Below, piece after piece: positions 1 through 39,289 of a stretch of DNA of 39,289 nucleotides (its first letter is position 1; the number at the start of each line of letters is the position of its first letter). Both the position numbers and the translations under genes were made by a program. The stretch comes from a virus, in the IMG/VR virus record IMGVR_UViG_3300044611_000904, positions 1 to 39,289 of that record; one strand, 5' to 3'. The notes under the pieces were generated by a model that did not search any database, was not told where the DNA came from, and was given only the letters and a program-made list of their open reading frames with translations.

Positions 1-574
1 GATAAACAGAGGCAAAGAAGTCATCAGCAATGTGATTCGGGATGAAAGCGAACTCGTCAAGAAAGATGACATTATAGGATCCGCCTCGGACAGCAGATGA
101 AGAAGTAGAGTTAGATGAAATCTTGGAGCCATTTTCTAATTCTAAACTACCCTTATTCCAAGATATAATACCTTGTTGCATCCATTTAGGCAAGTTTTCG
201 TAAGCAAGTTGTAATCTTCCAAGAAGATCCCTAGCAGTTGATGCTTTGTTTGCTAGAATTGCAATATTAACATTATCGTTAAAAACTGCATAATGTAAAA
301 GATATGATACACAAGTAGTAGACTTACCCGTCTGTCGGGGCATCTTACAGATGTTAAATCTATTCTTATGAAAGTTTTCAATCAATCTTTCCTGAAAAGG
401 ATACATCTCAAAAGGAACTAGACCGTGATCAAGAGACACAATCTTAATATAATTCCTTGCAAAATAAACAGGATCTTCTTTACATTTGAGGAACTCAATA
501 ATTTGTTCTTCTGTAAATTCAATTTGAGTATTTGCTTTTTTTAGATTGGGATTACCAAGATAAACTTCACTCAT
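1..574 (-). CDS. gp17: Terminase large subunit gp17 (N-terminal part, cut by window edge)
   Basis: This is the motor of the T4-type DNA packaging machine: an ATPase joined to a nuclease that cuts concatemeric phage DNA and pumps it into the prohead through the portal. Only the first 191 codons are present, translated by me from the ATG at 574. Residues 79-86 (PRQTGKST) are the Walker A loop and residues 169-174 (VIFLDE) the Walker B motif with its catalytic Glu. The region between them matches the family pattern, including the segment ILANKASTARDLLGRLQ. The nuclease domain lies beyond the window. The gene follows the 458-residue virion gene by five bases. Known T4 gp17 is about 610 residues, so roughly two thirds is missing. 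The family assignment is secure. Confidence 0.96.
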   Translation of the reverse strand, partial: MSEVYLGNPNLKKANTQIEFTEEQIIEFLKCKEDPVYFARNYIKIVSLDHGLVPFEMYPFQERLIENFHKNRFNICKMPRQTGKSTTCVSYLLHYAVFNDNVNIAILANKASTARDLLGRLQLAYENLPKWMQQGIISWNKGSLELENGSKISSNSTSSSAVRGGSYNVIFLDEFAFIPNHIADDFFASVY

Positions 575-579
575 AATAA

Positions 580-1956
580 TTACCTACTAATTTCTTCCCA
601 GTCCATTGATGCGTGAATATCTGCACCATTAGCATCAGAGGCACATACAATAGAAAGTTCATATGGTGTTCCACTTAACGCATCCCTTTCTAACTGGAAC
701 TTAAATAATGCTTCTTTAAGAATATCTACTGGCGTTGAACCTTGATTGGAACCGTACAGATATCCAGATGCTAATATTCTTCCACCACTATAAGTTCCTC
801 CATCAATCTTATATTCAACAGCACTATCGAGACCAGTATCAGTCCAAGTTCCACCATTAGATATTCCAGTTGCTCTTACTTGCCAGTTATAAGTTGCATT
901 ATTTGTAATACCAAGAATTGAAAGTGCAGTTAGAATTACAATTGCATCTAATCTATTTGGTGTTGCTTTGAGGCGAATTGATATAACTGTATAATAAGTT
1001 CCTGCTGTTGTTAAATCGACTGGTGTTTGAACTGGTGTTCCTACTGCTTGTTGCAATCCACGAAGTTCATAACCACCTTCTGAAATTACAGTAGAACAAA
1101 CTTGTTTGAGTGTGCTAGCACTAGTTGTAATTCCGGTATTTGCAATCTCATATCTCAAAGGTAATGATGCTGTTGTAATATAAGTTGTATTGATAATATT
1201 TGCGTGATGGAATGAATGGCAATGAATAAACTGCCCATTAACTACAAATCCTAGTCTTACAGTTCCAAGTCCTAACCATTCAATATCCATCCACATAATC
1301 TGTGCTTTGCTAATATCTAATGTGACACCAGATGGATTTAAATGTCCAGCACCAAGCATTGTATCAATGTTCCAGTTTGCTTGTGCTACTCTTGTTTCTG
1401 TTGTAATTCCTGGAACATATGTTCTTTCTACAAAATATAAATTACTTCCATCAAGTTCCAAATACATCCCATTATCTGCACCAAAGTATCCTACTCTTTG
1501 GCGAAGATTTGTTTTTGATGGGTTGAATACAAATGTATTTAATATTTGTAATGATTTTCCTGGTTGATATGAAAATACTTTTGTCGTTTCTCTGATGACT
1601 GATGCAGTGCTTCCAACACCAACAGTAATATTGATCAGACCTTGTGCCGTTACAAATCCAACTGTGGAACCAGTACCAACAACTAAACTACTCCAAAGAT
1701 TATTGTCCCTGTATCTGTGGGAACTATCAAAAAGTGTGAGTGGGGTAGACATTCTTTGTCTACCAAATGCATCAGTTGATGTTGAAGGTAGAGTAACTGA
1801 TACTGTTGATGATGTAGAAATTCCCATTGTCCCAGTAACTGGAAATGGGTTGTCAAGTGTAACTACCTCGCCATTTTTATTAGCGATCATATTCACTTCA
1901 AAAAGAGTTCTCTCTTGATTTAAAAAATCTTGAGTATTTTTATTAAATTGTGCCAT
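580..1956 (-). CDS. Virion structural protein between gp16 and gp17 (458 aa)
   Basis: I recognise this as a conserved cyanomyovirus virion protein of unknown role; a similar protein sits near the terminase genes in other marine T4-like phages. The sequence is rich in Thr, Ser, Val and Gly with alternating hydrophobic residues, which suggests beta structure. It has no signal peptide or membrane segment. The N-terminal part holds AFGRQRMSTPLTLFDSSHRY, a pattern I associate with this family, and the end (DANGADIHASMDWEEISR) is also typical. The ATG at 1956 has a good ribosome site (GGAGTGAG) upstream. It lies three bases after the 102-residue gene and five before gp17, so it is co-expressed with packaging genes. 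Function is unknown; tail or capsid decoration is only a guess. Confidence 0.85.
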   Translation of the reverse strand: MAQFNKNTQDFLNQERTLFEVNMIANKNGEVVTLDNPFPVTGTMGISTSSTVSVTLPSTSTDAFGRQRMSTPLTLFDSSHRYRDNNLWSSLVVGTGSTVGFVTAQGLINITVGVGSTASVIRETTKVFSYQPGKSLQILNTFVFNPSKTNLRQRVGYFGADNGMYLELDGSNLYFVERTYVPGITTETRVAQANWNIDTMLGAGHLNPSGVTLDISKAQIMWMDIEWLGLGTVRLGFVVNGQFIHCHSFHHANIINTTYITTASLPLRYEIANTGITTSASTLKQVCSTVISEGGYELRGLQQAVGTPVQTPVDLTTAGTYYTVISIRLKATPNRLDAIVILTALSILGITNNATYNWQVRATGISNGGTWTDTGLDSAVEYKIDGGTYSGGRILASGYLYGSNQGSTPVDILKEALFKFQLERDALSGTPYELSIVCASDANGADIHASMDWEEISR

Positions 1957-1959
1957 TAA

Positions 1960-2268
1960 TCACTCACTCCAAGACAATCTTTCTGGTTGATACCTTTGTG
2001 CGTTTTTAATTCTTGAAGTATTTACCTGACTTGGATAAACGTTATGAACAATTGCACCAGGATATTCTCCTTGAATTTGCTCTGCTAGTTCATTCTTAGA
2101 AAGAATTTTGCCTTCTACTTCTAAACGATACATCTTTCCTTCCCAAACTACATCAGCAAAGAAAGACTCGCTTGCTTGTTCGGGTTGAGGGGAACCTACA
2201 TTGAGAGTTCCATTAAAATCACCATTGATGGTGATACTTTCTGAAATAAACTGCTGAAAACTTTTCAT
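1960..2268 (-). CDS. Conserved small cyanophage protein (102 aa)
   Basis: This is an acidic small protein starting MKSFQQFISES, an N-terminus (MKSFxxFxxE) shared by many unrelated T4-type virion and core proteins. I chose the ATG at 2268 because it is preceded by a strong ribosome site (TTGGAGGTG) and overlaps the stop of the previous gene as TAATG; a longer reading from 2283 would extend into the neighbour. Residues around 40-75 (VVWEGKMYRLEVEGKILSKN) look like a compact beta fold. No enzyme motif is visible. It sits between the 585-residue basic protein and the 458-residue virion protein, so a role in the particle is likely. The exact function is unknown. Confidence 0.78.
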   Translation of the reverse strand: MKSFQQFISESITINGDFNGTLNVGSPQPEQASESFFADVVWEGKMYRLEVEGKILSKNELAEQIQGEYPGAIVHNVYPSQVNTSRIKNAQRYQPERLSWSE

Positions 2269-4025
2269 TATCTGCACCTCCAACGGCGTAATGCTTTGTT
2301 AATTCTTGAATCTGGATCTCTTGCTGTTTTTGATGATGTGAGTTTTGATTTCATCCCTTTCATACGTCGGCAGAAATTAGCACGACGCTTTGCTCTCTTT
2401 CCTTTTGGTTTCTTTTCAGTTACCGCAGTTTGAAGTTTTGAACCTGGATTCTCACGACGATAAGCATCAACTGCTGCTTGACTTAGACCATCAGTTTTAT
2501 CTTTACGATTTACTGATTGCCAATCTTCGGAAATCTCTGTTCTCCAATCAGAATATCCTTCCTTTACACAACGGTTGTAAGTTTTACCAAACAGTTCTTG
2601 TGTTCCTGATTTTTTGTAACCTTTCCAGCACTTTTTACCTGCCTCATCTAAAATTTCACTTCCAATACCCTTTGATGGTTGTAATGGTTGTGGTTCAATA
2701 ATATTTACAGATTCAACTTCTGTTGGGAAGAATTCATCTCTCCAATTAGAAAATTCATATCCTTCTTTTTTAGTTTTATTTCCCCAATTTTTTGCACCAA
2801 CTTTGCGGCACTTGACTAGTGCGCCAGAAGCATATGCACTTGGCCAAACATCATACCTTGCCTTTACCTTCTTATAACAAGCGTCTTTTTCTTCTACCAT
2901 ATCACCTTCTGGTTCATAAGAATTTTTTTGAGTTGCTTTATTAATAGCATCTCTTTTTTGCTTCATTTTATCAATCAAATCATCAGAACCAGTTGCAGGA
3001 GAATCAATTGCTTTATCAACTGCTGGTTTTGCGAACTTTTTTAAAAGATATGGAATAAAGGCAGCACCTGCACCGATAGCAACTTTACCCCACAGTTCAT
3101 CTAGTTGTTCACCTTCTGGTTCAAAATGTGCTTTTTGTAAACCAGTTTTAATTACTTGTCCACCACCGTATTTGTTTGGTCCTTTTTTATCTTTATCTAT
3201 AATATCCTGTAAGATCTGATCTGGGGTTTTTCCATACTTACTGGCATCAACTTGTTCAACAGTTACAAACTTTGCCTTTCCTTTTCTATTTGGATTTGGG
3301 TCTTCTTTACGTTTTTTTGCTGCTCTTTTATTTCTTTCTTCCTTACTCATTGATGCTCTATCGTCAGCATCGCGGCAGAATGGTTTTGTTTTTTGTCCAG
3401 GTTGTTTAGCACAAGGTTTTCCATCATACTTACCACCTGCTTGAACCCATCCACCACCTTTAAACCAATCACGAAGAGAATAATCTTTATCTTTTGCTGA
3501 TTTCCCGTCTCTCTTACCTTCTAATATTTCAACTTCTTCTTTATTCATTTCACCACTATCTACATAATCTGCTGCCGTATCAATATAGTCTGCTGCTTTT
3601 GTAATCTTTGATTGAACCCATGCTTCAATCTCACCCTCACCTTTCTTCATTTTTTTCTGAAGTTTTTTAGTCGCCTTCGCAATGGTTGATAACTCTGAGC
3701 GAGCCATTGAATATTCATGATCTTTTGACTCATTGGCAGGATGAGGTCGGTTTCGATCATATTTAATCTGATTCATGGTAAGAATCGGCGTAGAATATCT
3801 ATCCCACATTAAAGGTCCATAGGAGCATCCATCCCTTTGCTCTATTTTCCTACACAACTTACAGTAACGGGTTTCGCTCATTTCTTTTTGTTCGCTAAAT
3901 GGTGATTTAGACTTGGTTTCTTCACCTCTTTTTCTTTTCCTACGAGCAGCACAATGTGCCTTTTGCGAAAATCCTTTTGGATTTCCACAGTCTATTGATT
4001 TTTTATAATCGTTAGACCAACTCAT
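2268..4025 (-). CDS. Large basic modular protein with DUF5872-like region (585 aa)
   Basis: This is a highly Lys/Arg-rich protein built from short modules I know from many cyanophage proteins. Residues 9-28 carry the cysteine-containing SIDCGNPKGFSQKAHCAARR module. C55 and C58 form a CxxC pair with C67 nearby, a possible small metal site. Residues about 175-255 (LRDWFKGGGWVQAGGKYDG onward) resemble DUF5872. Residues about 313-332 are a hydrophobic stretch. The C-terminal half repeats a pattern of Cys-containing basic blocks (CYKKVKARYDVWPSAYASG; CWKGYKKSGTQELFGKTYNR), each followed by an EGY...WR segment. The extreme C-terminus is strongly basic, which suggests nucleic acid contact. It lies just downstream of gp16 with only ten bases between, so it is probably packaged or acts at packaging. 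Function is unknown. Confidence 0.82.
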   Translation of the reverse strand: MSWSNDYKKSIDCGNPKGFSQKAHCAARRKRKRGEETKSKSPFSEQKEMSETRYCKLCRKIEQRDGCSYGPLMWDRYSTPILTMNQIKYDRNRPHPANESKDHEYSMARSELSTIAKATKKLQKKMKKGEGEIEAWVQSKITKAADYIDTAADYVDSGEMNKEEVEILEGKRDGKSAKDKDYSLRDWFKGGGWVQAGGKYDGKPCAKQPGQKTKPFCRDADDRASMSKEERNKRAAKKRKEDPNPNRKGKAKFVTVEQVDASKYGKTPDQILQDIIDKDKKGPNKYGGGQVIKTGLQKAHFEPEGEQLDELWGKVAIGAGAAFIPYLLKKFAKPAVDKAIDSPATGSDDLIDKMKQKRDAINKATQKNSYEPEGDMVEEKDACYKKVKARYDVWPSAYASGALVKCRKVGAKNWGNKTKKEGYEFSNWRDEFFPTEVESVNIIEPQPLQPSKGIGSEILDEAGKKCWKGYKKSGTQELFGKTYNRCVKEGYSDWRTEISEDWQSVNRKDKTDGLSQAAVDAYRRENPGSKLQTAVTEKKPKGKRAKRRANFCRRMKGMKSKLTSSKTARDPDSRINKALRRWRCR

Positions 4026-4035
4026 AAGAAAAAAT

Positions 4036-4455
4036 CTATTCTTTATTATTTAGAAAACCTTGTTTAAGTAACTTTGAAAGTTCCGAAGTTGATCCAACAA
4101 ACACTGCATTATTAGTAACATTATTAGTTGTTTTTACAGTATCTTCCTCAACATCTTTTAATTTCTTTTGTAAGTCAATCAATTTATCTGTTACATCACC
4201 TACACTCTTAATCAACTGACCAGCAACTTCATATGCTCTTGGTTGATCACTCTCTGCTGCAAGTTCCATTATTCCATTAATGGCTTCTTGCCCCTTTTCT
4301 ATAAGAGAATATAAATTTGCTCTTGTATATTCATAATCTTTTTTAATGTCATTACTAGAACTTTCAACCTTAACAATTGGAGTTTCTTTTTCAACATTAA
4401 CTATTTCACTTTTTATATTCAAGGCATTGTCAATGCTATCATAGTTATTTGACAT
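4036..4455 (-). CDS. gp16: Terminase small subunit gp16
   Basis: The small terminase subunit recognises phage DNA and stimulates the gp17 motor; in T4 it forms multimeric rings. The protein is 139 residues, slightly shorter than T4 gp16 (about 164). The central part, residues about 40-105 (YEYTRANLYSLIEKGQEAIN, then AAESDQPRAYEVAGQLIKS and a heptad-rich helix to LQKKLKDVEED), has the helical, oligomerising character of the family. The Asn-rich segment that follows and the C-terminal VFVGSTSELSKLLKQ are typical of cyanophage versions. It follows gp15 by six bases and precedes the 585-residue basic gene. gp16 is separated from gp17 by three accessory genes, unlike T4 where they are adjacent. 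Confidence 0.9.
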   Translation of the reverse strand: MSNNYDSIDNALNIKSEIVNVEKETPIVKVESSSNDIKKDYEYTRANLYSLIEKGQEAINGIMELAAESDQPRAYEVAGQLIKSVGDVTDKLIDLQKKLKDVEEDTVKTTNNVTNNAVFVGSTSELSKLLKQGFLNNKE

Positions 4456-4461
4456 AATTTA

Positions 4462-5262
4462 TTAGATATCTATTTTACGAGTTGGACTAAATTCTTTTGA
4501 GTCTCCAAAGAATTCCCAATTTTCATTAAATCCGAAGTCATCATCTGGATTTGCATCATAAGGATCAGGAGTAACTGTATATCTTACTTCACGTTTAGCA
4601 TTAGCAACATCGGTATTTGTATAAAGATCAACCTGTACCTTGCGAATAAGACCTTCTGAACTTTCTGCAATTGGTCCAAACAGATAAGTCTTTGCTGTAA
4701 ATGATAAAGTATATATTAAAGCTCTTCTGGTAGAAAAATCACCCTCATAATCATCCTGAAAAGATATATTTTCTAAAACCATGGGAATATCCCTTTGTTC
4801 ACCAATAGAATCAACTAAATCTATTGTTAAATTAAATCCTGGTTGAAAATACGGTAAAACTTGCTCTACGATCTGCAAAGCATCATCATTTAACTTAGTT
4901 AAAATATTTAATTCGAATCCAATATTATATGGAACAGGCATAAAAACTTTTTTTATTTTTCCACCATCATCACATGCTTTAAATGTTTGAGTTACACTTG
5001 TTTTCCTTGTTGGGTCGTATTGAATAGAAGTCATCTCAAATGACATTCTTGGTAACGAAATTTGTGTTGCTTTATTTAATTCTGGTTGCTGTTGAATTCT
5101 CGCAAGAAATTTTTGTCTTGGACCATAAGCAATAGGAACCCTCATATCACTAACGTTATTTCCACTCTGATCAGTGTGACGAATATGAATTTGATTAAAA
5201 AGTGTACCGAAAGCAATTATGGTCTTTCTTATAATTTCGTGATAATAATAGGTTCCTAACAT
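4462..5262 (-). CDS. gp15: Tail completion / proximal sheath stabilisation protein gp15
   Basis: gp15 caps the end of the tail tube and sheath nearest the head and makes the tail competent to join the head. The 266-residue protein is close to the T4 length (272). It opens with MLGTYYYHEIIRKTIIAFGT, the hallmark start of this family, and contains the conserved central segment MPVPYNIGFELNILTKLNDD and, nearer the end, FTAKTYLFGP. The ATG overlaps the gp14 stop as TAATG, so translation is coupled. Its place directly after gp13 and gp14 and before gp16 is the standard cyanomyovirus order. Confidence 0.96.
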   Translation of the reverse strand: MLGTYYYHEIIRKTIIAFGTLFNQIHIRHTDQSGNNVSDMRVPIAYGPRQKFLARIQQQPELNKATQISLPRMSFEMTSIQYDPTRKTSVTQTFKACDDGGKIKKVFMPVPYNIGFELNILTKLNDDALQIVEQVLPYFQPGFNLTIDLVDSIGEQRDIPMVLENISFQDDYEGDFSTRRALIYTLSFTAKTYLFGPIAESSEGLIRKVQVDLYTNTDVANAKREVRYTVTPDPYDANPDDDFGFNENWEFFGDSKEFSPTRKIDI

Positions 5263-6710
5263 TAGTAATTACCAAAAGGATTTGATTCTGAAAAATCTAC
5301 AATGAGATCTGCTTCTTCTTCAATCTCATCATTTTGACTATATTTATCATATGTATCCATTCTTTCAAAACCTTGAACAGTGTAAAGAGCTCCCGATTCT
5401 GTTCCAATGATCGTTTCACCTGGTATAAATGTAAGTTGTGTCGCACCAATTCCAACATTTGAAATTTTAAGAATATTAGTATCTTTGTCCCAACTTTTAA
5501 CTCTTGCTCTAATTTGTGATCTAGAACCTCTTATAACCTCATTAAACAGATAAGTTCCAAATCCAGTAAGTGTTTCTGGATTTGCAATAGTTATTGTTGG
5601 TGCTGAAGTATATCCAAAACCAGGATTAGAAACATATATTGCTCTTACAACGTTTGAACTACCAACTATACCCATGGAAGCAATACCAACAGCAGTTTGT
5701 CCTATACCATTAATTGATAATTGCCCAGGTGCGGAGACTGTAACAACTGGTGCAGTTCCATATCCAACACCTGAATCATTTATAGTAAATCTTATAACAC
5801 CATTATAAGTTGTTTCTATTGAACATGTTGCAGCAGCACCTGCCCCTCCTCCACCAGAAATCGTTATGGTTGGTGGAACAGTATAACCTGCACCAGCATT
5901 TGTCAAGTAAATTCTCTCAACAGATCTAACTCCACCTCTAACTGTCGTAATAGCAACTGCCGTTGCATTATCCCCAGATAATCCTGTTGGTGAACTACTT
6001 ATTGCAACTATTGGTGAGGAAGTATATCCATAACCATCATTATTTAAGAAAATTTGTTTAATATAACCCGAACCAACTGAACCAAGTATTGATCCTGATG
6101 CTGTTGCTGTTCTACCAACTCCAATCAATTTTAAAGTTGTAATATAACCTTCTTCCTGAACTTGGGTATCAATTTCATCGATAGAGGTATCAATAATCTC
6201 GTCTTCATATTCAAAGAGTTCACATTTTAATTCATAAACATAATTCTTACCTAATTGGTAAAAAGGTTGTTCATGTTCTACAAATTTAACTTCAAAAAGT
6301 CTTTGACCAAGAGGAAAATAAATTAAATCTCCTTCTCTTGGTCTAGTGCTTAAAATAACTTCACCTTCACCACTACCATCATCCAATGCACCTAGAAATG
6401 GTGCAATAAAATCTTCAAATCTTTCCTTTGAGATTGTAATTAATAATTCATCCCTCAAACTCATTCCAAACTTTGTTAAAATATCTCCTGCCCCAGAATA
6501 CCCATCATATGAGTTTACATATGCTTCAATTGCAAAGTTATCATCAAATCTAGAAGTTTGTACTTCTTCTATGATAGTTTTTCTATTAACAAATTTTCTT
6601 GGAATATAAACAACCTCAATTCCATGCATTCTAAGATGCTCATTTACCAAATCCTGAATAAGTCTTTGTTCAGAAGATGTTCCCTGTAAAAAGAAAGGAT
6701 TAAGTGCCAT
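5262..6710 (-). CDS. gp14: Neck protein gp14 with inserted GxGY repeat domain
   Basis: gp14 is part of the neck that joins head and tail. The N-terminal 190 residues are recognisable gp14 (MALNPFFLQGTSSEQRLIQD, then HGIEVVYIPRKFVNRKTII). T4 gp14 is about 256 residues, this one 482. The extra length is a block from about residue 205 to 395 with four similar units marked by GYGYTSSP (226), GAGYTVPP (273), GVGYGTAP (314) and GFGYTSAP (364), each followed by a V/I-rich strand and a small-residue run. The C-terminal segment after residue 395 returns to a gp14-like ending with an acidic tail. The start overlaps the gp13 stop as TAATG. The same repeat type occurs in the neighbouring giant tail proteins, so the insertion probably adds an exposed beta-rich decoration to the neck. 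Confidence 0.93.
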   Translation of the reverse strand: MALNPFFLQGTSSEQRLIQDLVNEHLRMHGIEVVYIPRKFVNRKTIIEEVQTSRFDDNFAIEAYVNSYDGYSGAGDILTKFGMSLRDELLITISKERFEDFIAPFLGALDDGSGEGEVILSTRPREGDLIYFPLGQRLFEVKFVEHEQPFYQLGKNYVYELKCELFEYEDEIIDTSIDEIDTQVQEEGYITTLKLIGVGRTATASGSILGSVGSGYIKQIFLNNDGYGYTSSPIVAISSSPTGLSGDNATAVAITTVRGGVRSVERIYLTNAGAGYTVPPTITISGGGGAGAAATCSIETTYNGVIRFTINDSGVGYGTAPVVTVSAPGQLSINGIGQTAVGIASMGIVGSSNVVRAIYVSNPGFGYTSAPTITIANPETLTGFGTYLFNEVIRGSRSQIRARVKSWDKDTNILKISNVGIGATQLTFIPGETIIGTESGALYTVQGFERMDTYDKYSQNDEIEEEADLIVDFSESNPFGNY

Positions 6711-7546
6711 TATCCAATAAAGTCGTATGGTGGAAGTTCATAATCCATTGACATTCTCTTGGTTATTTCATCAATTTCTCTTTCAGCATCTTCATAGATT
6801 TCTCTACCATTAAATTCCAGTCCACCTGGCAATTTAACTCCTCTAAACTTGATTAAGTTTTGACCCCACTGCCTCTTAATTAATGCAGTTAAATATCTTT
6901 TTACAAAACTATCATTATAGACTTTTGTAAAATCATTTGGATTTAAAATTCTATAACAATCCAAGACAAGAAAGTTTCCGGCAGATTGTGCTCCCCATTC
7001 AATATCCAAATATAATCTATTTTGTCTTTTATTAAATCTTAACTGTTTATCTGTTGTAAGTAAAAAATCAATATCTGATAGATATGATTTAACCATGGAA
7101 TATTGTAAAAGCTCAACCGAGTTAAAATAATATAAGTCATTTAAAAATAACTGATATTTGATACTAAACATTCCACCAGAGATGGAACTAGTATCAAACT
7201 TAAATACATTTTCAATACCAATTACTGAATCTGGAACTTGAATATAATTTGAAGACTCATACCAATTATATGTTGTTCCAGTTGTCGATGTTGCTGTTGA
7301 TGTTGTAATTCCAGGTCCTCTTGGTGTCTTTGAAGTTGCTTTACCCCTATCAATATCATCTTGTGTTATTTGATACTTTAAATACATTCTTTCAACACCA
7401 TCAAAATGGCGCTCATTGAAGTATTGAAGGGCATCGTCGACTAGATCATCAATTTGATCATCATCAACATTAATTTCCAGCACAGGCGCTCCTAGACGCC
7501 TTAGACAGTAATCAATAAGTTCTTGCCTACTTGCTGGTTTTGCCAT
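6710..7546 (-). CDS. gp13: Neck protein gp13
   Basis: gp13 forms the head-completion ring under the portal, onto which gp14 and the tail dock. The 278-residue protein is slightly shorter than T4 gp13 (309). The N-terminal region RQELIDYCLRRLGAPVLEIN and the acidic DDDQIDDLVDDALQYFNERH are diagnostic of this family in T4-like phages. The C-terminal half holds LDIEWGAQSAGNFLVLDCYR and the helical QWGQNLIKFRGVKLPGG segment. A short Thr/Ser-rich linker lies near residues 80-95. It is translationally coupled to gp14 and follows the coiled-coil gene by eight bases. Confidence 0.95.
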   Translation of the reverse strand: MAKPASRQELIDYCLRRLGAPVLEINVDDDQIDDLVDDALQYFNERHFDGVERMYLKYQITQDDIDRGKATSKTPRGPGITTSTATSTTGTTYNWYESSNYIQVPDSVIGIENVFKFDTSSISGGMFSIKYQLFLNDLYYFNSVELLQYSMVKSYLSDIDFLLTTDKQLRFNKRQNRLYLDIEWGAQSAGNFLVLDCYRILNPNDFTKVYNDSFVKRYLTALIKRQWGQNLIKFRGVKLPGGLEFNGREIYEDAEREIDEITKRMSMDYELPPYDFIG

Positions 7547-7554
7547 TTTTCTCT

Positions 7555-7767
7555 TTACTCTTCAGATTCTTTGGATTTCTTCAACTCATCATACTTATTT
7601 TGAAGTTCAAGATTTGCTGCTAAAAGTTCATTTTTTTCTTGAGCAAAATCATCAGATAAAGTTTGGAGTTTTGCTTCTAACAAAACATTTTGATTTGTTA
7701 GTGTTGATAATTTTTGATTATACAAACGCACTAAAACATTAATATCAACTTCACTATCTCTTGTCAT
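7555..7767 (-). CDS. Small coiled-coil protein (70 aa)
   Basis: This small protein is almost entirely predicted coiled coil: from residue 12 to 66 hydrophobic residues recur with heptad spacing (VLVRLYNQKLSTLTNQNVLL, then EAKLQTLSDDFAQEKNELLA) between charged positions. I know similar short helical genes upstream of gp13 in cyanomyoviruses, but none has an assigned role. A GGGGGA ribosome site precedes the ATG, and the gene begins three bases after the fibre-like gene stops. The context and helical form suggest a virion accessory or an assembly chaperone for the fibre or neck; this is inference only. Confidence 0.8.
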   Translation of the reverse strand: MTRDSEVDINVLVRLYNQKLSTLTNQNVLLEAKLQTLSDDFAQEKNELLAANLELQNKYDELKKSKESEE

Positions 7768-7770
7768 GAA

Positions 7771-9450
7771 TCAAAAAGTTCCCCCGTCTAGAGTTGATGT
7801 CCAATGTGGCTTATTAGTATATATGGTCGAAACGGTAGAGGGTGTTATGGAGAGATTTTGAATTGCTCCATTATCACCTTCTTTTCTAATATTATAAGTA
7901 TTAGTAAATGTACCCTCAACACCTATCAGACTTACTGATACTAATGTTCCACCAGTTTCAACAATTCCATATGCATTACTCGTATCCTGGCGAATTAAAT
8001 CACCTGCTGTAACAGTAATAGAAGATGGTAATGCAAGTGTAATTTTTGTGATAGCAGTTAATACCTGCTTAGATGTGATTACTGGTGATGCTGGATTATT
8101 TGTAGATGTTTGAAGTCCGTCAGAATCAAAATATACAACACCGTGAGTATTAAAATCACCTGTTTGGTAATAGATACCCTTAACATCAAGATATCCTCTT
8201 GTTCCAGTTACATTTCCAGGAGATGTAATTGTAGAATCTGGAATATAAGTCCATGATCTTGCTGGTGCGGCACTACCAGTATTTGTACCATCAATATAAC
8301 CAAAAAATCCAGTCTTATTGTTTGCTGTACCTACGCCAGTATTATAATCAAAAGCAACACCACGATCAGTATTAGTATCAAATGCATGTGTAATTGTTAA
8401 TTGTGTAGTTGTACTAATTCCAGCAGTTGTGGTTCCTTGAATAGTAATAATTTTTGTGGTACTATTATATGCTGTAATAGTTGTTATACCACTATTTGGT
8501 AATGATGCACTACCTTGAATAATATCTCCGGTATTGATGCCAACTACAGAATCAATAGTAATTGTCGAAACACCAGATGCCACTGGCGACATAACAGTTC
8601 TAGTGCTTGTTACGTCACCAATAACAATTATTGGATCATTAATTGATAGAACTGTTGAGTTTACTGATGTGGTTGTTCCATCAACATGCAGATTACCTTT
8701 AATAACAACTGTTCCATCACTACTTAATCCATCAGGATATGGATCAATGTATAGGGTATCACCACTACCAGGTAATGTCGATATTACATTATTTTCAATT
8801 CTAACAGAGTCAAATATTGATGTTCCACTAATGTTTATTGATCCACCAACATTCAGATTTTTATCAATTCCAACACCACCCTCAACTACAAGAGCACCGG
8901 TGTCTTTATTGGTAGATTCAGTTATATCGCCAATGTTAATTGCTACGCCATCGGCAAATGCCCAATCAGCACCTTCTATTTCAAATCTATTATCAGTTGC
9001 TTCATCATATCTAAGTTTTACATCTTTATCATTACCAAAACTTAGATAATTATCATCAACAATATTAACTTCACCAGTTCCATTTGGATCTAAAACAATA
9101 TCACCATCAGTATTAGTTGATAATAATGTATTACCATCAAGACGTAAGTTATCTACGTTCCACTGATCTACTTTTCTATTGCTATCAAGAACAGCAACTA
9201 TACCACCATCACTATTTCTTGTATTTGAAACACCAGCAATAGTGCCTGGTTGGTGCTCCATCATGGAGGTATAATAATATCCACCTACTGGATTTACATT
9301 ATTACCATCATCACCAACATAAATTCTATCTTTATATTGATTAAGACCCCCGTAACTTCCAATACCTGTTACATATGCTAATTCACCCCAATTTAGACTA
9401 GAAGGTTTGTTAGTACCTGAGGATCTTTTGATCCTAATAATACTTGCCAT
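7771..9450 (-). CDS. Tail fibre-like virion protein (559 aa)
   Basis: This is a fibrous virion protein of the kind found between the baseplate and neck genes of cyanomyoviruses. The N-terminus (MASIIRIKRSSGTNKPSSLN, then GELAYV) is a conserved attachment-like domain shared by cyanophage fibre proteins. The middle contains GALVVEGGVGIDKNLNVGGS, a recurring pattern in phage fibres that form triple beta structures, and VVIKGNLHVDGTTTSVNST. The C-terminal third is Thr/Ser/Ile-rich with further beta repeats. A good ribosome site (GGGGGA) precedes the ATG. The 75-residue gene upstream ends one base earlier, so the two are probably made together. The host ligand cannot be inferred. Confidence 0.85.
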   Translation of the reverse strand: MASIIRIKRSSGTNKPSSLNWGELAYVTGIGSYGGLNQYKDRIYVGDDGNNVNPVGGYYYTSMMEHQPGTIAGVSNTRNSDGGIVAVLDSNRKVDQWNVDNLRLDGNTLLSTNTDGDIVLDPNGTGEVNIVDDNYLSFGNDKDVKLRYDEATDNRFEIEGADWAFADGVAINIGDITESTNKDTGALVVEGGVGIDKNLNVGGSINISGTSIFDSVRIENNVISTLPGSGDTLYIDPYPDGLSSDGTVVIKGNLHVDGTTTSVNSTVLSINDPIIVIGDVTSTRTVMSPVASGVSTITIDSVVGINTGDIIQGSASLPNSGITTITAYNSTTKIITIQGTTTAGISTTTQLTITHAFDTNTDRGVAFDYNTGVGTANNKTGFFGYIDGTNTGSAAPARSWTYIPDSTITSPGNVTGTRGYLDVKGIYYQTGDFNTHGVVYFDSDGLQTSTNNPASPVITSKQVLTAITKITLALPSSITVTAGDLIRQDTSNAYGIVETGGTLVSVSLIGVEGTFTNTYNIRKEGDNGAIQNLSITPSTVSTIYTNKPHWTSTLDGGTF

Positions 9451-9678
9451 TTAGAAATTTCCCCCGTTGATGTCTAAATTCTGTGTTGCCCCTGGTGTAA
9501 GGGTTAATGTAGCGTCCCATTTTCTAGTGGCACCATTATAAACTAGAACCATACCATCAAGTAGATTTGTGGCATTAACATCACTAAGTTCAGACAAAGA
9601 AAGACCTTGAGCACCAGCAAGTGAAGATATAACTTTTACTGCGGGTTGTTGCCCTACTCTGACCTTAATTTCTGCCAT
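9451..9678 (-). CDS. Small virion protein (75 aa)
   Basis: The sequence begins MAEIKVRVGQQPAVKVISSL and contains LSDVNATNLLDGMVLVYNGA, a segment I know from cyanophage tail fibre N-termini (LxDVxxTNLxDGxVLxYN). It ends in a Thr-rich strand and GNF. It therefore looks like a detached fibre-connector domain, or a small structural partner for the 559-residue fibre protein immediately downstream. It is the first gene after a clear T4-type late promoter (9705-9712), which supports expression late in infection. Confidence 0.82.
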   Translation of the reverse strand: MAEIKVRVGQQPAVKVISSLAGAQGLSLSELSDVNATNLLDGMVLVYNGATRKWDATLTLTPGATQNLDINGGNF

Positions 9679-9704
9679 TTATAAACAGTTCAGGATCTAA
9701 AATA

Positions 9705-9712
9705 TATTTATA
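9705..9712 (-). promoter_or_regulatory. T4-type late promoter (TATAAATA)
   Basis: The minus strand reads TATAAATA, an exact match to the T4 late -10 element read by the gp55 sigma factor and sliding clamp. It lies 26 bases upstream of the ATG of the 75-residue gene. The stop codon TAA of the preceding 66-residue gene lies inside the promoter octamer. It should drive the unit from the 75-residue gene onward through the fibre and neck genes. Confidence 0.8.
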
Positions 9713-9908
9713 CTTGATCAAATCCGATAGATTCAAATGAAGTACCAAAAGAAGAAATGACTTCTTGTTGCTTAAAATAAAGTTTTAGATAAGATTTTGC
9801 AATGTTTCTTAGAGTATCTAAACATTCGATATTATCAATTTCTGATGCTGCTTTAAAATATTCAAAACTTTTGCTTAGATTCTCTAAATTAATTTTATCA
9901 GGATCCAT
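9708..9908 (-). CDS. Conserved small cyanophage protein (66 aa)
   Basis: A small, probably helical, acidic protein (MDPDKINLENLSKSFEYFKA onward) of a type I know from the same position in other cyanomyoviruses, without an assigned function. It has a strong ribosome site (AAAGGAG) and its first codons overlap the end of the 71-residue gene by 11 bases, which implies coupled expression. Its stop codon lies within the late promoter of the next unit. No enzymatic motif or membrane segment is visible. Confidence 0.78.
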   Translation of the reverse strand: MDPDKINLENLSKSFEYFKAASEIDNIECLDTLRNIAKSYLKLYFKQQEVISSFGTSFESIGFDQV

Positions 9909-10113
9909 TAATTAACTCCTTTAATAAAAATTTAATTTCTTCAATATCAGATTTAATCTGATCTATTTCATTTTTTTCTTTCTGCTTTTGATCTTTCATT
10001 CTCATATAATTATTGTAAGCAGATTTGTCTTTATTAAGTATAGCACCAGTATTTCTATCCCTAAAAAGATTATTATAACCTTCAACAGGAATTAAATCAT
10101 TAGTATCAGTCAT
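9898..10113 (-). CDS. Conserved small cyanophage protein (71 aa), NLFRDRNTGA family
   Basis: I place the start at the ATG at 10113 (MTDTNDLIPVEGYNNLFRDR); an apparent longer form would begin inside the previous gene. The N-terminal half holds EGYNNLFRDRNTGAILNKDK, a well-conserved cyanophage motif that looks like a small beta-hairpin. The C-terminal half (residues 40-68) is a charged helix with heptad spacing (IDQIKSDIEEIKFLLKELIN). Homologues are usually found next to large tail or fibre genes, as here, directly after the 2,540-residue protein. Function is unknown; an adaptor or assembly helper is possible. Confidence 0.82.
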   Translation of the reverse strand: MTDTNDLIPVEGYNNLFRDRNTGAILNKDKSAYNNYMRMKDQKQKEKNEIDQIKSDIEEIKFLLKELINGS

Positions 10114-10114
10114 A

Positions 10115-13100
10115 TTAGGCAAGAGCAATACATCTAAAATCTTTAAGTTTTACTGGGGTTGATTCATTTGTTGATGACATTACAATTTTAATTGCAAATC
10201 CATCAAATTGTTCTAGATTATTTGCAGTAAATTGGTACTCTGAATAAGATATTGCATCATTAGGTGATACAAAAGCATCTGCCCTTCCACTATTATTGTT
10301 CAAATTGATAACTTGATCACCAAATCCATCACCATCAGTATCAATTAAGTTGTCATATCCAGGGAATGGTACATAGCTTTGAGGAATATCACTAGAATCT
10401 GCCTTAAATAATCTATAGAAGACTCTAAAATCAGCACTTTCTTGTCTATTTGCTGCAACAAGAACTCTCAAACTAGTTGCTGGTTGAGCAAGAGAAATTA
10501 TCTGAGTAACAAATACAGATCCATGGGGATCGTTATTAATTTGATTAGATCTAGAATCATCCACATAATTAGAAATTGGACTATTAGACCTATTTCTACC
10601 AAGAATAAAAGTAGAATTTTGAATATCCATCACCGGTGATAGATTTTCGTCCTCAGTTTTGAAGTCAACTTTCAAAGTTAAAGATTTATTTGATGGTAAT
10701 GTTGTTAGTCTTGTAGTCTCATTAATCTTAGATGCAACCATTCTTGGTGTTGGATAGTGAACTACAGTATTCAAAGGAACAGGATCGTATCCTTGATCCA
10801 GGAATGAAACTTCTGATCCACCAGCACTCGTTCCAGAAATAGTTCTAAGTTGTGCAGATGCTGATGTTCCTTTACCAGGAGTAATTATATTGAACATTGG
10901 TTGAATAGAACTAAATTGATAGTTCTGAGAAACACTAACAGTATCTCCACCAAATCCTTTCTGAGATGCAAAATTAATCATTGAACCCCCACTAGATCTA
11001 TTTGTTGGGGATGATCTATCAAACTCTAAGAAGTAGTTATCTAGATTTGAATTTTCTGAAGTATAATAAGATGAAGGTATGTCGTGAGTTTTGTTAATTC
11101 TCATCAAAGAAACACCATTCACTTCATAGGGTTGTATAAATTCATCGGCATCGTGTTGAGTTTTAACTGTATTGTTTAAAGATCTTCCATCAATTGAAAG
11201 AGTTCCTGCGTTACCGGAAACTCTGGTTATATTACTATAAGATACAACCTCATTCTGTATCAACGCATATCCACGACTTGTTGTTATTCCTTCAAATGTT
11301 GAGAATATAGTTGTATTTGCAACAGATACGACAGTATCATTTAAACCAAATGGTGCAGTAAGTGTTGTTGTTTCTCTATCTGGAGAAACATTATTAACTT
11401 CAATCTTATTATTGCCCCCATGGTGTGCATGATTATACTGCTTAACTCTAAAAACATTTCCAGAGTATTCGTTAGAAATGAGAGATGATGAAGATACAGT
11501 TGCAGTAGCAGTAGTCCTTGATGATTCTGAATTAGGATTTGTATAATAAACAAGAGTCGCACTGTTTGTAAAGTTTTCACCTTGAACATTAGTAAGATAA
11601 ATTGAATCAGCAGCTCCGCGTGTTTTGACTCCAATTCTGGCACCACTACCACCACCAACGCTTGTTGAGGTAATTCCTAGTATTTCGCCAGTTACATATC
11701 CATTTCCTACTGAAGTAATATTAACACCAGAAACGATAGAACCAGAGATAGTGATTGTTGCCTGAGCACCAGATCCTTTTCCAGTAATTGAATATAATGG
11801 AACTGATGTATACGTTCCATTTGAATAACCAGCTCCAACAGCAACAATACCAACAGAACCAGTTCCTGTTGCAGAAATTGGTCCACCAAGATTTTCAACA
11901 ATACCAGTAATACTTGGACTGGATCCCTCACCAATTTTAGTACCTGGAACAACAACAGGGTTTAAAGTTCCTGAGATTGATACTTTTAATTTTCTTGGTA
12001 AACCTTCAACTGGATTGCTTTCAAGTGTCTGAACATTTGTTCCACCAGGTGTAAGATCTGTATTATAGAATGTTAGGGTTCCAGATGGAACAAATTTAGC
12101 TTTATAAAGTTTAAATGTAAGATCTTGATACTGGCTAGCAGTCCAAATAGTTCCATTTTGAGATTTGAATAAACTTCCACCAATATACTGTTTAGTAACA
12201 ATTACATTCTGAGAATCTGGGAGATTTTGTGTTTTAACAGTTTTCTTGCCCATTGTGGCAGTCCACATTTCATATGCATCAGATGCTGGTGAAAGAATTA
12301 CGATTGCATATTCTCTACCTGCTTCTAAGAATACAGGAGATGGGAAACGAACTCTAGTTGGGACTGGTTCTGGAATAGTAGGTTTGGCATATACTCCCCA
12401 ACTAGTGTCCATCAAAATCTCTTTCATTTTTGTTCCAATATTACCAGTATATACATTTTCTAAGAAATATCTGATATCGGCATCAGAGAAACCTTGTGAT
12501 TTTGCATATGGATAGTCAACTTCATAACCAAATTGACCTGGTGTAGCGCCACTTGCAGCATCATCAAATCCTGCCATACTCTTAACGCCAAATGTTGTCT
12601 CAGCAATGTTTATTTGATCAGGATTTAATGCAACTTGTGTATAATCTTGAACAAGGAATGAAGTTGGAGTTCCTAGTTCAACAGTTCTAAGTTCTACATA
12701 AATCTTTGCTTGAGGATCTTTCGCTGCAAAATATAAATCAAATGATGTTAAAAATACTCCTTTACCATCAACAGTAAATGATTGTGCAAGAGGATCTCTA
12801 TGAACTGCTTTTGTTTGAACTTGAATGTCTGTTGGTTTAGCTACTGGTGGGGGTGGATTTCTAACGGAAACTCTACTTGTCTCTTGAGTTAAGATAGTTC
12901 CAGATCCACTATATGTTCCTAGTGCTTCACTAGCAAATACCGTAGATCCTGGTAAAGGCGTAACTCCTGGTGGTACTGCGGTAACTTTTACAGTTTTTGT
13001 TCCGCTTCTGACTTTGGATAGTGGTGGTGGATTTGAATTTGGATCTCTAAAGAAGAAGTTTCCAATAACATCACCCCAATTATCTGTTACTAATTCTGCT

Positions 13101-16100
13101 CTTTTAATTTTTGCAATAGCACCACTGGTTTCTCCAACAATAATCGAACCATTTTCTACATATCCATAATATCTTTCCTCGTTTGCGAGAGCTCTAACAC
13201 CAAAGTTAATTAATTTTGATGTTGCAGAATAAGAATCACCAGGAGCTGGCCTTGTTTTATCATATGGATCAACTGTATATGTTTCAACGAGTACGTCTGG
13301 TGCTCCCAACCCAGCTCCAATATCTGGTCTAGAAGTATCTCCAAACTTATGATTTGGTTTTTGGATTCTAATATATCCTATCTGCTTACCACCAGCATAA
13401 CGCTTATAAATTCGAGCATTTTCAAATACTTGGAAAGTTCCAGATTGCATTTCAATTTCACAAAGTTTTGGAATAATATCAACTTGTTGACTATCCAAAT
13501 AATGATAATGTTTTGTGAATGGTCTTAATCCATTTGCTGCAAAATATACATTTCTCGAACGCATAAATGGATCTACATCACCACTAATTTTCACATCTTC
13601 TACATAATTAAATTCCCTAGAAGGACCAGTTAATTTTGGTGTATATTGAGTAGTTGTAGTAGTAGTTGTTGTAACTAAAGAACCTCTTTTAATGATCCTG
13701 GTTCCATCAGCATTAGGATGAGGTCCATTAAATTCAGTTACATTTTCATTAACAAAAGTATTTGCCTCTTGTACCCAATTTGCTCCAGTAGATTCGGTTC
13801 TGTGCTCATCAATATAAATTGTTCTAACCCAATTATCAGATGCTGGATCTAATACTACTCCCCCGACAAAAACTATTACGTTAAATGGGTTAACATTTTC
13901 AACATTAGTCGCATGTGGTTGCTCAATCCAATCAACTTCAGTATATGCTAATGTTAACAAATCACCAGTTTTTTGAATATTTGGATCTAATAATTTTAAG
14001 TTCTGTGTTATATCAGTTGTCGAACGATCAATACCAGGATCTAATGCTAATTCAGCAGGAATTGACCAAAAATCAACAGGAGTAATTCCAGTTGGATCAG
14101 ATTTACTGATATCAATGGTCGTATATCTCATATCAGCAAGAGATTTGTCTTTAAAACTAGTAACAACAAATCCTGATTTAAATCTATTGAGACCATTTGC
14201 ATCAGTAACTTCAAGAGTTTGTGCTTTAAGTTCGAGCATACTCAAACTTGTAATATCTTCTAAATTCTCAATTCTTTGCTCAAGTTTTCCAATATCTCTC
14301 ATAGTAAATCTTCTATTATCTCTCAATAAGATTTTTGGATCTTTTTGAGGATTATAAAGATATGCTGGATAACTAATTTGAGCCAACTCCATTGCATCAT
14401 CTGCAAGAAATGGAGCACGTGGAGTGTCGCTAGGTTCACCTTGAACAATTTCAACTTCGCCAAGACGATTAACTGTTACTAAATCAACTCTTGGCAAATA
14501 ATAACTATATCCAATAAATGAGGTTTCATCAGGAGAAATTGCATACCTAAAAGTGCTTTCATAAGATCTTGAACTAAATGCAAATGGTGATGCATTTGTT
14601 GTTGAAGGATCAAATTCTTGAACTCTTGGTCTAAAATCAAGAACATCAGATGCACGAATTTGATCAGGAATTATGGGAATATCATTCAAATATCTATCCT
14701 GAGTATATGAATTTACAGTAAATAAATCTCCACTATTTCCCGATGCTACTTTATAGTAATCAAAGATAATTAATAATTGGCGAGATGGGATAGAACTTCC
14801 TACCTTTCTCCTTATTCTAGAATAATCACAATATTGACTCTTATGAGATTTATCCAATGTATAGTCATTAGTCTTATTAATATAACTACCTGGGGTTATT
14901 TGCTGTATAACCGCACTGATAGAAGATTCTTTAAATATGACAGTTTCGCCAACTTCAAACTTATTTTCATTTAAAGGTACAAATTCTATTGTTGCTGCTG
15001 CCTTATTGACAATTTGTGCAACTGCTCTACTAGTTTGTCCCATCAATTGTTCACCAGTAATTGCATTAGAATCTAATGCTAATCCAGTAGCAAAAGTTAA
15101 TTTATCTAAAACAGGAGTTGATGTGTCTGTGGACTCATATACTGCACGAACATTAACAACATCAGGAACGTTTAAAGATATTTCATTATCTTCTACTCTT
15201 AGACCATAATACTTACTTGTACTAAGACCAGTGGCAGATGATCCTGTTTGTGTGGAAATTCCACTAGTTCTAATAACTGATAGTTGTCTACTTCTTATAA
15301 ATTCTTTTGATTTATTTGTAACCTGTCTTTTCTTCAATGTAGCAATTACAGTTATATTTGACTGATTTATTCTTAAACCTGTAAAAGTAATTGAATTGCC
15401 ATTAGATCCAAGTGTGAATTTGCCTGAATTTAATTCATCTGTAGTTCCATCACTATAATGAACTGAATATCTTTCAGCATCAAAAGATTCAAAAAATGCA
15501 CTAGTAATTCCAGATGTAGAATCTAAAGCATCAGATGCTGTAATTGTTAAGGAACCAAATGCATTTGTTGATCTGCCAGTAATTTGTTTTGTAATTGTAA
15601 GTTCAGATTGTGATAAATCAACAGAGGCAATATTTTCTTTTGGAAGAATTGTATATAATCCTGATGAATCAAGATTTGTTATCTTTGGTTCCATCAAGGA
15701 AAATACTGAATCTCCATTATCTACTGATACTCTTGCAACAGAAGTAACCGCAACACCAGCAGACGCAAGAGTTATATTAGTTCCATCAGCAGCAATTGCT
15801 GTAATTCTATTGTAGTTTGGATCACTTTGACCACTAAATTGATATTTAATTATTGCTTCCGTTTTAATGCCTGTTGTACCACTGAAAAATCTCCCAGCAA
15901 CTCTGCCAGTAGTTCCACTACTTATTGTTAGTTTATCAGTGATAGAAAAATTAGGAGGAGTTCTTTCATATAGAACAGTGTCAGCAAAAAAGTCTGCTTG
16001 TAAAGAACTATTCAAAGCAGTCGAATCTTGATAGACTGATTTTATATCCTCCGTTGTGTATGCATTAAGTGCTTGAATACCAATTTTAAGTTCTGGATTT

Positions 16101-17737
16101 TCATTTATAATAACTTGTTCACCAACCAAAAATGTTCCAGAAGTTTGTGACAAACTATATGCAGAACTATTTGGTTTTGCTGCAAGATAACCAGTAGCGC
16201 CACTGGACAAACCTCTAATAAATGAAGAAAGTGGAACTTCTGTTGTAGTATATTCTTTTGCTAGATAAAGAGTCGTATAAGTTTGAACATCAAACAAATA
16301 CAAGTCCCAAGTTGTGCTATCTCCGGTATATTGGGCATCAGATACGCCATACCAATAAACTCTCGCCTCTCCAATCTTGGTTCCACCACCACCAGCAGTT
16401 CCTGGACCATCTCCAGAAGCATCTCTTCTCCTATTATAAAGTTCTATAATATTTGCCTGTGTTGTTTGAGCACCACTCTGTGATGCACCAATATTTAAAT
16501 ATGGAACTCCATGAACATTATTAACTTTTAAAAGACTTCCTGTCGCAAAAGGAACTAAAGCACTATCAACTTTTTTGGTTGTTCTTGGTTTTGGAGCATC
16601 GACAACTGCTCCGCCAACTAAATCAATATCAAATCCTTTAACATACGCAGTTCCAGCAGATACTTTTACTGACAATAAATCATCAGAAGGAATATTTCCT
16701 TGTTCTGTTTTTTCTCCTTCAAGATAAAGACCTCCATTACCAATTTCATCATTCAATGAATTAGCAACAGATATTGTAAATGGATTTACTGCATAATTTC
16801 CAGACTCTTCAAAAGTTCTTTTTGCAAAATAATCCTTAATTACGCTATAATCTGACTTATTTTGTAGTTTTTTAATTTGACCTTTGTCAATCTTAACTAA
16901 TTCTACAAAATTTGTATCATTAAAATCTGTTAATTGTTTTTTAGATAATTTGACACTTATTTTTAATCTGTCTGCACCAGGTGCAGCATAATTGGTAAAT
17001 CCTTTTGCATTATCATTTAAATCTACATCATCATCAGAAGTAACAATTTCTTCAAGAATGTCAAAACCAACTCTATATGAAGGTTCATTATTATATGGAT
17101 CTAAAATAATTTGCGTATTAGGAACATCAAGAAAAATACCCCTAATAAAATATACACCCTGCGAAACACCAACTGCATATCCAGTTGCAGTTGAATTTGT
17201 TGATACCAATGTTAATACAGAATCTCCACTGTTAAGTGCAGTATTTCCATAGGTAATATTTTCTTCTAGTATTAAAACCTCTCCATCTAAGAATTCTATA
17301 CCTTCACCATCATCTGCACCATCACGATACTTAACAAATAAAGTTATTTGCTCAACTCCTTCTTCTGGGGGTAAAAGATATCCCTTAATAGTACCAACAA
17401 CACCTGAAGTTTGACCTCTTACCTTTGTTCCTCTACCAGTGTTGGCATTTTTTAATGCATCAAGATAGACTGTAACATCGATGCCCAAGTGATCATTATT
17501 TACTTTTATTGTTGTAAATGCATTGTCACAAGTAACTCCCCCAGGAATTACCATAGAACCTTCTTTAAAAATATGACTTCCAAAAGATTCTACTTGATTT
17601 TGTAAAATAGACTGTAATCCTGTTAACTCTCTTGCCTGAACAGGATATCCAGGTTTAAAAAGAACTCTATAATAATTGTCTGCCTTATCAAAATCATCAT
17701 AATAAGGACTTACATTGAGATTAGTCTTTTGTGGCAT
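10115..17737 (-). CDS. Very large baseplate/tail virion protein with DUF4815 N-terminus (2540 aa)
   Basis: The N-terminus (MPQKTNLNVSPYYDDFDKAD, then YRVLFKPGYPVQARELTGLQ) is the signature of the DUF4815 family of large phage tail proteins, which in cyanomyoviruses occupy the place of T4 gp10-type baseplate pins. The central part has the conserved DPFMRSRNVYFAANGLRP segment. A run of eight Thr occurs near residue 1360, and GxGY beta repeats (AVGAGYSNG, VGNGYVTGE) near 1970-2010. Near residue 2467 DTDGDGFGD matches a calcium-binding loop pattern. The C-terminus (AIKIVMSSTNESTPVKLKDF onward) is conserved among relatives. It starts three bases after gp8 stops and likely forms part of the baseplate periphery or adhesin attachment. 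Membership is secure; the exact T4 equivalent is not. Confidence 0.9.
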   Translation of the reverse strand: MPQKTNLNVSPYYDDFDKADNYYRVLFKPGYPVQARELTGLQSILQNQVESFGSHIFKEGSMVIPGGVTCDNAFTTIKVNNDHLGIDVTVYLDALKNANTGRGTKVRGQTSGVVGTIKGYLLPPEEGVEQITLFVKYRDGADDGEGIEFLDGEVLILEENITYGNTALNSGDSVLTLVSTNSTATGYAVGVSQGVYFIRGIFLDVPNTQIILDPYNNEPSYRVGFDILEEIVTSDDDVDLNDNAKGFTNYAAPGADRLKISVKLSKKQLTDFNDTNFVELVKIDKGQIKKLQNKSDYSVIKDYFAKRTFEESGNYAVNPFTISVANSLNDEIGNGGLYLEGEKTEQGNIPSDDLLSVKVSAGTAYVKGFDIDLVGGAVVDAPKPRTTKKVDSALVPFATGSLLKVNNVHGVPYLNIGASQSGAQTTQANIIELYNRRRDASGDGPGTAGGGGTKIGEARVYWYGVSDAQYTGDSTTWDLYLFDVQTYTTLYLAKEYTTTEVPLSSFIRGLSSGATGYLAAKPNSSAYSLSQTSGTFLVGEQVIINENPELKIGIQALNAYTTEDIKSVYQDSTALNSSLQADFFADTVLYERTPPNFSITDKLTISSGTTGRVAGRFFSGTTGIKTEAIIKYQFSGQSDPNYNRITAIAADGTNITLASAGVAVTSVARVSVDNGDSVFSLMEPKITNLDSSGLYTILPKENIASVDLSQSELTITKQITGRSTNAFGSLTITASDALDSTSGITSAFFESFDAERYSVHYSDGTTDELNSGKFTLGSNGNSITFTGLRINQSNITVIATLKKRQVTNKSKEFIRSRQLSVIRTSGISTQTGSSATGLSTSKYYGLRVEDNEISLNVPDVVNVRAVYESTDTSTPVLDKLTFATGLALDSNAITGEQLMGQTSRAVAQIVNKAAATIEFVPLNENKFEVGETVIFKESSISAVIQQITPGSYINKTNDYTLDKSHKSQYCDYSRIRRKVGSSIPSRQLLIIFDYYKVASGNSGDLFTVNSYTQDRYLNDIPIIPDQIRASDVLDFRPRVQEFDPSTTNASPFAFSSRSYESTFRYAISPDETSFIGYSYYLPRVDLVTVNRLGEVEIVQGEPSDTPRAPFLADDAMELAQISYPAYLYNPQKDPKILLRDNRRFTMRDIGKLEQRIENLEDITSLSMLELKAQTLEVTDANGLNRFKSGFVVTSFKDKSLADMRYTTIDISKSDPTGITPVDFWSIPAELALDPGIDRSTTDITQNLKLLDPNIQKTGDLLTLAYTEVDWIEQPHATNVENVNPFNVIVFVGGVVLDPASDNWVRTIYIDEHRTESTGANWVQEANTFVNENVTEFNGPHPNADGTRIIKRGSLVTTTTTTTTQYTPKLTGPSREFNYVEDVKISGDVDPFMRSRNVYFAANGLRPFTKHYHYLDSQQVDIIPKLCEIEMQSGTFQVFENARIYKRYAGGKQIGYIRIQKPNHKFGDTSRPDIGAGLGAPDVLVETYTVDPYDKTRPAPGDSYSATSKLINFGVRALANEERYYGYVENGSIIVGETSGAIAKIKRAELVTDNWGDVIGNFFFRDPNSNPPPLSKVRSGTKTVKVTAVPPGVTPLPGSTVFASEALGTYSGSGTILTQETSRVSVRNPPPPVAKPTDIQVQTKAVHRDPLAQSFTVDGKGVFLTSFDLYFAAKDPQAKIYVELRTVELGTPTSFLVQDYTQVALNPDQINIAETTFGVKSMAGFDDAASGATPGQFGYEVDYPYAKSQGFSDADIRYFLENVYTGNIGTKMKEILMDTSWGVYAKPTIPEPVPTRVRFPSPVFLEAGREYAIVILSPASDAYEMWTATMGKKTVKTQNLPDSQNVIVTKQYIGGSLFKSQNGTIWTASQYQDLTFKLYKAKFVPSGTLTFYNTDLTPGGTNVQTLESNPVEGLPRKLKVSISGTLNPVVVPGTKIGEGSSPSITGIVENLGGPISATGTGSVGIVAVGAGYSNGTYTSVPLYSITGKGSGAQATITISGSIVSGVNITSVGNGYVTGEILGITSTSVGGGSGARIGVKTRGAADSIYLTNVQGENFTNSATLVYYTNPNSESSRTTATATVSSSSLISNEYSGNVFRVKQYNHAHHGGNNKIEVNNVSPDRETTTLTAPFGLNDTVVSVANTTIFSTFEGITTSRGYALIQNEVVSYSNITRVSGNAGTLSIDGRSLNNTVKTQHDADEFIQPYEVNGVSLMRINKTHDIPSSYYTSENSNLDNYFLEFDRSSPTNRSSGGSMINFASQKGFGGDTVSVSQNYQFSSIQPMFNIITPGKGTSASAQLRTISGTSAGGSEVSFLDQGYDPVPLNTVVHYPTPRMVASKINETTRLTTLPSNKSLTLKVDFKTEDENLSPVMDIQNSTFILGRNRSNSPISNYVDDSRSNQINNDPHGSVFVTQIISLAQPATSLRVLVAANRQESADFRVFYRLFKADSSDIPQSYVPFPGYDNLIDTDGDGFGDQVINLNNNSGRADAFVSPNDAISYSEYQFTANNLEQFDGFAIKIVMSSTNESTPVKLKDFRCIALA

Positions 17738-17740
17738 TTT

Positions 17741-19300
17741 TTAAAATTCCAGTACTATTTTGATGTCTTCTTTTTGACGGGCACTCCTACTAATTGTAGG
17801 TCTATTGTCGAGGTAGATTATATCTCCCGATCCTTTATTTATTTCAGGAGTTGCTAACCCAGAAGTAAAGTTAACACCCAAATTAATTAATTTTGATCCT
17901 GTTGGATTTGTTGAAATTCCAGAAAATCCAGTAAATATTGAAGCAGAAAATCCTGAGGATTTTCCAATAACTTGATTAGCAGAAGATTCGAACGGATAAA
18001 GTCTACCATTTGTAGAAATGCCAACATAATCTTGTTGATCAAGTGTTGTTTGATTGTAATATAAAGAACGATCCACAAAATATTTTAAAACTTTTGTTTC
18101 ACTGTCCCAAGAAGCTACATATCCAATCGCTTTGGATGATCCACTAGAAACTATCTGCTCAATTTTTTCTCCTACCGTTGGGGTGCCGGTAATAGATGAA
18201 AATAACATTGAGTATAAACCAGTAAAAGTATTGTCAGTATATACTGTCGAAGACCCAAATGCTGTTGGATTTTTTATAATACAAACCTGAGCAAAACTAG
18301 TATCTACTGGAAAATCTTTTGTAGAATCATCAAATCTAGCATAAACTAAAACTTTATCTGTTCCAAGTTCTGTATAGATATCATAACCATGTCCTCTTGA
18401 AGGTGGAATAATAGGAACTAATTTTGCACTAGTTCCAGTAGAATTTAAATTAATTGATCCTAAATCAACCAATCCATAACTATAATTTTTTCCTCCCGAA
18501 GTAACAATTGTATTAGTTACTTTTCCACCTTCAACATCAACCCTAACTCTACCACCGCTTCCATCACCAAGTATATTAAATTCTTGCCCTAATCCATTTG
18601 AGTAATTTGCTCCTGCCTTCTCAATATATACTGTTTTAATCTGGTTATTATTTACTGTGGAATCTGCTGACTCTCTAACTGCTAATATTTGAGAATCATT
18701 AGATGTTAACCAACCATTTGGAACAGTTATATACTCTGTAGAATCAAATTTAACAATATCGCTAGGTGAAACAGTAAAAAGATATTTCCAAATATATCCA
18801 TCACCACTATCACCTGCCCTTGATGGTTCTAAATCTGTAAATGTTGGTTCGTCCTGAGATACATTACCTTTTACATTTGTACCATTTGACCCATTTTCAA
18901 TACAAACATAAACTCTATAATCACTATTCATTACATAGTAATTTGCATCATATAGTCTAGATGAATTAGTTAATGGACTTGGATTGAGAATACTATAATC
19001 ATTTCTATACATTTCATATCTATTTCCTGCCGTCCAATCTATTCTTCTAATTATCCTTCTAATATTTGCAGAGGTTATTCTTTTACCATATAAAATAGTA
19101 TCACCATAATGATCCACATATGAAAAATTATCTACTGGTGCTGGTGGATTAGTGTTCCAATTTGTGGATCTTCCAAATCCAACTGCAGTTGGATTTGGTA
19201 ACCCAACTGCAATATAATATGAATTATTTGTAGATTCGACAGAATCTACAAAATTACTAGCATTCAAAATCCTAAATTGATCAGTAACAAGTGCTGACAT
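17741..19300 (-). CDS. gp8: Baseplate wedge protein gp8
   Basis: gp8 is a dimeric component of the baseplate wedge that binds the gp7/gp10 arm. The 519-residue protein is longer than T4 gp8 (334), as is usual in cyanophages. The region GDGYIWKYLFTVSPSDIVKF with ITVPNGW after it is the most recognisable gp8 segment, together with the N-terminal DQFRILNASNFVDSVESTNN. The extra length is in the C-terminal half, with beta-rich repeats such as AGANYSNGLGQEFNI. A TATAAATA late promoter lies 18 bases upstream of the ATG. Position between the gp7-like giant and the DUF4815 protein agrees with the cyanomyovirus baseplate order. Confidence 0.9.
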   Translation of the reverse strand: MSALVTDQFRILNASNFVDSVESTNNSYYIAVGLPNPTAVGFGRSTNWNTNPPAPVDNFSYVDHYGDTILYGKRITSANIRRIIRRIDWTAGNRYEMYRNDYSILNPSPLTNSSRLYDANYYVMNSDYRVYVCIENGSNGTNVKGNVSQDEPTFTDLEPSRAGDSGDGYIWKYLFTVSPSDIVKFDSTEYITVPNGWLTSNDSQILAVRESADSTVNNNQIKTVYIEKAGANYSNGLGQEFNILGDGSGGRVRVDVEGGKVTNTIVTSGGKNYSYGLVDLGSINLNSTGTSAKLVPIIPPSRGHGYDIYTELGTDKVLVYARFDDSTKDFPVDTSFAQVCIIKNPTAFGSSTVYTDNTFTGLYSMLFSSITGTPTVGEKIEQIVSSGSSKAIGYVASWDSETKVLKYFVDRSLYYNQTTLDQQDYVGISTNGRLYPFESSANQVIGKSSGFSASIFTGFSGISTNPTGSKLINLGVNFTSGLATPEINKGSGDIIYLDNRPTISRSARQKEDIKIVLEF

Positions 19301-19318
19301 TGTTAAACGTTTTTTATG

Positions 19319-19326
19319 TATTTATA
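19319..19326 (-). promoter_or_regulatory. T4-type late promoter (TATAAATA) for gp8
   Basis: The minus strand shows TATAAATA 18 bases before the gp8 ATG and eight bases after the stop of the 4,127-residue gene. It is an exact T4 late -10 match. The very short leader that follows (AACGTTTAACA before the ATG) has no Shine-Dalgarno sequence. It would give gp8 and the DUF4815 gene a supply of transcript independent of the 12.4 kb gene upstream. Confidence 0.8.
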
Positions 19327-19334
19327 CCTTGTGT

Positions 19335-22300
19335 TTATAAGTTAGAAAGTTTCCTAATAGCACCACTATTTCTTAATCCAAATGTTCTCCTTTGTATAGT
19401 TGGGAATGTTGATAATCCAGAGTCAACAATTAAACCAGTAACTCCAATAGAAATCGGATTGGTTCTAGAAGAGAAATTATATAATCTACCCCAAGAAATA
19501 TTTCCTAATGGTAGTGTAAGAGATCCTGTGGTAGCAATTCCGATAACGTTGCTATTTGATTTAATATTACATATTATTTCTGCATCTGGTCCGAAATTAG
19601 TTTTTGAATTAACAATATAAACATTATCTAAGAAACTAGTTCCTATTCCAACTACAGAAGAATCGTTACTATTAACAGAGGTAACTCCATTTCCAACAGT
19701 TGTGTTGTATACAAATATTGGATATCCTGCTTGCAAATCATTTGCATCTGAAGCATTTGCTCTAAAATTAATTTTTAGTGCTAATGGATGTCCGCCAGTT
19801 CCAGTAGTAGTGCTAATGCCAGTAATAATACCACTAAAACCTTGTATATTTGCAATTCCTGTAATTTTTTCACTTGTTACTGGTGGAACCTCAATAATAA
19901 GATTTGGTGCCACAGTGTATCCAAATCCAGGATTTGTAATGGATACTGAAACTATCTGACTTCCAGAAACATTAGCAATAGCAGTTGCGGTTATTCCAAT
20001 ACCAATACCCACACCCAATCCAACAGTTTCTAAACTGAACGTTCCGACACCAACTCTAGGATTAGAAATTTTAATAGGAACACTTGTCGAATATCCAAAT
20101 CCTGGATTTGTTATAGTAATTGCAGAAATAGTTCCTGCTGCCGAAACTGTTGCAGTAAATGCAGCAGCAACCGGATCTGTTCCTTGAACTATTAGACCAT
20201 CAACAGAAGTTATTGTAATTCCATAATTATTTTCTTCATAATTAAAGAATTGAGCATTATCCACAAAAATATTTGAAGAACTTGCTGTAACATCTCCTAT
20301 TATTTTTGCAGTTGGATAAACAAATGGTTCAAGAGAGTCGCGTGTTTTATAAACAACATCTCCTTTAATGTACTTATCTGTTTTTTGTTTGATCCATTCT
20401 ATTGGGCGGTAATTTGTATCATTAATTGAAGTTCCAACATAAAGATCTGTTTCAACAGTATCAGAACCACTAATATCAACAATAGTTCTATCTCTATCTT
20501 GATCGGTTATTAATGGATAAAATGGATTTTTTCTAACAAATACATCATCACCAATTTTTATTGTTTCATTAACATCAATTATTGAAATATCAACTCCATT
20601 TTGACCAATGTAGAAAAAGATATCAACTTTATCGGATGATTTTGGTGCCTCAGTAAATTCAAATGATGTTCCACCAAAAAATCTGTAAGCATATGTTGGT
20701 TCTTGTATTACTCCATTTACAAAGATTAGAAGAACAGCATCAAGATTAATTGCTCCAGAAAGAGGATTATTTGGATCAACTTCAAAACTTAATAACTGTC
20801 CATTGTAATAAAGTGGGAATCTTGTTCTACTTCCATTTTGTAATGTAGAAATGCTATCAATGTAATTCATTTCCCCAAAAGACCAGGAAGAGAAAAAGTC
20901 CTGGAATGTTTCAACAACTTCAAGTTGGAACTCTTCTAATGGTTGAACGTAATCTTTTGCAGTAACAAGTCCAACAGGTTTAAATATATCTCCAACTTGG
21001 AATGCATAACCTGGTCTTGAAATTTGGAAAGATTCAACAAGAAATAGTGTTGAACCAATTCCAACAGTTGATGGAGAAGGACCAATTTTAATATTCATCA
21101 ACAAATTAGAACCAGTTGCAGTTGTTGATCCAACACCAACTCTGGAAACTCCAATAACTGGAAGATTTTCATAAATTGGTTCTGGTATTTTAATATATGG
21201 TTCAACGTATCCAGATCCTCCACTAATAACATTGAATGCTAATGTACCACCAGCACCAACTGTTGCTGTAATAGTTGCTCCTGCACCTGCATGATTAGGG
21301 TCAGTAACACCTATTGAAACAGGATCTCTATATCCAGAACCATAATTTAAATCATACCAAGGGAAAACAGTACCAAATCCAATATAGGAATGTGGTAAAG
21401 TGCTAGTTCCTACATTTGCGGTAAATGAATTAGAAGAAATAATATTAACAATATCATAAGAATAATCCAATCCTCGTGATGGGAAGTAAGATACAATACC
21501 TGCACCTGATGGGCAAGTAAATCCTAAACCAACCAATTTAATTCTATCACCACCAACAAAATTGTGATTTGATGTAGTTGTTATTTCTATAATACCAGTT
21601 TCATTATTATAAGATGCAGTGCTAATTGATTGCCCAGGACCAGTATGAGAAATTCCCGTTATACTGGTAATAGTTCCTGATCCATTTAATACAGCTCTTA
21701 CTTTTGCACCGACTAGTGGAGCATATCCTAATCCTGGAGTTGATCCCAGTGAAACAATTAGACCTCCTCTTGGAAGTTGATTTTGGTTAATATCGAAATC
21801 AGATTTAATATATGTTCCATCTGTTGAAGTGATACCTGTAAATACAACACTGGAGATACCAGCAACGTTGTCATTTGCAAATTCATAGTTGTTCCCAGCA
21901 TTATTAATAGTTGTTGGAGTTTGGAATACACCATTAATAAACAATATACCGTTGCCAATAGAAACACCAGTTGTGTTAATTCCTTCAACAGTCATAGTGT
22001 ATGTTTTTCCAATTCCAGTGAATTGATCTGAAACATCATCAAATATCATATTTGTGTCATAGTTTGATCTTAGGAATGTTCTTCCTGCATATTGAGCCCT
22101 TACATAAGGAAGATTACTTGCATCTCTTCTTGCTCTTGTATTTCCTTTGGGTGGATCCACAAACCAAATTTCATTTCCAACTATATTGAATGAACCTCTA
22201 TAAACCTGAACGGTTGCACCATCAGTATGTGTGGTAGCAGTACTGCCAACAGATGCTCTTACAACAGAAACTGTTGGGAAAGTTGAAATTCCAGAAGAAT

Positions 22301-25300
22301 TAATAATACCTGTAATTTTCCCTCCTGTATTTGAACTTACACCAACTTCAATAACTTTCATATATTCTTCATCAATTTTTAGAATATCTCTTGGTTGTAT
22401 TGAGGAAATACCACTAAGGTTGAAAGTAGAAATTCCAGCACTAATTCCACCACTGTTATAATCTAAACGATGTGATATTGGAGTAAACGTAATGGGTTGC
22501 TGTACAATACCATCAAGAGAAATGACACTCTTTGAGAGTTTTTTAGTCATTTCCAATTCATGAGCATTGCCGAGACCAACATCAGTAAATGTTACGCCAA
22601 TACCTAAAGATGCATAAGATTTTCTAGTTGCCAACTTAAATGTATCTGGTGTAAGTGCAATAGGATACACTTTTTCTGGTAATCTATTAGTAACAATACC
22701 AAGATAATTTGATGTTGCACCAATTCCCATTGCACTTTGACCAACACCAATAAAAGATGATTTGGGACTATAAATTAATTCTTCTCCTGTATTAAAGAAG
22801 TGATTTCTAATGGTGAATACACCAGTAGATAGGTTAAGTGTAGTAGAATCTGATGGATCAAATACCTTTTTATAAATGGGAATCTCTTCATGTTTTAAGG
22901 TAAAGTTGACTTTATTTGCTCTTGTACCATTAATGCCATCATATGCGGATAAAAATAGACTTTGAGTCGTATTTCCATACTTTAATGAAGGTGGTTCATT
23001 ATCAAAATCACTATACGTATAAAGGACTTCATTAAATCCTTGAATATTTGTATTGGAACTTGAAGAATCTGGGTAGAAATTTAAGAAGAATTTATTTCCA
23101 GAAATTTCTCCTCCAAAAGTTCCAAGTCCTGTTACATTATTTGTTGGTGAAAAAGGACCAGGAACAACGGTTATATTTTCAGTATCGTTTAAAACTGAAA
23201 CCTGATGAATTGCAGAACTGTTTCCAGAAGAAACTCTTACAATAGATGAAACAGATGATATTAAATCTAAATCAAATGTTCCTACTTTAATAGAAGTAGT
23301 GCCAAAACCAACGGTTGATTCTAACTTGGCAGTTCTCTCTGCTCCAATTGGTTGTCCAGGTAAAGAAAATCTATAAGTCCCAATACCAGAACTAGTTGCA
23401 GCAAACCCTACAATATTAGATCTAACATCTAGAAGGTTAACTTCATCATTTTGAACTCTAAATGATACAATTCCCGCATTAGGATCGTAGATTGCTGTTA
23501 CAATGCCAATAGAAGATAGACTATATGATTGAGTTCTAGTGTCAAAGTAATACTCACTTAGATACGTATTTGATCCATCAAAATCTAATGCAGCTTCAAT
23601 ATAATTTACTTCTTTGCTTAGAGTATTTGTAACTTCAATATTTGCAAATAAACCGTTAAAGTTAGTATCTGAGAACTGTGCGATAGTTCTTATACTATTT
23701 GCTGTTCCCACACTGGAAATTCCAATGATAGTAGATCCTATTAAATTAATAGAACCGAATGTATTAGTTCCAATTCCCGACCCTACTTCTGGAGATGCAA
23801 AAGTTTTCTTCAAAATTTTAATGTCATGATCTCTATCAAATCTGTCTGTTGGTGTAAATATTAGAGTTTTTCTTCCAGCATCATCAACATTTGCACTAAA
23901 CTCCCCAAGCAATTCATTACTATATGCCGTATATTTTTCAAATAAGATAGAGTCTAATGTTGTTGTTTGTAGCACAAGTTCGGTTATTTGTGAATCATAT
24001 GTATCAGGATCCACAATCTGAATTGTATATCTTACATGAGAATCAATAGTATCAATTTCTTCAATTTCTACAAATGGATCTTCAAACCCTCTGCTTGAAA
24101 ATCTTGAACTAATATCATCATGAATTAAAACTCTATTAGTCCTACATTCAGTATAATCAGTTAATTTTCTATTTTGTATTTTTAAGTACTTGGATTGATC
24201 TGGATTTGTTCTGATGTCATAGTCAATAACATTATCAAAATTATTAATAACATCTACTCTTTTTTCTTCAATAACGTCTAAAACAGCTATGCTATTTGTT
24301 GTTCCAGAAAGTCCAACAGAAGCTCTTGTTGATGATATAATGCCAACATCTGCGAAATTTTTCAATCCAGCTGGGTGAATAATACTATTAACAGGAGAAA
24401 CAAATTTATCCCAAGTTATTGGACTCTTAATAGAATAAGAAAGATTTTGATAATAATCATTATCAGGAGTAACCTGATAATCTTCGCTTAATTTTCCAAT
24501 ATCATTTCTCCACCCAATGTTTTGTTTAGATGAATAGTCAATTTTAAATTTAGATTTATTTTGATTAACAGAACTTACATCTGATATTGCACCACTTACT
24601 TTTCCTTTAATTTGATCACCCTTTTTAAGTGCGTAAGACCCATTAACCTTAATATATTCATCTCTTATAGAGGATACATATAGATCTCTCTCAATAAATC
24701 CTGTACCAGTATTAACAAACAATTGCTCGTTTAATGCAAATGCTGCTCTCTTTTTAATTACATTAATTTCTGGATAATGTTTCTTATTAATAATAGTTGC
24801 ATATCCAGATTGGAAAGTTTTTGCAATTCCTGGATTTGTTGACAATCCAACACCTAGTTCATCTACAACCGCAAAAGTTAAGACTGCTGGATTAGAATTA
24901 ACATAAGACTGTACTTTGAAAAATCTATAATCATAATTTTTAGAATTATATCCTGTTCCATTATCAATTAAATCAATACCTTCAACAAAAATTTCATCAC
25001 CATCTGCAAATAATGGTGCAGTAAATCCTAAAATTGGTGTCGATAATGTGCAAGTTGCAACACCAGTGTTTCCAGTAACTATTGAACTAATTCCAGCTCC
25101 ATTAGAATTATTAATTGCAATAACTTTATGTTGATCAGATTTTAATCCATATATTGGTGCTATTTGATTTACTTCCGAAATTGCACCACTTGGAGTAATT
25201 GCAATTAAAGAAGAACTATCAATAACTGTTTTTGTTTTATCGTTCCAAAGTAACAAATCTGGTGCAGTTAAATACCTAGAACCTCCCGAAACTATATCAA

Positions 25301-28300
25301 TTTCATCAATTGTATTAGAATTATCTAATTTTACAATAGGTGAAATAAATGCTTCAGGAGTCAGAGTTTTATCAGATGGATATTCATATCCAACATCTTT
25401 AATTCTAACATTTTTAATTCTTCCGATAGAAGTTGATACTGCTACAATATTAGCATCCTGTCCTTCTTCAGTAGTTATGTCTTTAAATTTCGGAAGTTTT
25501 TTGAAATTAAATCCTTCAGAAATAATTTTTATTTTTCCAATAGAACCATTTATTGCTGTTGAAGATTTTGTAGAATATTCTAATTTATCAGTTTGATCAG
25601 AAGTATATTTTAAAACGGATGGAACTTGTGATGGAGATATCTTAAAAGAATTTGTTGATATTCCAAAAATACTATATGTTCCATTGTATTCACTATCTAC
25701 ATAATTAATTTGAGAATAATTTCTAACATCTTTATCAGCGGTACTTATATAACCAGATTTTTCTAGAGCATAGAAAAGTTTTGATGGAGTATTTTCTGTA
25801 CACTTGATTGAAAGTGATGCAGTTCCAAATCCAACTGTACCAACTCCAGTAACATTAAAGTTTCTAGAATCACTTGTGCTTACAAATTCATTTTTTAATT
25901 CTTCATCTTTAAAAATTTTAAGTTTATAACCATTCAGAGATGAATCACCAAGATTAAACTGTATCGTAGAATTTTTAACAACGTTTATGCTTGGATTTAT
26001 AAGGGCAAAAGTATGAATAGATGCACCAGTTCCAACAATGTTTACAACTTTCTCATTCGGTGGAATAGTCTCATAAAGAGTTTCTGCAAGTCTGAATTCA
26101 TTATTATTATCTTTAATTACATAGTATGATCCAGTTTCTAATCCAGAAGCAACCTGAGTACTATTATAGAAAATTTTATCACCAGTATTATATCCGTGAT
26201 TAGTTATAGTAATTGTGTTAGATGTAGTATTAATTTGTGAAGAATTAACACCTACTGGATTGACTAATATTTTTTTATCAGTTTCATTAAATGTTAGTGT
26301 TAATGCTGATGTAGTTCCAACACCAACGATAACGTTAGGAACTATGGTCAACTTAATAGAGTCATTATTCAATAACCCATGACTTTGAGCAGTGCTTACA
26401 ACAGTCACCACTCTATCAATTTGACCAGTTACTTGATTATAATTTGTTTGTAATAGATATTCGGAGTTATCTGTACCATCACTATAAAAATATAGACCCT
26501 CACTGTTTGTTGTTAATCCAACTTGGGTTACAAGTCCAACATAATCTTTACCTTTATTAATTATATAAACGTCAGATGTTAAAGTAAGAGTATTTGGAAT
26601 TTGGAATGTATTTAATGAAGATGCATCATTACCAACAATTAAAGAGTCAACACCTGCGAGATCGGATTTTGTAAATGTAACTCTTTGACCAGTTTTAAAT
26701 GGATGGTTTGGTAAATAAATGCTTCTGTAAGGAATAGATACTGTTTCGGATGTAACTCCAATAGTAAATGTTTTATATATTGCTCCTCCAAAAGTTGTCC
26801 CAATACCAACAGAATTTTTTGCATTAAAATAAACTAGATCATTTGGTTTAGAATCAAACTGTGGTATTTTAGATCTACTTTTTATAGTAATTTTATCATT
26901 TAAAACATCTAATCTACTGCTATAAGTATGTGCAACACCAGAACTAGCAAATCTCTTAACCTTTAAAACACCATTATTATAATCATTTAAAACCTTTACA
27001 ATTTCTGTACCAAGATTTGACTTAATACTGATACTTCCGCCAATTGATACTGTTGGTCTAGTAGTGACAAAAATATCTTCAGATTTTCCACCAGGAGTAG
27101 ATGAATAACTACTCATAGTTATTGCTAAACCAACAGTTTCTGTTGTTAACCCTATTGATTTTGATCCTGGTAGGTTATTAATTGATGTTGAAAGACCACT
27201 GATTAGTACAGTGTCATTATTAAGCAAATCAAATCCTGATCTGTAATATGCAAAAACAGACTGATCCGTATCGGATACGAAAACACATGAAGTATAAGTT
27301 TCTAGTGATGTTTCAATACTAGTAACGTTTTTACCTACAAGTTCAGAAATTTCAGCTCTAAGACCTGTTCCTTCCGTACCTTCCTCATCAAAATTTACAG
27401 TCTCTCCAATTCTATAACCTGTTCCACCATCAATTATATCAATACTATTAACACTACCGGATTTAACAGATTCAATAACTGATACTTGTGGTATTATTTC
27501 ATAAGGTTCTAGTAAGAAATCATAATTTGCATACTTATCATTGAGTTTATATGGTAAAGTATTTCTAATAAGATTTGAATTATTGAAATCAAAACTTTGA
27601 TTTAAGTAAGAATTTTCCTCAATAAAAGAAGACCTAAATGTATTTCCAATAAAATATGGGTAAAGAGGTTCAAGTTTATTAGAAGTAATGCTTCTAGTTA
27701 CACTAGCAAAATATGCATATACACCATTTGGAAATTCTGGTGTTTTACAAAATCTACCATTATGCCTATCAAGGTCTCCATTTCCAGTATATTCAAAATC
27801 TTCAATAAAAAATCCAGAAGTAAATGATGGTCTATTTGAAATATTTCCAGAATTTAATGAATAACTGGGATTCAAAAGTCTAACACCAGACTGAATGTCA
27901 TTTGGATCCGAATATCCATAAGGTCCATAAATTGGATTTCCATCATATGCCCATCCAATAATTGGAGAGTGAGAAATTCCATTATCAAAATAATTACTTG
28001 CTAAATCCTCCGAATATCCATATATTCCATAAACAAGAGAATCCTCAGTAAGATTTTTATTGAGACTTGAAAATATTTTTGTATTTAAAGTTCTCGAGTA
28101 AGTTGCATATCTTTCAGCATCATTAACTGTTAGATCTCTAACACTAGTATCAAATATTGCTCCAGAACCTCTTGGTTTTACTCTAATAGATGTATTAGAG
28201 TCGCTATAACCAATACCAGAATTGATAACAATGACGTTAGTAATCTTTCCATCATCTATGACTGGTCTAAGTATAGCACCAGTACCATTTCCATCTATAA

Positions 28301-31300
28301 TAAGTTCTGGTGTTGAATAATACTCAGATCCAGTACTTAAAACTTGAACATCAATTATTCTACCATTTGAAACAATAGGATTTAATTGTGCATTTTTTCC
28401 ATTTTTAACAGTAATTAATGGTTTTTTGTGTAGATTTAAAGTATTTGATCCATACTCAGTTCCGTTTTCATATAAGTATGATCCTATAATTTCGCCAGTA
28501 ACAATTGGAGTAAATGTGAAACTACCTGTAAATGTTGATCCATAAGATACATTTGCAGTGACTTGAATTGGAGGATATTCGAAAATATGATATCCAGATC
28601 CAGTGGAATTAATATTTACAATCTTATCTCTTACAAGATCTGTAGTTACCGTAGCTCCAAATCCAACATTAATTAATTTAAAAGTATCAGAATCAATAGT
28701 TTTTACTGAATAACTAGACGTTGTCGATAAACCAGAAATTTCTGTTCCAGTTGAGGAGTAGATAATAACATCACCAGTTTTAAAACCATGATTCTTAAAA
28801 GTTATAGTATTATAATCAGTGGAAATTCCAGATGCTTTAACTCTTAATTTTCTATATTGATATCCAGATCCACCTTCTAAAACCTTTATATTTCTAATTG
28901 TTTTTTTAGATAATGTTCTAAACTTATGAATTCCAGAAAATGAAGTAGAGGTTGAAAACCCAATTGTATTAATTCCAGACAAATAATCAGATTCTGTATT
29001 AAAAAGTTTAATTGTCCTTGTATTTACAAATTTAGCAATATACTCATCACCACTTACCAATGCTCCAGTTGGAGTATTTGATACATCACCAAAAGTTCCA
29101 ATCAATAATGGATCATTTCCATTTTGATTATAAATTATTCTTTCTCCATCGGCAAAATTATGAAAAGTTTGGAATGTGATGGTTTCATCAGTTAAATCTA
29201 CACCACCTCCAATTGTAAGTGCCCTACTATCAAATTCAACTTCCCTAAATCTTTCTCCTATAATTGGTTCTAAAATGCAACCAGATCCATTGCCACCAGT
29301 TAAAGTAATTGAAATAGCAGTATCAACATCAAAGTCCTGTGGATCAACATAAACCGATTTTACGATTCCACTAATAATTGGATCAACAAGAGCAGTAACT
29401 CCAGTTCCAGTCGTTGAACCAGAGGAAATTATAATTCTTGGTGGATTAACAACATCATAATCTTTACCAGAATTTAATACGTTAAATTCTTTAATTGGTC
29501 CATAATAAATCTTATCTAATGATTCTGGACAAGAAATTTCCACACCATCGATTAAGAGACCAATTCCACCTATTACATTATTGATGGATCTTCTTAAAGA
29601 TGTTCCATTATTTGATGTAATTTTTTCTATTGGAAATTTTCTTAAAATTTTATTTGCTGAAATATTTCTATTCTCATGCCTTTTTAGTGTAAAAACATGA
29701 GTTCCAGAAGTTGTTTTTTCTTGGAATCTAACATATTCCGATCCACTAAGAAGAGATTTTGATGCATATAATCTTATACCATTAGTCCCAACTAATCTTA
29801 CATAATATTCAAATCCAGATATTAAACCAGAAAGTGGATTACTTGATGTATATACAACAACATCACCATCAATAAATCTTACATTTGATGGAAATCTAAT
29901 AATAGAATATGCCTGAGAAACACTATCATAATCATCAAGATAAGATGATGAACCATTAGGTATACTAGATTCTACGATCTCGTCATTAATCTGATATGAT
30001 GGTAGAGAGTTTGATGCTACGTAGGATTCTTTATCTAGATTATTATAAACGTTTAATGTATTTGAAATATAGTTATTATTGCCAAGTACAAGAGGAACAT
30101 TTAAACTTGTTGCTTTTTTTATCTTTCTTCTGATATCATATGATTGTGTTGAAACTGGTGTAAATCCAGAAATATTGCTCAGAATAATCTGATTTAGAGC
30201 AGTGTTAATACTGGTAACAATTGCATTTGAAGAGGCAATATTATTTGTGTATGAATATAAAATATCAACTGTATCACCTTCTCTTAAACTAGATTTATCA
30301 ATTAAACTCAGTAAAGTGAAAGTGGATCCAGAAATACTAGATACTTGATATCTGGTGCTTGTATTATAAATCCAAGAATTTGCAAATACTTCTTTATAAG
30401 TCTTATCTCCAGATGTAGGATTGTCAATAATCTCTCCAAGATTTTTAACTGTTATTTCTTCACCTTCATCAATAAGTGATACATTTCCTAATTCTTCAAA
30501 TCCAGAAATAACTCCGGTTATACGCAAATCAACTCTTTTTGATGTATCACCATTTTCATATCCAAAAATAGTTTCATTTGATCTGATATCAGATGCAATT
30601 GATATTGAATCAGTAATTCCAGTGCATCCAAAAAATTGATTGATACTTTTTGAAGTATAATCAATAATATTATCTCCAGATATCAGTGTACCAGTTTGCC
30701 CAAATCCAATAGTAGAATCAACAGAAATAATAGAAGATCCAACGGAAACATTTTCTAATACTTTTGTTTTTCCTGGAATTGTAAAAATTCCTTCAATCAA
30801 ATCTCTTTCATTATAACCAACAAATAAACCCAATTGATAATAGGTTTCGTTGTTTTTTGTAAAAATTTCAACATCGGATACTGATGCGTTAGTTGTTGTA
30901 TCCGTTGATTTAAATATAGTTTGTCCTTCTAAATTTAGTGGATTACCTGAAATATTTTTAGCTACAACAATTTCTCTTCTAATGTAGTCTGCTGCTGATG
31001 GTTTAATTAATCTTGCTTCAAGATCTAAAACATTCGCATCTACACCATATAAAACCTTAAAGAGAATTTTTACAGATTCTTCAATACCTTTTGACTGATA
31101 AAAATCTCTTGCGTGTTTAATAAAGTTCCCAACATCAAGGTCAGAAACAAAATCATAATTTTCTAATCCAGGTGTAAAGGTATATTTTAATTTTTTATAA
31201 AATTCTTGTAAAAATAATACGCTTAAATTAGTTACAATTGAAGTTTTATTATGACTTGCTGCTGTAGTTTTTGAGAATGTTAAACTTTGTTTATTAACAT

Positions 31301-31718
31301 TATCATCAAAACTAGAAATACCAACATTAGAATAATTGGTAATTCCGCTAAATCCACGCACACATCCGGTAAAAGTATTTGTTGTAATACCAGTATACGT
31401 GATAATTTCATCGTCTATTTTTAATAGACCATATTCAGATGGAAAACCTTTTGTAGAGGTAACAGTAACAATTCCAGCAGAGGATGTTACATCATATACT
31501 AATGATGTTTGACCAGTAACGACTTCTGGAACTAAATTATCAAGCTTCAAATACTGATCTAAGTTTTCTGCAATATCTACAGTTCCACCTTGGAACTCTT
31601 GCGAAATGTAGTATTGTTTGAAAAATTCAGTTGCTTTTGGAAAATCCGAAACTATAAATTCTGGAAGTTGACTCTCAATAATCTTATTGATTTGTACTCT
31701 CTTCTCAAAATCTGACAT
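19335..31718 (-). CDS. Giant baseplate wedge protein at the gp7 position (4127 aa)
   Basis: Its place between gp6 and gp8 is that of gp7, the wedge initiator, which is about 1,030 residues in T4 but much larger in cyanomyoviruses. The N-terminus (MSDFEKRVQINKIIESQLPE, then FPKATEFFKQYY) and the helical region near residues 170-215 (FLQEFYKKLKYTFTPGLENY) are conserved in cyanophage relatives. Residues about 1235-1340 resemble a YHYH domain (IIGWAYDGNPIYGPYGYSDP; then NGRFCKTPEFPNGVYAYF). Much of the remainder is beta-rich with GxGY repeats (GSGYQYRK, GIGYSDSN, GGTGYRIG, GSGYVEPY, GFGYSTSVP, GFGYTVAPN). Near residue 3550 VEVVETF-like helical and FPLYYNGQLLSFEVDPNNPL segments mark another domain. 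A good ribosome site (GAGAGGAAA) precedes the ATG. The reading frame is open throughout its 12.4 kb. gp7 identity is inferred from position. Confidence 0.88.
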   Translation of the reverse strand: MSDFEKRVQINKIIESQLPEFIVSDFPKATEFFKQYYISQEFQGGTVDIAENLDQYLKLDNLVPEVVTGQTSLVYDVTSSAGIVTVTSTKGFPSEYGLLKIDDEIITYTGITTNTFTGCVRGFSGITNYSNVGISSFDDNVNKQSLTFSKTTAASHNKTSIVTNLSVLFLQEFYKKLKYTFTPGLENYDFVSDLDVGNFIKHARDFYQSKGIEESVKILFKVLYGVDANVLDLEARLIKPSAADYIRREIVVAKNISGNPLNLEGQTIFKSTDTTTNASVSDVEIFTKNNETYYQLGLFVGYNERDLIEGIFTIPGKTKVLENVSVGSSIISVDSTIGFGQTGTLISGDNIIDYTSKSINQFFGCTGITDSISIASDIRSNETIFGYENGDTSKRVDLRITGVISGFEELGNVSLIDEGEEITVKNLGEIIDNPTSGDKTYKEVFANSWIYNTSTRYQVSSISGSTFTLLSLIDKSSLREGDTVDILYSYTNNIASSNAIVTSINTALNQIILSNISGFTPVSTQSYDIRRKIKKATSLNVPLVLGNNNYISNTLNVYNNLDKESYVASNSLPSYQINDEIVESSIPNGSSSYLDDYDSVSQAYSIIRFPSNVRFIDGDVVVYTSSNPLSGLISGFEYYVRLVGTNGIRLYASKSLLSGSEYVRFQEKTTSGTHVFTLKRHENRNISANKILRKFPIEKITSNNGTSLRRSINNVIGGIGLLIDGVEISCPESLDKIYYGPIKEFNVLNSGKDYDVVNPPRIIISSGSTTGTGVTALVDPIISGIVKSVYVDPQDFDVDTAISITLTGGNGSGCILEPIIGERFREVEFDSRALTIGGGVDLTDETITFQTFHNFADGERIIYNQNGNDPLLIGTFGDVSNTPTGALVSGDEYIAKFVNTRTIKLFNTESDYLSGINTIGFSTSTSFSGIHKFRTLSKKTIRNIKVLEGGSGYQYRKLRVKASGISTDYNTITFKNHGFKTGDVIIYSSTGTEISGLSTTSSYSVKTIDSDTFKLINVGFGATVTTDLVRDKIVNINSTGSGYHIFEYPPIQVTANVSYGSTFTGSFTFTPIVTGEIIGSYLYENGTEYGSNTLNLHKKPLITVKNGKNAQLNPIVSNGRIIDVQVLSTGSEYYSTPELIIDGNGTGAILRPVIDDGKITNVIVINSGIGYSDSNTSIRVKPRGSGAIFDTSVRDLTVNDAERYATYSRTLNTKIFSSLNKNLTEDSLVYGIYGYSEDLASNYFDNGISHSPIIGWAYDGNPIYGPYGYSDPNDIQSGVRLLNPSYSLNSGNISNRPSFTSGFFIEDFEYTGNGDLDRHNGRFCKTPEFPNGVYAYFASVTRSITSNKLEPLYPYFIGNTFRSSFIEENSYLNQSFDFNNSNLIRNTLPYKLNDKYANYDFLLEPYEIIPQVSVIESVKSGSVNSIDIIDGGTGYRIGETVNFDEEGTEGTGLRAEISELVGKNVTSIETSLETYTSCVFVSDTDQSVFAYYRSGFDLLNNDTVLISGLSTSINNLPGSKSIGLTTETVGLAITMSSYSSTPGGKSEDIFVTTRPTVSIGGSISIKSNLGTEIVKVLNDYNNGVLKVKRFASSGVAHTYSSRLDVLNDKITIKSRSKIPQFDSKPNDLVYFNAKNSVGIGTTFGGAIYKTFTIGVTSETVSIPYRSIYLPNHPFKTGQRVTFTKSDLAGVDSLIVGNDASSLNTFQIPNTLTLTSDVYIINKGKDYVGLVTQVGLTTNSEGLYFYSDGTDNSEYLLQTNYNQVTGQIDRVVTVVSTAQSHGLLNNDSIKLTIVPNVIVGVGTTSALTLTFNETDKKILVNPVGVNSSQINTTSNTITITNHGYNTGDKIFYNSTQVASGLETGSYYVIKDNNNEFRLAETLYETIPPNEKVVNIVGTGASIHTFALINPSINVVKNSTIQFNLGDSSLNGYKLKIFKDEELKNEFVSTSDSRNFNVTGVGTVGFGTASLSIKCTENTPSKLFYALEKSGYISTADKDVRNYSQINYVDSEYNGTYSIFGISTNSFKISPSQVPSVLKYTSDQTDKLEYSTKSSTAINGSIGKIKIISEGFNFKKLPKFKDITTEEGQDANIVAVSTSIGRIKNVRIKDVGYEYPSDKTLTPEAFISPIVKLDNSNTIDEIDIVSGGSRYLTAPDLLLWNDKTKTVIDSSSLIAITPSGAISEVNQIAPIYGLKSDQHKVIAINNSNGAGISSIVTGNTGVATCTLSTPILGFTAPLFADGDEIFVEGIDLIDNGTGYNSKNYDYRFFKVQSYVNSNPAVLTFAVVDELGVGLSTNPGIAKTFQSGYATIINKKHYPEINVIKKRAAFALNEQLFVNTGTGFIERDLYVSSIRDEYIKVNGSYALKKGDQIKGKVSGAISDVSSVNQNKSKFKIDYSSKQNIGWRNDIGKLSEDYQVTPDNDYYQNLSYSIKSPITWDKFVSPVNSIIHPAGLKNFADVGIISSTRASVGLSGTTNSIAVLDVIEEKRVDVINNFDNVIDYDIRTNPDQSKYLKIQNRKLTDYTECRTNRVLIHDDISSRFSSRGFEDPFVEIEEIDTIDSHVRYTIQIVDPDTYDSQITELVLQTTTLDSILFEKYTAYSNELLGEFSANVDDAGRKTLIFTPTDRFDRDHDIKILKKTFASPEVGSGIGTNTFGSINLIGSTIIGISSVGTANSIRTIAQFSDTNFNGLFANIEVTNTLSKEVNYIEAALDFDGSNTYLSEYYFDTRTQSYSLSSIGIVTAIYDPNAGIVSFRVQNDEVNLLDVRSNIVGFAATSSGIGTYRFSLPGQPIGAERTAKLESTVGFGTTSIKVGTFDLDLISSVSSIVRVSSGNSSAIHQVSVLNDTENITVVPGPFSPTNNVTGLGTFGGEISGNKFFLNFYPDSSSSNTNIQGFNEVLYTYSDFDNEPPSLKYGNTTQSLFLSAYDGINGTRANKVNFTLKHEEIPIYKKVFDPSDSTTLNLSTGVFTIRNHFFNTGEELIYSPKSSFIGVGQSAMGIGATSNYLGIVTNRLPEKVYPIALTPDTFKLATRKSYASLGIGVTFTDVGLGNAHELEMTKKLSKSVISLDGIVQQPITFTPISHRLDYNSGGISAGISTFNLSGISSIQPRDILKIDEEYMKVIEVGVSSNTGGKITGIINSSGISTFPTVSVVRASVGSTATTHTDGATVQVYRGSFNIVGNEIWFVDPPKGNTRARRDASNLPYVRAQYAGRTFLRSNYDTNMIFDDVSDQFTGIGKTYTMTVEGINTTGVSIGNGILFINGVFQTPTTINNAGNNYEFANDNVAGISSVVFTGITSTDGTYIKSDFDINQNQLPRGGLIVSLGSTPGLGYAPLVGAKVRAVLNGSGTITSITGISHTGPGQSISTASYNNETGIIEITTTSNHNFVGGDRIKLVGLGFTCPSGAGIVSYFPSRGLDYSYDIVNIISSNSFTANVGTSTLPHSYIGFGTVFPWYDLNYGSGYRDPVSIGVTDPNHAGAGATITATVGAGGTLAFNVISGGSGYVEPYIKIPEPIYENLPVIGVSRVGVGSTTATGSNLLMNIKIGPSPSTVGIGSTLFLVESFQISRPGYAFQVGDIFKPVGLVTAKDYVQPLEEFQLEVVETFQDFFSSWSFGEMNYIDSISTLQNGSRTRFPLYYNGQLLSFEVDPNNPLSGAINLDAVLLIFVNGVIQEPTYAYRFFGGTSFEFTEAPKSSDKVDIFFYIGQNGVDISIIDVNETIKIGDDVFVRKNPFYPLITDQDRDRTIVDISGSDTVETDLYVGTSINDTNYRPIEWIKQKTDKYIKGDVVYKTRDSLEPFVYPTAKIIGDVTASSSNIFVDNAQFFNYEENNYGITITSVDGLIVQGTDPVAAAFTATVSAAGTISAITITNPGFGYSTSVPIKISNPRVGVGTFSLETVGLGVGIGIGITATAIANVSGSQIVSVSITNPGFGYTVAPNLIIEVPPVTSEKITGIANIQGFSGIITGISTTTGTGGHPLALKINFRANASDANDLQAGYPIFVYNTTVGNGVTSVNSNDSSVVGIGTSFLDNVYIVNSKTNFGPDAEIICNIKSNSNVIGIATTGSLTLPLGNISWGRLYNFSSRTNPISIGVTGLIVDSGLSTFPTIQRRTFGLRNSGAIRKLSNL

Positions 31719-31721
31719 ATT

Positions 31722-33647
31722 TTATTTCCTCTCGATGTCTCCGTTAGAATAACTTGAAGTATAGTAGTCTCTTGTAAAAGTAACTCCGGAAATATCCTCT
31801 CCAGAAGCAATAACGTCTCTAATCATATTTATCTCACTATTGGAAATATCAAAACTCAAATATAAATCTTTTAACCCAACAACATCATTGGAATCTGGGA
31901 ATGCCTGAATTTCAATGATTTCATTATCTGCTACTGTTGAGGTGATATTAATCGTATTAACGATAATTTCTCCATTAAAATAATCTACTGTACCAATAGA
32001 TTTTAAAACAACTGTATTTTTACCCCTTTCAGTTTGCCTAATAACTGCTAAATCTCCTTTATTGCTACCATCTAACTGCCCATCAGCACTTTTTCTTGGA
32101 ACATCGGTGAAGTAAACAATATCATCCGATCCTTGAACTTTAAATCCTGTGCTTTTTATATTGTATCCTTGTGGATTGATATGAAAACGATTCCCAAAAC
32201 ATATCTCATACTGAGCAAATTGATTTACTAGGGCTTTCATATCCCTTCTAATTCTGACCTTAGTAATATTAGAAGTAATTGCATTGTCAACTCTATCAAT
32301 CAATTGTACGACCTTACTATATTTAAATCTACCACCAAATCTATTCATATCAACATTTTTAGAGTATTCGGTTAATGCTGATATAATAGATGTTTTTAGA
32401 CTATTTACATTTGATACTTGATTTGTATTATAGTAAACTGAAGAATCAATCTCAACATATAGAATTTTAAGATCGATTATTTGTTGATTAATTCCAGCGA
32501 TTGAATATTGCTTTAACCTGTTTAAAATATTTTGCTTATCAAAATCAGAAACATATGTACCATTTTTTGGTTTAATACTAATTTGAACCTTACCATATTG
32601 TGGTGGAGTCAACTCTTCACCACCAACAACTGCAACAGATTCTGCATTTGGATATATTGATTGAACAATAGCCTCATAATCACGAGAAGTGACTGCTCGA
32701 TATTGTGCAGAATAAAGTCTTGGAGCAAAATATTTAATAGATGCTACTGGCTCAATTTCTCCACCATTTGATGATTTTTCAATTGTATTAATAGTAATTG
32801 GTCCTGATGGAATTACACGAATATTGGAGGCATCCACAAAATTTCCTTGGAAATCAAATGCAGATGCTCCATTACCTCTTTCACCATCAGTTACCACATA
32901 CTTTGCTGTAATTACCGCATTATTTTCCAACTGCTTACCAAAATATCCATCACCAAAAAGAAGTTCATACTTTTCATCTTGAACTTCTTGAGTTAGATAT
33001 ATTTCTGAATTTTTATTCAACCTTAGAATATTATCTACCTTATAATATTCTCTTCCAATCCCACTGTCATTAATTCCTTTTACATACACCACAAGCCTTG
33101 AAATATCAATATTTGGGTTATCTAAAATAAATCTTTGATCTTGTGATTTATCAACTGTCCATTGTTTTGTTAGTAAATTTCCTTGATAGATATAAACCGG
33201 TGACGAAGATGACCCAAATCTAGCAATTCCATTATTAACAGTCGTTGTAATATCTTCTGAAATTGAAAATCTATATGATGTGTTATCATACGATCCTACG
33301 CATACCAGACCCGCTTGAAGAGTGAGAAAAGGACTTGCGGTAGTGGTAGGAACCTCAAATGTAATCGCCGCCTTAGAGGCGGTTTTGGAGCGTGGTACGT
33401 AACCAATGTTCCTTGCCAAAGAAACAACATTTTCTCTTACAGTTGCAGAATCCAAGAAGGATTCATTAACAACCATATTAGAGTTAAATGCTGTAATATA
33501 AGTATTATATGCGAGAGTATCAATTAAAACAGAAAAATTAGATCCTTCAAAATCAAAATCAGTGAAATTTGAATTTGCACGAAGGTAATCTTTAATCTGT
33601 GTTTTAATCTGATCGAAATCTAGATTCGTAAATTGTGTAAAAGGCAT
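31722..33647 (-). CDS. gp6: Baseplate wedge protein gp6
   Basis: gp6 forms the continuous ring of the inner baseplate and, with gp25 and gp53, is part of the conserved core of contractile tails. The 641 residues match T4 gp6 (660). The N-terminus (FDQIKTQIKDYLRANSNFTD, then GSNFSVLIDTLAYNTYI) and the following NMVVNESFLDSATVRENVVS and LARNIGYVPRSKTASKA are diagnostic. The central LTPPQYGKVQISIKPKNGTY segment is also conserved. A GAGG ribosome site lies upstream of the ATG, one base after gp25 stops, so the two inner-baseplate proteins are made together. Confidence 0.96.
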   Translation of the reverse strand: MPFTQFTNLDFDQIKTQIKDYLRANSNFTDFDFEGSNFSVLIDTLAYNTYITAFNSNMVVNESFLDSATVRENVVSLARNIGYVPRSKTASKAAITFEVPTTTASPFLTLQAGLVCVGSYDNTSYRFSISEDITTTVNNGIARFGSSSSPVYIYQGNLLTKQWTVDKSQDQRFILDNPNIDISRLVVYVKGINDSGIGREYYKVDNILRLNKNSEIYLTQEVQDEKYELLFGDGYFGKQLENNAVITAKYVVTDGERGNGASAFDFQGNFVDASNIRVIPSGPITINTIEKSSNGGEIEPVASIKYFAPRLYSAQYRAVTSRDYEAIVQSIYPNAESVAVVGGEELTPPQYGKVQISIKPKNGTYVSDFDKQNILNRLKQYSIAGINQQIIDLKILYVEIDSSVYYNTNQVSNVNSLKTSIISALTEYSKNVDMNRFGGRFKYSKVVQLIDRVDNAITSNITKVRIRRDMKALVNQFAQYEICFGNRFHINPQGYNIKSTGFKVQGSDDIVYFTDVPRKSADGQLDGSNKGDLAVIRQTERGKNTVVLKSIGTVDYFNGEIIVNTINITSTVADNEIIEIQAFPDSNDVVGLKDLYLSFDISNSEINMIRDVIASGEDISGVTFTRDYYTSSYSNGDIERK

Positions 33648-33648
33648 T

Positions 33649-34050
33649 TTATCTTGTTGCCTCTAGTAAGAATGAAAATTGTTGTGTTGGGAAATCTTGC
33701 CCAATAATATCAAATATAATAGTGACTTCAAATTCATTATTATCTGGTCTTGGTTCAACTTCAACTTGAACATTATTAACTCTATCCTCAAAATTATTAA
33801 TTGTTGTTTTAATCTGATCTTCAATTACAGAAGCAGATCCATAATCAACAAATTCAAACAAACTTCTGCGAATATCAGATCCCAACAATGGATTAAAAAA
33901 TCTTTCTGTTGGGATTGTTTCTACTAAATTGCGAACAGATCTAGTAATCGCTCTCTCATTAATCAAGACAGGTAGATCTTTTGTCACAGGATGTGGCTCA
34001 AAAGAAAAACTAATATCCTTAAATCCCCTGGATATTCGTGTGACTGCCAT
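33649..34050 (-). CDS. gp25: Baseplate wedge protein gp25
   Basis: gp25 belongs to the GPW/gp25 family, related to TssE, and joins the sheath initiator to the gp6 ring. The 133-residue length equals T4 gp25 (132). Conserved residues are visible in FSFEPHPVTKDLPVLINERA, in RSVRNLVETIPTERFFNPLL and in GSDIRRSLFEFVD, which holds the family's core EPR-like patch region. The gene is the first after a perfect late promoter 22 bases upstream and is followed directly by gp6. Confidence 0.97.
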   Translation of the reverse strand: MAVTRISRGFKDISFSFEPHPVTKDLPVLINERAITRSVRNLVETIPTERFFNPLLGSDIRRSLFEFVDYGSASVIEDQIKTTINNFEDRVNNVQVEVEPRPDNNEFEVTIIFDIIGQDFPTQQFSFLLEATR

Positions 34051-34072
34051 TGATAAGTAGATTTTCTTGCAC

Positions 34073-34080
34073 TATTTATA
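34073..34080 (-). promoter_or_regulatory. T4-type late promoter (TATAAATA) for gp25 and gp6
   Basis: The minus strand reads TATAAATA 22 bases upstream of the gp25 ATG and immediately after the TAG stop of the 80-residue gene. It is an exact T4 late consensus match and is the probable entry point for late transcription of the baseplate block. Confidence 0.82.
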
Positions 34081-34081
34081 C

Positions 34082-34324
34082 CTAGTGCCAGGAAGATCCA
34101 TAGTTTGGTTCTGTTCCATATTCCCAATCATCATAGTCTTCATCGTTACGAATTTTTTCATGCAACTCAGTTTGTTTTTTAAGGTCATGACGTGGTGCAG
34201 AGTCGTGCATAACCTCTTGAATCACTCTTTTTGGTTGCTCTGAACTATAATCAGTGATTAATTTTGTGGTTCCCCACATATCATACATGTAATTTGAATC
34301 CCTATCGACTGGTAAATTAGACAT
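34082..34324 (-). CDS. Conserved cyanophage hypothetical protein (80 aa)
   Basis: The sequence MSNLPVDRDSNYMYDMWGTT and the acidic C-terminal DEDYDDWEYGTEPNYGSSWH are of a type I know from other cyanomyoviruses upstream of gene 25. The protein is rich in Asp, Glu, Tyr and Trp with no visible catalytic motif. It has a good ribosome site (CAGGAGC, seven bases before the ATG) and a perfect 8-base-pair hairpin just above that site. Its location between speD and the baseplate genes does not reveal a function. Confidence 0.8.
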   Translation of the reverse strand: MSNLPVDRDSNYMYDMWGTTKLITDYSSEQPKRVIQEVMHDSAPRHDLKKQTELHEKIRNDEDYDDWEYGTEPNYGSSWH

Positions 34325-34332
34325 TTTAGCTC

Positions 34333-34354
34333 CTGTTTTAAACGAATAAAACAG
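34333..34354 (-). promoter_or_regulatory. Perfect 8-bp hairpin just upstream of the ribosome site of the 80-aa gene
   Basis: On the minus strand the arms CTGTTTTA and TAAAACAG enclose a six-base loop TTCGTT. The 3' arm runs directly into the ribosome site (CAG of the stem begins CAGGAGC). The structure could limit ribosome access, protect a processed mRNA end, or weakly end transcription from speD. The stem is A+T-rich, so its strength is modest. Confidence 0.55.
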
Positions 34355-34364
34355 AACTTTTATA

Positions 34365-34384
34365 AAGGAGGTTGCTATCTCCTT
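34365..34384 (-). terminator. Possible weak terminator after speD
   Basis: Eight bases beyond the speD stop codon the minus strand has arms AAGGAG and CTCCTT around an eight-base loop. The following bases (TATAAAAGTTC) are not a clean T run, so efficient intrinsic termination is doubtful. It could equally hide the AAGGAG sequence or mark an mRNA end. Confidence 0.35.
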
Positions 34385-34392
34385 ATGTCTAT

Positions 34393-34719
34393 TTAACGAT
34401 CGACTTCACGTAACGAATAAGAGTCCGAATTGAGGTATTTGAGTATTTCTAGGGCGATTAATTTAGGATTTCCTTCACCACAAGTGTATACATCCACTGC
34501 CAGACACCCATTTTCAGGCCAAGTATGGCAAGAAACATGACTTTCGGCAAGTGCAATCACGACTGTACAACCTTGTGGTATAAAACAGTGCGAAAAGACG
34601 TTCAAAACGGTCATTTTAGCACGTTCAATGCCTCTAATCATGACGTTTTGTAGAGATTCTACGTCATTGATTAGGTCAAAATTAACATCATACACCTCGA
34701 GGAGCAGGTGTTTACCCAT
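34393..34719 (-). CDS. speD: S-adenosylmethionine decarboxylase proenzyme (SpeD)
   Basis: SpeD converts S-adenosylmethionine to its decarboxylated form, the aminopropyl donor for spermidine synthesis. It is a known auxiliary metabolic gene of cyanomyoviruses. From the ATG at 34719 the protein is 108 residues. The self-cleavage site is AES-H (E59/S60, the Ser becoming the pyruvoyl group), followed by SCHTWPE with the catalytic His65 and by VDVYTCGEG with Cys80; all key residues of the bacterial short-form enzyme are present. A TTG at 34734 gives five more residues and is a possible alternative start; neither has an obvious Shine-Dalgarno. A candidate late promoter (AATAAATA) lies upstream at 34755-34762. 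The product may support polyamine levels for DNA packaging or host metabolism during infection. Confidence 0.95.
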   Translation of the reverse strand: MGKHLLLEVYDVNFDLINDVESLQNVMIRGIERAKMTVLNVFSHCFIPQGCTVVIALAESHVSCHTWPENGCLAVDVYTCGEGNPKLIALEILKYLNSDSYSLREVDR

Positions 34720-34754
34720 TGAATGCTGTTTCAACTCAGGATTTTGTAAAAATT

Positions 34755-34762
34755 TATTTATT
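34755..34762 (-). promoter_or_regulatory. Candidate late promoter (AATAAATA) for speD
   Basis: The minus strand reads AATAAATA, which fits the broader cyanophage late consensus NATAAATA rather than the strict T4 octamer. It is 20 bases before the TTG and 35 before the ATG of speD. The TAA stop codon of the 211-residue gene lies inside it, as at 9705-9712. The weaker match lowers confidence. Confidence 0.5.
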
Positions 34763-35393
34763 TTTGTTCCAAATCAGTGATTTCGTACATATAGTGATCG
34801 GACGTTTCAATTTTTCTTTTATTTTCAACAGAATAAACCGTTAAATCGATTTCATAACCAGGATTTTTATTAATTCTGTTAAATGTCCAAGCATTATCAT
34901 ACCAAATAATGCGATTATTTGGATATGCGTAGTAATTTCCAGTTTCTACTTTGAATAAATGGGCACATTTATGTTCAGGTGTCTCTGAAAAATTAAGATC
35001 TGTAACACCTTTGTTTTCCCAAGACCAATCAAGAGTGAACATATAAGTTCCAACGACTTTTTTTCCATCAGGACGAATTAATTCTGCCTGTAATCCAGCA
35101 AGTCGCGCACGTTTTTGAACATCAATATAGGGAGAAAAGCAGTCCCAATACATAATATCTTCAAGAGGTTCAATCGGTGCATCTGGTTTCCAGCAAAAAG
35201 CGTGAAGAGGACGACGAGTCCAATTCACGCCATTTTCTAAAAATGCTTCAAACAAAGGAACTCTTTTCTCAATGCTTGCAACACAATGAACATCACATTT
35301 GGTCACTTCACCATGTCCCATTTTATGGTTAAAAAGAAATTCGTTACGAATATAACAAGACCAATCCGGAAGACTATGGTTTAAATATGCCAT
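34758..35393 (-). CDS. Conserved cyanophage hypothetical protein (211 aa)
   Basis: I recognise this as a conserved cyanomyovirus protein found near speD and gene 25, without an assigned function. It is rich in Trp, Tyr, His and Asn (LPDWSCYIRNEFLFNHKMGH; HAFCWKPDAP; ENKGVTDLNFSETPEHKCAH), with several His and Cys that could bind metal. The alternation of aromatic and polar residues suggests a beta fold. No signal peptide is seen. AAGGAT upstream of the ATG is a fair ribosome site, and the gene follows the 50-residue basic gene by two bases. Confidence 0.8.
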   Translation of the reverse strand: MAYLNHSLPDWSCYIRNEFLFNHKMGHGEVTKCDVHCVASIEKRVPLFEAFLENGVNWTRRPLHAFCWKPDAPIEPLEDIMYWDCFSPYIDVQKRARLAGLQAELIRPDGKKVVGTYMFTLDWSWENKGVTDLNFSETPEHKCAHLFKVETGNYYAYPNNRIIWYDNAWTFNRINKNPGYEIDLTVYSVENKRKIETSDHYMYEITDLEQK

Positions 35394-35395
35394 GA

Positions 35396-35548
35396 TTATC
35401 CTTTACCTTGTCCTCTATACTTTTTACGAGCCCCATTGCGAGAAGACGCTGCGTACTTAGTTCCTCCCCCATCGCCTTGGCGAGACTTCTTAGGAGGCCC
35501 TGGAATATAAGAAGTGCGCTTGTTGAGACCACCGCTTGCTTTTGCCAT
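35396..35548 (-). CDS. Conserved small basic cyanophage protein (50 aa)
   Basis: I translated this short gene directly. It begins MAKASGGLNKRTSYIPGPPK and ends in a Lys/Arg/Gly-rich tail (ARKKYRGQGKG). The pattern KRTSYIPGPPKKSRQG is one I know as strongly conserved in cyanomyoviruses, at the same position between a 54-residue gene and the 211-residue gene. GGAG precedes the ATG at a suitable distance. Its high positive charge and lack of hydrophobic core suggest a nucleic-acid-binding or largely unfolded protein. No function is known. Confidence 0.85.
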   Translation of the reverse strand: MAKASGGLNKRTSYIPGPPKKSRQGDGGGTKYAASSRNGARKKYRGQGKG

Positions 35549-35553
35549 TTTGA

Positions 35554-35718
35554 TTAATTCTCCAAATAAATTTCAGTTTCAAGTTCGCTTGGATTTGGAG
35601 AACCTGTCTGATAGAACTGTTGAGACAGATCCTCCATAGTATCGAAGTATTCTTCCTCTGTAAGGTTTTGGTATATCTTCCTCCCCTTACAGAGAATATT
35701 ATACCGCTCTTGTGCCAT
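35554..35718 (-). CDS. Conserved small cyanophage protein (54 aa)
   Basis: Reading from the ATG at 35718 gives MAQERYNILCKGRKIYQNLT and then EEEYFDTMEDLSQQFYQTGS, a pattern shared by a small cyanophage family of unknown role. A longer frame extending back into the glycosyltransferase gene (to 35871) is rejected as overlap. The protein is acidic with one beta hairpin-like N-terminus and a helix. It resembles in layout the 52-residue protein at 36,523, where a short YDIYAKDRCLFQNVDEKEFE segment has the same arrangement of a strand pair followed by an acidic helix, so the two may share a fold. Confidence 0.82.
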   Translation of the reverse strand: MAQERYNILCKGRKIYQNLTEEEYFDTMEDLSQQFYQTGSPNPSELETEIYLEN

Positions 35719-35719
35719 C

Positions 35720-36475
35720 TTAGATGATTCGTGACTTTTCGTGACCAACGCGAATGCGAGGATCACACCAGATTTCAAATCCTGCTTCTTTTGCATCCAA
35801 ACAGAAGGATACGTCTTCTCCACACATGTCTTGTACTTCACCAGATTCAAAGACTTGCATCTTCGGAGCAAACCAAGGATACTTCATCTCATCATGTTCA
35901 AAGACACCGTTCTTGATGAGTACCCAACCAAATCCAGTGTAATCAACAGTAAATGGCTTCCGTCGCTTCTGAATACTTTCCAGAGTTTCATGGTTCATTA
36001 CACCACCATTGCCTCTGAAATCATCTTCATCCAACCAATGTGCAACAGAGGTTGTCATACCATCTTCTGTACAATACCAACCAGCAGCAATGTCCTGATC
36101 CATCAGAACCAGTTGCCAGAACTTTTCACTGTTAAAGACGATATCACTATCAATCCACAGTTGCCAGTCGTATTTCAGTTTACCGTCCCAAGGTTTCTGA
36201 TCAGGACCACGAAGAACATTTGCACCTAGACACTTACAACGTGCAAAGTTCACCATCGAACTATAATCTTGTGAGATCTGAATACTTGCACCTGCTTGTA
36301 CTAGATCAAAACAAAGTTGAACAAAGTTTTTCAGATATGTATAAGAAACACCACGACCAGGAAGACAGAATACAATTGTCTTTCCCCGTACCATTTCTCT
36401 TGCCTTATCGTAGTCCCATTCAGGTTCTTTGGCGACTACTGGACTTTTTGCCTTTACAGTAAATCCTTTTGTCAT
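35720..36475 (-). CDS. Glycosyltransferase-like protein (251 aa)
   Basis: The protein looks like a GT-A fold nucleotide-sugar transferase. Residues 33-47 (TIVFCLPGRGVSYTY) fit the first strand and loop, and residues 104-114 (WQLWIDSDIVF) contain a DxD motif (D109-S-D111) that in this fold binds metal and the sugar nucleotide. Residues near 170-185 (FTVDYTGFGWVLIKNGVFEH) and the late GEDVSFCLDAKEAGFEIW match the acceptor-side segment of family 2-like enzymes. I use the ATG at 36475; the longer TTG start at 36493 would overlap the predicted transcript start. A consensus sigma-70 promoter lies just upstream, so the gene is probably early. The acceptor is unknown; modification of phage DNA bases, virion protein or host surface are all possible. 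Confidence 0.82.
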   Translation of the reverse strand: MTKGFTVKAKSPVVAKEPEWDYDKAREMVRGKTIVFCLPGRGVSYTYLKNFVQLCFDLVQAGASIQISQDYSSMVNFARCKCLGANVLRGPDQKPWDGKLKYDWQLWIDSDIVFNSEKFWQLVLMDQDIAAGWYCTEDGMTTSVAHWLDEDDFRGNGGVMNHETLESIQKRRKPFTVDYTGFGWVLIKNGVFEHDEMKYPWFAPKMQVFESGEVQDMCGEDVSFCLDAKEAGFEIWCDPRIRVGHEKSRII

Positions 36476-36497
36476 AACTTGATTAATTTTCAATCAT

Positions 36498-36526
36498 ATC
36501 ATACAGTATTATGTAGCGGTTGTCAA
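36498..36526 (-). promoter_or_regulatory. Consensus sigma-70 (early) promoter for the glycosyltransferase operon
   Basis: The minus strand has TTGACA (36521-36526), a 17-base spacer and TATGAT (36498-36503). This is a perfect -35 and a five-of-six -10. The start would be near 36,491, leaving a leader of about 15 bases before the ATG at 36475. A second TATGAT overlaps at 36493-36498. The -35 overlaps the stop codon of the upstream 52-residue gene. It bears no resemblance to the cassettes beyond 37,280. Confidence 0.78.
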
Positions 36527-36681
36527 TTGGTGACTTCCTGGTAATATAGATCTTCTACTGAGTAATCTGTCTTCATTAAACCAACCATATTCTTTAAAGT
36601 ACTCCAAGTTATTTCGAATTCTTTTTCATCAACATTCTGAAATAAACATCGATCCTTAGCGTAGATGTCATATTTTTTCAT
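36523..36681 (-). CDS. Conserved small cyanophage protein (52 aa)
   Basis: I translated this gene directly: it begins MKKYDIYAKDRCLFQNVDEK and continues EFEITWSTLKNMVGLMKTDY. This is a small protein family I know from cyanomyoviruses, with a strand pair, a helix, and the conserved GLMKTDYS segment. The ATG overlaps the stop of the AbrB-like gene by four bases (ATGA), so the two are translated together. Function is unknown. The pairing with an AbrB-like gene invites a toxin-antitoxin reading, but nothing in the sequence looks like a known toxin. Confidence 0.82.
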   Translation of the reverse strand: MKKYDIYAKDRCLFQNVDEKEFEITWSTLKNMVGLMKTDYSVEDLYYQEVTN

Positions 36682-36851
36682 TCATCTACCTCTGAAAGAA
36701 TAATGTCCTTTCCATCAAGATTAAAAAGAATCTCAGTATCTTCATACCAACCAAGTTCATTGATCATCCATTCTGGTAGTTTAATAGAATACTCACCTGT
36801 GATTGTATCAACCTCTATGGGGCGTTTTTCCTCTCCGGATTTTTTTCTCAT
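36678..36851 (-). CDS. AbrB/MazE-like DNA-binding protein (57 aa)
   Basis: Residues about 18-57 (TGEYSIKLPEWMINELGWYE, then DTEILFNLDGKDIILSEVD) follow the SpoVT-AbrB swapped-hairpin pattern: a G-x-x-S/T-I-x-L-P strand, a short helix ending in LGW, an acidic turn, and the final GKDIILS strand. Such proteins dimerise and bind A+T-rich DNA as regulators or antitoxins. The ATG at 36851 is used; a TTG at 36884 lies within the promoter. The gene is coupled to the 52-residue gene downstream. A partial copy of its start region sits about 70 bases upstream, a possible autoregulatory site. This is the last recognisable phage gene before the composition break. Confidence 0.75.
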   Translation of the reverse strand: MRKKSGEEKRPIEVDTITGEYSIKLPEWMINELGWYEDTEILFNLDGKDIILSEVDE

Positions 36852-36932
36852 TCTGATAGTTATTATTTTTGAATTATATAGCAAACCTTATAATTGTAGT
36901 TTATATCTCCGGAATTTTTTGATTCTGAGAGT
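36830..36932 (-). repeat. Imperfect direct repeat of the AbrB-like gene start region
   Basis: On the minus strand the segment at 36905-36932 (ACTCTCAGAATC, an A-rich run, then TCCGGAGAT) imperfectly matches the segment at 36830-36860 that contains the gene start (ACTATCAGAATG, an A-rich run, then TCCGGAGAG). The start codon ATG is ATC in the upstream copy. The copies flank the -10 element. They could be a duplicated gene start or a pair of binding sites. Confidence 0.5.
36873..36878 (-). promoter_or_regulatory. Possible -10 element (TATAAT) for the AbrB-like gene
   Basis: TATAAT on the minus strand lies 21 bases before the ATG, in the context TTTGCTATATAAT, where TGC before TATATA also gives an extended -10. 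No good -35 is present at 16-18 bases. The spacing and the lack of any other candidate make it the likely promoter, but evidence is modest. Confidence 0.45.
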
Positions 36933-37042
36933 ATTTGAAATGCCTTTATGATTTATCGCGCTTCCGTAACACTTTGTAGGTTAGGGTAGTTATGGGTTTT
37001 ATAACAACCCCCCCTTATACCCCATCACGCGCCGCGCCCGAC

Positions 37043-37061
37043 CCCCCGCACCCGGCGGGGG
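37043..37061 (-). terminator. G+C-rich hairpin at the downstream end of the small-gene array
   Basis: Arms CCCCCGC and GCGGGGG enclose a five-base loop, giving a very stable 7-base-pair stem about 50 bases after the last array gene stops. There is no T run after it, so it is not a standard intrinsic terminator, though it could pause polymerase or protect the 3' end. A second small stem, GGGCG/CGCCC, lies at 37090-37102. Confidence 0.4.
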
Positions 37062-37110
37062 ACCTGCGTCTGCACGAACGCACCCATAAGGGCGCGGCGC
37101 CCCGCAGGGG

Positions 37111-37281
37111 TCAGTCGCGGTCGCTGATGTTCCACCGACCCCATCCGCCGTTAGCGTGGGCATCGCGGGTTTCGATTGCCTGCATCCGCTGAGTCAGAGT
37201 GTACTTACCCCAAAGGGTGAGGTCGGTGCTCTGATAGCAGTCTTCCCAAATACGGTTGGCGGTTTCGAGGGTCATGGTCAT
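37111..37281 (-). CDS. Array gene A: small protein with WEDC motif (56 aa)
   Basis: I start this gene at the ATG at 37281 (MTMTLETANRIWEDCYQSTD); a reading from 37335 would translate the promoter. It is unrecognised. It shares features with array gene H at the other end of the array: MTxTL at the start, (I/L)W(E/D)DC around residues 11-15, Arg-rich helices, and an ending with GG(W) and DRD. This suggests the two are distant paralogues. It is preceded by a promoter cassette and is the last gene of the array. High G+C and lack of a Shine-Dalgarno sequence match its neighbours in the array and differ from the phage genes to the left. No domain or function can be assigned. Confidence 0.65.
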   Translation of the reverse strand: MTMTLETANRIWEDCYQSTDLTLWGKYTLTQRMQAIETRDAHANGGWGRWNISDRD

Positions 37282-37306
37282 GGTCGGTTGCTTGTGAACT
37301 GGAATC

Positions 37307-37345
37307 AGTATAGCAGGTCGGGGGCAGGGTGGCACCCCACCCCCA
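37307..37345 (-). promoter_or_regulatory. Promoter cassette A (extended -10, altered stem-loop)
   Basis: TATACT at 37307-37312 preceded by GACCTGC is the shared extended -10; the ATG is 25 bases further on. The -35 position carries TGCCAC in place of TTGACC. The region keeps an inverted repeat, GGGTGG and CCACCC around GGTG, though its sequence differs from the standard stem. Confidence 0.65.
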
Positions 37346-37353
37346 CGAACAGA

Positions 37354-37548
37354 TCAGTCAAAGCACGGTGCTTTGACGGTGTGAGCACAAGACTCAGAAT
37401 ACTGTCCAGCAATGATGGCAGTAGGCACACCCCAGTGAACGTACTGAGAGGGGCGACCGTCAGCATTCTTAGCATTATCAGCAGCAGAGATCCACACGGT
37501 CTGGCGGTCAGCGATGCGGGTTGCCTGAGAGAGAGGGAAGCGGGTCAT
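37354..37548 (-). CDS. Array gene B: small protein, partly related to gene C (64 aa)
   Basis: The protein begins MTRFPLSQATRIADRQTVWI and is unrecognised. Residues about 18-31 (TVWISAADNAKNADG) align with array gene C (TIFWIEAAYAAKQHG), so the N-terminal half appears to share the fold of genes C and D. The C-terminal half differs (QYVHWGVPTAIIAGQYSESC) and lacks the DAGExLxWLGY ending. The last codons (VKAPCFD) fall on a perfect 21-base palindrome, which may mean the 3' end was replaced. Start by ATG 26 bases after the -10; stop TGA. Function unknown. Confidence 0.65.
   Translation of the reverse strand: MTRFPLSQATRIADRQTVWISAADNAKNADGRPSQYVHWGVPTAIIAGQYSESCAHTVKAPCFD
37357..37377. repeat. 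Perfect 21-base palindrome at the 3' end of gene B
   Basis: Arms GTCAAAGCAC (37357-37366) and GTGCTTTGAC (37368-37377) surround a single central G. It covers the last seven codons before the TGA. As RNA it would fold with nine pairs and a three-base loop; with no T run beyond, it looks more like a symmetric protein-binding site or a stability hairpin than a terminator. Confidence 0.7.
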
Positions 37549-37574
37549 GGTCGGTTCGGGTGTGAACTGAGATC

Positions 37575-37610
37575 AGTATAGCAGGTCGGGGGCAGGGGTC
37601 AACCTGCCCC
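37575..37610 (-). promoter_or_regulatory. Promoter cassette B with -35 in a stem-loop
   Basis: The -10 TATACT (37575-37580) has the TGC of an extended -10 before it, a 16-base spacer, and -35 TTGACC (37597-37602). TTGACC is exactly the loop of a perfect inverted repeat, GGGGCAGG and CCTGCCCC (37589-37610). Leader type: CTGATCTCAGTTCACA then CCCGAACCGACC before the ATG. Confidence 0.75.
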
Positions 37611-37618
37611 ATAGGGAA

Positions 37619-37810
37619 TCAGTACCCCAACCACACCAGAAATTCGCCAGCGTCGACCCCACCAAAGTCAGAGGTCGTGCCGTAGTCGGTGCGGAAGTCA
37701 TCCCACAGACCGTGCTGTTTGGCAGCGTATGCCGCTTCGATCCAGAAGATGGTCCCGTTCTCAGGGTTGGTGATTTCAGCGATCTGAGCGGGGAAGGTGG
37801 AGCAGGTCAT
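37619..37810 (-). CDS. Array gene C: DAGE-WLGY family small acidic protein (63 aa)
   Basis: Unrecognised, but clearly paralogous to array gene D next to it. Shared positions are the TFxxQ start, an NG turn near residue 18, AxYAAxxHG (residues 26-34), (D/E)FxxxYGT, and the ending GVDAGEFLVWLGY. Both are 63 residues with a strongly acidic composition and no Cys pair, signal or membrane segment. The fold is likely a small helical domain. It starts with ATG 26 bases after its -10 and ends with TGA a few bases before the next cassette. Small acidic early proteins of phages often bind and modify host proteins, but no such role is shown here. Confidence 0.72.
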   Translation of the reverse strand: MTCSTFPAQIAEITNPENGTIFWIEAAYAAKQHGLWDDFRTDYGTTSDFGGVDAGEFLVWLGY

Positions 37811-37836
37811 CGGTCGGTTGCTTGTGAACTGGAATC

Positions 37837-37872
37837 AGTATAGCAGGTCGGGGGCAGGGGTCAACCTGCCCC
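37837..37872 (-). promoter_or_regulatory. Promoter cassette C with -35 in a stem-loop
   Basis: -10 TATACT at 37837-37842, spacer 16, -35 TTGACC at 37859-37864 in the loop of GGGGCAGG/CCTGCCCC (37851-37872). Leader type: CTGATTCCAGTTCACAAGC then AACCG before the ATG, the same as cassette A apart from the last bases. Confidence 0.75.
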
Positions 37873-37879
37873 ATAGGGG

Positions 37880-38071
37880 TCAGTATCCCAACCAGGTCAA
37901 CAGTTCGCCCGCGTCGATCCCATAGATTCCCCAGTGGTCAGCGGTGCCGTACTCCTGCAGGAACTCATTCATGCTGCCGTGAAGGTCGGCAGCATACAGG
38001 GCGTCGTCATAGGTGACGCATCCGTTGTCATCGGCAATGGTCAACAGTTGATCGGAGAAGGTCTCAGGCAT
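37880..38071 (-). CDS. Array gene D: DAGE-WLGY family small acidic protein (63 aa)
   Basis: Paralogue of gene C: MPETFSDQLLTIADDNGCVT at the start, then DALYAADLHG, FLQEYGTADHWG and the ending GIDAGELLTWLGY. The two proteins keep the same length and the same end, but many positions between differ, so the duplication is old or the copies came separately. The protein is acidic with one Cys. The start lies 26 bases after its -10. Function unknown. Confidence 0.72.
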   Translation of the reverse strand: MPETFSDQLLTIADDNGCVTYDDALYAADLHGSMNEFLQEYGTADHWGIYGIDAGELLTWLGY

Positions 38072-38097
38072 CGGTCGGTTGCTTGTGAACTGAGATC

Positions 38098-38133
38098 AGT
38101 ATAGCAGGTCGGGGGCAGGGGTCAACCTGCCCC
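38098..38133 (-). promoter_or_regulatory. Promoter cassette D with -35 in a stem-loop
   Basis: -10 TATACT at 38098-38103, spacer 16, -35 TTGACC at 38120-38125 within the loop of GGGGCAGG/CCTGCCCC (38112-38133). The leader is a hybrid: CTGATCTC as in cassettes B and E, then ACAAGCAACCG as in A and C. Confidence 0.75.
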
Positions 38134-38139
38134 GTAGGG

Positions 38140-38364
38140 TCAAACGGCAACCCAGTAAGACTTGCCGCTGCGCTCCTGCTGCTCTGCCATGATGTAGTCG
38201 GCGCTGCCATAGGCGCTGCGCCATCCCTGGACCTGGAAGTAGCAGTCCTCCAGGGTGCTGGCGTAGGCAAGGGTGCGGGCGATCTTATCGCCCTTCACGA
38301 ACGCCACCGCGAACGGGTAGCGGATGGGGGAAAGGATCGTCTGCAGGGGGGTGGGATCGGTCAT
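38140..38364 (-). CDS. Array gene E: small protein (74 aa)
   Basis: I start this gene at the ATG at 38364 (MTDPTPLQTILSPIRYPFAV), 27 bases after the -10; an open frame back to 38508 runs through the upstream gene and cassette and is rejected. The protein is unrecognised. It contains AVAFVKGDKIARTLAYASTL, which reads like two strands and a helix, and LEDCYFQVQGWRSAYGSADY, then a Lys/Ser end (SGKSYWVAV). The ending and length do not match the other array proteins. It may form a pair with gene F, which ends only five bases before the -10 of this cassette. Confidence 0.65.
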   Translation of the reverse strand: MTDPTPLQTILSPIRYPFAVAFVKGDKIARTLAYASTLEDCYFQVQGWRSAYGSADYIMAEQQERSGKSYWVAV

Positions 38365-38391
38365 GGTCGGTTCGGGTTGTGAACTGAGATC

Positions 38392-38405
38392 AGTATAGCA
38401 GGTCA
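38392..38405 (-). promoter_or_regulatory. Promoter cassette E, core only (no stem-loop)
   Basis: -10 TATACT at 38392-38397 with CTGACCTGC before it. The TGA stop of gene F (38403-38405) provides the first three bases of TGACCTGC, and the GGGGCAGG/TTGACC/CCTGCCCC block is absent. No good -35 is present, so activity would rely on the extended -10. Leader type as cassette B. Confidence 0.6.
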
Positions 38406-38585
38406 GCGAACGTCCTGCAGAGCGGTTGCCTTGGTGCTCTGGTGAACCGATCGGGAACCAGCACCAGTGCGAACACGGGAGGAACCGCCTTTGATTCGGG
38501 ATGCCCAACGGTTGGCGCTAGCGCCATGGGCAACGGGCAGGCGGGTGACCTTGAATTGAATGCCGTCGATGGTGGTGGTGGTCAT
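38403..38585 (-). CDS. Array gene F: small basic Ser/Arg-rich protein (60 aa)
   Basis: The protein begins MTTTTIDGIQFKVTRLPVAH and is unrecognised. Unlike the acidic genes C and D it is rich in Arg, Ser and Gly through residues 26-52 (RWASRIKGGSSRVRTGAGSR), with no hydrophobic core there, which suggests an unfolded or nucleic-acid-binding tail after a short N-terminal strand pair. The ATG is 23 bases after its -10. Its stop codon is merged with the next promoter. Function unknown. Confidence 0.62.
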   Translation of the reverse strand: MTTTTIDGIQFKVTRLPVAHGASANRWASRIKGGSSRVRTGAGSRSVHQSTKATALQDVR

Positions 38586-38608
38586 CGGGTTCAGGTGTGA
38601 ACGTGTTC

Positions 38609-38644
38609 AGTATAGCAGGTCGGGGGCAGGGGTCAACCTGCCCC
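38609..38644 (-). promoter_or_regulatory. Promoter cassette F with -35 in a stem-loop
   Basis: -10 TATACT at 38609-38614, spacer 16, -35 TTGACC at 38631-38636 in the loop of GGGGCAGG/CCTGCCCC (38623-38644). The leader (GAACACGTTCACACCTGAACCCG) differs from the other types, though it keeps GTTCACA. Confidence 0.75.
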
Positions 38645-38651
38645 GTAGGGT

Positions 38652-38855
38652 TCAGTGGGTCTGGTAGTAGCGTGCCAGACCGATCAGACTCGAGTCTTCC
38701 ACAATGGTCTTACCAAAGCGGTGGAAGGTCTTGCCCATGTCACCCTCCATCATGATGTCCTGAATCAGGTCACCGCTCAGAGCGGAGATGAAGGTCCCGC
38801 CGTAGGGAGCGTTGAACTGAGCGGAGAGGGTTTCGATCGCTTGTGCTTTGGTCAT
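38652..38855 (-). CDS. Array gene G: small protein (67 aa)
   Basis: The protein begins MTKAQAIETLSAQFNAPYGG and continues with TFISALSGDLIQDIMMEGDM, then a GKTFHRFGKTIVED segment and the end LARYYQTH. It is unrecognised. It looks like a small mixed helix-strand domain without Cys. It starts with ATG 23 bases after a TACAAT -10. The upstream cassette has diverged from the consensus, with a different stem. No Shine-Dalgarno sequence is present, as for all array genes. Function unknown. Confidence 0.65.
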   Translation of the reverse strand: MTKAQAIETLSAQFNAPYGGTFISALSGDLIQDIMMEGDMGKTFHRFGKTIVEDSSLIGLARYYQTH

Positions 38856-38878
38856 CGGTCTTTGTCTGAACTGAGAGA

Positions 38879-38912
38879 ATTGTAGCAGGTCGGCAGGGGG
38901 GCAGGATGCCCC
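38879..38912 (-). promoter_or_regulatory. Promoter cassette G (divergent)
   Basis: -10 TACAAT at 38879-38884 preceded by GACCTGC. TTGACC is missing, but a different perfect inverted repeat, GGGGCA and TGCCCC around three bases (38898-38912), lies at the equivalent place. The leader is CTCTCAGTTCAGACAAAGACCG. Confidence 0.6.
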
Positions 38913-38924
38913 TAGGTGGACGGT

Positions 38925-39137
38925 TCAGCGAGCGTCCCTGTCCTCCTGAGTGACCCCACCGTTCCATCCTGCATCCTGCATCTCCCAGAGCAGGTCATAG
39001 GATTCGGGGCAGGCATCCTCACGGGTGAGCATCTCCCGCAGCAGGCGATCCTGAAAGTCATAGTCGCCGTTGCGCTGGCAGTCATCCCAGAGCGATTCCA
39101 GTTCTTCAAAGGTCAGGTCCTGGAGGGTGAGGGTCAT
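38925..39137 (-). CDS. Array gene H: small acidic protein with WDDC motif (70 aa)
   Basis: I start this at the ATG at 39137 (MTLTLQDLTFEELESLWDDC), 21 bases after the -10; a TTG start at 39173 would translate the promoter. Unrecognised. It is strongly acidic and helical (RNGDYDFQDRLLREMLTRED; then DLLWEMQDAG) and ends GGVTQEDRDAR. It shares MTxTL, LW(D)DC and the GG...DRD end with gene A. The distribution of charged and aliphatic residues is that of a small helical bundle. Function unknown. Confidence 0.68.
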   Translation of the reverse strand: MTLTLQDLTFEELESLWDDCQRNGDYDFQDRLLREMLTREDACPESYDLLWEMQDAGWNGGVTQEDRDAR

Positions 39138-39158
39138 GGGTCCGTTGCGGTTGAGAGA

Positions 39159-39172
39159 ATTATAGCAGGTCA
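39159..39172 (-). promoter_or_regulatory. Promoter cassette H, core only with perfect -10
   Basis: -10 TATAAT at 39159-39164 preceded by TGACCTGC. The TGA of that string is the stop codon of the truncated gene upstream (39170-39172). No stem-loop and no good -35 are present. The leader is CTCTCAACCGCAACGGACCC. Confidence 0.62.
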
Positions 39173-39289
39173 AAAGGCGACCTCATGATCCCAGTAGAGA
39201 TGCCACAGGGCGGTCAGAGTCTCCCGCTCCCGCTGCTGACGGTAGTGTGCCCAGGACTCGTGCTCAAAGGGACGCAGGGCGGCAGCGCG
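39170..39289 (-). CDS. Truncated gene at the right edge (last 39 aa)
   Basis: An open frame enters from the right edge and ends with TGA at 39170-39172. Its last residues include RPFEHESWAHYRQQRERETL and LWHLYWDHEVAF, a helical, Arg/Glu/Trp-rich end. The whole frame is free of stops, and the stop meets the next cassette as in gene F, so it is likely the next array gene. Nothing more can be said of its product. Confidence 0.5.
   Translation of the reverse strand, partial: RAAALRPFEHESWAHYRQQRERETLTALWHLYWDHEVAF

Follow-up and report, generated by a model that had tools for sequence, protein, structure and literature searches.

Tiny genes behind promoter-like cassettes in a GC island of a P-SSM2-like cyanomyovirus

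Introduction

Tiny orphan genes abound in the genomes of cyanophages, and their gain and loss have so far been without explanation. Could such genes be exchanged one at a time, each together with its own expression signals? In T4-type phages, the promoter-early stem-loop (PeSL) is reportedly an early promoter joined to a stem-loop that lies between the small genes of plastic regions and serves as an exchange point; recombination between PeSL elements swaps single genes. A preliminary description of the viral DNA analysed here (the window, the whole 39,289-nucleotide stretch of IMG/VR record IMGVR_UViG_3300044611_000904) had proposed a similar layout, in which tiny genes each follow a copy of one promoter cassette. 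As this locus is marked by a conserved sequence and can be read in more than 100 stretches of viral contigs, it makes the rules of gene turnover directly measurable.

Results and discussion

A small-gene array next to the late genes of a T4-like cyanomyovirus

PHROG matches (gp6, gp25, and head and baseplate families, which identify a T4-type myovirus) and synteny with P-SSM2 show the window to be part of the genome of a T4-like cyanomyovirus of the P-SSM2 type, and the cyanophage host group proposed at the outset is borne out. P-SSM2 shows this array layout at the same position, and the array is best explained as the plastic region of small genes in a P-SSM2-like cyanomyovirus, lying just upstream of its late tail genes. 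It had first been placed at 37282-39172, which proved too narrow: gene 8 (37111-37281) was omitted and the array continues past the window end, with 14 further -10 plus ORF units (the nearest partly within the window) in L144, a contig 100% identical to the window over 2,890 nt. The features are as follows.

38925..39137, minus strand: small gene 1, 70 aa; -10 TATAAT at 39159-39164, cassette without hairpin
About 38898-38912, minus strand: hairpin of the gene 2 cassette, GGGGCATCCTGCCCC; folding z of the stretch 0.1
38652..38855, minus strand: small gene 2, 67 aa; -10 TACAAT at 38879-38884
38609..38644, minus strand: gene 3 cassette; GGGGCAGG-TTGACC-CCTGCCCC hairpin at 38623-38644, GACCTGC, TATACT at 38609-38614; z -2.7
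38403..38585, minus strand: small gene 3, 60 aa, behind the preceding cassette
38140..38364, minus strand: small gene 4, 74 aa; -10 at 38392-38397, hairpin-less cassette overlapping the gene 3 stop
38098..38133, minus strand: gene 5 cassette; same hairpin as gene 3 at 38112-38133, -10 at 38098-38103; z -3.2
37880..38071, minus strand: small gene 5, 63 aa; 46% identical to its paralogue, gene 6
37837..37872, minus strand: gene 6 cassette; same hairpin at 37851-37872, -10 at 37837-37842; z -3.5
37619..37810, minus strand: small gene 6, 63 aa; gene 5 is its paralogue
37575..37610, minus strand: gene 7 cassette; same hairpin at 37589-37610, -10 at 37575-37580; z -2.6
37354..37548, minus strand: small gene 7, 64 aa; L145 encodes a 100% identical protein
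37307..37345, minus strand: gene 8 cassette; different hairpin without TTGACC, -10 at 37307-37312; z -1.1
37111..37281, minus strand: small gene 8, 56 aa, the last of the array; -10 at 37307-37312
37010..37105 (approximate), minus strand: very GC-rich strong fold (from folding) between gene 8 and the late side
36956..37004, minus strand: conserved boundary element; core CTAACCTACAAAGTGTTACGGAAGCG at 36959-36984, preceded by TTATAAAA; GC step here
36678..36884, minus strand: first small ORF of the late, low-GC side; matches PHROG 661 at E 4e-9, start codon listed as TTG

All eight genes are minus-strand ATG ORFs of 56-74 aa behind GACCTGC and a TATACT-like -10 (TATACT in six, TATAAT in one and TACAAT in one), which lies 21, 23, 23, 27, 26, 26, 26 and 25 nt from the ATG in genes 1-8; the reported -10 spacing of 21-27 nt was thus recovered at 8/8 places, and the window ORFs do stop where the next cassette starts or shortly before it, as first noticed. 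The pattern exceeds chance: a 71-nt repeat occurs in five copies and a 39-nt repeat in seven, and a promoter-like scan of 36400-39289 returned 11 sites (five of them array cassettes) vs. 1.9 ± 1.5 in shuffles. The claim of one shared cassette holds for the -10 core (8/8) but not for the hairpin: GGGGCAGG-TTGACC-CCTGCCCC, with TTGACC in its loop, precedes genes 3, 5, 6 and 7 only (z -2.6 to -3.5), the hairpins of genes 2 and 8 are different and do not clearly exceed shuffles in stability (z 0.1 and -1.1), and the cassettes of genes 1 and 4 have none, giving a hairpin in 6/8 and a z below -2 in only 4/8. No T-run follows the window hairpins, a terminator scan returned none on the array strand, and Rfam gave no match to 36400-39289 up to E 5; T-runs do follow hairpins in several P-SSM2 units and in some AG-345-F15 cassettes.

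Cassettes and genes across related loci

Removal of near-identical loci, and of loci with fewer than 300 nt before the element, reduced 201 loci to 139 non-redundant ones, 91 of which have the conserved boundary element. Families 2, 5, 10, 11, 25, 26, 33 and 45, judged late-side by inspection, were excluded from the block-end, gene-order, GC3-position, cassette-folding and exact-hairpin-control counts and from per-locus cassette figures, and were retained for -10 positioning, cassette similarity and neighbour counts.

None of the eight proteins found a convincing family in Pfam, PHROGs, NCBIfam or PADLOC; the best weak profile matches were of gene 5 to PHROG 25802 (E 0.0017) and of gene 7 to NF041003 (E 0.004, far under the cut-off), and tblastn of genes 5 and 7 against 50,697 phage records returned none up to E 1. 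The structure model of genes 5/6 (pLDDT 84) weakly matched, among viral proteins, small cyanopodovirus ones (NATL1A-7, E 0.12; Syn5 gp4, E 0.48), and that of gene 3 was poor (pLDDT 54). A third copy of the gene 5/6 type lies upstream in L144 (8580-8768). Gene 3 was found by tblastn in 66 of the 139 loci and is present in 101 stretches of viral contigs; its P-SSM2 homologue, unannotated in the RefSeq record, adjoins the conserved element. Compared with L145, genes 7 and 8 both have dN 0.000 (dS 0.144 and 0.273, respectively), and several array genes are under purifying selection.

The candidate -10 is positioned across loci as well: among 620 array ORFs chosen by length alone, its rate per position reached 6.1 per 100 in the interval 25-29 nt from the ATG vs. 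a background of 0.3-0.6 at 35-90 nt; on the late side, rates were also raised, at 15-24 and 30-34 nt. A folding z below -2 was obtained for 224 of 708 distinct cassettes vs. 72 of 708 gene-interior stretches, and stems of 6 bp or more centred on TTGAC occurred at 17 of 49 distinct sites, a modest excess over arm-shuffled controls (mean 15%, maximum 29%). The first cassette pattern was found in 16 contig stretches, mostly as single sites, and such cassettes are sparse in S-SCSM2R, with 8 over 12.8 kb.

Listing the genes that follow each cassette copy had been suggested as a check on exchange, and its outcome supports exchange: the exact hairpin (GGGGCAGGTTGAC[C/G]CCTGCCCC) occurs in 27 stretches of viral contigs, some of them near-copies of the window itself, and precedes 32 distinct proteins in 21 unrelated ORF families. 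After every one of its 102 copies (duplicates between loci included), an ATG ORF of 30 aa or more begins 30-75 nt on, as it does after 281 of 874 nearby control positions, and after 97 copies such an ORF begins at 36-42 nt (68/874 in controls); with the pattern used, a -10 is absent in the copy shown for 8 of the 21 families.

Cassettes may also change together. In L145, TTGACG plus TACACT is common to six cassettes, the four hairpin-bearing window cassettes being TTGACC plus TATACT, and genes 5 and 7 are orthologous between the two loci despite the differing cassette variants; two blocks of L145 (1861-1940 and 2684-2756) are homologous in the cassette only and are followed by different genes. 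Cassettes of different genes were barely more similar within one genome than between genomes (0.294 vs. 0.269), and those of orthologous genes were more alike (0.398), so cassette homogenising is local to a few loci. At the level of sequence, one cassette stands ahead of many families, with concerted variants in L145.

Single-gene exchange at the cassettes

Among homologous blocks (at least 85% identity, at least 120 nt), 163 of 191 ends lie within cassettes, although these account for 30% of the labelled array; the ends were taken from BLAST, are not independent of one another, and intergenic DNA diverges faster. When both loci had the block ending ahead of the following ATG, the genes that came next were of different families in 60 of 61 cases (right), and behind a stop the family beyond differed in 39 of 41 (left); similarity between such pairs was absent even at E 0.1. 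Gene exchange and indels are thus bounded by cassettes, as for PeSLs, with gene order otherwise mostly kept. Gene 3 has 13 different upstream neighbours among 32 instances; the minority order accounts for 49 of 643 co-occurrences, both orders were seen for 26 of 101 family pairs, and certain adjacencies hardly vary (family 6 after 3 in 16/19, family 15 after 9 in 12/13). Fifteen other loci hold at least two window genes: three keep the window order and 12 differ only in having gene 3 last, which may be a single event.

Free shuffling is therefore too strong a term, since relative order is mostly conserved. As neighbours vary and order is mostly kept, gain, loss and replacement of single genes dominate, with some reordering. 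The unit structure, the positioned -10 and the changing neighbours, with block ends in cassettes, suggest that cassettes are joints for the gain, loss, duplication or replacement of individual genes.

We consider it likely that these are PeSL-like putative promoter/hairpin exchange units in cyanophages, each tiny gene being a self-contained unit in which a cassette precedes an ORF; the cassette comprises a sigma70-type -10 and a short leader, often with a hairpin in front. Some cassettes resemble each other, so recombination between them is possible; homologous recombination between cassettes, within a genome or between co-infecting phages, would delete, duplicate, replace or insert single genes, would sometimes reorder them, and would leave the expression of units unbroken, making it the probable cause of gene turnover. 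Host RNA polymerase would presumably use the candidate -10s early in infection, and the hairpins might terminate transcription and so stop read-through from the preceding unit. Alternatively, the cassettes could be only strong, similar promoters, their spacing kept by selection for early expression, with illegitimate recombination driving turnover, selection removing breaks inside ORFs and the cassettes playing no homology role. The low within-genome cassette similarity in most loci and the mostly conserved gene order fit this account, and breaks in ORFs would be purged under any mechanism; however, the concerted variants in six L145 cassettes, the two cassette-only blocks before different genes and the exact hairpin ahead of 21 families all need copying or exchange of cassettes, and we regard the promoter-only account as unlikely. 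The interpretation first offered is thus supported in part; against the exchange-unit reading, four window cassettes are without the shared hairpin and no T-run follows the window hairpins.

A composition island at a conserved boundary

A second, unexpected result is a composition island, that is, a part of the phage genome that differs from the rest in base composition across many lineages; this matters for how GC is determined in phages. The window steps from about 0.36 to 0.60 GC at about 37,000, at the boundary element, the core of which follows TTATAAAA, which we take to resemble a T4-type late promoter; the GC-rich fold near the boundary (126 nt folded) reaches -68.2 kcal/mol (z -1.8). 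A step this sharp, at a 45-nt element common to many phages and hence a classic site for false joins, could mean that a low-GC cyanophage contig was joined in assembly to unrelated high-GC DNA. We rejected such a chimera as extremely improbable: in 56 of 57 non-redundant loci the nearest kb of the array has a higher GC than the late side, the island sits close to one end of two long contigs (177 and 128 kb) and is flanked on either side by lower GC in L169, and the same junction recurs at 99.9-100% identity in three other contigs (L068, L076/L143 and L144).

Array GC ranges from 0.35 to 0.63, the late side being steady near 0.35. GC3 was compared in 36 loci with at least three array genes and enough late sequence; in the window it is 0.72 in the array vs. 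0.22 in late genes, as would be expected had the array genes recently been captured from a high-GC cyanobacterial host. This origin is very doubtful, and a search of 84,980 bacterial and archaeal genomes, pattern-seeded and covering two families (gene 3 and gene 5/6), lent it no support, with no relative confirmed; array families are moreover spread over many phages, and the P-SSM2 array likewise exceeds its own late side (0.42 vs. 0.35). That array GC simply tracks host GC is argued against, at least in its simple version, by P-SSM2, in which the 2 kb of array nearest the element have 0.42 and 0.45 GC, above the host value, which we take to be near 0.35. When locus effects were included, the effect of position on GC3 per kb was -0.030 (se 0.004); family effects alone gave +0.006 (se 0.005) and the two together -0.012 (se 0.005). 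It mostly reflects lineage and family.

More tentatively, P-SSM2-like cyanophages might maintain a platform dedicated to exchange, in which micro-genes with their own promoters form a GC island fixed at one conserved boundary element, with composition set independently of the remaining genome and with recombining cassettes that are concerted in some lineages; the GC peak beside the boundary could then be a recombination footprint (GC-biased conversion) or reflect a shared high-GC gene pool. We hold this fuller picture to be speculative.

Comparison with known systems

Like PeSLs, the array lies in a region of small variable genes in a T4-type myovirus and places, in part, a composite of putative promoter and stem-loop before single genes. 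It differs in its cyanophage host group, in the -35-like box inside the hairpin loop of several cassettes, in an often present TGKCACA motif (not enriched in 8 kb of T4, with 2 matches vs. 1.2 expected) and in the GC island with its fixed boundary element. An integron likewise lines up small exchangeable units next to a fixed boundary sequence; the array shares the row and the boundary, but its units bear their own promoter-like boxes, and an integrase was absent among ten window proteins scanned with PHROGs.

That such a system was not obviously described in cyanophages fits the literature searched, except that PeSL exchange had been weighed for S-PM2, and judged unlikely, in Puxty 2015 (PMC4503421). 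The same paper describes the S-PM2 ORFanage as cyanomyovirus tiny ORFans, their synteny rarely conserved in metagenomes, with one host-like promoter and two potential stem-loops; both are cyanomyovirus tiny-ORFan regions, and the array has dense cassettes. Finally, halovirus HF2 has, according to PMC8707807, repeated intergenic sequences carrying promoters, and thus shares repeated intergenic promoter-like sequences with the array, although HF2 is an archaeal virus.

A small-gene array at the end of a cyanomyovirus structural cluster

Within this virus record of 39,289 bases, the left 37 kb encodes the structural cluster of a T4-like cyanomyovirus (profile scan of ten proteins against PHROGs), and large cyanophages were the best tblastn matches of one of its proteins. 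GC content is 0.29-0.41 as far as ~37,000 and 0.60 beyond. The main features are:

Left 37 kb, minus strand: structural cluster (baseplate wedge gp6 and gp25, tail sheath stabiliser, head closure, virion proteins and ferredoxin; ten proteins scanned)
36956-37004, minus strand: conserved element CTAACCTACAAAGTGTTACGgAAGCG, which separates the array from the late genes, in 91 non-redundant loci
37111-37281 (gene 8) up to 38925-39137 (gene 1), minus strand: array of eight small genes

Two giant ORFs lie within the structural cluster, at 10115-17737 (2,540 aa) and 19335-31718 (4,127 aa).

All eight tiny genes of the preliminary description were recovered, each with the GACCTGC plus TATACT-like core 21-27 nt ahead of its ATG. 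The single shared cassette held in part; the core was present in 8/8, but the TTGACC-loop hairpin only in four (genes 3, 5, 6 and 7), the remaining cassettes having other hairpins (two) or none (two). Since TTGACC lies inside the hairpin loop, 16 nt upstream of TATACT, these four cassettes place a -35-like box in the loop. The array does not end with the window; L144, a contig identical over 2,890 nt, continues for ~4 kb with 14 additional units, so that the array spans ~6 kb and holds no fewer than 22 genes.

For the five genes compared with the locus L145, dN and dS were, respectively, 0.024 and 0.466 for gene 3 (comparison starting at codon 2), 0.117 and 0.329 for gene 4, 0.021 and 0.051 for gene 5, 0 and 0.144 for gene 7, and 0 and 0.273 for gene 8. 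Genes 5 and 6 (37619-38071) are paralogues, and the predicted structure of gene 6 weakly resembles small cyanopodovirus proteins (NATL1A-7, Syn5 gp4).

The arrangement in P-SSM2 and other relatives

A 45-nt match to window positions 36956-37000 was found in five records in all, among them P-SSM2, P-SSM5 and AG-345-F15. A TATAAAA box resembling a late promoter of the T4 type lies upstream of the element. In P-SSM2, gp6, gp25, several genes, the element and a row of small genes follow on the same strand, with the element positioned as in the window; a gene 3 homologue (56% identity; 6104-6298 of the P-SSM2 stretch, L023), without annotation in RefSeq record NC_006883.2, adjoins the element. The spacers between its neighbours contain a motif of the TGGCACA type and a TATAAT-like box, together with a hairpin that often has a T-run. 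A sequenced isolate therefore has the arrangement.

The element core occurred in at least 119 stretches of viral contigs and gene 3 relatives in 101 (80 kept); removal of near-duplicates left 139 loci, 91 with the element. A -10 at 17-36 nt preceded 880 ORFs in 127 of the 139 loci, some of them late-side ORFs; of the families among these, 61 recurred in three or more loci and 154 were confined to a single locus. When length was the sole criterion for choosing ORFs, the -10 peak of the array, at 25-29 nt, stood ~15-fold over background; the late side had no peak there, and its rates were raised at 15-24 and 30-34 nt.

One hairpin ahead of many genes

It had been proposed that many different genes behind the same cassette elsewhere would favour exchange of single genes. 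The exact hairpin did recur in 27 stretches of viral contigs, some of them near-copies of the window, ahead of many different genes: 102 copies (between-locus duplicates counted) preceded 32 distinct proteins of 21 families, and an ATG ORF 30 aa or longer began 36-42 nt past the hairpin in 97/102 cases vs. 68/874 nearby control positions. Eight of these families were represented by a copy that lacks a -10 by the pattern used.

Six L145 cassettes carry an identical two differences relative to the window's four, a concerted change. Such change is not general across loci, because the within-genome excess in cassette similarity is small (0.294 vs. 0.269 over all loci) and orthologous genes retain their cassettes (0.398); the window's own value, 0.60, ranked second of 77 loci (median 0.38).

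A second motif, TG[GT]CACA, sometimes directly behind a stop codon, lay 20-60 nt upstream of the -10 in 185/735 cassettes (6, 2 and 8 in reversed and shuffled controls) and was found in 71 loci, L023, L144, L222, L223 and L225 among them. Its reverse complement was likewise enriched (83 cassettes, mostly 40-50 nt upstream of the -10). The motif is possibly a regulator site or an RNA signal.

Turnover of single units

Alignment block ends fell inside cassettes in 163/191 cases over all pairs, vs. 30% expected from length, and the genes beyond them belonged to different families at 60/61 right ends and 39/41 left ends, with no similarity detected between these different-family pairs even at E 0.1. 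Between the window and L145, most array blocks start or stop no more than some twelve bases from the boundary between a gene and a cassette; two homologous blocks consist of cassette only. Gene 3 had 13 different upstream neighbours among 32 cases; neighbour constancy of other families ranged from nearly fixed to highly variable.

Relative gene order is mostly kept: among 101 family pairs co-occurring in at least four loci, both orders were seen for 26, and the minority order filled 49/643 cells. Two or more window genes were present in 15 further loci. In 12 of these gene 3 comes last, which it does not in the window; the other three (L145, L195, L100) have the genes in the same relative order as the window, apart from insertions and absences. 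These comparisons suggest a picture in which single units are gained, lost or replaced, and occasionally reordered.

The layout had been likened to the promoter-early stem-loop (PeSL) elements of T4-type phages. Puxty 2015 (PMC4503421) judges a PeSL mechanism unlikely for S-PM2; within the open-licence PMC papers searched, 'cyanophage' and 'PeSL' occurred together only there and in a jumbo-phage review, in the latter in the references only.

A GC island that climbs towards the element

The small-gene array was the main GC island of the contigs examined (window 37000-39289; L144, L169, L191, G001 and G002), with GC climbing towards the element. All four 1-kb windows at 0.48 or more in a 177-kb contig, and three of four in a 128-kb contig, lay in the array. 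Averaged over the 91 loci, fewer of which extend to the outer steps, GC per kb going away from the element was 0.464, 0.436, 0.422, 0.431, 0.406, 0.390, 0.387 and 0.372 in the array, and 0.348, 0.373, 0.346, 0.329, 0.318 and 0.307 on the late side. The nearest array kb exceeded the late side in 56/57 loci, the two showing no joint rise (r = -0.41); in the list before deduplication, L102, L059 and L107 had no array excess. Among the open-licence PMC papers listed by the searches, no title or opening of an abstract dealt with such arrays or this island. Variable islands and GC differences across whole genomes are described in PMC3037559, whose passages on them make no mention of an array GC island.

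Among 36 loci, array GC3 was 0.32-0.72 (late GC3 mean 0.256, sd 0.044) and correlated with array intergenic GC (r 0.88), GC1 (0.85) and GC2 (0.82), with no association with late GC3 (r 0.15). Because the shift extends to intergenic DNA and to codon positions 1 and 2, these data argue against codon choice alone as the cause. Biased conversion at a recombination-rich site may have raised the GC of the array, as may circulation of its units in a high-GC pool. GC3 of the gene 3 family ranged between loci from 0.38 to 0.89.
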